Of a DNA stretch of 64,000 bases, positions 1 to 64,000 are shown piece by piece. The notes beneath the pieces are model-generated. The model was not told the DNA's origin. It saw only the letters and a program-made list of their open reading frames with translations, and made no database searches. The translations under genes and the position numbers were made by a program. Positions within the stretch are counted from its first letter, which is position 1, and every line of letters begins with the position of its first letter. This DNA is from Lamellibrachia columna (taxonomy: Eukaryota > Annelida > Polychaeta > Sabellida > Siboglinidae): assembly GCA_963662155.1 (NCBI GenBank), contig OY759274.1, forward strand, positions 41,135,842-41,199,841. The letters run 5' to 3'.

Positions 1-73
1 TGTCAACGAAATAATTTTTGAGAATGGCTGTGCCACAAAGTAAAAAGTAGCAAAACATTGTACAAAGAACACA

Positions 74-624
74 TTTGGCCGTAAGAAACGCGTCATTAAC
101 GCGCAGCAACTGCGGGCGGCGCGCAAATGCCGCTATCCAGCGTCGAAGCCGGTGACAGCTACGGGTGCTATTGCGCTGTCGGCAAGTGCGACGCCGCGAT
201 CTACTACGTCGATCGACGACGACGGGGGCTGTCCGTTACAGAGTGCCAGTAGTAGCAAACTGGCTCTACTGAAGGCGGCCAGTGATCAGGAAGATTTGGT
301 GCCTTCTGACGACACAAATGGTAAGTAATAGCTACAATACGGGGACTTTGACATTTATTAAAAGTTTGTACTTTTACCCAACAAAGTAATTGTGTTATTC
401 CTATATTGTATGTGGGAACATGGGCTAACCTAAGTTTGTAACCAATGCCATGATGTTTAAAAATCATTGAGAAATTTAGTTTTACTGGCCCTGACAATAT
501 TCGATATTACCTTTTTATCCTGACATAGTCTCATTCTTAGGAAAATAGTCTTAGCCATATCCTAATGATATGTCCATAGGCAGGTGTGTGTGCGTGTGTG
601 CATGCGTTCGTGCATACAGAAACA

Positions 625-656
<32 letters not shown>

Positions 657-1050
657 CACACATTCTTCATTACTTTAATATTTTTATGACAACAAACATA
701 TATTGATTACAATTTACAAATGGTATGTAACAAATTGTTTTTGCATTTGTTCTCAGCTTGCGCGCCTCGCTGGTGTCTTCTAGATCTCAACAAGCTCGAC
801 ACGCTGTTGGAGTTGGTGGAATGTCCAGTGTCAATTGCAACCGGCACTGTGCGCAACAACGTCTGAAGCAAAGCGTATGGGATTTGCGCTGCGTCTTGAG
901 CTGGCGTGTCACAAGTGTGGCTACGTGTTTGGCAACACATACTCGTCGCCGGAGTTGCCAAGCAACAAGAAGCCATCGCCATTTGTTATCAACGACACAA
1001 TGACCCTGCTCTTCAACTGTGAACGTTACATGTTTGATGCTCAGTGGACC
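74..1050 (+). pseudogene. Mutator-like (MULE) protein N-terminal remnant, frameshifted
   Basis: Two coding-like blocks join in phase over a plausible intron. Block 1 (about 74-318) is a basic and Ser/Thr-rich stretch ending at a GTAAGT donor. Block 2 begins after the acceptor at 756 and reads WCLLDLNKLDTLLELVECP. It then hits a stop at 864-866, while the next frame continues with GFALRLELACHKCGYVF and FVINDTMTLLFN. The order (hydrophobic leader, CxxC-type Cys, G-[FL]-A-x-x-L-x-[LV]-x-C-x-x-C-[GD], Thr-Tyr-Ser-Ser, then a [FV]-x-[IV]-N block) matches the N-terminal region of metazoan Mutator-like transposase-domain proteins. A one-base frame change lies between about 835 and 863, and the expected downstream domain is absent, so this looks like a dead copy. 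The family assignment is by recognition only. Confidence 0.5.
588..662. repeat. GT / ACGC / AC microsatellite
   Basis: Simple-sequence tract: GTGTGTGCGTGTGTG, then (ACGC)n, then (AC)n. It lies in the putative intron of the Mutator-like remnant. Confidence 0.85.
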
Positions 1051-1174
1051 TTAGTTATGTTGTTGGCCCTGTGTGCATTTGTTGTGCCAACTTGCATGCA
1101 CAGTCACTTCCTTATCCTGTATTCATTTTATGAGAACTTTATCAAAACCATGTACCACATTAGTATGAAGTTTC

Positions 1175-2660
1175 TCTGAAAGTAATGATGCAACCAACAT
1201 AACGTTTTGTGCTACCCAAATAAGATTTCAAGTGTTGCATTCAGGTTATTCTTCTCTACATAACTGATAGAAAATATTTTTTAAATAATAAAAATATATA
1301 AAAATAAATACATCAGTATTAGTTACCAAAAATAATGTATTTTTGTATCATAAAAAAACACTCCTCTTTTTTACAAATGTTTCCTACTAGTTGTGAAACA
1401 GAATGTTTACTGAATATAGTTATTTAACAAGATTTGCCATCCAAGCCAAAGGCCCAGGATGGCAAGTGGACAAGGAAGCCATTGGCTTATCGAGAGTCCA
1501 ACAATGTTCACCTACTTATAACCCGCCCTCCTGAGATATGTGTCAACCTTGTTTTTAAACATATTCACGCTGCTAGCAGTTACACAATATGTAGACAATT
1601 TGTTCCATTCATTTATTGTCCTCTGTGCGAACGAGTGCTTCCTGATGTCCAATCTACATTGATCCTTTACTAATTTTACCTCATGTCCTCTAGTTCTGCT
1701 ATCCTTCTTGAGTGAGAAAAACATATTTCTATCAATATTTTCATACCCATTCAATATCTTAAAAACTTCAATTTGATCTCCTCTTAACCTCCTTGTCTCT
1801 AGAGTTGTTAAACCACATTCTTTCAGGCGTTCTTCATAACTAAGGTCTCTAAGTTCTGGAATCATTTTAGTTGCTCTCCTTTGTATGCGTTCAAGCAAAA
1901 AACATAACATATTTGTTAAGCATGATCTGATGATTTTAAAAATCATGCAAGAATTACGATGATAACTTTATTCAAGAAGAAATTACAGTGTTTCTCAGTT
2001 TACAAATATTATGTTCAAAATGGCAGCTATCTTGTTTGGTTCATGTATCACATTTGCAGGAAGCGTATCTCTGGAAGTACTTATGCCAGCAAAATAATGT
2101 TTACATTGTTATATTCAGCATAATAATTTCTAATAGCATGCCAAAGGAAATGTCTATGTGACTCATAGTTTTAAAGTATCAGAAGTATTGATGGTAAACA
2201 AATCTTTGACGGCTGTTTTCTCAAAAACGTGTTTTCTGCATTTGGAAAAGGATATCTCTGTGAGTAATTATGCTATCCAAATAAGGTTTTGAATGTTGCA
2301 TTCAGCATACTCTACTCGTCACAATGACCAGAGAGATTTTAAAAATCATCAACAGGTTGAAAGATAAACCCGTATTTATTGCCAAAAACAAAGTTTTTTT
2401 TTCGCACTTTACAAAAAAAAATTTTTTTTTATAAAAACAACATTTTAACAAATGCTCTGGTCATTGTACAGTAGAACGTGTATTGAACATGGATTTATGA
2501 GAATTATAATCATATATGTTCAATAAAAAATGGCAGTGTTTATAAATTTGTCAATTTTTGCTCAAAATGGCGGACATTTTGTTTGTTACCATGGAAACGG
2601 GGGATCTGGCTGACAAAAGTTCAATATATTTTTTACTCAGTAAGACCCATTCTATACTTT
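1175..2660. repeat. Diverged non-coding repeat pair around a LINE fragment
   Basis: About 1180-1290 and 2240-2350 share a recognisable core (ATCCAAATAAG.TTT, then TGTTGCATTCAG), followed by similar AT-rich text. About 1990-2030 and 2540-2590 share a 'TCAAAATGGC' block. No open frames cover these stretches. They look like old copies of a non-autonomous element interrupted by the LINE fragment at 1432-1945. Confidence 0.4.
1432..1945 (-). mobile_element. CR1-like LINE, 3' end fragment with internal deletion
   Basis: On the minus strand this encodes the C-terminal part of a CR1/Jockey-superfamily reverse transcriptase: RRATKMIPELRDLSYEERL, then LTTLETRRLRGDQIEVFKI, then NEWNKLSTYCVTASSVNMFK. 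The stop and the short 3' tail are near 1432-1440. Just upstream of the RRATK block the frame reads SCLTNMLCF, a motif that belongs several hundred residues earlier in this family (compare the copy at 50.4-51.7 kb). The copy therefore carries an internal deletion joining distant parts of the RT. It is nearly identical in this part to the copy at 38.0-39.0 kb. Confidence 0.85.
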
Positions 2661-2699
2661 TGGCCGAAGAAATTACAAGATTTGCAGAACTAAAAAAAA

Positions 2700-3140
2700 T
2701 TATCCTATCTAGCTGCCATGTGTGGCCTTAAACAGGTGCTGCGTTCTGCAGTTCGTTTTGTCGCTGGCGACTATCGGAGAACTTTAAGTGTCATGGCTGT
2801 GTGTGCTGACCTTGTATGGAGTTCACTACACGCCAGACGTTACGTTAGAGATGCCATTATGTTGTTAAAGATACACCATGGACTAGTTTGCATCAGTTTG
2901 CCTACCATCATTGTCACAGCAGATGCTTGCACCAGATGCCACCATGAAAACAGTGAACACTACTAGCCTCCTGCGTGATCTACCCGCACTCGTTCCATGT
3001 TCGCTCTATCCCAATGTGGAATTCGCCCACCCAGTAAGCAGCCAGGGCATATACTGTAGAAATATTCCAGAGAGCCGCCAAGTATCCAAGTCCATTTTAA
3101 CCCTCAACTGCATGATTTTATTGTGTGTGTAGAAACTGCA
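2700..3140 (+). mobile_element. LINE reverse transcriptase C-terminal remnant
   Basis: The plus strand reads RSAVRFVAGDYRRTLSVMAV, then ARRYVRDAIMLLKIHHGLV, and in a shifted frame near 2990-3040 RSIPMWNSPTQ. This is the post-RT tail common to Jockey/CR1-type LINEs (Q-R-[SR]-A-x-[RK]-F, a short helical block, then F-x-R-x-[IV]-x-x-W-N). Frameshifts show it is inactive. It is a different family from the minus-strand copy at 1.4-1.9 kb. Confidence 0.7.
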
Positions 3141-3477
3141 CAGTAGGCAAACTTACCACCACAATATACATTAGATTAGTGTTGATCGTCTCCACTGATC
3201 TATACACGACAGAGATCAGTGATTGTATCTTGCTTGTGTTGCATCCAAGATTATTTCTTGTTACCTGATTAAACTTTGTTGGTGTCTGTTTGTGGTAAGT
3301 TTACTATGTGATTCGTGGTCAAAGAATACTTCAGACCTTTTTAAGACCTACCGATAAAGATGTAATTTTTTATGACCTTTAAAATTGAGAAATCAATATA
3401 TGATTTTTTAAGACTTTTAAAGAATCCCTGGTAACACTGATATAACAAATGTGAACACAAATAAACGAGTCACCTAC

Positions 3478-3689
3478 CTTCCCGCACACTGAAGGGCATG
3501 GTGACGACGCCGTACGCCCCAGGCACGCCGTACAGGCAGCAGATGTAGTCAGAGAGGTAATCAAGGACTGACAGATCGTGCTCCACTACGATGATGTATT
3601 TGTGCTGTACTAATAGACTGCGGATGGCCAGGGCAGCTTTCAGACGTTGCTTCACGTCCAGGTAACTCGACGGTTCATCAAACATGAAG
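3478..3689 (-). CDS. ABCE1: ABCE1 coding exon 7 (Walker B and H-loop of NBD1)
   Basis: 212 nt encoding [20 protein letters not shown], then [19 protein letters not shown], then [12 protein letters not shown]. It holds the Walker B Asp-Glu, the D-loop and the switch His. It ends phase 1 at a GTAGGT donor; the next exon is not in the window. Confidence 0.95.
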
Positions 3690-6600
3690 CTGTAACACAG
3701 GCCATGGGTTAAAACTCCATCCTCTATTGATTTAGTTCATTACAAGTCAGGTTCGGTAATGTTCAAATATGTAGTGTGTTAATATTTTAAGTAATATGCG
3801 CAGTAGGTTTAGTGAGTGTGCACCTTTGTTAAAATCATCAAAAGAATTTACTTTGATCATTAGCTCGGGTAATTTGCGAACGTATGTGCAAAAGTAGGGG
3901 TGAACTGCTTTGCCTGTTTTCTGCAATTTTTTACTGGATCAGGCAAATAAGAATGTAGTGGTTTGTCTGACGATTTCATCAAAGTAACACATTTGTACAA
4001 ACGAACTAGCATGTTGCTGTGGATGTTAGAGTTTGTTCATAAAATGATTCTAAGATGAGACAAGCGAAACAATTAAACCGAGGAAGGAGTTTTAACACAA
4101 CTGTAACAAATGTGTAGTAGACGGGTCGTCAACAGTTTGCAGGCTACAGAAACACTGAAGGTCAAAAAGTATTATTCTCATACATTGTAATATCTCATTA
4201 TTATTGTAAGGAATTCTATCTGCTTCACACACTTGCACTGGCAGACATGTTCATTCAAACCCCTGCCCAGCTTCCCTGGTAACCATTCAGCCATGCTGCA
4301 ATTATTATGAAATAGCTACATAATTCACTGCTTCTGTAATAAGTAAACATATTTCCCCATGAGTATGATAGATCTGTCACTAACAAAAATACAGTCCACG
4401 TATGTACACAATCAAAAACTAAGCAGGGTTAGAATTTTGCGGGGTCCGCATGCCCTCAGACTGACTGCTGGACCCCCAGTAGTTCCAGGTCTAGGGGTCT
4501 GAATGGCTCCTAATAATACAGAAGCAGCTATTTTAATTACAGCTCCTGGGAAGATAGGATCACTGTCAGCTTCTGAAGTGGCACAAGAAGAAAGAATTGT
4601 AGCTAATTACCACATCTAAGACATAGCATATGGTCCAGGCCACCTGCTATTTTGGGCGACTACATAACAGCCAGTGATTGACAGGCAGTTTAAAACACTG
4701 TTACCACAAACAATGTTACCAAACTGTTATTTGAATACACACATCATCTGAATATACACAACATGCCAGCCAGTATTGTAGGGACACAAGGACTCATTTC
4801 AGATTTGCTCAAACCAGATAATAACAGTTACTTGTTTGAAGTGTATCTTTTCATCGTGTGATGCCAAGATATGCCCTTTGCTGTTGCTCACACACATTTG
4901 TGGCTTCGTTTGGAGTTTATAGCAGAATGCAGTTATGCTGCTTGAGGCATTACACCTATTATTACATGGACTTACACCTATTATTACATGGACTTACACC
5001 TATTATTACATGGACTTACACCTATTATTACATGGACTTACACCTATTATTACATGGACTTACACCTATTATTACATGGACTATTACTTACCCAATGTCT
5101 GAATATGACTGGAGGACATTTGGGTATTTATGCATATAACATAATATAACATTGTAATAATTATCTTGGATTTACTTTGCAACGTAAATACATACCATAG
5201 GATAATTAAATCCAATTTTAAGACCTTCAATGCATTCTAAAAACTTGAAGGCTTCAGAACCCCCTGCTAATTTTCACCCGAAAAGAAAAAAATTCATTCT
5301 CATCCGTGGATTTTCATGTCCACCCAATTGGTCATAAATAGCTTTTAAACGCATTAATTTTCACTCGACAGTATACCACATAGGGTCTAAAGTATATGAC
5401 TGGTAGGGTCTAAAGTATATGACTGATAGGGTCTAAAGTATATGACTGATAGGGTCTAAAGTATATGACTGGTGGGACAACTGTTTGAAACGTGAAGCAG
5501 CAGAACAAGTGCACACAATTCAATAACATTAATATTGTGGCTTTTATCATGCAATCTGTATGGCCCCCAGTTTTTGAAGTGGACCCCTAGATTTTGGCAA
5601 AGTGGGGATCCGATTGGCCCCTAATAAATTTAAGCTAAATTCTATCCTTGCTAAGAGATCACTTTATGTGGCGTCCAAATGGCCGAATGTAGATGCAGGT
5701 ACAACTTACATGTCGGCCTTCTGAATGCACACCATGGCGATGGCGAATCTCTGTAGCTCTCCACCAGACAGGTCTTCAATGTTGCGATTACGCACGCCCA
5801 TCAAATCTACATAGCACATAAACAAGTAATACTAATAATAAACTTTTATAGCACCTCAGAAACTGAGCTCAGAGGCACAATAAACCATATTTGTTAAGCA
5901 TAACATCATGAAAAGTCATCACCACCAGGGATTTAGGGTAGAAATACAATTTTTAAAAAGGATGTTTTGAGATTTTTGAGGAAAGTAGCTATAGTTTCAG
6001 ATGATTTCAAAGAGACAAGGAGTTTGATTCAGATGTTCAATGCATCTACAGAGAAAGCACACATGCACAGGTTAAGCTTAGCATTAGCAACAAGTTGTTG
6101 TGAGACAGATGTTCAATGCATCTACAGAGAAAGCACACTTGCACAGGTTAAGCTTAGCATTAGCAACCAGTTGTTGTGAGACAGATGTTCAATGCATCTA
6201 CAGAGAAAGCACACTTGCACAGGTTAAGCTTAGCATTAGCAACAAGTTGTTGTGAGACAGATGTTCAATGCATCTACAGAGAAAGCACACTTGCACAGGT
6301 TAAGCTTAGCATTAGCAACCAGTTGTTGTGAGACAGATGTTCAATGCATCTACAGAGAAAGCACACTTGCACAGGTTAAGCTTAGCATTAGCAACAAGTT
6401 GTTGTGAGACAGATGACCCGAGCTGCCTGGGGATGTTTTAAATATGCAGGAGACTATCCAAGTAGGGTGGTTGTTGTGTAGATAGAGCACGATATGTAAG
6501 AGTAGACAGTTTCAGTTTGATTCGATAGTTAACCAGAAACCAGTACACAGTTGTTATATAACCACCAGGGTTGAAAAAATCATGATTTTTTTTTAATTTA

Positions 6601-9600
6601 AATCGGATTTTTTTATTTATTAATTTTTTTTATTTTTTTTATTTTTTTAAATCTGGTATACACAATGTCATAAAATATTTAACTATCAGGCTATTTGGTG
6701 TCAATACAGCTACACAAGTGTGCACACTTTGTGTTTTTGTATTAAAAAACACAAAGCTTTGTTGATCTCGATGCTTGTAAACAATTATTTGTGTTAAATT
6801 CATATAAATCAGCGATTAAAAAAACCGGAAGTCAAAAAAACTTAAATCAATTATTATTTTTTTTGGAGCAATTTAAATCAACACAGAACAGCATCACCAC
6901 ACTTACTTTCAATCACTCTATCTCACACAAGTTTCTAGTACATTTTCAGCAATGTACCAACCATGTATCATACACTCGTAGTGATAAAAATACTGCTTTC
7001 AGTGCAAAATGCTTTCATTCAAACTAGTCAACATTTGTCTTCAGAATTATCTCAATATTGGTTGATGTGAACATACAGCTATATGGGTCATTCCGTGTCA
7101 ACTCAACCAATGGTCAAAAAGTTGATGACTCAGAATTTTCTTGCTTAAATTTTAACCAATGAATTAGTAGGTATACCTGAGCACTTCTACAAAAAAAAAC
7201 TAAGGATTTACATGCAAATTGTGTCTGTAACGCCCTATAATGTAAACAGGGGGTATGTGCCCAAAAACACACCCATTATTTTATCTTTTTTCAGGTGCTT
7301 TTAACTTGAGAAGTTTACAAGCTATGTATCTGAAATTTGCTGAACATGTAAACATGTAGGAACAGATTATGTATGCAACTTTTAAGAATAATAGGGCAAA
7401 GAACAATGGGTACGGAAAATAATTTTTTCAGAGACGCATTTCTGCAGTCTGTATTTTATTATTGTCCGAAAAATGTTTTTCATTGTCATACACTTAGTAT
7501 ACCTAATGTCCTTTCTCCTATCATTTTTTTAATTTTGCTTAGATAATCTGTACCAATATGTCTACATACTCAACAAATTTCAGATATGGAGCTTGTAAAC
7601 TTCTTAAGTTAGATGCACCTCAAAACCGAAGAAAAAAAAAGGATGCGTTTTTGAGGCGCTTACCCCTGTTCATATTATAGGGCGTTATTTGATTGGTTAG
7701 TTGATTTGACACAGAATGACCCTTATTTACACATAATAAATTATGCATGCATAATCTAAGTAGTGATCTAGAAAACTTACCCAACATCTCGCACACCCTG
7801 ATCTGGTTCTTCGTGTCGTCCTTCCTATCCAGCAGTGATTGAACGGAACCCTGGTGGCCAGAACAGAACACACATCAGCAACACATAACGGCAGAGTTAT
7901 GTTCGTTCAACAACTAACTTAGTCATATAGGCCATGGGCTAGGACCTGAAACTGGACCAGTCGGTTCCATCAGGACGAACTAAACCTAACAGTGCTTTTT
8001 GATTAGCTACTGTCTGTTATCTTTTATTTTCAGACCGTACTCTATATTCTTACCACTTCGTTTTGTCATGTCGACATAGATGTAATATATTGTATGGTTT
8101 TTGTGTTGAATACTTTGTTTTGTTGTCTTTTGGACAAAAAAATATTTCCTGTTTAGCATGACATGATATGATGTATGTAGGGGGTAGCTTAAGGTAAGTA
8201 ATCAAGTCTTTTATAAGTGACTCCTTGGAAACCACATACCACGATACAATAGTTAATATGAGATAATAGTAGTATATTATATAAAAGAATTTTAATTTCT
8301 AGAGGCAACACCTGCTTTAATCTGTTTAATATGCTGAAAATTTTGGAACACACATATTTTTTCCAATTTAAGTTTGTATCTCAAGTCAGTTTTAAAAATA
8401 AATTCTTCCACTCGCTCTATGTTGATATATATTATTTTTGCTTAATGATAATTTATTAATATTAAGCCATTCCATTATTTTCATTTACTACAGATTTAGT
8501 GTTGTCATTAAAGGATTTTATGGTACTAAATAAGGTGGTGTCATCGGCATACATAATAAAGTTAAACATTTGGCTAGCTTTTGAGAAATCGCTTATGTAT
8601 ATTATAAATAACAAGGGACCAAGGACAGATCCTTGTGGTACACTAATGTTTATAGATATCAGATTTAGCATTTTCAAATTCAACACATTGACTTTGATTA
8701 TTTAAATAGCTTTTAAGTAAATTCAGAGAAGATCCATCTAAGCCATAATATGTTAATTTGTTTAATAGTATTGAATGATCAATAGTGTTAAACGCCTTTG
8801 AGAGGTCAAGAATAATGGTGAATTTTTAAATAGTGATGAATCGTCTTTCTTGAAAATAGGAATAACTTTGGCAATTTTGAGTTTGTCAGGGAATATACCT
8901 GTATTTATAACTTTTATAATTATATTAAAACTATAATAGGGTTAATGATTTATGAGGCTTATGCCATCAATGATGCAAGCAGATAATGGTGATGCACTCT
9001 CAGCAGGGGTCACCTTCGTTTCCAGCTCTCTTGCCAAAACAGCTTCGTTGGCATTTTTCATAGCAAGAAACCAGGGCGGGGGGCAAGGCAGGGGACCAGG
9101 GCTGGGGGGCTAGGCAGGGACCAGGGCTGGGAACAAGGCAGGGGACCAGGACAGGGGGCAAGGCAGGGGACCAGGGCAGCGGGGCAAGGCAGGGGACCAG
9201 GGCAGGGGGGCAAGGGGATGCTTAAGCATTTCTTGCATGTTGAGATTTCTGCTTATATGCACAGCACCGTAGAATGAGCAAGCGAATAGAATGGAGATGC
9301 AGTAGCCAATTTTCCTCTCTCGATGCTTGGATCAATGCCAACAGGAACTCTACAAGGTCAACATAAGACATCCAGAAAGCTGCAAGATCCCCACTGCTGT
9401 GATAAGCAGGGCCAAACACTCAGTGAATCGTCCCAGTATCAGACTGGAAGCTGGATGATGAAGCATTGCCTGGAGACGTTCATGACATGTGTTTTGTTAT
9501 AGCTCTTCCAAACATTTAATGACTGCAGGTAGAAGTTGCGAGTCCTCAAAGTGGTGTTCTTCTAACCATTGGTTGAAACCTTTCTAGCCTCTGAAGAGCT

Positions 9601-12600
9601 TCATACACGAGCTTGTGGAGGCGTACTCCAAGGTTGTATTGGTGGTAGTATTGATCGCGCCACTGATATCTATAATTCGCTTGAAGGAGTGGAGTTATAC
9701 ATCATTTGATCACGGTCGAGTATGTATTCGTTGGAAATAATCTTTGGGGTTAGGCTCCACGATTATGCACTCCACCGCTGTCTTATTCATGATGGTGGTC
9801 ACCTCGGCTCTTGAGCGCATTTGCGCTTTTCACATCACAGCAGCCACAAGAACAGCTTACCACAAATCACACTCACCCTTTTATATCAGTACGTGTCTAG
9901 AAATGGCATTCGCACCAGTCCACGAAAGTGAAAATTGCTTATAGCAGGCTTAAGCTACCGAATTGAAATGTCAGTAATACATTTTTTATCATAATTTGGA
10001 CATCCTTAAACACCAGTACCAAGGTTTTTTAGTTCCAATTTTGGTACCAATATTCCACTTGTCCCATAGACTAATAGTGATATGACCAATGTATATGGTT
10101 CTCTGCCAGCCAACAGTTTATATCCAGTGGTTTCAGTATGTGAACAGTTTATATCCAGTGGTTTCAGTGTGTGAACAGTTTATATCCAGTGGTTTCAGTG
10201 TGTGAACAGTTTATATCCAGTGGTTTCAGTGTGTGAACAGTTTATATCCAGTGGTTTCAGTGTGTGAACAGTTTATATCCAGTGGTTTCAGTGTGTGAAC
10301 AGTTTATATCCAGTGGTTTCAGTGTGTGAACAGTTTATATCCAGTGGTTTCAGTGTGTGAACAGTTTATATCCAGTGGTTTCAGTGTGTGAACAGTTTAT
10401 ATCCAGTGGTTTCAGTGTGTGAACAGTTTATATCCAGTGGTTTCAGTGTGTGAACAGTTTATATCCAGTGGTTTCAGTGTGTGAACAGTTTATATCCAGT
10501 GGTTTCAGTGTGTGAACAGTTTATATCCAGTGGTTTCAGTGTGTGAACAGTTTATATCCAGTGGTTTCAGTGTGTGAACAGTTTATATCCAGTGGTTTCA
10601 GTGTGTGAACAGTTTATATCCAGTGGTTTCAGTGTGTGAACAGTTTATATCCAGTGGTTTCAGTGTGTGAACAGTTTATATCCAGTGGTTTCAGTGTGTG
10701 AACAGTTTATATCCAGTGGTTTCAGTGTGTGAACAGTTTATATCCAGTGGTTTCAGTGTGTGAACAGTTTATATCCAGTGGTTTCAGTGTGTGAACAGTT
10801 TATATCCAGTGGTTTCAGTGTGTGAACAGTTTATATCCAGTGGTTTCAGTGTGTGAACAGTTTATATCCAGTGGTTTCAGTGTGTGAACAGTTTATATCC
10901 AGTGGTTTCAGTGTGTGAACAGTTTATATCCAGTGGTTTCAGTGTGTGAACAGTTTATATCCAGTGGTTTCAGTGTGTGAACAGTTTATATCCAGTGGTT
11001 TCAGTGTGTGAACAGTTTATATCCAGTGGTTTCAGTGTGTGAACAGTTTATATCCAGTGGTTTCAGTGTGTGAACAGTTTATATCCAGTGGTTTCAGTGT
11101 GTGAACAGTTTATATCCAGTGGTTTCAGTGTGTGAACAGTTTATATCCAGTGGTTTCAGTGTGTGAACAGTTTATATCCAGTGGTTTCAGTGTGTGAACA
11201 GTTTATATCCAGTGGTTTCAGTGTGTGAACAGTTTATATCCAGTGGTTTCAGTGTGTGAACAGTTTATATCCAGTGGTTTCAGTGTGTGAACAGTTTATA
11301 TCCAGTGGTTTCAGTATGTGAACAGTTTATATCCAGTGGTTTCAGTGTGTGAACAGTTTATATCCAGTGGTTTCAGTATGTGAACAGTTTATATCCAGTG
11401 GTTTCAGTGTGTGAACAGTTTATATCCAGTGGTTTCAGTGTGTGAACAGTTTATATCCAGTGGTTTCAGTGTGTGAACAGTTTATATCCAGTGGTTTCAG
11501 TGTGTGAACAGTTTATATCCAGTGGTTTCAGTGTGTGAACAGTTTATATCCAGTGGTTTCAGTGTGTGAACAGTTTATATCCAGTGGTTTCAGTGTGTGA
11601 ACAGTTTATATCCAGTGGTTTCAGTGTGTGAACAGTTTATATCCAGTGGTTTCAGTGTGTGAACAGTTTATATCCAGTGGTTTCAGTGTGTGAACAGTTT
11701 ATATCCAGTGGTTTCAGTGTGTGAACAGTTTATATCCAGTGGTTTCAGTGTGTGAACAGTTTATATCCAGTGGTTTCAGTGTGTGAACAGTTTATATCCA
11801 GTGGTTTCAGTGTGTGAACAGTTTATATCCAGTGGTTTCAGTGTGTGAACAGTTTATATCCAGTGGTTTCAGTGTGTGAACAGTTTATATCCAGTGGTTT
11901 CAGTGTGTGAACAGTTTATATCCAGTGGTTTCAGTGTGTGAACAGTTTATATCCAGTGGTTTCAGTGTGTGAACAGTTTATATCCAGTGGTTTCAGTGTG
12001 TGAACAGTTTATATCCAGTGGTTTCAGTGTGTGAACAGTTTATATCCAGTGGTTTCAGTGTGTGAACAGTTTATATCCAGTGGTTTCAGTGTGTGAACAG
12101 TTTATATCCAGTGGTTTCAGTGTGTGAACAGTTTATATCCAGTGGTTTCAGTGTGTGAACAGTTTATATCCAGTGGTTTCAGTGTGTGAACAGTTTATAT
12201 CCAGTGGTTTCAGTGTGTGAACAGTTTATATCCAGTGGTTTCAGTGTGTGAACAGTTTATATCCAGTGGTTTCAGTGTGTGAACAGTTTATATCCAGTGG
12301 TTTCAGTGTGTGAACAGTTTATATCCAGTGGTTTCAGTGTGTGAACAGTTTATATCCAGTGGTTTCAGTGTGTGAACAGTTTATATCCAGTGGTTTCAGT
12401 GTGTGAACAGTTTATATCCAGTGGTTTCAGTGTGTGAACAGTTTATATCCAGTGGTTTCAGTGTGTGAACAGTTTATATCCAGTGGTTTCAGTGTGTGAA
12501 CAGTTTATATCCAGTGGTTTCAGTGTGTGAACAGTTTATATCCAGTGGTTTCAGTGTGTGAACAGTTTATATCCAGTGGTTTCAGTGTGTGAACAGTTTA

Positions 12601-15600
12601 TATCCAGTGGTTTCAGTGTGTGAACAGTTTATATCCAGTGGTTTCAGTGTGTGAACAGTTTATATCCAGTGGTTTCAGTGTGTGAACAGTTTATATCCAG
12701 TGGTTTCAGTGTGTGAACAGTTTATATCCAGTGGTTTCAGTGTGTGAACAGTTTATATCCAGTGGTTTCAGTGTGTGAACAGTTTATATCCAGTGGTTTC
12801 AGTATGTGAACAGTTTATATCCAGTGGTTTCAGTGTGTGAACAGTTTATATCCAGTGGTTTCAGTATGTGAACAGTTTATATCCAGTGGTTTCAGTGTGT
12901 GAACAGTTTATATCCAGTGGTTTCAGTGTGTGAACAGTTTATATCCAGTGGTTTCAGTGTGTGAACAGTTTATATCCAGTGGTTTCAGTGTGTGAACAGT
13001 TTATATCCAGTGGTTTCAGTGTGTGAACAGTTTATATCCAGTGGTTTCAGTGTGTGAACAGTTTATATCCAGTGGTTTCAGTGTGTGAACAGTTTATATC
13101 CAGTGGTTTCAGTGTGTGAACAGTTTATATCCAGTGGTTTCAGTGTGTGAACAGTTTATATCCAGTGGTTTCAGTATGTGAACAGTTTATATCCAGTGGT
13201 TTCAGTGTGTGAACAGTTTATATCCAGTGGTTTCAGTGTGTGAACAGTTTATATCCAGTGGTTTCAGTGTGTGAACAGTTTATATCCAGTGGTTTCAGTA
13301 TGTGAACAGTTTATATCCAGTGGTTTCAGTATGTGAACAGTTTATATCCAGTGGTTTCAGTATGTGAACAGTTTATATCCAGTGGTTTCAGTGTGTGAAC
13401 AGTTTATATCCAGTGGTTTCAGTGTGTGAACAGTTTATATCCAGTGGTTTCAGTATGTGAACAGTTTATATCCAATGGTTTCAGTATGTGAACAGTTTAT
13501 ATCCAGTGGTTTCAGTGTGTGAACAGTTTATATCCAGTGGTTTCAGTATGTGAACAGTTTATATCCAGTGGTTTCAGTGTGTGAACAGTTTATATCCAGT
13601 GGTTTCAGTATGTGAACAGTTTATATCCAATGGTTTCAGTATGTGAACAGTTTATATCCAGTGGTTTCAGTATGTGAACAGTTTATATCCAGTGGTTTCA
13701 GTGTGTGAACAGTTTATATCCAGTGGTTTCAGTGTGTGAACAGTTTATATCCAGTGGTTTCAGTGTGTGAACAGTTTATATCCAGTGGTTTCAGTATGTG
13801 AACAGTTTATATCCAGTGGTTTCAGTATGTGAACAGTTTATATCCAGTGGTTTCAGTGTGTGAACAGTTTATATCCAGTGGTTTCAGTATGTGAACAGTT
13901 TATATCCAGTGGTTTCAGTATGTGAACAGCAGTGACAGTTCACATCATTAGCGACTGTAAATGATCTCTTTGTAGGGAATCTATAGGGATGTCTACCACA
14001 TCAAAGTGATGTGGAAATATTCTTTTTTAGCAAACATAAATTTTATTATTTCTCAATTAATATATTCTCAAATAAATATGATAAGTAATTTGTCCAACTG
14101 TACAGTCTGATAAATTTTTCCCCGGACTCCCCAAAACTATCCACATAACACTTAACAAGTATTTTTATTCAGCATAAAAATTAATAACCTGAACTGCTGT
14201 TGAATTAACACATACTTCTACTGTATTTGTTATGTGGACTGACTCCAGAAGTTTTCTTTATGCAAAGTTATTACCATTAACCTTCACAGCCACCAGTAAA
14301 ACATCACAGTATCCACTGCCAAGCAATGCACTGTGCCTTCAGGGTGACTGAATGCTATTTTCTCCCCACCAACCACCCTAAAGTTATTGCCATGTCAGCA
14401 AGTAGAACAAGAGGAAGTTCATTGTAAGCATAATTCATGCAGACAACATCTGGCAACAAATTCCCATACACAGCAGGATGTGTCTAACAGGTGATGGCTC
14501 TGATATAACCAGTTTCCTGAAGCAAGGATTACAACACTCTGGTCTGCAGAGATATAAACACACAAGTTTATCGGCGTAGTTTTGTGGACACAACTTGATG
14601 GAGGGCAGCTTAATCCCATTTTATGGACATTTCTAACAACACTTTATGTGGACATTTCTGACAGAACAAACTGTGAGATTTTGTGATTTCTGAGGACAAA
14701 GATATCTACCCCAGCGCATCATGGCAATATCCACCACTTGGGTGCTTCTACTATTTGTGATGTATGAAGCATGTATGCCAACTCGGGCCAGGACTCCTGA
14801 CATATATACACCAGTAGGTAAGTTGCAGTTTAAATTTTACAAGATGGCATATATTTATTGTTAATATTAAAAGCACAATAAATTAATAAAATAACTACCA
14901 AACTACTAAATTAACTATCAAAATATTATGAACAACTCATGTTGAAATAATTATTTTGACATATCCAAAACTTGTTTTTACAGTGTAGAAATTTTCATCG
15001 TCTTATCAAGGCGACTATTTTGTGGAAGAGATTTTAAAATGGGTTTAATTTAGGAACATGGTTGAAGAGATTTAGAATCGAGATGATTCAGAATCCTACT
15101 ATGGCCATTGGAATCAGAGTATAGTATTTACACAACAAATATGAGTACATTATACTGATTTTATAATAAAGAAAACGATATCTGGATCATAACCAACTGT
15201 GGAAGATGCATATTTCATACAAGTTCAACCATACAAGAGTAAGTTCATATACAACGCTGTATCCAGTCAAAGCGTGTTACACTTCACCCCTGGCACCTGT
15301 TCATTCCAACACTACTCTGTGAAGCATTCAGCCACACCGCAATTACTATACAAAGACTTCTCATTAATTTATATCCACAACCACCTATAGCCAGGTACTC
15401 ATTTACAGTTGAGTGAACTGAGGCAATTCAGAGGGAACAAAATTGTCCAAGCTTTAAACTGGCAGTAAGAGGATTCAAATTCTGGTCATCTCAAACAAGA
15501 GTCCAATGGTCTAATCACTCTGCCACTTCAACAATTAAATTATACCACAACAATATGAGTAATAGTATATTTTTGTTGACCTGTCACATTTGTCACCATA

Positions 15601-18600
15601 CACTATTTTGGCACGCAGCGCCTGTATGACACATGCTGCGAGCCAAACAGTCTCTGGTGAAACTTCCTCTTCTAAAGCTTGTTTTTAGTTACAATATCCT
15701 GGTGGAATTCACTTCCTTGTAAAAAGAACTGGACCAATTAAATGGAATAAAAACAATGATTGGTTGAAATCATATTATATTACATCTTGCAGTATATTTC
15801 CATTTCTCCAATCCTGAAACTTTCATTAGAATTCAATTAATACTTCGAAATAAAATTGTCCTGCCTCGATTATGCACATTTTTTCGCAGTTACTGATAAG
15901 CTTCGATGTGACATCACTGGCGACAGTTGTTTAGATTAGAAGCAAGTGTTAGAATGGTTTAATATGTGGTATTCGGTTGTAATGCAAAGAGTAGTAAAAA
16001 ATAAAGTAGCATGCAGTTCAGTGCCCCATGCAGCCAACTTAGTTAAGAACTGGCTCAAGAAAATGATGGCTTCAAACTTAAACCCAACGAAGCACAAACT
16101 TGTTTCGCCCACGACCCAGAGAAGACCTGGTGGTAAAATATCTTTGAAAGAGAATGTTGTACCAATATTATTCCCAGTAGTGGAAGCTGCATTGATGTCA
16201 TCATCAGTGACATGGGAAGCGATGATTATGTCGCTCGGATCGAACGCAAGCACACTACGCAAACGGACTGCATGTCACCGTCAATGCGATCGTTTACTTT
16301 CTGACATAACCATCATACGACCAACTAGAGCTGCCAAACTTCTCATATATCTACCATACATATATACATGTCACGTTGACAATTTTTTTTACAAAACTAA
16401 AACTGTAATTTTTTATCATTATGTGGAAGAGTAATTTTTACCACGTGATATGTGTACATGTATTTTAGATATATTAGGAGAAGCTTGGCGGCTCTATGTG
16501 GTGGTTTTCATAGTTTCATAGAAAGTAAATAAGAACGAGGCCAAAGGCTACTGGTGTTGCTAAACTGCTCCGAAAGAGCTGAATTCGAAGATGATTCTGC
16601 GGTATCACTTGGCTCTAGCGGTTTGAAATCTTTATACTTTATTCCGGGACATCGCCACCACATGAAACAGTAGGGCGAGTGAAACTGTGCTAAAGCAGTG
16701 CATAGAAATCACTGACTAAATGTAAACCCATGTCATCAGTGACGTCACAAAATCATTTGATTGCTCATCTCATTAACTTCGGATTTTACGCACACTTTGC
16801 GAGTAGACGCACTATAAAACATTTAGTTTTAAGTGCAACATTTCACACGGCCACGGGCAAACATGTGTTTACTTTTATCAGGTGCACTACTGCGCATATA
16901 CACAACACAATGACAGTTACATTTCAATCCAAGTTAACACGGATTTATTTACTTTACTTTTGAATTTCACACGGGCATGGAGGGTTTTCACACAGGCAAA
17001 TTGCCCGTGTGAAAGGCCTTAAAAAACCTGCATACAACATTAAACTTTGTGTGCACAATGAAAAAGCATTTTAGCTAGTGCTTTGTTGTTAGTGCCTTTA
17101 ACTAGGCAAGCTGCCTCTGTTACTTCCTGCTGTATATTCCTAGTTGTGTTCATGTAGAAACACAAGTAACATATTGAATGATTAGACAAAGGATGGACAG
17201 AGGGAGGGAGGAACAGAGCTAGGGAGGGGAGGGGAGGGGGGAGGGATGGAGGGGAAGATGGAAGGGGAGGTGGGGGAGGCGGAAATGGGGTCTAGAGAGG
17301 GGAAGATGGATGGATGTGAGAGACAGACTGAGAAGGGGGAGATAATTACAACATGAATATGATTTTATGAACTTTACTGTGCTTCGATTAAATGACTTCT
17401 ACCTCTATTGAACACACAGGAAACCTTGCTGGTTTGAATTGTTCCACCACATCACACATTCATGAATGACACGGTTGTTTTAAATTACAGCAAGATGCAT
17501 CCTTTCTTTTTGCAGACAACCCTACAAGCTGCTGCTACAACAGGCAATCTATCACACTGAAATGTCAAAACACACACACCATTCATTTAAAGGCTGCAAC
17601 GTTTGGAACAAGTCAACCACAGTGTCAGAATAACAGGAGATGCTGTCCTGAAAGAACTGACTTCAGATCCGCTGTACAATCATACCAGATGCAGGAAATG
17701 AAGAAAAGATGTGACGGAACCCACAAATGTATTATACCTGGGGTCTGGAGCCAATGTTCCATTGGATATGCCGATTATTTACACATTCACTACACATGTA
17801 GAATCAAAGTCAAAGGTAGGCTAATGCTACATTGTTAACATACCAATTTTAATGCATATGTACATCATAAGAAACAACTTTCCGTAACTAAAGCATAGAC
17901 AGCAAGATTTTTCAAACACCCCAGTTTAGTTTGATTTCCACTTGCAAGAGTGTAAACACCAAAACAACTCTTAAAAAACACAGTTTATTAAATACACTGC
18001 TTAAACTCTAACACTAGATCTGTTCTGTTTGCAGTGGCCTATGGCTGTTGGCCAAAAAATGTGGGATTTAACCTGCGCTGTCCAAAAAACCAGGGTATTT
18101 ACATACAGTCTGCAACGTTGGGAGTAAGTTATAAACACTGCTGGAGGGAATGTTGTCGATCAGTGTACGACTGCAGAGTTTCTGCATCAAGATCACACAT
18201 GCAATACCTGAGGAATCGGTGTCACGGCAGTCAAGAATGTCATGTAACAGTTGCAAGGCAGAACTGCAAACGGATGCAAGTTGACTATGAATCAGTTACC
18301 TACACCTGTAATGCCATCATCCCAGGTAAGTTACTAGTACTTTGGCTGTTGCAAAATTAGCATTATTATCACAAACAAAAACATCCACAATCTGTTAGTA
18401 AGCTTTCTAATTAAACCAAATGTTTAAATTTTGGCTCACATTTCACCAGTGTACCAATGTCAGAATAAACCAGCCAAATGAGCCATGTGGTCAAACGGAA
18501 TGTAATTACAAGTTACGGACCAGATCTACAGCCAACGGAACAGCTACTGCAGCCAGAACCACAATTGTTGCAGCTACAACCACAACTGTTGCGGCCACAA

Positions 18601-21600
18601 CCACAACCGTAGCAGCCATAACAGCCGATACAACCACAACTGTCACTTTGACAACACCAAGTACAACAGAGGGCAGCACTGTTGGCAGCCCTGTCGAAGT
18701 CACCAGCATGACATCTAGTGAAGGCAGCATTAGAAGCACGACACAAGTTTCCACAGACAACACAACCAACAGCCACAAGACTATTGGTAAGAATTAAACC
18801 AATATTAGTAAAGGAGACCAAATAACAGTCAACGAAATAAAACCCCATGTTATTGATTTTTTTTAATATTGTTGTCATAAACAATGAACAGACTTAAGAA
18901 CTTGTGATGACACTATATTTAGAAGCTGACCTTATTTAGTTTTAACATTTGAGATAAATTTATGACATTGTATATGCTACATACATGTAAATACACAACA
19001 TCGGAACCAGATATTTTTACTTTTTAATGGGTTTATAATAATATTTTATGGAGCAGTCTTTTCTTGCAAACTCCGGCCATGTTTCTAAAAAAAAAATTCT
19101 TCAAGGCCAACAGAATAATTTTTTGGGGTTACAAATTTGTGGTCACTGTGCTGTTTGTATAACCTCGAATAACGGCATAATCAATTTGTCATGAGAAGTC
19201 TCACTGATCACATATATTAATTATTCAGTGGTCATAACAGGCAGGTTACTATATGCATGAGGTGTGCCAGTATCAATGTGCTGTTGTTGCAGCTCTTATA
19301 GTGGGTCTGACAACAGCACTGTGCATTGTAGTCATCGCTGCTCTTACAGTCATCATAGTTTACAAGAGGTATGTAAGCATTCATCTATCTCACAAAAATT
19401 TGTCTTCCTAAATTTAAACTTAACCTCATCAAGCGCGCTTTTTCTCTAGCCGCACCCAGAATCTGAGACAAACTCCCCATCACCTTTAATTCTTGTGAAA
19501 CTGTAGATACCTTCGTCAAAAAACTCAAGAAATATTTTTAATCAGCATTTCCACTTTAAGTGGAGATATGGCAGCTAGAATGTTTTTTTTTTAAACTACT
19601 CAAAATGTGTGTCCTCCTTATTTCAATAGCTTTGTATGTTTACCATCAATAAAGTTCACTTTCATAACAATAATTTATAACAATGACATATCTCAAAATT
19701 AGCTTTATTCATGGATAAAGCTTGCATCTATCATGTAATCAATGCCATCATTCAATCTTTGGTGCTCCCTTGCTCTGAAGACTGTTGTATGTCCCTGTTC
19801 ATGATGTCATGCTTAACAATTCTGATTTGCCATGCCTGGTCACTGGTTCCTGAGGGACTAGATGCTATACAAGTTTTATTATTATTGTTCTAGATACATT
19901 TACTATATACAGTTTGTGCTACATGACAGCAGCATGTGTTTTACATTGTACACCTACCGCACATCAAATTGTAGTCATCACATATTAAATGTATGCATTC
20001 ATAACACTTATTTATCAGTGTCTATTTGGTTTCAATTTCACTGCATGTTTTCAGTGGTTTTATTTTTGACTCCTCTAGATTAGGTAAATATATGGACTAC
20101 AGACCCTCTGTACAGAAGTATTTTGAGGTACCTTTAAATGTAATAAGGCATGCGAGTGCATGACACGTTTTATAACATGCAATATACTGCAATGACTAGC
20201 ACCAGAATTGAGGACATTGGAGAACATGTGCCAAATACTCTACCATAACGTACTTTATTCACCAGATGCAGATGTTCAGCCAGCTATCCCTCCCTGGAAA
20301 GTCAGACTACGAGTCCACAGATCAACTTGTATGACATCCCTGTCACCAACCAATCACCCGTATCTGTGACAAATCTCTACGATGTCGCTGCATACACAGA
20401 CCCATATGACAACGCAATTGTCAATCCTGACCGCAACATGCAGCCAGTGGCTCTATCTGGTGACACAAGCGTGACACCACCAAACATTGAAGCATCGTCA
20501 AATGCATCACTCAATGACTTATACATCAGACCAAACAAGCAGAGGAAACGTCAAAATGTCTCCAAAGATGACCCTCATTATGACAACGTATTTGGGCCTG
20601 TAATGGCTGGAGGGATGGGGACTGGAGGGATGGGGGCTGGAAGGATGGGGGCTGGAGGGATCGGGGCTGGAAGGATGGGGGCTGGAAGGATGGGGGCTGG
20701 AAGGATGGGGGCTGGAAGGATGGGGGCTGGAGGGATGGGGGCTGGAGGGATCGAGGCTGGAGGGATGGGGGCTGGAGGGATGGGGGCTGGAAGAATGGGG
20801 GCTGGAGGGATCGGGGCTGGAGGGATCGGGGCTGGAGGGATCGGGGCTGGAGGGATCGGGGCTGGAGAGATGGGGGCTGGAGCACTGGGAGTTCGGTTGT
20901 CAGTCGCAGCAAGTGAAGACGTCACCTACACAGAGATTGATCACACTGGGGTGGATGGGGGCAGATCATGGGTCAGGTCAACAGGGGTCATCTACGCCGA
21001 GATCCAGCCAGAGAGGAATGGGAATGCACCAGATGGAAAAGGGTGGGAAGAATCCCAGGAAACCCCTGGTGACACCGACATGACTATGGTCGAAAATGAC
21101 CTTTATGAAACTCAGTGATACCTTCACTGGTGCGGGGTGAGGTGGGGCTGTGTGATAGGGCGACAGACTGTCACACAGCCCCACCTCGACCCACACCAGT
21201 GAAGGTGACGGACTGTCAGTCTGTCTTTCGGACAAGACACTAAAACTTGTTGTTCCCTCCTACCTGGTCTCTATGGTATGACAGGGGAATTAAAAGACTG
21301 AACCTTCACTGATGAAGCATGGTACATTTGAGGATATTATTCATACATAGAGCAGTGATGAGAATTAAAATATCAACTTCCCATTAGTTTGTTGTTAGAT
21401 TACTAAGCGGCCTCATACTAAGTCACATTATCCACAGAGGTTTCAGTATGTGAACAGCAGTGAGAGTTCAAATCATTGGCCACACTGGTTCATCTTTTCA
21501 AGCAGCTTTCTGAATAAAGTCACATTTTAACTCACTTTAAATTCCTCTACATAACTGTAGACATTATGGCAAGAATACCCTGATTCCATAGCACTCATAG

Positions 21601-24600
21601 GTTGCCAACATTCAGTTAGAAGTGCCAAATAGTGTCTGATTTATAAACGACATGGATACTCTGTTTGCCCACTACCGGCCCTATGGGTGACAGTTTAACT
21701 ACTGATTTAATATCAGTCAATAATACCGTTATTTACTAAGAGTAGCCTCATATTCAGACATTTTAAATCCACAGTACAGTAGTTTCAGTGTGAGTTCAAA
21801 TCATTGGCTACTTTTTAAATTCATATCCAGAATATTCAAACTGTTTATTGTGAACAACAAAACTATTTAAATCATGATGTACCTACACACAGCAGGTGTC
21901 GACTCTCTGCGGAAATGACACCCCTACGACCATCAAGGTCACCATGTACACCATTTTACAACTGCTTTGTAAAATTATAAAAACAAAGTCTCATCAAAAC
22001 AAGTTATGGAAATTGAGTTACATACTACAATAATGGTAACCTTTAAGGTAGCTGGGGCGGCTAGCGTGTCAGTTGATTTGTTCATTTTTTTCATAACATG
22101 CTAGGAAATATTGAACTGAACATCGACGCCACAAATAATCAGCCGGCACTAACGTCATATTTCGCCAAACCATCTTTTTAAAAAAAACAGTCCTTTTCGA
22201 AATCCCCATGATTTCTTACAAACACTGACAATGTTTCCATAATAACGACCGCGAGTGCTACGATGTTCAAACCAGCTATATTCGTTCGCCGTGAAAGTGG
22301 AACATACCATGTGGTTACTGTGATTCCCCTTCACTGGTGTGGGGCGAGGTGGGGCTGTGTGATAGGGCGACAGACTGTCACACAGCCCCACCTCGACCCA
22401 CACCAGTGAAGGTGACGGACTGTCAGTCTGTCTTTCGGACAAGACACTAAAACTTGTTGTTCCCTCCTACCTGGTCTCTATGGTATGACAGGGGAATTAA
22501 AAGACTGAACCTTCACTGATGAAGCATGGTACATTTGAGGATATTATTCATACATAGAGCAGTGATGAGAATTAAAATATCAACTTCCCATTAGTTTGTT
22601 GTTAGATTACTAAGCGGCCTCATACTAAGTCACATTATCCACAGAGGTTTCAGTATGTGAACAGCAGTGAGAGTTCAAATCATTGGCCACACTGGTTCAT
22701 CTTTTCAAGCAGCTTTCTGAATAAAGTCACATTTTAACTCACTTTAAATTCCTCTACATAACTGTAGACATTATGGCAAGAATACCCTGATTCCATAGCA
22801 CTCATAGGTTGCCAACATTCAGTTAGAAGTGCCAAATAGTGTCTGATTTATAAACGACATGGATACTCTGTTTGCCCACTACCGGCCCTATGGGTGACAG
22901 TTTAACTACTGATTTAATATCAGTCAATAATACCGTTATTTACTAAGAGTAGCCTCATATTCAGACATTTTAAATCCACAGTACAGTAGTTTCAGTGTGA
23001 GTTCAAATCATTGGCTACTTTTTAAATTCATATCCAGAATATTCAAACTGTTTATTGTGAACAACAAAACTATTTAAATCATGATGTACCTACACACAGC
23101 AGGTGTCGACTCTCTGCGGAAATGACACCCCTACGACCATCAAGGTCACCATGTACACCATTTTACAACTGCTTTGTAAAATTATAAAAACAAAGTCTCA
23201 TCAAAACAAGTTATGGAAATTGAGTTACATACTACAATAATGGTAACCTTTAAGGTAGCTGGGGCGGCTAGCATGTCAGTTGATTTGTTCATTTTTTTCA
23301 TAACATGCTAGGAAATATTGAACTGAACATCGACGCCACAAATAATCAGCCGGCACTAACGTCATATTTCGCCAAACCATCTTTTAAAAAAAAACAGTCC
23401 TTTTCGAAATCCCCATGATTTCTTACAAACACTGACAATGTTTCCATAATAACGACCGCGAGTGCTACGATGTTCAAACCAGCTATATTCGTTCGCCGTG
23501 AAAGTGGAACATACCATGTGGTTACTGTGATTCCCCTTCACTGGTGTGGGACGAGGTGGGGCTGTGTGATAGGGCGACGGACTGTCACACAGCCACACCT
23601 CGACCCACACCAGTGAAGGTGATGGACTGTCAGTCTGTCTTTCGGACAAGACACTAAAACTTGTTGTTCCCTCCTACCTGGTCTCTATGGTATGACAGGG
23701 GAATTAAAAGACTGAACCTTCACTGATGAAGCATGGTACATTTGAGGATATTATTCATACATAGAGCAGTGATGAGAATTAAAATATCAACTTCCCATTA
23801 GTTTGTTGTTAGATTACTAAGCAGCCTCATACTAAGTCACATTATCCACAGAGGTTTCAGTATGTGAACAGCAGTGAGAGTTCAAATCATTGGCCACACT
23901 GGTTCATCTTTTCAAGCAGCTTTCTGAATAAAGTCACATTTTAACTCACTTTAAATTCCTCTACATAACTGTAGACATTATGGCAAGAATACCCTGATTC
24001 CATAGCACTCATAGGTTGCCAACATTCAGTTAGAAGTGCCAAATAGTGTCTGATTTATAAACGACATGGATACTCTGTTTGCCCACTACCGGCCCTATGG
24101 GTGACAGTTTAACTACTGATTTAATATCAGTCAATAATACCGTTATTTACTAAGAGTAGCCTCATATTCAGACATTTTAAATCCACAGTACAGTAGTTTC
24201 AGTGTGAGTTCAAATCATTGGCTACTTTTTAAATTCATATCCAGAATATTCAAACTGTTTATTGTGAACAACAAAACTATTTAAATCATGATGTACCTAC
24301 ACACAGCAGGTGTCGACTCTCTGCGGAAATGACACCCCTACGACCATCAAGGTCACCATGTACACCATTTTACAACTGCTTTGTAAAATTATAAAAACAA
24401 AGTCTCATCAAAACAAGTTATGGAAATTGAGTTACATACTACAATAATGGTAACCTTTAAGGTAGCTGGGGCGGCTAGCGTGTCAGTTGATTTGTTCATT
24501 TTTTTCATAACATGCTAGGAAATATTGAACTGAACATCGACGCCACAAATAATCAGCCGGCACTAACGTCATATTTCGCCAAACCATCTTTTTAAAAAAA

Positions 24601-27600
24601 ACAGTCCTTTTCGAAATCCCCATGATTTCTTACAAACACTGACAATGTTTCCATAATAACGACCGCGAGTGCTACGATGTTCAAACCAGCTATATTCGTT
24701 CGCCGTGAAAGTGGAACATACCATGTGGTTACTGTGATTCCCCTTCACTGGTGTGGGGCGAGGTGGGGCTGTGTGATAGGGCGACGGACTGTCACACAGC
24801 CACACCTCGACCCACACCAGTGAAGGTGATGGACTGTCAGTCTGTCTTTCGGACAAGACACTAAAACTTGTTGTTCCCTCCTACCTGGTCTCTATGGTAT
24901 GACAGGGGAATTAAAAGACTGAACCTTCACTGATGAAGCATGGTACATTTGAGGATATTATTCATACATAGAGCAGTGATGAGAATTAAAATATCAACTT
25001 CCCATTAGTTTGTTGTTAGATTACTAAGCAGCCTCATACTAAGTCACATTATCCACAGAGGTTTCAGTATGTGAACAGCAGTGAGAGTTCAAATCATTGG
25101 CCACACTGGTTCATCTTTTCAAGCAGCTTTCTGAATAAAGTCACATTTTAACTCACTTTAAATTCCTCTACATAACTGTAGACATTATGGCAAGAATACC
25201 CTGATTCCATAGCACTCATAGGTTGCCAACATTCAGTTAGAAGTGCCAAATAGTGTCTGATTTATAAACGACATGGATACTCTGTTTGCCCACTACCGGC
25301 CCTATGGGTGACAGTTTAACTACTGATTTAATATCAGTCAATAATACCGTTATTTACTAAGAGTAGCCTCATATTCAGACATTTTAAATCCACAGTACAG
25401 TAGTTTCAGGGTGAGTTCAAATCATTGGCTACTTTTTAAATTCATATCCAGAATATTCAAACTGTTTATTGTGAACAACAAAACTATTTCAATCATGATG
25501 TACTCCAATTGCACAAATCTAAGCTGACCGACCCTGCTACACACAGCAGAAGGCGTCGACTCTGCGGAAATGACACCCCTACGACCATCAAGGTCAAGAG
25601 GTGAAGGTGAACTCCAAACTATGTACATCATTTTACAACTGCTTTGTAAAATTATAAAAACAAAGTCTCATCAAAACAATTTATGGAAATTGAGTTACAT
25701 ACTACAATAATGGTAACCTTTAAGGTAGCTAGGGCGGCTAGCGTGTTAGTTGATTTGTTAATTTTTTTCATAACATGCTAGGAAATACTGAACTGAACAT
25801 CGACACCACAAATAATCAGCCGGCACTAACGTCATATTTCGCCAAACCATCTTTTTAAAAAAAAACAGTCCTTTTCGAAATCCCCATGATTTCTTACAAA
25901 CACTGACAATGTTTTCATAATAACGACCGCGAGTGCTACGATGTTCAAACCAGCTATATTCGTTCGCCGTGAAAGTGGAACATACCGTGTGGTTACTGTG
26001 ATTCCCCTTCACTGGTGTGGGGCGAGGTGGGGCTGTGTGATAGGGCGACGGACTGTCACACAGCCACACCTCGACCCACACCAGTGAAGGTGATGGACTG
26101 TCAGTCTGTCTTTCGGACAAGACACTAAAACTTGTTGTTCCCTCCTACCTGGTCTCTATGGTATGACAGGGGAATTAAAAGACTGAACCTTCACTGATGA
26201 AGCATGGTACATTTGAGGATATTATTCATACATAGAGCAGTGATGAGAATTAAAATATCAACTTCCCATTAGTTTGTTGTTAGATTACTAAGCGGCCTCA
26301 TACTAAGTCACATTATCCACAGAGGTTTCAGTATGTGAACAGCAGTGAGAGTTCAAATCATTGGCCACACTGGTTCATCTTTTCAAGCAACTTTCTGAAT
26401 AAAGTCACATTTTAACTCACTTTAAATTCCTCTACATAACTGTTGACATTATGGCAAGAATACCCTGATTCCATAGCACTCATAGGTTGCCAACATTCAG
26501 TTAGAAGTGCCAAATAGTGTCTGATTTATAAACGACATGGATACTCTGTTTGCCCACTACCGGCCCTATGGGTGACAGTTTAACTACTGATTTAATATCA
26601 ATCAATAATACCGTTATTTACTAAGAGTAGCCTCATATTCAGACATTTTAAATCCACAGTACAGTAGTTTCAGTGTGAGTTCAAATCATTGGCTACTTTT
26701 TAAATTCATATCCAGAATATTCAAACTGTTTATTGTGAACAACAAAACTATTTAAATCATGATGTACCTACACACAGCAGGTGTCGACTCTCTGCGGAAA
26801 TGACACCCCTACGACCATCAAGGTCACCATGTACACCATTTTACAACTGCTTTGTAAAATTATAAAAACAAAGTCTCATCAAAACAAGTTATGGAAATTG
26901 AGTTACATACTACAATAATGGTAACCTTTAAGGTAGCTGGGGCGGCTAGCGTGTCAGTTGATTTGTTCATTTTTTTCATAACATGCTAGGAAATATTGAA
27001 CTGAACATCGACGCCACAAATAATCAGCCGGCACTAACGTCATATTTCGCCAAACCATCTTTTAAAAAAAAAACAGTCCTTTTCGAAATCCCCATGATTT
27101 CTTACAAACACTGACAATGTTTCCATAATAACGACCGCGAGTGCTACGATGTTCAAACCAGCTATATTCGTTCGCCGTGAAAGTGGAACATACCGTGTGG
27201 TTACTGTGATTCCAGTACACATCAGTATTATATCTACCTAACTAAATCATGTCCTTAAACCAGCAAATATCAGCGTGGTTACTGTGATTCCAGTACACAT
27301 CAGTATTATATCTACCTAACTAAATCATGTCCTTAAACCTGCAAATATCAGCGCGAATGTAGTTTATTGTGCCTCTGAACCTACAAGTTATAATAACGGA
27401 AACGGCCTGCGATCCTGACCTGGGGACCTCGCCGGGTAACATGCAATCAAAATGATCGTAAACACGCCCTGCCACGTGTTTGTCAGATGGCTAGCATAAC
27501 CTGATATCGTAGACGACAACATGTTACAAATACAGATTCAAGGACCATTGTGGCAGCAAATTAAAGGGACATGTCAATATTACAAATGGCCATCATGTTT

Positions 27601-30600
27601 TGTCAACAATACGTAAAATGCCAGTGAAAATTGTCACATTTCAAGCATGATACATGCATCTATCGGCATTTCTGTTATCACTAACAATCAGGAAACGTTA
27701 CCTAATTCAATTTTTTTTTAAACTACAACACTTACGACGCTGCAATTAGGCGTATGAACGTATCTTACATAAAGGCAACTTTACACAGTTTGGAATTACG
27801 ATTGGTGAAGGGTTTGTGTCAAAAATACACTACCACTTTAGGCCGTCATCCAACTTTTGCTTAATTCATTCACAGGTGGTGTAGCAGACGTAATTCGTTT
27901 ATGCTAACCAAAATCAATCTTAAAGTTATCAGTGAGTCAGTGACACTGTCATACTTAGATATATATATATAATTTCTTTCTTTGGGGATTTTCTCAAAAC
28001 AATTTAATTTCACATTTTGTGGCTATTTTTTCACATTTACAATTTTTATTTTAATCTTGTAACAGAACCAAATAAATAAAAATGAAAAAAATTAATTTTT
28101 TTTTATTAATCTGGAATATTATATGGTATTTCAACTACAATCTATGAAGAAATAGTTAATTTATTTTTAAAACTTCTACTGAAACTACTCAATTCAAGAC
28201 AAGCATATAATAGGCACCCCAGTTACTTCAACTACTGATTATTTGTCAATAATACAGTTATTTACTAAGAGTAGCCTCATATTCAGACATGTTAAATCCA
28301 CAGTAGAGTAGTTTCAGTGTGAGTTTAAATCATTGGTTCACACCCACAATATTCATTGTGTTTAACTCAAACTGTTTACATTTTAATGTGAACTACAAAA
28401 CTGTATTTAAATTAAGATGAACTCCAAACTATGTACACCATTTTACAACTGCCTCATAAAATTAAAAAAATTAAGTCTTATCAAAACAATTTAATGAAAT
28501 TGAGTTACATACTACAATAATGGTAACTTTTTAACCATTGATTATCTGTCAATACAGTTATTTACTAAGAGTAGCCTCATATTCAGACATTTTAAATCCA
28601 CAGTACAGTAGTTTCAGTGTGAGTTCAAATCATTGGCTACTTTTTTATTCATAATCCACAATTATTCTCTTTTCAAGAAATTCCCCAGATACCCGTTTCT
28701 TCCAGAAATTACCCAAAACCTTTCTCTTCCAGAAATATCCCAGAAACCTTTCTCTTCGAGAAATTCCCCAGAAACCTGTCTTGACGAAAAATCCAAGAGA
28801 ATGCTCAAGAAATTCTACAAAAACCCATCTTTTCCATTTACATGAAGCATTTTAGCTACCGAATCAGTACTGATTATATCAAATACAAACAAACAAACAT
28901 ACAGCAGCCTCATACTAAGACATGATATCCTCAGGTCATTCGGTATGTGAACAGCAGTAAGAGTTTAAATCATTGGCCACTCTTCCTTCCAAAATTCATT
29001 CAAACTACGTCTGGCATAATCTACTACCAGACAACTGACACTAACCTTGATGGCTCGGGGGATCTGGTCGACGTACTGTGGCTTGATGATGGCCTTCATG
29101 TCGTCTTCAAGGATCTTGGTGAAGTAGTTCTGTAGTTCGGAGCCGCGGAAGTGAGTGAGGATCTCCGTCCAGTCCGGTGGGTCCTGAACCAATGCAACCA
29201 CATCATTTCACCATCTGGCAGAGACATCATCTAAGTTTGATTAGTATAGCAGATTTCGACATGATGGAAATAATTTTTTTTTATTTTACACAAGTCCCTG
29301 ACAAAGTCCATCTATCATGGCTCAATTAAGTGTATTTAGTCACCTGATATTTGTCTTAAGAAGCACTTACATTGTACATGCCTGAAACTGTAATGAACCC
29401 ATGTAATCAACTAGAACTTTTTCTAATCTATCGTTGTTGTCATGACTATTAAGCAGCCTCATACTAAGACAAGTTATCCACAGTAGGTTCAGTATGTGAA
29501 CAGCAGTGAGAGTTCAAATCATTGGCCACTTATTGATCTCTTCAACTTGTTTTTTTTTTAAAACCTCACTTTAAGTTCTTGCCCAAGATTGAAAAGGTCA
29601 GATACGGTCTGTTGAAAACAAGTATTATTTGAACAGTCAATGACATGAACAGTTCTCACATTAGTTATCTCTCAGAACACTGGATTGATGAAATCCATTG
29701 CACACGATATCGTGTCAAGCAGGATCTGTTCTATTGTAAGCGACGCCATGTCAAACAGGATCAGTTCTATTGCAAGCGACGTCATATGAAACAGGATCAG
29801 TTCTATTCCAAGCAACGTCGTGTCAAACAGGATCAGTTCTATTGCAAGCGACGTCATATGAAACAGGATCAGTTCTATTGCAAGCGACGTCGTGTCAAAC
29901 AGGATCTGTTCTATTGCACAAGACATCGTATCAAACAGGATCAGTTCTACTGTAAGCGACGTCGCTACAAGGAGTCGCGACGATGTAGTCTCCACAGGAT
30001 GAAACAAGTTGCAATCTGTTCGCATACGACGGCACTGACTTGGCGTGCCAACGATATCGCCTCGTGTAAACCCAGTTTTAAGTCCCAGCAAATGTGACAG
30101 TAACATTCAAGTCACAGTAAATGAGTTCTTCTGTCACTGAGTCCATTCAACCATCTCACTTTGTCTCAAATAGTGCATACCTTCTACGTGCCTCACCTTC
30201 TACGTGCCTCAAACTAGGTAAGGTAAGGTAAAGTCATTCCCCAGGCATTACGCCTTAGGAAGCCATGAAGGCTTATATGGCCAGTGCTTAAACCTGGTTT
30301 CTGTAGTGCGAAGCAACTTAAGAGTGTAGTTATACTGACTCTCCTGGACGGGACACTAGTCCATCGCAGCCTCAAACTAGAGTTTGATTAAACAGGGCTG
30401 CCTACTTCACCAAAGCAAATTCCGTAGATTGAAATGCACTTTGGTAATTTAGATAACGTCTGCAGAAAGCAAATATTATTTCAGCAATCATGATTTAAAA
30501 TAGTTGTTCACTACACTGCACTACTAGAAACTAGAGAGGGTCATACATCAAGACATAATCTAACCCTCTCCCTCGCCGAATTCCCAACATGGCATGAAAC

Positions 30601-31880
30601 TGACCGTGAAACGCCCCAGGTTGGGTTTCTGTTTTCCTGCGAGGATCTTAAGTGCGGTTGACTTTCCAATACCGTTTGTGCCAACTAGCCCGAGGACTTC
30701 TCCTGGTCGTGGGATAGGCAGACGATGTAGCTTGAATGAGTTAGCGCTGTAGCGATGTGTCGTATCCCGCTCAAGGTTGCTTGGCAGGTTAATGATTGAC
30801 ACCGCCTCGAATGGACATTTCTGCAGTACGAATTACAGCATTGTTATTAATAAACTGGCAACTAATGATAGACAGCAACTTCCTGACAAGGATTAAAGTT
30901 CACATATGGAATTAACTTCATATTATTTAGTAAAACAGACGTTTTCAAAAGATATCAGTATCAAAATGGTAATATTTTGCCTTACATATAAATTTTAAAC
31001 TGTTAGTGTCAAAGTGATTTCTGCTGAATTTATCTCCCAAATTATTTTAATTAAATGATTGCCCCAAAATCTGCTATACTTTTCTGAAGGGCAACAACTT
31101 GAAAACCATACAACCAAAATTTTCTATTAAAAAAATTTATTTGTCAAATATGCATCCAAAATTTCATCAAAATCAGCAACAGTGCGTTTTTTTTTATCAT
31201 TGAACTGACATGGAATTGTCCAAAAGCCCAGCAAATCACAATGGACATGCACAAAGTCACATCTGGGTAAATGTTAGTGAATGTTTACAACATTTCACTC
31301 TTGTGTTGTGTTTCTACTCACTTGACTGGTCCGTACCTACCTTGGCACATATGCCACAACCTATGCATAGCTCCTCCGAGATGAATGCTATCTTGTCCAC
31401 TGGTGTTACCTCTATGCACAACTTGCCTGAACAAGATAAACATATCCTCTTTAATCACATTCATGTTAAGAATTTTATTATTTCTGCTGTCTTATATTCT
31501 ACCAATTTACTTATGTCATAAAAGGGGATTAATTACAAAACATTGCAATTTAATCTTAATTTGTGGAATTCTTATTTTAATTTTGTTTATTACACTGGCT
31601 TAGTTCTATTCCTCTTTTCACTTTCATATGTGCATTTCCATAATTCTTCTTTCATATTAAAGATGCCCGACAAACAAGTACATACCAGAAGAAAATTATT
31701 GTTATTAAAGCAACTGTCTTCCTTGTGTTGCCCAGTATTGTCGAAGCACACAATCATATCACTGATATTATTACCCATTCTGACGACGGGACAAGACTTC
31801 CGACATTCTTGTCTGCACCGCTTCGGCTTGCATTTGTCTGCGCTGACGATAGCAATACGTGTGAGCTTGTCTTGCGACAT
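3478..31880 (-). CDS. ABCE1: ABCE1 (RLI1), ribosome-recycling ATPase; N-terminal half, 7 coding exons in window
   Basis: ABCE1 splits post-termination ribosomes into subunits in the cytosol. It has an N-terminal domain with two 4Fe-4S clusters and two ABC ATPase domains. Seven minus-strand exons join in perfect phase: 31775-31880, 31341-31426, 30605-30820, 29046-29183, 7781-7850, 5710-5806 and 3478-3689 (925 nt, about 308 codons). Visible motifs in order: [15 protein letters not shown] and [13 protein letters not shown] (cluster ligands), Walker [10 protein letters not shown], signature LSGGELQR, Walker [13 protein letters not shown]-loop VVEHDLS. The last exon ends at MPFSVREG with a GTAGGT donor, so the hinge and second ATPase domain should follow beyond position 1. 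I found no further exon in 1-3477. Introns are unequal: intron 4 (7851-29045) is 21.2 kb and contains a satellite, a 1.2-kb tandem array and an entire gene on the opposite strand. Protein identity is near certain; whether the locus is intact cannot be judged without the left flank. Confidence 0.97.
4950..5081. repeat. 22-bp minisatellite, six perfect copies
   Basis: Six identical units of TTACACCTATTATTACATGG plus AC. Because 22 is not a multiple of 3 the reading frame cycles every three units, so the short open frame over it is a by-product. It lies inside the hAT-like element. Confidence 0.9.
5381..5472. repeat. 23-bp minisatellite, four copies
   Basis: Four units of TAGGGTCTAAAGTATATGAC followed by TGG or TGA. 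It lies near the right end of the hAT-like element. Confidence 0.9.
5710..5806 (-). CDS. ABCE1: ABCE1 coding exon 6 (ABC signature of NBD1)
   Basis: 97 nt encoding [20 protein letters not shown] and then [12 protein letters not shown]. The LSGGELQR signature is intact. The exon enters in phase 1 and leaves in phase 2 before GTAAGT. Confidence 0.95.
6035..6414. repeat. 76-bp tandem repeat, five copies with dimer pattern
   Basis: Five 76-bp units start at 6035, 6111, 6187, 6263 and 6339. Units alternate GCAACAAGTTG and GCAACCAGTTG, so the effective higher-order unit is 152 bp. It lies in ABCE1 intron 5. Confidence 0.9.
7085..7722. mobile_element. Foldback MITE with long palindromic arms (TIR GGGTCATTC)
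   Basis: The left arm starts GGGTCATTCCGTGTCAA; the reverse complement of the right end starts GGGTCATTCTGTGTCAA. Similarity continues deep into each arm (AACGCCCTATAAT, GAAGTTTACAAGCT, ATCTGAAATTTG), so nearly the whole 638 bp folds back on itself. There is no transposase. The right end is 58 bp from ABCE1 exon 5. Confidence 0.8.
7781..7850 (-). CDS. ABCE1: ABCE1 coding exon 5
   Basis: 70 nt encoding [19 protein letters not shown] and CEML. It continues directly from exon 4 (K|GSV) despite 21.2 kb between them. CCAG acceptor, GTAAGT donor, leaves in phase 1. Confidence 0.93.
8460..8945 (-). mobile_element. LINE reverse transcriptase fragment
   Basis: The minus strand reads [20 protein letters not shown], then [17 protein letters not shown], then [19 protein letters not shown] and [11 protein letters not shown]. 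These are RT blocks in correct order, including the YADD active-site box, broken by frameshifts. It is a different family from the CR1-like copies. Confidence 0.8.
8945..9620 (-). pseudogene. Degenerate ORF fragments of a widespread transposon-associated protein family
   Basis: Minus-strand stretches read [28 protein letters not shown], then [20 protein letters not shown] with [17 protein letters not shown] (9222-9620), and [20 protein letters not shown] with CIIDGISLI (about 8945-9060). These resemble a multi-copy, unnamed protein family common in cnidarian and other invertebrate genomes, with motifs of the type FW.SY...V...L.FI.A.REGNW.LHL and IIDGMSL. A G-rich minisatellite separates the two parts, and stops and frameshifts interrupt both. 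Function is unknown; the match is from memory of the motif pattern. Confidence 0.45.
9068..9213 (+). repeat. G-rich minisatellite (GGGGACCAGGGCAGGGGGCAA type)
   Basis: About five imperfect units of roughly 29 bp with the core GGGGACCAGGGC and many runs of 3-6 G on the plus strand. It could form G-quadruplexes. It splits the degenerate ORF family above. Confidence 0.8.
10112..13924. repeat. 31-bp satellite array, 123 copies
   Basis: The unit is AACAGTTTATATCCAGTGG plus TTTCAGTGTGTG. The distance from the first to the last AACAG is 3813 bp, exactly 123 x 31, so there are no net indels. The only common variant is GTGTG to GTATG; TCCAATGG occurs twice. Variants are rare in the middle and dense after about 13.2 kb. 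The array is flanked on the right by GAACAGCAGTGACAGTTCA, which matches the dispersed element described at 21-29 kb. It lies in ABCE1 intron 4, about 0.8 kb upstream of the nested receptor ATG. Confidence 0.97.
13931..14545. other. Unassigned AT-rich spacer between satellite and nested gene
   Basis: No coding exon, RNA gene or clear repeat recognised apart from the satellite-flanking element remnant at 13925-13965. Confidence 0.5.
14549..14558 (+). promoter_or_regulatory. Candidate TATA box of the nested receptor gene
   Basis: GATATAAAC lies about 170 bp upstream of the receptor ATG. Weak evidence: TATA-like words are frequent in this AT-rich sequence. Confidence 0.25.
14721..14817 (+). CDS. 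Nested receptor exon 1: signal peptide
   Basis: ATG at 14721, hydrophobic core VLLLFVM, likely cleavage around CMPTRA or soon after. Ends phase 1 at CCAGTAG|GTAAGT. Confidence 0.7.
14721..21118 (+). CDS. Predicted ITIM-bearing transmembrane receptor with two SUEL (rhamnose-binding-lectin) domains
   Basis: Six exons: 14721-14817, 17516-17815, 18035-18325, 18450-18786, 19293-19368 and 20266-21118 (about 650 codons). Domain order: signal peptide ([18 protein letters not shown]), two Cys-rich SUEL-type lectin domains each on one exon, a Thr/Ala/Val-rich stalk, a membrane span ([20 protein letters not shown] then stop-transfer YKR), and a cytoplasmic tail of about 280 residues. The tail has LYDIP and LYIRP (YxxP type), HYDNV, and two ITIM-type sites VTYTEI and VIYAEI whose tyrosines are 22 residues apart, plus 18 five-residue GMGAG-like repeats. 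SUEL domains bind rhamnose or galactose in many invertebrate and fish lectins; ITIMs recruit SH2 phosphatases in vertebrate immune receptors. A glycan-sensing signalling receptor is inferred. All introns but the last are phase 1. Exon 4 is one base out of phase (see its entry), so this may be a frameshifted allele, an assembly error or a different splice site. The gene is antisense and internal to ABCE1 intron 4. Confidence 0.75.
15215..15540 (-). mobile_element. tRNA-derived SINE, family B, diverged copy
   Basis: Shares with the copy at 58330-58600 the blocks GTATCCAGTC, TGAAGCATTCAGCCACAC, AGCCAGGTACT.ATTTA, GAGTGAACT.AGGCA and a terminal tRNA-like part (AAGAGGATTCAAATTCTGG, with a decayed B box). 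Oriented minus. It lies in intron 1 of the nested receptor. Confidence 0.7.
15950..16190 (+). pseudogene. THAP zinc-finger domain remnant (transposon-derived)
   Basis: Across two frames the plus strand reads [11 protein letters not shown], then VKNWLKKM, then LNPTKHKLV, and ends [14 protein letters not shown]. This is the THAP pattern: C-x2..4-C zinc knuckle start, W in the middle, TPTKHSR-like block, and a C-terminal L-K-x-[DN]-[AV]-V-P-x-[IL]-F. Stops and frame changes show it is dead. THAP domains occur in P-element-like and ISL2EU/Harbinger-type transposases and in host genes. Confidence 0.6.
16960..17020. mobile_element. Transposon terminus (TTTCACACGGGCA inverted repeats)
   Basis: TTTCACACGGGCA, TTTCACACAGGCA and the reverse complement TGCCCGTGTGAAA occur within 60 bp and abut CC|TTA. 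This looks like the end of a Harbinger/ISL2EU-type element. No opposite terminus was identified. Confidence 0.4.
17190..17345 (+). repeat. Polypurine G-rich tract
   Basis: About 150 bp almost free of pyrimidines on the plus strand, with repeated GGGAGGGG and GGGGAAGATGG. It can form G-quadruplex or triplex DNA. It lies 170 bp upstream of receptor exon 2. Confidence 0.8.
17516..17815 (+). CDS. Nested receptor exon 2: first SUEL-type lectin domain
   Basis: Phase 1-1 exon of 300 nt with a TTTTTGCAG acceptor and GTAGGT donor. Begins [17 protein letters not shown], then IHLKAATFG, the Cys-rich centre, [15 protein letters not shown], and ends [13 protein letters not shown]. The pattern (C-x-x-x-x-[IL]-x-[IL]-x-C, A-x-[FY]-G, C-x-G-x-x-x-C, then Y-x-C near the end) matches the SUEL/Gal_Lectin fold. 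The domain is diverged and lacks a typical DPC motif. Confidence 0.75.
18035..18325 (+). CDS. Nested receptor exon 3: second SUEL-type lectin domain
   Basis: Phase 1-1 exon of 291 nt. Reads [18 protein letters not shown], then [12 protein letters not shown], then [16 protein letters not shown], and ends [13 protein letters not shown]. It has the same cysteine layout as exon 2, so the two exons are tandem copies of one module. GTAAGT donor. Confidence 0.78.
18450..18786 (+). CDS. Nested receptor exon 4: Thr-rich stalk, phase problem
   Basis: The open frame reads [20 protein letters not shown], then Thr/Ala/Val repeats, many TTT runs and Ser/Thr-rich text to KTIG, with a GTAAGA donor in phase 1. 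This fits a mucin-like O-glycosylated stalk. From the best acceptor (CACCAG at 18449) the incoming phase gives [10 protein letters not shown] and then a stop, so the exon is one base too long. Either a frameshift lies at about 18455-18485, or a weaker in-phase acceptor (CTACAG at 18531) is used, which would drop the first 27 codons. Confidence 0.6.
18787..20265. other. Nested receptor introns 4 and 5, no further feature
   Basis: Apart from the transmembrane exon at 19293-19368 this span is AT-rich intronic sequence. I recognise no exon, RNA gene or transposon in it. Confidence 0.5.
19293..19368 (+). CDS. Nested receptor exon 5: transmembrane helix
   Basis: 76 nt, enters in phase 1 and leaves in phase 2. 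Encodes about 21 hydrophobic residues followed by YKR, a stop-transfer signal placing the following exon in the cytosol. TTGTTGCAG acceptor, GTATGT donor. Confidence 0.75.
20266..21118 (+). CDS. Nested receptor exon 6: cytoplasmic tail with tyrosine motifs
   Basis: 853 nt to the TGA at 21116-21118. Tyrosine sites in order: [38 protein letters not shown] (20921-20938), VIYAEI (20987-21004), DLYE. The block 20611-20880 encodes 18 units of (G/R)(M/I)GAG from a 15-bp repeat. The same DNA is open on the minus strand (Pro-rich text), which is a by-product of the repeat. Confidence 0.72.
20611..20880 (+). repeat. 15-bp coding minisatellite, 18 units
   Basis: Units of GGGATGGGGGCTGGA with ATG/ATC and GGG/AGG variants, in frame, each encoding (G/R)(M/I)GAG. 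Length should vary between alleles. Plus-strand G runs are frequent. Confidence 0.92.
21121..21206. repeat. Long hairpin at head of each 1.2-kb unit
   Basis: Inverted arms of about 35 bp (CCTTCACTGGTG...GGGGCTGTGTGA against its reverse complement) around a loop of about 15 bases (TAGGGCGACAGACTG). Unit 1 has 3 mismatches and the others 1-3. Copies are at 22327, 23535, 24742 and 26006. In a receptor transcript this stem would start 3 nt after the stop codon. Confidence 0.9.
21513..21518 (+). terminator. Candidate poly(A) signal of the nested receptor
   Basis: AATAAA, the first canonical signal after the receptor stop, about 395 bp downstream. The same hexamer recurs in every 1.2-kb unit. Confidence 0.35.
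27195..27354. repeat. Direct duplication of about 76 bp
   Basis: GTGGTTACTGTGATTCC followed by AGTACACATCAGTATTATAT and CTACCTAACTAAATCATGTC occurs twice in tandem, starting inside the end of the last 1.2-kb unit. Confidence 0.85.
27355..28205. other. Intronic AT-rich sequence without recognised feature
   Basis: No exon, RNA gene or named repeat recognised. Long A/T runs occur around 27.95-28.15 kb. Confidence 0.5.
28206..28640. repeat. Two further copies of the ~80-bp dispersed element, type 1
   Basis: At about 28255-28335 and 28555-28637, TTTACTAAGAGTAGCCTCAT leads into TTTCAGTGTGAGTT.AAATCA. These match the second element inside every 1.2-kb unit. The surrounding sequence is also shared with the unit but more diverged. 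Confidence 0.85.
28666..28785. repeat. Imperfect ~30-bp minisatellite
   Basis: About four units built on TTCCAGAAAT.CCCAGAAACC followed by TTTCTC. Confidence 0.75.
28903..28980. repeat. ~80-bp dispersed element, type 2 copy
   Basis: CAGCCTCATACTAAGACATG through GGTATGTGAACAGCAGTAAG and TCATTGGCCACT. Matches the first element inside each 1.2-kb unit and the right flank of the 31-bp satellite. Confidence 0.85.
29046..29183 (-). CDS. ABCE1: ABCE1 coding exon 4
   Basis: 138 nt, exactly 46 codons: [18 protein letters not shown] through [15 protein letters not shown], followed by GTTAGT. This is the ABCE1-specific segment after Walker A. Its downstream intron is the 21-kb one. Confidence 0.95.
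29450..29530. repeat. ~80-bp dispersed element, type 2 copy
   Basis: CAGCCTCATACTAAGACAAG, then TATCCACAGTAGGTTCAGTA, then TGTGAACAGCAGTGAGAGTT. Same family as above. Confidence 0.85.
29711..29968 (+). repeat. 36-bp minisatellite, seven units, in an open frame
   Basis: Seven units of 36 bp. A plus-strand frame from an ATG at 29645 to a stop near 30097 reads them as 12-residue repeats ([12 protein letters not shown] type). Units alternate CGTGTCAA and CATATGAA. No known domain, no splice signals that I trust, and the frame is also open in other phases, so I treat it as a minisatellite in ABCE1 intron 3, not a gene. Confidence 0.75.
30220..30380. mobile_element. SINE-like repeat (GGACGGGACACTAGTCCATC motif)
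   Basis: AGGTAAGGTAAAGTCATTCC, AGGCATTACGCC and GGACGGGACACTAGTCCATC with CGCAG are phrases I recognise from repeats in invertebrate genomes. The copy has no clear ends here. Confidence 0.45.
30605..30820 (-). CDS. ABCE1: ABCE1 coding exon 3 (Walker A of NBD1)
   Basis: 216 nt, phase 0 to 0. It opens with [15 protein letters not shown], which completes the second cluster, and contains [19 protein letters not shown] (Walker A) and ends KPNLGRFT before a GTCAGT donor. Confidence 0.95.
31341..31426 (-). CDS. ABCE1: ABCE1 coding exon 2 (second Fe-S cluster)
   Basis: 86 nt between a TTCAG acceptor and a GTAGGT donor. It encodes [14 protein letters not shown] and [11 protein letters not shown], including the C-x2-C-x2-C ligands of the second 4Fe-4S cluster. 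It enters in phase 1 and leaves in phase 0. Confidence 0.93.
31775..31880 (-). CDS. ABCE1: ABCE1 coding exon 1
   Basis: The start ATG is at 31878-31880 (minus), giving [20 protein letters not shown], the conserved ABCE1 N-terminus. The exon ends phase 1 at ATGG|GTAATA. A CAG acceptor about 12 bases upstream of the ATG (31891-31893) suggests a separate non-coding 5' exon further right. Confidence 0.93.
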
Positions 31881-31891
31881 ATTGGCACTGC

Positions 31892-33865
31892 TGAAAAATG
31901 AGCAAGACTGGGCTGTTTTAATATATTGGCAAACAATGTAAAAGCTAAATTATGCCAAAACATTTTTTGGAAAATAATTACAACACTTTTTTGTGTACAA
32001 CAAAATATATTCTAAACCAACGACAACACACTTGGCTAAGCCATTCCTCTAAATGTATCATTATTATTATATTTGTTTGAGGATGAAAAGTATCTTTACA
32101 AAACATGGTTTGAAATAACATGCACTGTTATTCAAAAGCATGGTTGAACACTGAAGTCAGAGGAATTAGCTGTCTGTTGATTATAATGTGGTGCATCATA
32201 CTGAAGCACGGGTACCGCTGTGAGCTTCATAAATAAGCTATAAAACATTGTAAGGAATAGTAAATGCAGGCAATAAAGTAACAGAAAAAAGTAACAGGTT
32301 ATTTGGATTATTATTATTACTACAATTTTATACATTATAAAACTACTTTTTATGTGACAATGTTGTGTGTTACGAAGTCATAATGTTACAATAAATATTG
32401 CTAAAACATAGTATGACAGAATGCACACATTGATTGATCTGATCTAAGTCAAGTGGGCTCCACTTTAAAATGTAATCCAATCGGTTTTTTCGACAAACAG
32501 TTAATAATGATTAAAACAGAGAATTGGATTAACAGAATAGCATCCAGTTGCAATGGCCTCATGACATCTTGATGATTATTAAGGTGGTGTTGGCTTCTCT
32601 AGCTGGTATGGTACCTTATGACGATTCTGATCACAAAAGGCTTCCCACATAATAAGAATTAAGATACCAGTCAGAACAATTTATTCAATGCAACATGCAA
32701 CAAGGGTGGAAAAAATCTTCCAAATATGAAAAATAATTATACATTTCTAGGTAGGATAGCAGTATAGTGCTACCAATTCAAAGAACGAAGTAATGCGAAA
32801 TAATGATACATTTTTAGGATAACATATTGCTACATGATTTCCGTTTACCAGGAATATTATATTGAAATTGTGAATTATAAGGAGTGTAAAAATTACCTTT
32901 AGGCGATGTTAAGCTAAAAATAAAGATTTTATTAAATTAATTTGCTCTTGTTAATATTATTGATATACTGACAGCACAATAAGCACTCCTCCACCCCCCC
33001 CCCGCCCAGCAGATGGTGGCGGTATATACCATAACTAAACCAATAAGACATAAATGAAAATGCAATTTTCGCAGTTACTGACCCGATAGTTACTCAGTAC
33101 ATATTTGTGTTATTATATTAAATTACTAATACTATTATGTCATTTTTCAGAAATGAAAATGCGTGCCGTATGGGAAACCTGGAAAGTAAACATACTCGAA
33201 GACGAAGTTAGAATCGATAGCGAAAACTTGCTGTTACTTATAACTTTGGTCGAAAACGGCAGATTTGACTTGCTTCTAACAGCTAGCGTGTTTTCGCACA
33301 AGAAACATTGGAAGAGTGTTTAATTCCGATATTCCTAAAATTAATAAATTCACATAGCCACGAGTCGTGACGCCGGTTCAAAAATAAAGCAAAAAAGGAA
33401 CAGGTTTTATACCTTATCTCTAGCAGTATGTGCTCTGAAAAAACTTCTTTTTTTTAATATCATAAAGATCAATGTTAAGACATTTTTGGTATACCTTTTT
33501 ACCTTTCAGACTTTCGACAAACAGCTAATAATGTACACTTTTCAAACGTTTACACCAAGTAAGGTACATCATCGGACAAAATGGCCCCTAATCCACATGG
33601 TTGCGCAACACACTGACATTTGTGCGAGTGCCGCGCATTTTGCCTACCTCACAGATGTTTCGTTAATAACAAGTTTAAATTACTATACTCGGCCTTTCTG
33701 GTAGCGGAATGACTTGAGTGATTGACTTGCTTATATATAATTTATTCGAACATCCACCAACCCACAACTAAATTTTTTTCAATTCTAAGTAAATTAACAT
33801 AAGACTATGTGTAACCTGATTTATACTTGAGTTTTCAACTTTAATTTATAGTGGACCCATCCCAA
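31892..33865. other. ABCE1: ABCE1 5' flank; promoter or untranslated exon expected, none assigned
   Basis: AT-rich sequence without recognised coding exon. A non-coding first exon of ABCE1 is expected here because an acceptor precedes the ATG exon, but I cannot place it. A short open frame at 33105-33323 has no recognisable domain. Confidence 0.4.
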
Positions 33866-33869
33866 GTCT

Positions 33870-33960
33870 CAAGTATCAAGTGATTATAGTCCAAACAGCC
33901 CAAACTTGGGCTAACGCAATAGTTTGTGGTGGACTGTGCGCATGCGCTGTGGGTGGTACA
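33870..33960 (-). mobile_element. SINE family A, 3' part
   Basis: TATAGTCCAAACAGCCCAAA followed by CTTGGGCTAACG matches the 3' part of the SINE at 36370-36570 (TATACTCCAAACAGCCCAAT, CTTGAGCTAACG). Confidence 0.65.
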
Positions 33961-34029
33961 TACAACTAAAATACTAGTATCTATAATGTTGCTGAAAGGG
34001 TTTATATCTGATAGTTTTATTTATTTTAT

Positions 34030-34665
34030 GTATAGGATGTTAGATGAACGTTTTGAATAGGTTGGTAATGTGTATGGATACTGTTGTTGTCTTGCCACAT
34101 GCACACATGGACAGTCTCCATACCCCACACCATGGATAAGTTTACGGTGAGCACTGTGTTTTAAAGGCAGTTTAGGTGAGGAGGTGTGGTGAAAGGGAGT
34201 TTCATGATAGCTTCTTGAAATGATTTTGGGTTTTTTATGCTGGTGATTTTTGGTGGAATCATATTCCATATGCGAATGGCTCTGGGATAAAATGAAAAGA
34301 CCATTGCATTTATACGACACCTGGAGGCTACGTAATATCCACGGGTTCGATAGCGGGTTAGTAGGCCTGGAGGGGGGGGGGGGTGATCTCAATAATGTTA
34401 TTTAGAATTTTGTAAAAGGTTGTGGTTTGTTTAATAATACGTCTACATTCAAGGGTTGGCCATCCAAGGGCAGTAATTAGATCTGCTGGATTTGTGTTCC
34501 GTCTGTAATAATTTTTAACAAATCTGGCAGCAGAGTGTTGTACTCTTTTTCAAGGCTTTTAACTTGTGAAATGGTGTGAGGATTCCATATGGGTGACGAG
34601 TACTCGAGTTTTGGCCGGATTAGCGTGTTGTAGGCTGTTCATAGCATGTTGTAGGCTGTTCGTCG
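34030..34665 (-). mobile_element. LINE reverse transcriptase C-terminal fragment
   Basis: The minus strand reads HSAARFVKNYYRRNTNPADL, then ITALGWPTLECRRIIKQTTT, then FSFYPRAIRIWNMIPPKI, then SFQEAIMKLPF. This is the post-RT tail of a Jockey/L2-type LINE, with frameshifts. Confidence 0.8.
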
Positions 34666-35200
34666 CTGGTATGACGAGTAATGATGGCAATTCTGTGGGG
34701 AAACTGTTGATCGACGTTTGGGCGTTTCTAGTTCACAGAAATACGTCTACTAAGACATGAAGTGCACTGGACTATACGTACAAATGATTCGCGTACATCC
34801 ACACTTGGCTAAATTGACCAATCCACGTTTCAATAGGTAAATCAGCCAGAGGTCGTGTACGTAAACTGCCACTCTTCAGCACCTGTTATGTTAGCCTATA
34901 TAGATTATATCTTGATATACTTATATACAAACTTCATAATTCGTTTTCTGCGAACACAATAGAAGCATGTTTAATTACTATTTTTAAATGTTATTCAAAA
35001 CTTTTAAGAAAGCATTTTGCATACCTTTTGGGTAAACATTATTGATATCGATTTCGCAAAAAAAAAACAATACAGTAGCATACATGTACGTGTTTGTTTG
35101 TGTTACTGTATATTAAATACATTCGAATCAAATGTTGAATTCAGTGCAACACCAAAAATGAATATATAATACAAAATACGGCAATTAACACACATACACA
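34666..35200. other. Unassigned AT-rich sequence
   Basis: No exon, RNA gene or repeat recognised. Confidence 0.45.
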
Positions 35201-35206
35201 TTATAT

Positions 35207-36216
35207 TAATTATTGGTTCCGCTTACAAATAAAATTATATCGTCTACTGTAGTACGTTGTTTTACACGTTGTATTGCGATGCTCGTACGACTACCTATAT
35301 TTACTACTTCACTTGCTTTCCGTCTACCAATACTAAAAATTAGTGTTTTGCGTGGGATAAGATACATTATTTTTCCCTTTGTGAGTGTCATATGTATATA
35401 ATGTATCTAGACCATGTGCTGTATATAAAACCCACGTACAACGGTGTAACGTACGTCGTCCTTCTTATCATTGTTAGCGCGCGGCGCTGTAATGCAGTAG
35501 AGTTGTTGCAAAACACAAAGTTTTAATATAATTGTTGGAGATAGATGTGTGTTAAACCTAGATCCTTGTGTTTATTACTGTAGAGTAGGGTGGGGCAAAG
35601 CGCACCCCTTTAGAGGCAAACGAATTGGCCTACTTATTTTCATTTCAGGCGAAACGGTCAACACATGCAGTCACACGTACACACATCTTATCTAAATAGT
35701 AATAACATTGCATAACCTTAGTAACAACGCAAATCTCGTCATGTGGGTCAAAGCGCACTCCCCGTTCACCTTGTTCCCCACTACTGTATATTATATGGTG
35801 TGCTAGCCTTGTCTATATATTTTGTAGTACATTTATTGGATAATCGACCATATTAATGCACACCATGCATCGATCTGTAGACCCTATTTAGTTAGAGATA
35901 ATGTTCAAAGAAACATTATAAAACAAGAAAAAAAGAAAGAAAGTTAGCGCATGATCAGCGCTTCTGTTAATTAACATAAGTGGGTGGTTTATTACATAAA
36001 ATAGTCGTGAACGTGCCTTACGGGTATTAAATGGATTAATTTATAAAACAACCAATCTCAGGAGATACTCTTTACCCCGTATTGAACGGGTCATTGAAAT
36101 AAAAAGTATGTCATATTATTACTTGTATGAACCAGTGACACCTACAATAACAAGATATAGGGGACATAACAATAGTTATCTCACAGTTTCAACTAGAGCA
36201 GCTTGCTATCTGATGC
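35207..36216. repeat. Left arm of a large inverted repeat
   Basis: Matches, in reverse complement, blocks of 37184-39474. Examples: 36180-36216 pairs with 37187-37225 (CATCAGATAGCAAGCTG), 35968-36090 pairs with 37310-37460, and 35215-35765 pairs with 37966-38001 plus 39017-39474. The middle (about 35770-35955) has no partner in the right arm. It contains GGTGGGGCAAAGCGCACCCC at 35590, echoed in inverse near 35750. Confidence 0.88.
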
Positions 36217-36369
36217 AGCTGTGGCGCCAACTTTGGAGATTTTCAGACAGAGGATCTCCAGTGTGCAACATTAATTCATATTGCATCTTTCATGCTATCA
36301 ACTTTTTTCTTTCTCTCACAATTTCTTTTACAGCACATTAGCACGTATGCACAGTGTCTCATGTCTCAT

Positions 36370-36570
36370 GTAGTTATACTCCAAACAGCCCAATCTTGAG
36401 CTAACGTACGCAGGAGTTTGGACCAACGGCTTTTAGTGTCTCTTCCGAAAGACACGGGCAAAGTGGGGTGAACGAAATTGCTCAAGCTTCGAAACGGCGG
36501 AGGTGGAATCGAACCACCGTCCTCTCGATCGACAGGCGGGTGCTCTAACCATTAGACCACCGCTCGCCTA
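36370..36570 (-). mobile_element. tRNA-derived SINE, family A
   Basis: Read on the minus strand it starts AGCGGTGGTCTAATGGTTAG (A-box-like TGGTCTAATGG) and has a perfect B box GGTTCGATTCC (plus 36505-36515), then a SINE body with GTGTCTTTCGGAAGAGACAC and a tail with GTTAGCTCAAGATTGGGCTG. It lacks a proper tRNA cloverleaf 3' end, so it is a SINE, not a tRNA gene. Confidence 0.85.
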
Positions 36571-37180
36571 TTAGACCACCGCTCGCCTATTAGACCACTG
36601 CTCCCCTGTTAGACCACCGCTCCGGCCCCTAATAGACCACCGCTCCCCTGTTAGACCACCGCTCCCCTGTTAGACCACTGCTCCCCTGTTAGACCACCGC
36701 TCCCTTATTAGACCACCGCTCCCCTGTTAGACCACCGCTCCCCTGTTAGACCACTGCTCCCCTTTTAGACCACCGCTCCCTTATTAGACCACCGCTCCCC
36801 TGTTAGACCACCGCTCCCCTGTTAGACCACTGCTCCCCTGTTAGACTACCGCTCCCCTATTAGACCACCGCTCCCCTGTTAGACCACCGCTCCCCTGTTA
36901 GACCACCGCTCCCCTGTTAGACCACCGCTCCCCTGTTAGACCACTGCTCCCCTGTTAGACCACCGCTCCCTTATTAGACCACCGCTCCCCTGTTAGACCA
37001 CCGCTCCCCTGTTAGACCACTGCTCCCCTTTTAGACCACCGCTCCCTTATTAGACCACCACTCCCCTGTTAGACCACCGCTCCCCTGTTAGACCACTGCT
37101 CCCCTGTTAGACCACCGCTCCCTTATTAGACCACCGCCCCCCCTGTTAGACCACCGCTCCCCTATTAGACCACCGCTCCC
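36552..37180. repeat. 19-bp array grown from the SINE 5' end, about 33 units
   Basis: The unit TTAGACCACCGCTCCCCTG repeats about 33 times with ACTGCT, CCTTA and CTTTT variants. The first units (TTAGACCACCGCTCGCCTA) are the 5' end of the adjacent SINE, so the array is an expansion of its A-box region. It ends 4 bp before the right arm of the inverted repeat. Confidence 0.92.
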
Positions 37181-37496
37181 TTTTGCATCAGATAGCAAGC
37201 TGTTCTAATTGAAATTGTGAGATAACTATTTTTATGTCCCCTATATCTTGTTATTGTAGATGTCACTTGTTCATACAAGTAATAAAATTACATACTTTTT
37301 TATTTTTTTATTCCAATGACCCGTTCAATACGGGATAAAGATCGAGTATCCCCTGATATTGGTTGTTTTATAAATTAATCCATTTAAGACCTGCATGTAA
37401 GGCATGTTCAAGACTATTTTATGTAATAAACCACCCACTTATGTTAATTAACAGTGCTTGCGTGTGTGCGTGTATGTACGTATGCATTGCACACAT

Positions 37497-37499
37497 ACA

Positions 37500-37567
<68 letters not shown>

Positions 37568-37570
37568 CGT
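37497..37570. repeat. (ACGC)n microsatellite
   Basis: About 17 ACGC units. Cys/Arg/Ala and His/Thr reading frames over it are simple-repeat artefacts. Confidence 0.95.
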
Positions 37571-38001
37571 ACGCAGACGCACACGCTCAGTGAAATACCA
37601 TTGTAGGGTAATTGTGAATTATAATCATGACCCTTAATTAATGTGTTTGCCAACATTACAAAAATAAAAAATAAAAAATTGTGTACATATATTTTATAAT
37701 GGCGAAAGGGTCCGTCTGTGTAGGTTACTTGCTTATAAGCGGGTTATGTCCAGCTTAATTTGAGTAATATAAGCATTACTCCAACAAACAGCTAATATCA
37801 ATAGTTAACATTGCATATATGTGCACCGTTGAAGATCTAATGCACCACCTGACATTTTGCAAAGTAAACGACACGGTAGGTTTGAAGTAGTTATGTGCAT
37901 AATTATGTATATTATCGCCCAACCCGCTTTCTTGAAGTTCTTCCTCAAGATTCGAGTGCATATCCCACTTTGACCCACATGACGAAATTTGCGTTGTTAC
38001 T

Positions 38002-39016
38002 GTGTTGTTTAACAAGATTTGCCATCCAAGCCAAAGGCCCAGATGGCAAGTGGACAAGGAAGCCATTGGCTTATCGAGAGTCCAACAATGTTCATCTACT
38101 TATAACCCGCCCTCCTGAGATATGTGTCAACCTTGTTTTTAAACATATTCACGCTGCTAGCTGTTACACAATCTGTAGACAATTTGTTCCATTCATTTAT
38201 TGTCCTCTGTGAGAACGAGTGCTTCCTGATGTCCAATCTACATTGATCCTTTACTAATTTTACCTCATGTCCTCTAGTTCTGCTATCCTTCTTGAGTGAG
38301 AAAAACATATTTCTATCAATATTTTCATACCCATTCAATATCTTAAAAACTTCAATCTGATCTCCTCTTAACCTCCTTGTCTCTAGAGTTGTTAAACCAC
38401 ATTCTTTCAGGCGTTCTTCATAACTAAGGTCTCTCAGTTCTGGAATAATTTTAGTTGCTCTCCTTTGTATGCGTTCAAGCGTATCTATATCCTTCTTACG
38501 ATTTGGTCTCCATGCTTGTATACAGTATTCTAAATGAGGTCTAACTATTGCTTTATAAAGAGGTATAATTAACTTTTTTCCCTTGTATGTTATGTTTCTT
38601 CTAATCAATCCAAGAATTTGATTACCCTTTGAAGCTGCAATACCACCCTGCTCTGAAACTTTCATATCAGCGCTTATTGTAACTCCTAAGTCCTTTTCTT
38701 TTACAGTAGTACCCAGAACAGTATCTCCCATTTTATAGTTTACATTCAAGTTACTTGTTATACCTGTATGTAGGCATTTACATTTCCCAAAATTGAACAA
38801 CATCTGCCATTTCTCAGACCATTTCACTAATCTGTCTAGATCGTTTTGTAAATGTTGTTTATCACCATCAGTATTAACCTTTCTAAACAGTTTTGTGTCA
38901 TCCACAAATTTCAGTACGTTACTTGTTATACTGTCGTCCAAGTCATTGATATAAATTAAGAATAATATAGGTCCTAATACTGATCCTTGAGGTACCCCAC
39001 TCAAAACCGATTTCCA
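38002..39016 (-). mobile_element. CR1-like LINE, 5'-truncated, with 8-bp target duplication
   Basis: One uninterrupted minus-strand frame of about 300 codons (38096-39004) starts inside the [30 protein letters not shown] (catalytic DD kept), NKLSTDCVTASSVNMFKNKV, ending RRAGYK. It is flanked by TTGTTACT on both sides (37994-38001 and 39017-39024), and the uninterrupted left arm of the inverted repeat shows the empty site. This is a recent, 5'-truncated insertion; endonuclease and ORF1 are missing. Confidence 0.95.
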
Positions 39017-39476
39017 TTGTTACTAAGGTTATGCAATGCTATTACTATTTAGATAAGATATGTGTATGTGTGACTGCATGTGTTGACCGTTTCGCCTGAA
39101 ATGAAAATAAGTAGGCCAATTCGTTTGCCTCTAAAGGGGTGCGCTTTGCCCCACCCTACTCTACAGTACAGTAATAAACACAAGGATCTAGGTTTAACAC
39201 ACATCTATCTCCAACAATTATATTAAAACTTTGTGTTTTGCAACAACTCTACTGCATTACAGCGCCGTGCGCTAACAATGATAAGAAGGACGACGTTATA
39301 CCATTGTACGTGGGTTTTATATACAGCGCATGGTCTAGATACATTATATACATATGACACTCACAAAGGGAAAAATAATGTATCTTATCCCACGCAAAAC
39401 ACTAATTATTAGTATTGGTAGACGGAAAGCAAGTGAAGTAGTAAATATAGGTAGTCGTATGAGCATCACAATATAA

Positions 39477-39790
39477 GAAGGCAGTAGAACCAGAGAACCA
39501 GAGGACACAAAGCAGCATTAGTTAAGGAGCAGTGTAGGTTGGACATGAGAAAGTACTCTTTCTCACAGAGGGTGATAAATGAATGGAACAAACTGCCAAA
39601 TGATTGTGTTAATGCTAGTAGTGTGAATATGTTTAAAAATAGAATTGACAGATATTTGATAAGGGTGGGCTACACATAGATGAGAAAATTGTTGGACTCT
39701 CGATAAGCCAATGGCTTCCTTGTCCACTTTGCCATCTGGAACTTGTTGTTTGGGATGGCAATCTTGTTAAATCTTGTTAAATAACTCTAG
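39477..39790 (+). mobile_element. CR1-like LINE 3' end fragment, subfamily 2
   Basis: The plus strand encodes QCRLDMRKYSFSQRVINEWN, then LPNDCVNASSVNMFKNRID, stop, then a 3' UTR ending in repeated ATCTTGTTAA. It matches 56905-57270 more closely than the subfamily 1 copies. Confidence 0.88.
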
Positions 39791-39851
39791 CCACAATCGC
39801 TAGTACGTTATTTGAATCCTTGATATTATCCAGGGTTTCTACTTTTTTATC

Positions 39852-40760
39852 TACATGTGTAAACCAATTTGGATTTAAAAAGTATCACTCACCTGAAATG
39901 CTCATATTTTTATTAAAAGAACGCTTTTGACACTACATAGTGAATGGCTCATCTATGTATGTTACTATGCTGGATGCCTCTAAGGCCTTTGACAAAGTCA
40001 ACCATAGTAAACTATTCACCAAACTAACTGACCGGGGATGTCCTTCTTTTATTGTGCACATTCTTTATTACTGGTACAGAACCCAGAAATTCACTGTCAG
40101 ATGGTGTTGTAGCTTCTCAGAATTTGTTTACCGTTTCAAATGGTGTTAAGCAGGGTGGAATCCTTTCTTCGCATATTTTTAACGTTTACATGGATGACTT
40201 AAGTGTATATTTGAATAAATTACAAATTGGCTGTCTTTATGCATAATGAATCATATGATGTATGCCGATGACCTTTGTGTTTTTTCACCTAGTGTTGCTG
40301 GGTTGAGAAAACTCACCGATTGTTCTGCCGAGTACAGCAATATATTTGATATAACATACAATGCCAACAAATCTTTCTGTATAATTATTGATAACAAACC
40401 TAGGGACAAGAAAAATATTCATCCTGTTGTTATCAATAACCATACACTACTTTACACTGAGAAATGTAAATACCTTGGCCATATATTATAACCAATAATC
40501 TTACTGATGATGACGATATTGCCAGGCAGAAAAGATGTATATACGCACAGGCAAATGCTTTAGCCAGAAAATTTAACTTATGCAACAGTTCCATTAAAAC
40601 AACTTTATTTAATTCATACTGTGGTTCAATGTACACCTCAAGTCTTTGGTGTAATTTTAAAAAACAGAGTCTGAGAGGTATTACTGTTGCTTATAACAAC
40701 AGTTTTAGCTTAATGTTGCTAAGAAGACTGTTATTTGTTATGTTACGATATATAATAAAC
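39852..40760 (+). mobile_element. LINE reverse transcriptase fragment, frameshifted
   Basis: The plus strand reads VTMLDASKAFDKVNHSKLF, then VSNGVKQGGILSSHIFNVYM, then NHMMYADDLCVFSPSVAGL (YADD box), then LYTEKCKYLGHIL and a tail to about 40730. RT blocks are in order across four frames. It ends about 150 bp before the TRIM gene ATG. Confidence 0.88.
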
Positions 40761-40893
40761 CCTTTTATTATTATATTATTATGTTTCTTTGTTGTAAGTT
40801 ACACATGTAAGGCATCAACACAGCTGTGCAGATTTATAATGCAGATAACATTTCTAGCAGATTTAAAGATGACCTGATTGCGTCCTCTTCCAG

Positions 40894-43313
40894 ACAAGCA
40901 ACTCTACCCGGAGTAATGGCGGCACCATTGAGAGGACAGGGCCAGTCGGCAGAAAATGTCTCCGACCTGCTCAGTTGTTCTGTATGTATGGAGGTATTTG
41001 ACGACACCGATCACCTACCAAAGTTACTTCTCTGTCACCACACCTTCTGCGTTAGGTGCCTGATTCAACTCGCCAAACAAAACCAGTTCCTGAACTGCCC
41101 GACTTGTCGGCACAACACCGTGCTGACTGATCCTCCACCAGGTGGCCTGTTCGCGTTGCAGACAAACTTCTATATTCAGCAGATGAGAGAGCTCATTGGC
41201 GATGTTGCGAGGTTAAAGGTCAAAGGGTGTCGGAAACACTCGAGTGCCCCACTTGAGTACTTCTGCAAGACGTGCGAGGTGCTCATTTGCAAGGAATGCT
41301 GCACAGTGGACCATCGAACTGGCGCTGGTCACGTGACCCAGGAGGTGTCACTGGCCGCGGAGGAACAGAAATGTCTGCTGCGATTGGAGATGGCTGAGGG
41401 ACAGCAAGCTCTGATATCTAACAGACTGTATGTCGGCAAGCTCATGGCAGAAGTTGGATGTTTGTGTACAGCGAAAGACAAGGCCATGGACGATATTGAC
41501 AAAGCCTTTGACAGGTAATAATAACAACACCAAATTTATATCAAGTTATAATGTGCCATATGCACTTAGTGCTATGTGGCACTTTACATCAGACTATTAC
41601 TCAAAGTAAAGATAAATTTAAAAGTGATAATATATTTATAAATAAAACAATAAATGTAAGACATAAAAATTAGTTATTATTAGTTATTATACAATAAATG
41701 TAAGACTATTATATAAACTGTTCAGCATGGAACATATACAACATGACAAAACGTTATAAAACAACGGTACACGTTAAACAGCATAAAAAATGCCCTTTCT
41801 GCACATTCTTATTTACAGGTACATCGAGGTAGTGAATGTACGACGCAGGCAGCTTCAAGATAACCTGAAGGATCTGTACACATACAATTCCGACTGCCTG
41901 CAACGTCTGATGGATAACATCAAGACACAATCAACATCACTGGCCAGTCTCATCGAGCACTGCGAAGAGGCAATCCACAGTAGTAACATTTCCGACATTC
42001 TCGCGTACAAGTCAAAGTTGTCATTGAAAACCACTGAGGTGCGGACTGAAAGAAATAAGTGCATCGTCGGGAGTAACTACTTGCGCTTCTGTCCACAGGA
42101 GAGTGACTCGCAGTACTTGCATCTCGTCCAAGACTTGGGCTCAGTGCACATGGAACAGAAGCTGCCAGCATCTGTCAAGTTGATTGAGCAGGGGACATTC
42201 ACTGCCAGCATCTTTGCAAAGATTGTTCTCATACTACACAGTTTCGATGGCGATCCAATTAAAGATTACCCAATCAGTATTGAGATACATGATCCGTTCA
42301 ACGATTGTCTGCCAAATCTCGTGCAGTATCAGGAAGAGGGTCAGTATGAGGTGAGATGGCGTCCAGCAGTCAGCGGACTTCATCAAGTTCAGGTGAAGTT
42401 CCTTGATCGTTGCATCACTGGTGGGAACTTCACCTTGAGCATACAGAGCAACGACCCAGTTAGTAAGATTGGTGGAAAGGGGAGCGAGAAGGGGAAAATG
42501 GGCTACCCACGGGCTGTTGCCGTCGACAGGGATGACAACATGTTTGTCGTCGACACTGGCAACAATCGCATACAGAAATTCGACATGTCTGGCGCATTCC
42601 AGTACAGCTTTGAAATCTCATCGGAGGACGACACCTACTCGAGCTGTGGCATTGCGCTGAACAGAGATCACAGTGTGATCATCTGCCCTGAAGTGTGCGT
42701 CAATGAGGCTGATTTAGCCAGCGCCAATGCCATCCTGCAATATACGACGGATGGTGAACTCCTTAGTCGTAATGTGTATCAAAATGTCATGAAACGAGCC
42801 CTGTCTGTCGCAGTGAATAGTCATGGACACATTGTTATGGCCGACTTTGAACTCAACATCATCCTTGCGTTTGATCACAACTGTCGGTTCCTTTGGCAGA
42901 GTGGTGCCCCTGGTGTTGCACCCGGCCAGTTCAACCACCCGATGTTTGTGTGCATCGGCGAGAACGATTGTGTCATTGTCTCGGATGGCGACAATCATCG
43001 AATTCAGGTGTTCGACAACTGTGGAAAGTTCATGTACAAGTTCGGCATCAAGGGAAGTGGGAAAGGAGAGTTTAACATGCCCTTTGGGGTGACAGTGGAT
43101 AGACACGGCAACATCCTGGTAGTGGACGGAGGTAACAGACGCATACAGATCTTCAAGCCGCGTGGCGAGTTTATGTCATGTATCGAGAGTCTCGGCGATG
43201 AAATGAGTGCGCCCCGTGGCATTGCTGTCACATCAGACGGACATGCCCTGGTGGCTGATAGAGACAATCACTGTGTGAAGAAGTACAAGTACCTGCACTG
43301 TCCCCCACTCTAA
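40894..43313 (+). CDS. TRIM2/3-type RING-B-box-filamin-NHL protein
   Basis: Two exons (coding 40916-41514 and 41819-43313) join in phase to give 697 codons. Start: ATG at 40916, 22 bp after a TCTTCCAG acceptor at 40893, so an upstream non-coding exon is likely; an in-frame ATG further upstream would lie before that acceptor. Domains: RING about residues 20-65 (CSVCMEVF, CHHTFCVRCL, CPTC); one B-box (CRKHSSAPLEYFCKTCEVL, CKECC, H..H); coiled coil; filamin/ABP280 repeat (about 335-430: FDGDPIKDYPISIEIHDP, EGQYEVRWRP, GLHQVQVKF); six NHL repeats to the C-terminus (GYPRAVAVDRDDNMFVVDTG, DGDNHRIQVFD, VDGGNRRIQIF). This order with a single B-box is class VII TRIM, as in TRIM2/TRIM3 (E3 ubiquitin ligases); TRIM71 has two B-boxes. 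All Cys/His ligands I can check in the RING are present. Invertebrates often have many such paralogues, so no one-to-one name is given. Confidence 0.93.
40916..41514 (+). CDS. TRIM-NHL exon 1 (RING, B-box, coiled-coil start)
   Basis: MAAPLRGQGQ start to KAFD AG|GTAATA. Contains the RING and B-box and leaves in phase 2. Confidence 0.9.
41819..43313 (+). CDS. TRIM-NHL exon 2 (coiled coil, filamin, NHL)
   Basis: Follows the TTATTTACAG acceptor; the junction codon gives R, then YIEVVNVRRRQLQDN. Ends KKYKYLHCPPL and TAA at 43311-43313. Confidence 0.93.
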
Positions 43314-44314
43314 CTTAGTTACTTTGGGCCAGAAGTACAAGTACCTGCACTGTCCCCCACTCTAACTTAGTCACTTTGGCCCAGAAGTACAAGTACATGC
43401 ACTGTCCCCCACTCTAACTTAGTCACTTTGGCCCAGAAGTACAAGTACCTGCACTGTCACCCACTCTAACTTAGTCACTTTGGCCCAGAAGTACAAGTAC
43501 CTGCACTGTCCCCCACTCTAACTTAGTTACTTTGGCCCAGAAGTACAAGTACCTGCACTATCCCCCATTCTAACTTAGTTACTTTGGGCCAGAAGTACAA
43601 GTACCTGCACTGTCCCCCACTCTAACTTAGTTACTTTGGCCCAGAAGTACAAGTACCTGCACTATCCCCCATTCTAACTTAGTCACTTTGGGCCAGAAGT
43701 ACAAGTAGCTGCACTGTCCCCCACTCTAACTTAGTTACTTTGGCCCAGAAGTACAAGTACCTGCACTGTCCCCCATTCTAACTTAGTCACTTTGGCCCAG
43801 AAGTACAAGTACCTGCACTGTCCCCCACTCTAACTTAGTTACTTTGGGCCAGAAGTACAAGTACCTGCACTATCCCCCATTCTAACTTAGTTACTTTGGG
43901 CCAGAAGTACAAGTACCTGCACTGTCCCCCACTCTAACGTAGTTACTTTGGCCCAGAAGTACAAGTACCTGCACTGTCCCCCATTCTAACTTAGTCACTT
44001 TGGGCCAGAAGTACAAGTACCTGCACTATCCCCCATTCTAACTTAGTCACTTTGGGCCAGAAGTACAAGTACCTGCACTGTCCCCCACTCTAACTTAGTT
44101 ACTTTGGCCCAGAAGTACAAGTACCTGCACTGTCCACCATTCTAACTTAGTCACTTTTGGCCAGAAGTACAAGTACCTGCACTATCCCCCATTCTAACTT
44201 AGTCACTTTGGGCCAGAAGTACAAGTACCTGCACTGTCCCCCACTCTTAGTCACTTTGGGCCAGAAGTACAAGTACCTGCACTGTCCCCCACTCTAACTT
44301 AGTCACTTAGGGCC
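43279..44314 (+). repeat. 52-bp array derived from the TRIM gene 3' end, 20 units
   Basis: Unit 1 (43279-43330) includes the last ten codons and stop of the TRIM gene plus 17 nt of 3' UTR. It is followed by 19 copies with variants (CCCAC/CCCAT, GTTAC/GTCAC, GGGCC/GGCCC). One unit near 44245 is 4 bp short. First to last AGAAGTACAAG is 984 bp (19 x 52 - 4). All copies lie in the presumed 3' UTR. Confidence 0.96.
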
Positions 44315-44316
44315 AG

Positions 44317-44458
44317 GACAATTTGATTTTATTAATCGGTTGATTCACTTACATGGCGTATCTTAATACAGCGAGAATAAGGAGTGATTCCGTCCCAGTC
44401 AATTAATTTGATCCTACTAAATGGCTGTTGTTATCCGAGATTCTGTGGGTCCACTGTA
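44317..44458. mobile_element. Truncated pogo/mariner-like MITE (end GTCCACTGTA)
   Basis: Matches the right part of the element at 49309-49781 (CAATTTGATTTTATTAA, GATTC.GTCCCAG, TCCACTGTA). Only one terminus is present. Confidence 0.65.
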
Positions 44459-45660
44459 CAGCAGTGTAGTTTCAGCTCATATTGGCCTTGTGGAATGTCA
44501 CATGGGCAAAACTATTTTCTACATAGACAAATACTATGAACATTAATTAAGTAAGTAATTAAGTAAACTACAAATTTATATATCTAGAAAGATCACAATT
44601 CAATGTTCTTAAGATATTTGCTTTTTGGAAAATTAAATATACTTTTCAATCAGTCAGTATTACATATAAATCTCGTACTTGCATAGCAGGGTTTAATATG
44701 GGCAAATTGAGGCTTTAAAACACTGCACCATGTCATGATTGGCATTATTATCAAGAATGTATTAATTACTTTTATTAATGTTTTGAAGGTTGGTGTTTAA
44801 TTATCATATGATTTCAAATACTATCATTACACAAGTTTTGTTGCAGTGCCTAGACATAGGTAGCTTCGACAAGCTAAATCAGCCACAGGAAAAGTCAAAG
44901 ATTAATTAAGTGTTCGTTTTGTTTTTGAATTGGTTGCAGATGTCTTTGGTTCTGCTTTTATAATTTGACTTTAGTTACTCTCATCTGTAAATGTTTAAAT
45001 CATTTTCTTGTGTGCTTCTAATTCTAGTCACTGCGTAATGTTGTTTACAATGCCAGTGATTGTGATGTGGCCTTGTGCACCAAGCAGGACATTCCTCCTA
45101 GTTTTTTTTCTGACAGCACTCCAGAATTTTCCTTACTGTTTGAATATAGTGAGGTGAATATTTTGTATTAAAAATGTACTTTACATAAATTGATATATAA
45201 TTTTTATATATTATATATATGAGCATATACATGTGATGAAATTAATATATGACGTTTGTCCCAATGATAGTAGTTTATTGTACAGCATACATTCATTATG
45301 CTTCGACCAATAAAGTGATAATTATATAGCTCTATTTTATGGTGAAACTACTTGTGTGCTATTTCAGCTGTGTGTTTAATTCTACAACCATTGTATTCAG
45401 CAATAAATTTTTTATTATTAAACTGTTGTAGATAGTAAATATTTCCATGAAAGTGGATCTTTTTATGACTGAGGTCCAATTTTAATGTGATAGGTCAGAA
45501 ATTTACATAAATCGTAACATTGCGGAAATGTAACTTGAAACATGTAACATGAAAAATAACATTATAAAATAAAGTTTTAATTGCCAGCACTAAAAGAATT
45601 ATGAAAATTATAAACACAGTTTAATACATAACAAAATTACATCATAAATCTGATATAGCA
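44459..45660. other. Intergenic sequence between convergent TRIM-NHL and DNAAF6 genes
   Basis: AT-rich, no exon recognised. Poly(A) signals for both genes are possible (AATAAA near 45309 for plus; TTTATT near 45408 for minus), but the hexamers are common in such sequence. Confidence 0.5.
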
Positions 45661-45676
45661 ATTCGTCAGAATGATG

Positions 45677-45803
45677 TCAGAAGTTTACAAAATCATATTC
45701 GCGAGCCATTCTCAGTGTGACGACGAGGACATGCTTGTCGACCACCCACTGTGCTCGGCTTGTCTTCGGGTCTACAGGGTGGGGCAGATGTAGGCCAAGT
45801 TTA
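45677..45803 (-). CDS. DNAAF6: DNAAF6 exon 6
   Basis: 127 nt: KLGLHLPHPVDPKTSRAQWV to REYDFVNF and TGA at 45677-45679. Confidence 0.93.
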
Positions 45804-48800
45804 CTGTAAGCAGACAGGGCATTCGGGTATCAGGATTGGCAGTCTGGATTAACACATTTTGGATTAACAAAACATTTTATTAACAAAATGCTTGGATTAA
45901 TGACAATGTTTGGAATATCAACATTGTTAGGATTGATGACAATGTTTGTATTGACGATGATGTTTGGATTTATGACAATATTTGGATTAACAATAAATTT
46001 GGATTAATATCAAAGTTTGGAATAATGTCCAAGTTCGGATTAATACCCAAGTTTGGATTACCAACAAATATTAGGATTGGAAACCAAAATTGGATTAGCA
46101 ACAAACTTTGGATTGACAATGCAAAGCATAAACTCAAAAACGTTACAAAATTGCTGAAAAACAGAAAAAAAATCCACTTGCAACAGTTTTTAAGAGATTT
46201 TCTATGTGCTATTTGTATAAGGTGTCAAATTTAAATCGACTTATAATTAAAGATTACAAACCTTACTCGTTATGATGAGATAATGGAGTCGTTCAGACAT
46301 GCATTTCTTTCATGTAAAGAAATCAAAAAGGTTACAACTGTTTTTCTCCAAAAGTCTTGACTGTACCCACGCCATTGTACATTTGTATATTCAGACATAG
46401 TCATGTCAACATTGCTTAGAATTTCTTATTGCATTCTGTGATTCTAATAAGCATCTTACTATTTAGGAGTTCGGCAATCAAGGAAGCTGTCTTTGACATC
46501 CAGTTTCACATCGGAACCGATAGTGTCTGGTAACTGTATTTTTACCTGAAGCAGAAATGGTTAAGACAGTTACATTTACTATTACAAGTTATCCGATAAC
46601 ACCAAAGAGCGCGTTGAGTTACCTAATTTGACACACTGTTTTGTTTGAAAATGTTCAAGTACCTAGGTAGGACTATTAAAATAATCATATTTCAAAAGTT
46701 AGCAAAATATACAATGGTAGCAATCGATCAGCAACAGCAAAATGTGTAAGGCCTGTGTCCTGTCAAAATGTTAAGGCCTGTGTCCAGTCAAAATGTTAAG
46801 GCCTGTGTCCAGTCAAAATGTGTAAGGCCTGTATCCAGTCAAAATGTGTAAGGCCTGTGTCCAGTCCCACAATTATTTTATTCTTAAGACTCGGGGGGGG
46901 GGGGGGCTTGTTGCATTTCACAATCAACATACTTGTCTAACATGCTACTTTGGAAAATATTCAGCCACACTGCAATTACAACACAAACTATCAAGTATCA
47001 TAACATAGTGAGGTACCCATTGATATAATTGAGAAAAACAATGAGCAAATAAAAGTATTCAGGCTATGAATCATCATCGCCACTGGTCAGCCAGAGCATT
47101 GATGAACTGTTTCCATAAACGTTGGTTGTTCAGTAGGAATGGAAGGTCAGGCGCATCAAGGTTTCGCAGATAAGTTCAGTGTCTCTTTTTCTGTGTTTCC
47201 TTCTGTTTTTCTTGCCATCAATGGGTGTCCACAAGATGAACATTGACATTGGTTCTTCTTTGTGATGATACCAGTGACCGGCTAGTTGGAGGCGCCTCAT
47301 TTGAATCTTGTTTGAGAGCTTGTCTATATCCCCATACAGTTCGTTACTTACCTATTGCTACAGTGGACATTTAGATACTTACTTCATTCTAGGTGGCAGA
47401 CCACAGTAGAGAATTTCATTGGTGGCCATGTTAACGTTTTGTCTGATTATAAGAAAACCTGACCATCAAAAATTCTGAAACCTTTTCACAGCAACTGCCA
47501 TCATCTCACTGATGTGCTCACCAGCTTTTATCAAAATCACACACCTCCAGCTCTTTTAAAATGCCCCCATGTGCGATGCCCGTCAATATTTACAAAAATA
47601 GCCATGTATTCATGCACCCACATGGCTCTTAGGAGAAAAATTCCCATAAATCCCTCTGCCAGTTAAGCTCTAAACAAAATGCAGTGTTTCACAGCCAATA
47701 GCTTCTACAAACAAACCTGAGAATATTCCTGCTCAAAGGCACTCATGTCACATAATATGAATTTATTAAGTTCCCATTTCATACGCCCTACATTCGTGTG
47801 AAACAATAAACAGGAAGGTCAACTGTGGTCTTACCCCTCTAGTGTAACTCCTGTCGAGTTTCCTTTCCATGTCTTTTGTGAAGGCTCCATAAAACAACAT
47901 AAAACAACACAGTTTTGACGGTGGCCCTGAAGAATGACAACCTGAGGTACCTTCCTACGTTGGACTTCCATATGTTGTTTAGCTTAGGCTGTGAACACTC
48001 ACCACCATGTCTTCACAACTGGCCGTTGATGGAGTCTTATTTCCCATCTGAAGGAACATGTCTTCAGTGGTCACTGATTGTTTGTACATGATCTCATACC
48101 TGCAATGACGTGTAATCAGATACTTGCATCTGCATCCTCAAGATCACAAAATTGGACTGTAGACAGGTCACATTCAACTCAAAGACTTCATTCATTCAGT
48201 GCATATCGCAACAGAAATAAAGTTTAAAGATATGGTCATGATTAAAAGTTACCATGAATGCAGGCATTTCCTTTACATTTAATAAAAAAAAACATTTGCT
48301 GCCTTTGCAACAAACTGCTGGTTTGTGTAAGTTACCTGGTGCCCATAAAATCTCACATGACAAAAACATTTACTATTGACAACATTTTTATGGTGCATAC
48401 TTGTTTTGTGGGACATGTTTAGATTATAGCAAGACTTAAAAACAAAAATAAGGTTCTAATTATGGAGAGATTTGAAGATGGAAACTAACTTACAAAAATG
48501 TTGACATAATATTAGTTTTAAATGCGACTCAGACAATTTGGTCAGAAAGGCAAGTCCTTTATACTGAAAGATCTATTGGAATAAACTATTTTATTATTAT
48601 TCAATCAGTTGAAAATGTTATTATTATGTAAGTTACAGGGCCTCTGTTGTCCATTATTTAATGCATACATATTACATGTCACTTACTCGGGTTGTGGTCT
48701 GGGGTCATGCACATCGTCATACTCGGCCCCCGGGTTGACCTCCTCCGCCTCCCAGATGTCCTTGTCATTCTCCTTTTGTTGGGACTTTGTCTTACCTTGT

Positions 48801-50103
48801 CACAAACAGAAACTGGCTGTACAACCATATATAGGAGATATCATAGGGCCACATATAGTTGATATTATAAAGCCACGGATAGGTGATATTACACAGCCAC
48901 ATATAGGTGATGTAGGGACACAGATAGGTGATATTATACAGCCACAAATATGTGTTATTATAGACCTACAGATAAGAGACAGTGTAGTACTGGTAAATGT
49001 ATTATTAAAATGAATTTTATAACATCTGCTATTTGATTGTCAGTGTTTAATGGATAACACATTCACATTTATACAAACATTACTGTACTAGCAGAATATG
49101 GCATAATTAAATTATTTGTGAACAAATAAACATATTTACAAATTAAGTAGACATGTAGATTCCACCAATTCTAAGTGAATTTGACAATACTTACCACCTG
49201 ATTCGGTTTTCTTTTTGGGTGCAATATCAGACGGTGTCATTTTAGAAATAGCTGTGCAGGGCTGCATAGAAAACATACTGTACTTTAGCATGAATTAATA
49301 TTAAGCATTACAGTGGACAGAATCACTTAACAGAATCACCATAATCACTTTAACAGAATCACCATAATCACTTTAACAGAATCACTTAACAGAATCATTT
49401 AACTGACCCATTCATTCCGTTCCCGTTTCTGACAGTTAAATGCAAGTCAACTTAACAGAATCACTTTAAGAGAATCACTTAACAGAATCAGTTAACTGAT
49501 CCATTCATTCCATTCCTGTTTCTGACAATTTGACGTAAGTCAACTTAACACAATCACTTAACAGAATCACTTTAATTGAATCACTTAACAGAATCACTTC
49601 TGGCCACAGCAATTTGATTTTATTAAGCAGCCGATTCACTCAAACAGTGCATTTTGATATAGAGGGAAATTCCACTGAACAGAATCAAGGAATAGGGGAT
49701 GATTCTGTCCCAGCCAATATATTTGATTTACTAAACGGCTTATTCTGTTGTCCATTAGTATGCTAAATGGAGTCCACTGTACTAAGATTGACCAATGTTT
49801 TATTTAAACAAGTTTTATTACATAACATAATGAAGAATGGACTTGACCTCAGTTGCTCTATTCCACACAGATCCTTCTGGAGCTAACATTGTACACAATG
49901 TTATATCAGATTATAAATGTTGTTTTCAAATAACTACACATTTAGAGTAACAGGGATGCAGCCTTCATCATGGCAGTAATGGCACGGATATCATGAGACA
50001 CAGGTATTATACACACCTTGTCGTCCTCATCGCTGTCAGATTCTTGCTGTGGCGGGGTAAGCAGTTGAGAAAGTGATTTGATGTCAAATCCTTGGAGGTC
50101 CAT
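45677..50103 (-). CDS. DNAAF6: DNAAF6 (PIH1D3), axonemal dynein assembly factor; complete, six exons
   Basis: A PIH-domain co-chaperone that works with HSP90 and other DNAAFs to preassemble ciliary outer and inner dynein arms in the cytoplasm. Exons (minus): 50017-50103, 49195-49261, 48687-48795, 48003-48099, 46460-46545, 45677-45803; 573 nt, 190 residues plus stop, all phases agree. Visible: start MDLQGFDIKSLSQLLTPP then an acidic DSDEDD run; NDKDIWEAEEVNPGAEYDDV and PQPEYEIMYKQSV (the family's DIW..EE...GAEYDD and PEYEI motifs); VKIQLPDTIGSDVKLDVKD, FLDCRTPK, YKLGLHLPHPVD (the C-terminal CS-like fold); final REYDFVNF. Human DNAAF6 is slightly longer, with a longer N-terminus. The gene is convergent with the TRIM gene. 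Its presence implies motile cilia or flagella in the organism. Confidence 0.95.
45840..46110. repeat. Degenerate ~20-bp repeat (TTTGGATTAACAACAAA type)
   Basis: About 12-14 imperfect units with TTTGGATTA as anchor, too diverged to give one period. In DNAAF6 intron 5. Confidence 0.75.
46460..46545 (-). CDS. DNAAF6: DNAAF6 exon 5
   Basis: 86 nt: VKIQLPDTIGSDVKLDVKDS then FLDCRTPK; the GTAAGA donor splits the next Tyr codon, avoiding an apparent TAG. Confidence 0.93.
46738..46866. repeat. ~25-bp minisatellite, five units
   Basis: Units of TAAGGCCTGTGTCCAGTC plus AAAATGTG. In DNAAF6 intron 4. Confidence 0.88.
46925..47045 (-). mobile_element. SINE family B fragment
   Basis: AATATTCAGCCACACTGCAA followed by TTACAACACAAACT and GTACCCATTGATATAATTGAG matches the middle of the SINE at 58330-58600. 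A similar fragment occurs at 4250-4330 (CATTCAGCCATGCTGCAATT). Confidence 0.55.
47060..47365 (-). mobile_element. LINE C-terminal fragment (RTE-like)
   Basis: The minus strand reads NELYGDIDKLSNKIQMRRLQ, then LAGHWYHHKEEPMSMFILW, then CETLMRL. The ELYG..P.I...I..RRL..AGH..R...E pattern is typical of the C-terminus of many LINE ORF2s. In DNAAF6 intron 4. Confidence 0.7.
48003..48099 (-). CDS. DNAAF6: DNAAF6 exon 4
   Basis: 97 nt: YEIMYKQSVTTEDMFLQMG then NKTPSTASCEDMV, GTGAGT donor, phase 0. Confidence 0.93.
48687..48795 (-). CDS. DNAAF6: DNAAF6 exon 3
   Basis: 109 nt: KTKSQQKENDKDIWEAEEV through HDPRPQPE, GTAAGT donor in phase 2. Carries the hallmark DIW and AEYDD motifs. Confidence 0.93.
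48832..48980. repeat. 24-bp minisatellite, about six units
   Basis: Imperfect units of CACATATAGGTGATATTATA plus CAGC. Frames over it read IGDIIQPH-type repeats. Directly abuts the acceptor side of DNAAF6 exon 3 (48795). Confidence 0.85.
49195..49261 (-). CDS. DNAAF6: DNAAF6 exon 2
   Basis: 67 nt: PCTAISKMTPSDIAPKKKTE and SG, between TATGCAG and GTAAGT, leaves in phase 1. This is the least conserved exon of the gene. Confidence 0.8.
49309..49781. mobile_element. MITE with TIR CAGTGGAC and TA duplication (pogo/mariner type)
   Basis: Left TA-CAGTGGACAGAATCACTT; right GGAGTCCACTG-TA. 473 bp including TA, no transposase. The interior is dominated by repeats of TTAACAGAATCACTT and a duplicated segment (ACTGA.CCATTCATTCC). 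In DNAAF6 intron 1; a truncated relative is at 44317. Confidence 0.7.
50017..50103 (-). CDS. DNAAF6: DNAAF6 exon 1
   Basis: 29 codons from the ATG at 50101-50103, ends DEDDK before a GTGTGT donor, phase 0. Confidence 0.85.
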
Positions 50104-50429
50104 TGTCGTAACACTGTATAACAATAAAAATTATTGGTTTGAATAATTTGAATATCTCACTTGTAATTAGAGCAAGATAGTCAAGCATAAATTCAATATT
50201 AATTTTAATTATATCCAATACTGATAGGTTTAGAGTTATTCCATATTGTATTTTTGCTTTGCAAACCCATCAAATGCAAATAAACCTTTAAGCTATAAAA
50301 AAACTTATACATTTATGAATGTTAAATGAGACAGCCACTGGCACAGCACATACAAAAATAAAAAATTACAAAGGAGAATATTTCTATTTTCATGAGACTT
50401 GAACAAGCAGTATAGCAAGAATTGACAAG
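50104..50429. other. DNAAF6 immediate 5' flank
   Basis: AT-rich, no recognised element. A promoter or 5' UTR is expected here or upstream; none can be pinpointed. Confidence 0.4.
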
Positions 50430-51735
50430 ATTGCCATCCAAGGCAAAGGCCCAGATGGCAAGTGGACAAGGAAGCCATTGGCTTATCAAGAGTCCAACAT
50501 TTTTCATCTATGTGTAACCCACCCTCCTGAGATATGTGTCAACCTTGCTTTTAAACATATTCACTATGCTAGCAGTTACACAATCTGTAGATAATTGTTC
50601 TATTCATTTATTGTCCTCTGTGAGAATGAGTACTTCCTGATATCCAATCTTCACTGATCATTTTCTAATGTCACCTCATGTCTTCTAGTTCTACTATCTT
50701 TCTTGAGTGAAAAAAATATTTCTATCAATATTTTCATACCCATTCAATATCTTAAAAACTTCAATTTGATCTCCTCCTAACCTCCTTGTCTATAGGGTTG
50801 TTAAACGACATTCCTTTAGTCATTCTTCATAACTAAAGTCTCTCAGTTCTGGAATCATTTTAGTTTCTCTCCTCTGCATTTGTTCAAGCATATCTATATC
50901 CTTCTTATGATATGGTATCCACGCTTGTATACAGTATTCTAAATGAGGTTAACTACTTTTCTTTGTATATCATATTTCTCCTAATCAACCAAAAAATTTA
51001 ATTACCATTTGAAGCTGCAATTTTATAGTTTAAATGTACGTTCTTATACCAATGTTTTATGTAAAAAAAGTTTTACATCCAAGTTCCTGTGTCCTGTTTA
51101 CATTTCCCAAAATTAAATAACATCTGCCATTTTTCAGACCATTAACTAATTTATCTAAATCTTTTTGTAAATGTTATTTATCACCATCAGTGTTAACCCT
51201 TCTAAACACTACTGTGTCATCGCAAATTTCAATATGTTGCTTTTTATATAATTGTCCAAGTCATTGATATATATTAAGAATAATAAAGGTCCTAATACTG
51301 ATCCTTGTGGTACCCCACTCAAAACTGATTTCCAGTTTGAAACCTCCCTATCTATTACAACACAGTGTCTTCTGTAAGTCAGCCATTTTTTCTATCCAGT
51401 TGATTATGCCAGCCCCGATACCATGGGTTTTTAATTTAAGCTGTAATCTGTGATGTGCCACTCTATCGAAAGCTTTCTGAAATTCTAAGTAGATAATATC
51501 TACTGGTGATCCCTCGTCTATCCACTTAGTGATTTTTTCCCAAAAGCATAACATATTTATTAAGCATGACCTTGCTTTTAGAAATCCATGTTGAGATGGA
51601 TTTAATAATTTATACCTAACAAGGAAGTCTACCATATGGCCTTTAATTAACCTTACTAATAATTTACAAATCACTGATGTTAAACTCACTGGTCTGTAAT
51701 TATCTGACTTATTTCTTGAACCCTTTTAAAACTCC
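50430..51735 (-). mobile_element. CR1-like LINE, subfamily 1, older degraded copy
   Basis: The minus strand carries, in order, NYRPVSLTSVICKLLVRLIK, LNPSQHGFLKARSCLINMLC, DIIYLEFQKAFDRVAHHRLQ (RT block), then SGVPQG-region text and the C-terminal blocks to the 3' end near 50430, with many stops. It provides the upstream RT part missing from the copies at 1.4 and 38 kb. Confidence 0.88.
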
Positions 51736-52241
51736 ATCCTCAACTGATCATCGCAAATTTGGTTCATGGTCATGGATGTCTTAGTATGTACTGTGTGAAG
51801 TTTCAATAATATCTGCAGTCAGTGTATTAAAAAAGCGCATAATTTTGTTCAAATCATTAAAAGAATTAACTTTAGTTGTTAGATCTGACAAGGCTAAAAA
51901 TATTGGATATTCAAAATGGTAAACACTTTATGGGGGTCAAGACTGACAATGTGTGTGACTTTCATCCTCTTGCCGATCACGTGTTAGCTACAAGATTTTA
52001 CCAAGGGTGAAATTAGTGAGGTTTCAGGTTTCCATTTGACTTAATGTTTGATCAAACATTAAGAAATTTAATAGTTTTTCTGATGATTTCTCAAAAACTA
52101 CATATAAAAGTTGCACAAACAAGCTGAACTTTTAAGTTGAACACCCTTCCAAGTGGTATACTAATTTGTTCTAATGTTTCAGTCATTGTGACAGCAATTA
52201 AGTATTAGCACTGTGAAGTAGTGTGAGACTGACAGATATAT

Positions 52242-52679
52242 GCGCTTTTGGTACTTGTACAGAATCTGAGCCCACCTCAATTTCAAAGTTATTAACATGC
52301 AATATGAACAGTAACCATGGCATGCACAATGCATACTGAACTACGGATCATGTAAGTTATTAAACATGTGTGTAAAAAACATTTAATCACCTTTTTCAAT
52401 GTTCGAATTCGCATATTTAACTTGCATTCAGTGCCACATTGCCCCCTTTATATGCATGATGGCGACACTTAAGCAAGTTAAATATGCGAATCTGAGCATC
52501 GAAAATGGTGATTAAACGAGTTTTTACGCACAACATGGTTAATAATTTACGTCGCGTAGTTCAGCATGTATAACCATGCATTGTTCACACATTAATTGTC
52601 ATTGTGCAAGGTTAAAATACATATTATATATTATAACGGCGACATTGAGGTGGGCCCGAATTCTAGACAAGTGCCGCGC
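52242..52679. mobile_element. Foldback element with ~215-bp palindromic arms
   Basis: The left arm (GCCCACCTCAATTTC, GAACTACGGATCATGTAAGT, TTAATCACCTTTTTC, CGCATATTTAACTTGC) pairs along its length with the right arm (GCAAGTTAAATATGCG, GGTGATTAAACGAG, CGTCGCGTAGTTC, GAGGTGGGC). Centre about 52460. No coding capacity. Confidence 0.82.
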
Positions 52680-52726
52680 TTTAACTGGCGTTATCGCTGT
52701 TGTACTTTAACCAGTCCTCATATGAA

Positions 52727-52948
52727 CTATTCACGACTTGGCAGGTAATCGTAGGTGTTAGAACTTGTCACTTGGATTGGTCTGACTCTTGGTCGAACCG
52801 GCGAAAGCTCAGTCGATTTTTTCAAATACACCTTTTTTAGCACGAAACTTGTTTCAACTAAAGTTATCAACGTATCATACATATGCTTACGGCAGTATAC
52901 AAATACTGCGCATTGGAATATTAAGAAAAATAACGCAAGTAGTTGCAT
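52727..52948 (-). CDS. Candidate small secreted-protein exon (signal peptide)
   Basis: The minus-strand ATG at 52946-52948 opens MQLLALFFLIFQCAVFVYC, a typical signal-peptide sequence. It is followed at once by C|GTAAGC, a good phase-1 donor, as in many secreted-protein first exons. Unspliced, the frame runs 73 residues to a stop at 52727. No homology recognised and no partner exon found; hydrophobic starts arise by chance in AT-rich DNA, so confidence is low. Confidence 0.2.
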   Translation of the reverse strand: MQLLALFFLIFQCAVFVYCRKHMYDTLITLVETSFVLKKVYLKKSTELSPVRPRVRPIQVTSSNTYDYLPSRE

Positions 52949-53079
52949 AAAAAGCGAATTGTTTATACGTTACCAACCTTTCTTGGAATGCACAGGAAGT
53001 GCTGTATTTGTTACTTCCGGTCAACCCCTTCGCACAATATTAAATGTTCCAAGTCGTGAAATTGCTATCTTAACCTGAA

Positions 53080-53920
53080 TTTATGATGCAACTGCGCATA
53101 TATTTACATTGGTGTGAATACACGTAACGAAATCAGTTATAAGACGCTATTACCTTTGTAATAACGTATACTTATTTCACAATTGTTCGCCAGATGGCGC
53201 CACATACTTATTCCTAGGCTCCAGGTTAAAAAGGACAAGGAGGGCGTATTCAAACCTACGAATGAAGTATTTATGGCAAATGTTGATCACCAACACAAAC
53301 TGGGTTTTTGTAAATGTTGTATATATGTGTGTAGGTGTTGGTTTAAAGAAAATTACACAGGGAAATATACTAATTAGATGAGCAAAACCTTTTCCATGGT
53401 AGGTATATTGTTTACAAAGACATTCTCCTAGCAAAACTATCTATAGAATGTGTAGTTTTTATTGTTTTCTATACAATATTCTGCTGTGCTCTGCAGAATT
53501 CTATAACATCTTATGCAAATCTATAGAATTAAGTAGACATAAACAATTTCTATAGAATATGTAGTGTTGCATAGTTTTCTTTAAAAAAATTACTATTCTT
53601 TATAGAATTCCATCCATTTCTATATAATGTTTATATAATTATATAGATTTGTTGGCTAAGGGTCTGGCAGGGGACTCAAGATTACGTTTTATTCTTCATT
53701 ATATTTCTTCTTGTTCGCGTTGCCGCCACCAGTAGACGAAACCCATTGGAAAGATTTTAATTTAGAATGGACACTCATCACAGTATGTGATGAGGTGACT
53801 AATTCCATTCAGTGTCGAATATTGGGATGAGTGGGGGGGCATTGGGCCTTGGGCCCCTTGGCTTTCTTCTTCACATTATTACTCGGGTTTATTTCAGAGT
53901 ATCCTTTTCTAGAGGTACCG
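53080..53920. other. Unassigned intergenic sequence
   Basis: No exon recognised. 53430-53650 has repeated TCTATAGAATT-type words (TTCTATAGAA), an AT-rich quasi-repeat. Confidence 0.5.
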
Positions 53921-54325
53921 TAAACCGGGGTTACTTTGAACTGTAGGGAAACTTAGAACAAATTTCCAGAAAAGATTCAGTCAGCAATATCTGTAAAAAA
54001 ATGTTTTTGTGTTAATTGTTAATTGTATAATGTATTTGATATTTTATTGGTGCAATCCTTTTTTAATATACACTTTAGTAATCCTGAGGGAATTTCTGAA
54101 TGGTAGTCATTACAAAACGTTAAATTATTACAAGACAAACTTGCAGTTACACACAGTTATGTGCATTTCTATCTGGTTTTTAAACGTTTCCACAACATTT
54201 GTTACAAATCTGTGAAGTTGTGCACATGTTTTATTTTATCTATAAAGCGATCGCATGTGGCAGTAACAATTTAATATGTTAGGGGCAACTTTGAACGTAA
54301 TATGGAGCAATTTTGAACAGTGTTA
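53920..54325. mobile_element. Non-autonomous element with repeated phrase TACTTTGAAC / AACTTTGAAC
   Basis: CCGGGGTTACTTTGAACTG at 53926, CTTAGAACAAATTTCC, GGGGCAACTTTGAACG at 54281 and GCAATTTTGAACAGTG. Element type is unclear; the design resembles the elements at 35.58 and 61.46 kb. Confidence 0.35.
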
Positions 54326-54483
54326 AAAATTACCTTATATAGCTAAAGTAAGCAAACACACGGCACCAGCCGATGTAACTGACATACATAATCTGGATTA
54401 GCACTGAATCCCCAGTTGATCCCGATTCGTCAGTTGGCCCTCCGTCTTCAATCAACGGTTGACCCTTAGTCTCCAACTGGCCT

Positions 54484-54690
54484 CAGTCTCCAATTGACCC
54501 TCAATATGTGGTATCCCCTCAACCTTTGGTAGGTCCTCAATCTATGTTAGACTCTCAAGCTGTGGAAGACCATCCGCATCCAACACTTCGAGTTGTAATC
54601 CATACGATGAACGCTGCTTTTTTCCCGAATCATGAACTTCAAACAGTTGTGAGAGATTCAACAGGCTTTCTTTACATACCTTGAATATAC
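54484..54690 (+). other. Protein-like open stretch, unidentified
   Basis: The plus-strand frame reads PQSPIDPQYVVSPQPLVGPQ, then HPTLRVVIHTMNAAFFPNHE, then LQTVVRDSTGFLYIP before a stop. No start codon, no known domain. Possibly a decayed transposon ORF piece. Confidence 0.25.
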
Positions 54691-54759
54691 CTTGAACAGG
54701 TTTGGGGCAGGGAGCCTACTGGCTCATATATAGCCCCCCTCCCCCAATCAGTGGTTATG

Positions 54760-56135
54760 ACAATAATTTTTATATTTTGTTTTGAAATTGTTTACTGTTA
54801 ATGCATTGACACAGTCGCTTGGTAAGGTATTCCATGGCTTGATTACTCGCTGTGAAAAGAACTTGTGGCGTGCATATAGTCGGCTGTGGTGTCGTACTAT
54901 TGACTTGTGTTTTCCTGGACGGGGGTATGGTTTAGCTCGAATATTCTCTTGGTGTCTTTGTCAGTAAATCCATTAATAATCTTGAAAACTTCGAATATAT
55001 CAGCCCTTTTCCCCCTATCTTGCAGAGACAGCAGGCCACACTTTCGCAATATTAGATAATATGGGAGCTTAGAGATTCCAGTGATCATCTTAATGGCTCT
55101 CCTCTGCACACTTTCTGATTTGTCTATATCTTTCTGAAGATATGGGCACCATGCCTTTTGGCAGTTTCTGATGACGGGTAGGACCAAGGTGACGTATAAT
55201 TGTTTGATGTTTTTCATGCTTTTGTCTGTGTAGATCCTACGAATTGTCCTTAGTATTCTATTTGCTTTCTCGACTACGTAGTTTACTTGCTCCTTTACTT
55301 TCAGTGATTTATGTATGTGTACTCCTAGGTCTTTCTCCATATCTATCGATTCTATACGTTCATTTCCCATAACATAGTGGTAGTTCAGTTGGTTGTATCC
55401 AATGTGCAGGCATTTGCATTTAGTGAAGTTGAACAATAGCTGCCAATCCTGACTCCATTTATACATAGAATGGAGGTCTTCCTGGAGAGTGAAAGCGTAT
55501 TCAACCTCAGAAACTTGCCTCAATGTTTTCGTGTCATCAGCAAACTTCAACAGGGGGCTTACTACAGACGAGTCAATGTCGTTTATAAAGATAACAAATA
55601 ACATTGGGCCAAGTATTGATCCCTGTGGTACACCACTGATCACTTTTTGCCAATCTGACTCCACACCACTTATGCACACTCATTGTCTTCCATCTGTTAG
55701 CCAACTTTCAATCCATCTGTTGGTCTTGCCCACAATGCCATGAGTGGTTAATTTTGAGATGAGTCTGTGATGAGGGACTATATCAAACGGTTTACTGAAA
55801 TCCAAGTAGATCACATCGACTGGATATCCTTTGTCAATATAAGAAGTAATTTCTTCGAGAAACATTAGCAGATTACTAAGACTTTTTACTAGGATTCTTT
55901 TTGGTCTGAAATCATGTCGTGAGTCTAGAATCAGCTTGTGTTGTTTGATACGTTCATATATGGATTCTAGAATGAAGAACTCCATCACCTTGCATACTTG
56001 TAAATTTAAGCTAAGTGGTCAGTAGTTTTCTGGCTTGGAATGGTGTCCTTTCTTGTATATCGGAATGGCATTTGCATCAAGCCAGTCTTGTGGTACCTGC
56101 CCACTTTGAAAGCTCTTTGTAAACAGTGCATTCAA
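54760..56135 (-). mobile_element. CR1-like LINE, second family, long degraded RT
   Basis: The minus strand carries, in order, RKLILDSRHDFRPKR-region text, VDVIYLDFSKPFDIVPHHRL, ISGVPQGSILGPMLFVIFIN, LKFADDTKTLRQ (FADD box), CKCLHIGYNQLNYHYVMG, EKDLGVHIHKSLKVKEQVN, ESVQRRAIKMITG and ADIFEVFKIINGFTDKD. A stop after the first RT block (near 55679) and further decay at the 3' end show it is inactive. Distinct from subfamily 1. Confidence 0.9.
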
Positions 56136-56449
56136 TGTTGGACGTTTTTCGAAAAGTTGTCATAAATTAAACAAATTTACTTTTGTTGAGCATAGTTATC
56201 ATGTTGATGATGTCAATGGGACACCTCTTTTTAAATAAAACTTTCAATAACGTATATGGCGTTTAACTCCAATTGTATGCACATGTTTCCTTAGGGTGTA
56301 CGAATTCCCCTATTTCTGCATTTGGAAATCGAAAGAAGAGTGGCGGGACTCATAAAACTAACCCCAATAAGGCTATGTCATTGAACACGTGGTGAAAAGC
56401 AAGAGAACGGGTGGATGACGGTCTATACGATCTTTTAGTTCCCCTGGCA

Positions 56450-56560
56450 TAGACACTTTTAGTGTCTCTTCCGAAAGACACAGTGGGATGAACGAAAGTT
56501 TCGAAGCGGCAGTCCGATACTTTACCACAAAACCACAGCTCCCCACAAGATTTGGGGAAT
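56450..56560 (-). mobile_element. SINE family A, partial copy
   Basis: TTAGTGTCTCTTCCGAAAGA followed by CACAGTGGGATGAACGAAAG and TTTCGAAGCGGC matches the body of the SINE at 36370-36570. The tRNA-like part is decayed (CACAAAACCACAGCTCCCC). Confidence 0.7.
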
Positions 56561-56904
56561 GAATGTTTCCGCGCACTGCCTGTTGCCTCACTACATGGTA
56601 GCATATATGGATGACTAAGCGCGGTGCGATGTTTGCTCCGATATCCTAATTACGTCACTGAGTCCATGGGGTAATTTGGACGGACATTGAGGACCCGTGA
56701 CGCCATACGTCGACCCCGTCTAGCTGCGGCGATCACGATTTGAGAGAGATTACCGATTGAATTATGCAGATATTGCGACCCGATGCTTCATGCTCGACTT
56801 ATGTAGCTCTATCAATCACGTTGAATAGTAGAAAGAACTAACGCAGAAGTTCAAAGAAGTGTTGATTGTTGCAGTCTATAAAAAATATAAGAACTGTCAT
56901 AATT

Positions 56905-57275
56905 TAACAAGATTGCCATCCCAAACAACAAGTTCCAGATGGCAAAGTGGACAAGGAAGCCATTGGCTTATCGAGAGTCCAAAAATTTTCTCATCTATGT
57001 GTAGCCCACCCTTATCAAATATCTGTCAATTCTATTTTTAAACATATTCACACTACTAGCATTAACACAATCATTTGGCATTTTGTTCCATTCATTTATC
57101 ACCCTCTGTGAGAAAGAGTACTTTCTCATGTCCAACCTACACTGCTCCTTAACTAATGCTGCTTTGTGTCCTCTGGTTCTACTGCCTTCTTTAAGTTTGA
57201 AGAACATATTCCTATCAACATCCTCATAACCGTTCACTATTTTAAATACTTCTATTTGGTCTCCTCTTAGTCGAA
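56905..57275 (-). mobile_element. CR1-like LINE 3' end fragment, subfamily 2
   Basis: The minus strand reads NGYEDVDRNMFFKLKEGSRT, then QCRLDMRKYSFSQRVINEWN, then NASSVNMFKNRIDRYLIRVG, stop, and the shared 3' UTR. At its upstream end GTCTCCTCTTAG is directly repeated in inverse (GAAAGAGGAGACC), a small snap-back at 57258-57295 marking a rearranged junction. Confidence 0.88.
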
Positions 57276-57599
57276 AGAGGAGACCAAATAGAAGTAAGCC
57301 TCGGGCCTATAACTCATCTTGGCTGCCAAAAAAAAGTACCAGCAAAACTATTTATGAAACATCTGCAAAACGTTGTTGAAAGGTTTCTTTCAGAACCCTG
57401 TGTCCGTTACTCGCCTCAAGCTCCTGTGTTGACATATGACATTTGTGGCATTGTAAGGTAAACACTATCGAGTTACGACATGCTTAAACGTCGTTTATTA
57501 TACTCGAGAAAGGCATTGGCTTTAGAAACCGTTCAACCAGCTGAAGCGTTGAGGTTTGTCATAGTTATGCAGGAGTAGAACGTCATTGATGTGGAAAGA

Positions 57600-57800
57600 T
57601 AAGTCTGTATACCTATGTCATAAGTCACATCGACACAAAAATCGCTTAGAAATGTCAAAATCATCATGAAAGACGACACCTAGTCCAGACGTGGTTCGCT
57701 TTGTGTGACGTTTCTGAGAAAAATGCTTGACAGCAGACACAGCAATAAATACCAAAACAGCGATAACACTGAACACCGGTGTGATGAGAAGAAAGAGTTC
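57600..57800 (-). CDS. Possible last exon: membrane helix plus short tail
   Basis: After a CAG at about 57794 the minus strand is open as LFLLITPVFSVIAVLVFIAV followed by SAVKHFSQKRHTKRTTSG and a stop near 57610. A hydrophobic span followed by basic residues in a phase-1 exon resembles the terminal exon of a type I membrane protein. No homology recognised and no upstream exon assigned. Confidence 0.2.
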
Positions 57801-58078
57801 TGTGATTCAGCAGGTTATATTTAAACCCTCGCTGGGTTGACGGCTCTGGTTTCCAACTCGCTACCCCGAGGACAAGGACACAGCTGTCAACCCTGGAGGG
57901 TTCTTAGGCGTGAGACATTTTCCTAGCCAGGGACCGCAGGGGGCAAAGGCCCCCAGACGACGGAACTCGGTGAATTTCAAGAGAATTTGGAGACCGGCGA
58001 AGACACCTATTTCCAAAAGTAGCGTAAAGCTCATCTTCAACAAGAGGAACTCTTACTGGTGATGCTCAGCTGTTAACC

Positions 58079-58275
58079 AATTACCGGACCTTGTACACCT
58101 AGATTTAAATGTGCAAACCAGACCACGTGCTATTGTTTTATCTTGAAATTTCCACAAAATTGCTACATCCAGGCGAAGACACCGTGTGTGAAGAACCGCA
58201 GATATGAAGGGTGTTCATGTCACGAACAAGATTATACTGCTAGAGTTAACAAGACTGGCGGCAATATAAAAGTGA
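58079..58275 (+). other. Unidentified Cys-rich open stretch
   Basis: The plus-strand frame between stops reads GPCTPRFKCANQTTCYCF, then NCYIQAKTPCVKNRR, then GCSCHEQDY. Eight cysteines in about 45 residues (C-x5-C-x5-C-x-C-x8-C-x7-C-x8-C-x-C). No in-phase acceptor or start found. Could be an exon of a secreted Cys-rich protein, or chance. Confidence 0.25.
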
Positions 58276-58329
58276 AGTGAAGTAATGTCATTGTGAATGT
58301 AAATAAAATGCGCATATATAGAGTTGTAT

Positions 58330-58600
58330 CCAGTCCGCTATATACAGTGCTATGTCAGAGCTCGAGGCGCTTTACATTCCACTCCTGGTAGACCTGTTCG
58401 TTCCAACACCAACTTCTATAAGAAGCATTCAGCCACGCTGTAATTACTGCGCGAAGATTATGTCTATAGCCAGGTACTAATTTATACAGCGAGTGAACTC
58501 AGGCAAAGTGGAAAAGTTTAGAAACGGCTGCAAGAGGATTCGAACCCTGATCCTCTCCTTGGACAGTCCGTGTTCCAACCGCTGAACTACTGCGCCCCAA
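58330..58600 (-). mobile_element. tRNA-derived SINE, family B, best copy
   Basis: On the minus strand it begins GGGGCGCAGTAGTTCAGCGG (A box TAGTTCAGCGG), has a perfect B box GGTTCGAATCC (plus 58536-58546) and continues into a body that ends near GTACTGTATATAGCGG-like text. Other copies are at 15215-15540, 46925-47045 and 4250-4330. Confidence 0.88.
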
Positions 58601-58626
58601 AACTCGTTAAATTATGTACTCGATTG

Positions 58627-58897
<271 letters not shown>

Positions 58898-58979
58898 ATA
58901 TATATTATAAAGCATGCATGAGGCATGTGCACTATGGAAAATCCAATATTAATTCACCGTAAACTGTAAAAAGGTATTT

Positions 58980-59335
58980 CTTAATAGTGAACGGTGGCTC
59001 CCTCCATTATACTGGGACATCTAGATGGGCGAACGACAACAAGAGTGCCAGCAGCGGTAAATGACAAAGAGACTGCGCCCAGCTTACGGGTATGCCGCAG
59101 GACAAAGTCGGCTCGGACAAAAGGGTTGACGGCGCGGAAGAATTGACGACTTCTAGTTAACACCGGCCGCTAATAGACGCCGGACACTAACGTTGTGATG
59201 TAACGACGGCAGCCAATATATGGTCTGACGGTGGCCGGGGAACTGCACGGAACTCTCTTGCAATAGAAAACATCACCGTAAGTGGCGTTTCAATGAGTCG
59301 CATGTTCAACGAAGCACAGTGCGGGTAAGTTGATG
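58980..59335. other. CpG-rich stretch, possible promoter or 5' exon
   Basis: Higher GC and many CG dinucleotides than surroundings (CGGCGCGGAAG, CACCGGCCGC, GACGCCGGACAC). The end is CACCGTAAGTGG, a good splice-donor context at 59278. No protein recognised. Confidence 0.25.
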
Positions 59336-60339
59336 TTTAACATTTGCTGATATCTGTTGAAATTCTACACGATGACTTTGGTGGGAAATCTTCGTCCATG
59401 CGTAGAGTCACAAAGACAGCAATTTGCAATCATCGTGGCAACTACAGCACTGTATATGCGATTGTATGTCTGATTTCGCAATTAGTAAATACATTGGACA
59501 CATGGACGCGTGTGTTTATAGGAGACGGCAGAAGCTAAACCTGCGCGTCTTCTCTTGTGGATGTTAAGTCTGACCAGTATGACAGCATATGTTACGGAGA
59601 CATATATCTGAATCAACGGAATGCACGTAGCGTTTTATATACATATTCACGTTTCTTCAGTTCTCCCAAACTAATCACTATCGGTATATTGTGTTTTGAA
59701 TATGTGTTAATAACTAAGTAGTCGTGAAAAGAATTGCGGAGTTTATACTGGTTATACAAATGATATAATTGCATGAGGTTCTTATATATATATATTGTGT
59801 AAAGTCGTGACCCGCAGACTGCTACTGCAGTGCCATAAGAATTCCTGTTTACAGACTGCTTCCTGTAAACCTATGGTTTTCTCCGGTCGACCAGATACGG
59901 TCGGTAAATATTGTCGCTAGACTGTGTCGTTGTTCAACGCCGCAGTGCTCATAAAGTGGCCAGCGGGCCCGGTTTGACGACAATAGACCGTGTTTGCGCA
60001 GTGAGATTAATTACAGTTCGCAGCGGGTTCGCTACAGCCAGTTTATGGAATCGGTCGCGAGGTGGTTCCATACGACGCAAGATCTTCCACTGCGTGACTC
60101 TATTGAAAACTAAAAACTGTACTGAAAATATTCAAGTTTATGTAGAGCACATCGAATTTGTGAAAGATTTTGGACGTAGTTCCACGTCAAAATCGGCTGC
60201 CTAATAAAAAGATAATTGTATACAACATGTTATAGTGAAGCCGCAATACTATGACACGTAATTATATTTCTCGTATTGCTGATGTTTTTAACCTTCGCAG
60301 AAACATAAAAATGAACGACTTAACTGTACTTGTCATATT

Positions 60340-60720
60340 TACCTGTCGGGTAGTAACCCAGTGACCCACGAACTGTGACGCCGACGCTACAAGACAAACG
60401 AGAGCCCGTGGCAGCGAGACGGGTCGTGTCGGTAATGTGGGCGGTGCTGCCTGGTCGGCCAGCGCTTTGTTGTGCAACCGCCTCAGCGGCACAGGACGCA
60501 ATCACTCATCTCGCCCTCGCTATATTCGCCCACGAAACAACGGACCCGTGAACAGGTGATCGTACGGACCGACTAGGCGGACGTTGTTTTACGGCATACC
60601 TGCCTCATAGAATCAGCGAAATGACCCGGGAATAACTGCGAAAGATTCGTGCACTGACGTTGTAAATGAGCCACATTGCTCGGCGCCGGCTTCGGTACGT
60701 GTCATGTTTACCCGGCGTTA
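60340..60720. other. CpG-rich stretch, possible promoter region
   Basis: Dense CG dinucleotides (GACGCCGACGCTAC, GCGAGACGGGTCGTGTCGG, CGGCGCCGGCTTCGG) in an otherwise AT-rich region. Open frames over it show no known domain. Confidence 0.3.
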
Positions 60721-60739
60721 AGGATATCTGGATCGCTGT

Positions 60740-61000
60740 AGATGTGAATGGCTATATTCGGTACGTTTTTTGTATTATCAGTGCATTTAATTTTCGGGTA
60801 ACTAATTCTTACCACCCACGTTGGCTGCGTATTGAAATATATATGCTTCGTACTTAAAAAAACGACACTTGCATATAGCTGGATTCGGTACATTTATTTT
60901 ATATCAGTGCATTTGATTTACGGTTAACTAATTCTTACCACCCGTGTTGGTAAGTATTGAAATACACAAGTTTGGTTATTAAAAAACGACATTATCACAT
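60740..61000. repeat. Short imperfect direct repeat
   Basis: About 60750-60860 and 60880-60985 share TATTCGGTACGTTTTT / ATTCGGTACATTTATT, ATCAGTGCATTTAATTTTCG / ATCAGTGCATTTGATTTACG and AACTAATTCTTACCACCC. About 100-bp tandem duplication. Confidence 0.75.
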
Positions 61001-61461
61001 GTTCAATGTGGTCGAAAATCATTGACAAAAGTAGGTTGTTAGAATATTTATTCAAGTGCAATGCAAATGTTCTTCTGATGTTGTCACACGACATTTACCT
61101 TAATTTATAACACAATACTGCTACATTCTAAAATGAACCAAACCGCTGCTACGACTATGTACGATTTGAATGACGTAACTGGTGACACTAATCATTAAAG
61201 AACATTCAGCAAAAGTTTGAGTTTATGTTTTCTAATGGCCATTAAGTGTCCACGCCTGTTCCATAAGTAGTACGTATGCTCTGTAAAACCCATAACCAAC
61301 TCATTCCAAATATGCTCTCAGTGTGAGTTTAAACTTACGCCGACAATTGATTGTCACGAATATTATAATTGTATATTATAGCTACGGTTATAATATCTTA
61401 CCTTTATTGACGATTAAATGTAACGTTGTTGAAATATATGACACCAATCATTGTTTGTGTA

Positions 61462-62274
61462 GGGGAAGGCAGTGTTAGTTGAGCCACTGGGTTAGTTGAG
61501 CCACCCATGTTTCCCAGGAAACTACAGCAGGGACAGTTACATGGTACCACCCAGTGACTGATCATGTTATTAGAACATGATTGACGTACAATAGGTGCCG
61601 TTTGTGAAAATGTAAAACATTTCAGTTATAAAAGTATGTTTTGTGTGTTGTTTTTCATAACTTTTGGTTTTTGTGATTAATGTCTGCTGGTGTGTAAACT
61701 ATCAACGCATGTGACCAGACTTCATTGTCTGTCCACTTACAAATGGTCTAACTATGTACAGAGAAGAAGATTATTTTACACCACTTCGCGCATTAATGAA
61801 AAGTTAATTATAAAGCTTAATTTTCGAAACGGGGCTACTTGAGCCACCCAAAACCCAAGGGAGGGTTAGTTGAGCAGCGGTTTAAGAAAGAAGACGCGTG
61901 TTATTTTACTTCAAAATACATCATGAAATTCATCTTTCCGAGCAAATTGGGACATCAGATGTTGTAAACATTGTCTAGATGTGTTGGCTGGGTTGTTGTA
62001 AAGGTTTAGTAGAAAATCTACGTAAATTATACAAATATCTAGCATTTGGCCATCGTGACTCAAAGTATTCTATTCAACTTACCCTACTCCAAGTATTAGT
62101 TGAGCCAGTTTACCAACCCCTTTTGAATTAGCAACATATAATTATCTATGCATACTACGTAAATAATCAACTAATAATCATAGCTTAGGCGAGTAAAAAC
62201 AATGTTGTCTATATTTTGAATATAATTGTGTCCTAGATAACAGAAAAAAAAGGGTTCAACTAACACTGCCCCTA
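61462..62274. mobile_element. Non-autonomous DNA element with TIR around GGCAGTGTTAGTTGA
   Basis: Left end GGGGAAGGCAGTGTTAGTTG; reverse complement of the right end AGGGGCAGTGTTAGTTGAAC. Inside, the phrase (T)TAGTTGAGCCA or a variant recurs at 61490, 61845, 61870 and 62096. No transposase frame. Confidence 0.65.
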
Positions 62275-62355
62275 AAGGTTGGCAGTGTGCATATATGTTT
62301 AAAATACAATTGACTGATATATGATAAGGGCTTGCTACTCATATATGAATTATTG

Positions 62356-62356
<1 letters not shown>

Positions 62357-62400
<44 letters not shown>

Positions 62401-62402
62401 TG
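62357..62402. repeat. (GTGC)n microsatellite
   Basis: About eleven GTGC units. Confidence 0.95.
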
Positions 62403-64000
62403 AGTGTGTGCGTGTTACTTTCCTCGTATACTGTTCACTGGCTCCGGTCTCTGAGTCTTCTACAGCGACTGCTCTGGACTAGTCGGCTATTCATGGCCTG
62501 TCTCGAGACAGAGCAGTGTCAGTGTATTGTTCGCAAAGCATCTTCATTATGAAAGCGTTGCTGACGGCACATGAATACAAAAACGGTGCAGTAACCTATT
62601 ATTAAACACAACATATTGCACTTCTAAGTGCGCGTTTAGGGCGTTATTAGTGGAACAAACGTGACTCCCATGTAATCTTCTCTAGCAACTGCAACTATCT
62701 GCACTTCTTCCGGTCTACAAAAGTCACTCACCGCCGCGGTCTTTACTGTATTGACTTGCAGCCATTCACTGCGCTGTTTTAAACATCTTTTTTTTTGTGA
62801 CTGACCTTGTCGCATGAACCATATTATGAATTTAACTTATACTGGAACAGAAGCACTATTGACGTGGAACCCTACGTGCTGCGTATTGAATTTTGTTTCA
62901 CCTTTGTCCTATACATGGTTTTCGAAACGATTATTCTACTAATGAAACATACGCAACGCGAGAAACGATCACGTGTTCTGGGCATGTGATGTCCGTTCTG
63001 TTCGCTGCATTTCAATGTCGCGTCACTCACATTAGTTAACTAGATGGAGTCACCAGATATATACATTTTCATTACACTATTGTGCATAATGACAACTTAT
63101 AATAAATTGAGGACACAATTTATATACTTCCGTTAAGCTTGGACAATCGTGTTTTGCACTGCCAACTTCAGAGATCAGAGGCACACCAGAGCCAACGGTT
63201 TGGGTTGCTTCAAGTCGGTATGCAATGTTAAAGTCGACAATACATACATATTTCTAGTTGTTAGAACATAGGCAAGTAACAGGAACTGAAGTAAGTACAC
63301 TCGTGTTCAATTCTACAGTCCCTAGGCAAAATCGTTTCAAAAGGCTTGTTTCGCAAGGCAGCAACACAAGCTTACCTATGCATAAAACATAATTATTCAT
63401 TCAAAAGTCCGTTCACAATTTCACATGATTATCATCGAAACCTAGTTCCTGACGATGTATGTCAAGTGAAAGCGCCGCAGTTGCTTTGTAACAAAGTTTT
63501 ATTTGAACTAAACCAAGTACGCTCTCTATGGATTGCTGAGACTCAGTATCTTCGTCACAATGCAACGTTATATTCTCATTCGGACATACCATGCACTTGT
63601 TGCAAAACATTACACTGAAAAGTTGGCCGTGTTCCCGCATACTGTCGAAACCCCTTAAATCCGCTTCTGAATTAATTCAATCATGTCGACTAAACACCCG
63701 GAAAAAAGTTGACAATCATTTTAGACAACTTCCGCAAATTTCTCATTTATCGCGCTGTAAACTGACATCATTAACACGAAAAATGTCGTAATCAACTTTA
63801 CGAAGTCACAGAGTGTACAATGTGGGAATACGATATTCTACATAAACTTCTAATATGGTATAAAATACTGCAAATATTAGTTTTCCAGATTCAAAATACG
63901 ACGGGCCATTGTGTATTATTAAAATATCATTTACATGAAATTAATCTACATAATTTTTTGTCGACCATTTAAGTAAACATACCTGGTATTGTCAAATAAA
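62403..64000. other. Unassigned sequence to window end
   Basis: Short open frames on both strands, for example minus 63413-63640 (begins with a Cys-x2-Cys-x2-Cys cluster, CNKCMVC), match nothing I recognise. No repeat family identified. Confidence 0.4.

Follow-up and report, generated by a model that had tools for sequence, protein, structure and literature searches.

The analysed window comprises 64,000 nucleotides of Lamellibrachia columna contig OY759274.1, and all coordinates are positions in it on the forward strand. It contains at 14721-21118 a genuine receptor gene, a member of a multigene family. Six plus-strand exons join in frame through GT-AG junctions (phases 1, 1, 1, 1, 2) and encode a predicted product of 609 amino acids with a signal peptide, two divergent SUEL domains, a Thr-rich stalk, a membrane helix and a tail; this frame-compatible model bears out the domain order proposed in an earlier note on the same DNA. 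Exon 1 (14721-14817), whose ATG is preceded by an in-frame stop and followed by an open frame, supplies the start codon and a signal peptide called by eye in the window copy only, and ends in phase 1 at a gtaagt donor. Exons 2 (17516-17815) and 3 (18035-18325), both phase 1 to 1, encode one SUEL domain each and resemble the SUEL-like exons of two paralogues, L030 and L031 (best tblastn E value for exon 3, 1e-13). The stalk is encoded by exon 4 (18574-18786; phase 1 to 1), an open frame whose phase-1 acceptor is shared with both paralogues. Exon 5 (19293-19368; phase 1 to 2) encodes the membrane helix and has a counterpart in each of L030 and L031; the expected single helix is clear from hydropathy, as one 24-residue segment and its neighbours hold all 14 of the most hydrophobic 19-residue stretches. 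Exon 6 (20266-21118) encodes the cytoplasmic tail and stop codon, and has relatives in the predicted proteins P0002 to P0009 and 35 tail matches in its own genome. ABCE1 exons lie on the minus strand on either side, at 3470-3736 and 30560-30832, so that the gene is indeed nested, as had been claimed.

The acceptor of exon 4 is weak, and its position at 18574 (...TTGCAG) is preferred because it is phase-compatible and has counterparts in both paralogues examined, L030 and L031, which are its sole backing. The best pyrimidine tract among the candidates belongs to 18450, but this acceptor leads to an in-frame stop after about 10 codons and was set aside; 18464 was rejected as out of phase. The frame is likewise preserved by alternative starts at 18532, 18544 and 18553.

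The family occupies three places in the genome, since two further receptor clusters lie on other contigs, and each of the 26 matches that the SUEL pair has in the genome lies in one of the three places with tails. The full architecture was followed from SUEL exons to tail in L030 and L031, which have two SUEL-like exons in one case and three in the other, followed by stalk, helix and tail exons in the same order and with the same junction phases as the window gene. Some other family copies in the genome are broken. In the Lamellibrachia satsuma orthologue (P0002), 72 of the 75 residues around the tail sites described below are identical to the window copy; its gene model begins inside the stalk and carries no SUEL domains. 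P0003 to P0009 were considered as another species, but P0003, P0008 and P0009 match loci of the window's genome exactly, so that these three at any rate derive from the same species or a very close one; P0002 is therefore the only sure cross-species orthologue. Profile scans of genome-contig and viral-contig collections with the tail alignment found no relative.

The ectodomain is predicted to adopt the SUEL/rhamnose-binding lectin (RBL) fold. A Pfam scan of the spliced protein, run on a 623-residue version of the gene model, returned the two SUEL_Lectin (PF02140) matches anticipated by the earlier note (E 3.5e-7; 30.9 bits, slightly under the curated cut-off of 31.4 bits), with 24.5 bits (E 3.6e-5) for exon 2 and 20.4 bits (E 6.9e-4) for exon 3. 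Across the family, PF02140 matched six of seven SUEL domains at E values up to 1. A profile of both window domains matched the rhamnose-binding lectin CSL3 in the PDB (E 2.1e-6) as well as latrophilins, and a seven-domain family profile matched 5h4s (E 8.7e-11). Protein searches with the SUEL part gave no match. A match to AJAP1/PANP (E 0.002; 18.9 bits, cut-off 27) was dismissed as stalk composition. The AlphaFold model of the two SUEL exons has a mean pLDDT of 48.

These SUEL domains have probably lost the usual sugar-binding site. In latrophilin-1, a Glu and a Lys are needed for rhamnose and galactose binding, and substitution of either is reported to reduce binding strongly or abolish it (PMC2430599). 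All ten family SUEL domains examined lack both the canonical Glu that follows the first Cys and the Lys of loop 2, whereas nine other SUEL domains of the same genome, a biased control made up of its best-scoring loci, keep the Lys in 9/9 and the Glu in 5/9 cases. Canonical glycan sensing is therefore unlikely, and the glycan-sensing role assigned to the receptor by the earlier note is not supported; judged by these two residues, the protein does not appear to be a functional rhamnose/galactose-binding lectin. The receptor family speaks against simply taking a SUEL domain as a sign of sugar sensing.

The tail contains the two sites reported previously, VTYTEI (site 1; 20921-20938) and VIYAEI (site 2; 20987-21004), with tyrosines 22 residues apart. 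Among the 11 loci of the genome with an intact tail end, site 1 fits [LV]xY[VT]xI and site 2 fits [VI]xYAE[IVL] in every case, the latter also in P0002 to P0009. Exactly two [ILV]xY[TVA]x[ILV] sites occur in each of 12 tails (the 11 loci and the L. satsuma orthologue), against a chance expectation of 0.02-0.08 per shuffled tail, and the two tyrosines of SHP2 N-SH2 type are spaced 22-26 residues apart in these tails. The loose ITIM pattern, which yields at least two sites in 7.6% of shuffled tails, is weak taken alone; the published SHP2 N-SH2 pattern does so in 0.16%. The pN/pS ratio is 0.20 at the paired sites versus 0.55 over the rest of the aligned tail. The proposal of paired SHP-type motifs thus holds in the paralogues and in one orthologue, as does the expectation that relatives would share the domain order (L030 and L031) and VxYxxI-type sites (also L. 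satsuma), and the two conserved [SILV]xYxx[ILV] sites mark the tail as a putative paired-ITIM tail.

Other parts of the tail are also constrained. DLYIRP (20516-20533), a YxxP site followed by NKQR, keeps its YxxP in 10 of the 11 loci, and the DLYxxPNKQR block has a pN/pS of 0.18; of the LYDIP and LYIRP sites singled out before, LYxxP persists as a family feature and LYDIP is not kept in distant family tails. Near the C-terminus, VENDLY (21089-21106) contains a tyrosine conserved as VEN[DE]LY in 11/11 loci, with a pN/pS of 0.03, a stronger constraint than at the ITIM-like sites. Tandem Repeats Finder identified a 15-bp tandem repeat at 20605-20882 that encodes a Gly/Ala/Met-rich spacer, which in the alignment is much shorter in the L. 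satsuma orthologue. Tyrosines number 7 to 16 per tail.

The SHP-type effector presumed by the earlier note has a candidate in the same genome: four tandem SHP-like loci lie on contig C7, each with two SH2 exons and a phosphatase exon, and the SH2 exons of two copies match PTPN11 with E values of 4e-82 and 1e-75. One of the loci has Ala at the position of human SHP2 Thr42. The family sites fit published SHP2 preferences, given as (I/L/V)-x-pY-(T/V/A)-x-(I/V/L) for the N-SH2 domain and (T/V/I)-x-pY-A-x-x/I for the C-SH2 domain (PMC12151841; PMC12878756), and SHP2 is described as being activated best by head-to-tail double sites (PMC10231330).

These observations suggest, with a probability of roughly 0.65, that the gene encodes a single-pass family receptor of SUEL fold whose tail acts as a phosphotyrosine switch, recruiting an SHP-type phosphatase and damping signalling. 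We infer the ligand, the cell type, phosphorylation, SHP binding and the inhibitory sign of such a switch. The receptor would be clustered by a ligand, for which a protein or another surface is a better candidate than free rhamnose or galactose, and a Src-type kinase would phosphorylate both tail sites. Once phosphorylated, these would bind the tandem SH2 domains of the phosphatase, site 1 to N-SH2 and site 2 to C-SH2; this would open the enzyme close to the membrane and damp neighbouring tyrosine-kinase signalling. Several points run against this model. The exon 3-4 junction uses the weak acceptor described above. In P0006, from another assembly, site 1 lacks the hydrophobic residue at +3 and only site 2 of the pair is kept, and a display screen of the wild-type human N-SH2 domain is reported to disfavour Glu at +2 and favour large hydrophobics at +1 (PMC10369915).

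SHP2 frequently promotes rather than damps signalling, and the tail could instead be an activating or scaffolding dock whose tyrosines recruit Crk/Grb2-type adaptors, with SHP acting positively and the receptor driving adhesion, guidance or engulfment. The abundance of tail tyrosines and the tight conservation of the YxxP block and, still more, of VENDLY are in keeping with such a dock; SHP-2 is reported to be required for ERK activation downstream of growth factor receptors (PMC6823243), and the guidance receptor EVA-1 has the two-SUEL plan (PMC2430599). In all 12 tails, however, the pair of SHP-type sites follows the order of paired inhibitory motifs and falls within their range of spacing, which leaves the sign undecided, and we consider an activating role rather unlikely. 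Either reading of the tail would be compatible with a glycan-sensing ectodomain that binds rhamnose or galactose. The fold and the possibility of a non-canonical glycan site speak for it; given the loss of both binding residues, their retention to the extent seen in the biased control and the latrophilin-1 substitutions, it seems improbable.

It is more doubtful still that the SUEL and tail exons belong to separate products, that splicing to acceptor 18450 makes a soluble protein with two SUEL domains the main product of the window copy, or that this copy is decaying. The good appearance of that acceptor, with its early stop, and the start of the L. satsuma model within the stalk would suit this reading. 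The exon order, phases and phase-1 acceptor shared with L030 and L031, the co-location of SUEL and tail matches in three places, and the strong conservation of the window copy's tail in L. satsuma, in spite of the broken copies elsewhere, argue against it.

The switch-receptor reading places the family beside several known systems. EVA-1/EVA1C (C21orf63) is likewise described as a single-pass protein with two extracellular SUEL domains, of which the C-terminal one lacks the binding Glu and Lys and the N-terminal one has Glu replaced by Asp (PMC2430599). The window protein shares the two SUEL domains and one membrane helix (one paralogue has three SUEL domains) but has a Thr-rich stalk and tyrosine tail instead of the FAM176 region (PF14851), for which the Pfam scan gave no match at E values up to 1. 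A separate EVA-1-like locus on contig C10 has SUEL at 11.498 and 11.515 Mb and FAM176 at 11.519 Mb (C10:11518870). Siglecs, PD-1 and other paired-ITIM receptors resemble the family in their two SHP-type sites near the C-terminus, spaced about 20-26 residues apart; in PD-1 the pair is Y223/Y248 (PMC12151841). They differ from the window receptor, a predicted invertebrate protein, in the ectodomain: it is of SUEL type, and no Ig family, including the Siglec V-set, was matched in the Pfam scan at E values up to 1. Hence the description "built like a Siglec" is apt for the tail and not for the ectodomain, whose two-SUEL single-pass plan is already known from EVA-1/C21orf63 (PMC2430599). Rhamnose-binding lectins and latrophilin share the SUEL fold by profile match, whereas the window receptor lacks the canonical Glu and Lys and is a single-pass protein with a phosphotyrosine-type tail. 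The oyster receptors CgCLec-TM1 and CgCLec-HTM are also invertebrate lectin-type receptors with a tail tyrosine motif, but are described as combining a C-type lectin domain with activating hemITAM or non-classical ITAM motifs and Syk (PMC13027682), in place of a SUEL-type ectodomain and paired SHP-type sites. Literature searches limited to open-licence papers brought up no title or abstract describing a SUEL receptor with ITIM-type motifs.

SHP-recruiting motifs in pairs characterise the inhibitory immune receptors of vertebrates. It is conceivable, although on balance doubtful, that chemosymbiotic tubeworms evolved SHP-coupled inhibitory receptors of their own, independently of Ig and C-type-lectin receptors, and that these may set immune tolerance of the bacterial symbionts. 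On this reading the SUEL family, clustered in three places, would be fast-evolving and paired with the four tandem SHP-type loci. If true, an invertebrate multigene family with a conserved motif pair under a degenerate lectin fold would suggest that checkpoint-like receptors were built convergently, a case to which the four SHP-like loci add. The host is a relative of gutless symbiont-bearing tubeworms, and how such worms keep their immune responses to symbionts in check would then become a directly testable question.

The receptor gene, on the plus strand, is flanked by minus-strand ABCE1 exons at 30560-30832 (E 2.5e-44) and 3470-3736 (E 1.9e-48), so it was correctly described as nested. Its six exons (14721-14817, 17516-17815, 18035-18325, 18574-18786, 19293-19368 and 20266-21118) join in a spliced model of 609 residues, with some uncertainty about the start of exon 4. 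The frame is kept by starts at 18532, 18544, 18553 and 18574, and the last is preferred because L030 and L031, paralogous genes on other contigs, share a phase-1 acceptor ending TTGCAG at the matching place; L030 also has a second phase-compatible acceptor further upstream. The 18450 acceptor, which has the best pyrimidine tract, runs into a stop, and the one at 18464 is out of phase. A satellite array of 62-bp period (10112-13929) lies just upstream of the gene, and direct repeats roughly 1.2 kb long, accompanied by pieces of inverted repeat, run from its stop codon onward (approximately 21120-26400). Elsewhere in the window are a TRIM-NHL-type gene (40919-43313; matches to RING, B-box, filamin and NHL) and minus-strand LINE-type reverse-transcriptase fragments (38096-39019 and 54897-55679).

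The receptor observation is confirmed, and it reaches to a family. The named sequence closest to the tail is LSAT2_029744, a hypothetical protein from the vestimentiferan tubeworm Lamellibrachia satsuma. In the 880-Mb assembly of 30 contigs, whose contig C14 carries the window at 41135842-41199841, a search with P0004, a protein relative of the tail, gave at least 35 matches counted per exon: 2 in the window gene, 19 on contig C6 (24.17-24.25 Mb) and 14 on C11 (12 at 41.93-42.05 Mb and 2 near 43.42 Mb). The window's SUEL pair matched at least 26 places, again per exon: 2 in the window, 8 on C6 (24.18-24.23 Mb) and 16 on C11 (41.92-42.06 Mb), with none near the two tail matches at C11 43.42 Mb. 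L030 and L031 contain two and three SUEL-like exons, respectively, followed by Thr-rich, helix and tail exons, and junction phases match at the junctions inspected; this repeated exon order is the main reason for assigning the SUEL domains and the tail to one protein. The tail end is intact in ten fetched loci and the window (11 in all), the other loci being broken or partial. Family SUEL exons at C11 41.921, 42.025, 42.034 and 42.062 Mb lack any listed tail match in the 10 kb downstream on the same strand and possibly encode receptors whose tails differ, or soluble forms. A variant family tail with one AVSYTEI site and an MVENDLY end was read on the minus strand of L018:3-368.

The Gal_Lectin model PF02140 matched the window protein twice, slightly under the cut-off (30.9 vs 31.4 bits, E 3.5e-7), in a scan of a 623-residue version (exon-4 start 18532) that differs by 14 stalk residues. 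Profile searches agree: a profile from the window's two SUEL domains found CSL3 (E 2.1e-6) and latrophilins, one from seven family domains found the rhamnose-binding lectin PDB 5h4s (E 8.7e-11), and six of the seven, each scanned singly, matched PF02140 at E up to 1. The SUEL fold is a sound assignment, but the domains are divergent: of the 78 places listed by a genome-wide PF02140 search, none is in the family's three places. A large tandem SUEL array of 18 near-equal-scoring exon matches about 1.4 kb apart lies at G000:C14:32622355-32646397 (minus strand).

Rhamnose contacts reported for mouse latrophilin-1 are Glu42 (one residue past the first Cys), Tyr63, Gly117 and Lys120, and even conservative substitution of Glu42 or Lys120 strongly reduced or abolished binding (PMC2430599); CSL3 is reported to use matching residues (PMC3269628). 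Ten family SUEL domains were read (window 2, L030 2, L031 3, L034 1, L035 2). None has the Glu, the loop Lys position holds Asp in eight, Asn in one and Glu in one, and one L035 domain lacks the first Cys. Among nine SUEL domains from L001-L008, which are the best PF02140 scorers and tilt the comparison toward canonical domains, Lys is kept in 9/9 and Glu in 5/9. Because both contact residues are absent from all ten family domains, canonical rhamnose or galactose binding is unlikely, and the glycan-sensing role proposed in the earlier note is not supported. EVA-1 is alike in that its C-terminal SUEL domain lacks both Glu and Lys and its N-terminal domain has Glu changed to Asp; it is described as a coreceptor for Slit (PMC2430599) and, with UNC-40, as interacting with MADD-4 (PMC4133157). 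In this genome an EVA-1-like locus (G000:C10:11498214-11519058) shows SUEL exon matches and, after them, a FAM176 match. The window receptor belongs with neither Siglecs nor EVA-1, and searches of an open-licence paper collection listed no description of such a receptor.

Exon matches to SH2 and phosphatase domains coincide four times, as tandem SHP-like loci, at C7 57.92-58.03 Mb (L038-L043); in each, two SH2 exons precede one or more phosphatase exons on the same strand. Reading covered the SH2 exons of every locus and phosphatase stretches of two; joined SH2 exons of two copies matched human PTPN11 (E 4e-82 and 1e-75) better than PTPN6. Two loci are near-identical over the stretches read and may reflect a recent duplication or one introduced by assembly. 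Site 1 of the receptor tail (VTYTEI) fits the published N-SH2 preference, and site 2 (VIYAEI; V/I at -2, A at +1, I/V/L at +3) fits those of both N-SH2 and C-SH2 (PMC12151841; PMC12878756); SHP2 is reportedly activated best by head-to-tail double sites with a suitable linker (PMC10231330). However, a display screen found Glu at +2 to be disfavoured by wild-type human N-SH2; in the T42A form Val was preferred at -2, Ala at +1 and Glu at +2, and Lys55 was linked in part to the Glu preference (PMC10369915). The tubeworm copy in L042 has Ala at the Thr42 position but Arg at the Lys55 position; the parallel between this Ala and the T42A preference may serve as a lead only.

The paired ITIM-like sites are conserved in relatives. 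All 11 intact loci have site 1 as [LV]xY[VT]xI, site 2 as [VI]xYAE[IVL] and a terminus of VEN[DE]LY followed by one to three residues; 10 of the 11 retain the YxxP block, and sites 1 and 2 are 22 residues apart in the window and 25 or 26 elsewhere. P0006, a relative from another assembly, breaks site 1 by lacking the +3 hydrophobic residue. The pattern [ILV]xY[TVA]x[ILV], taken from the human SHP2 N-SH2 preference (PMC12151841) with the window's sites known beforehand, occurs exactly twice in every one of 12 tails, those of the 11 loci plus L. satsuma. Shuffling gives a mean of 0.02-0.08 matches per tail, and of 5000 shuffles 0 to 0.3% contain at least two (0.16% for the window, with its Gly repeat removed); a looser ITIM pattern gives 7.6% for the window tail and is unconvincing alone. 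Across all pairs of the 11 loci, which are non-independent and have large pS (0.5-0.7), pN/pS, used descriptively, is 0.20 for the two sites, 0.03 for VENDLY and 0.18 for DLYxxPNKQR, against 0.55 over the remaining aligned C-terminal part. The window and L. satsuma are identical at 72 of 75 positions in the C-terminal part and at 91 of 111 ahead of the repeat. Judged from its sequence, the tail evolves in the manner expected of an SHP-recruiting switch.
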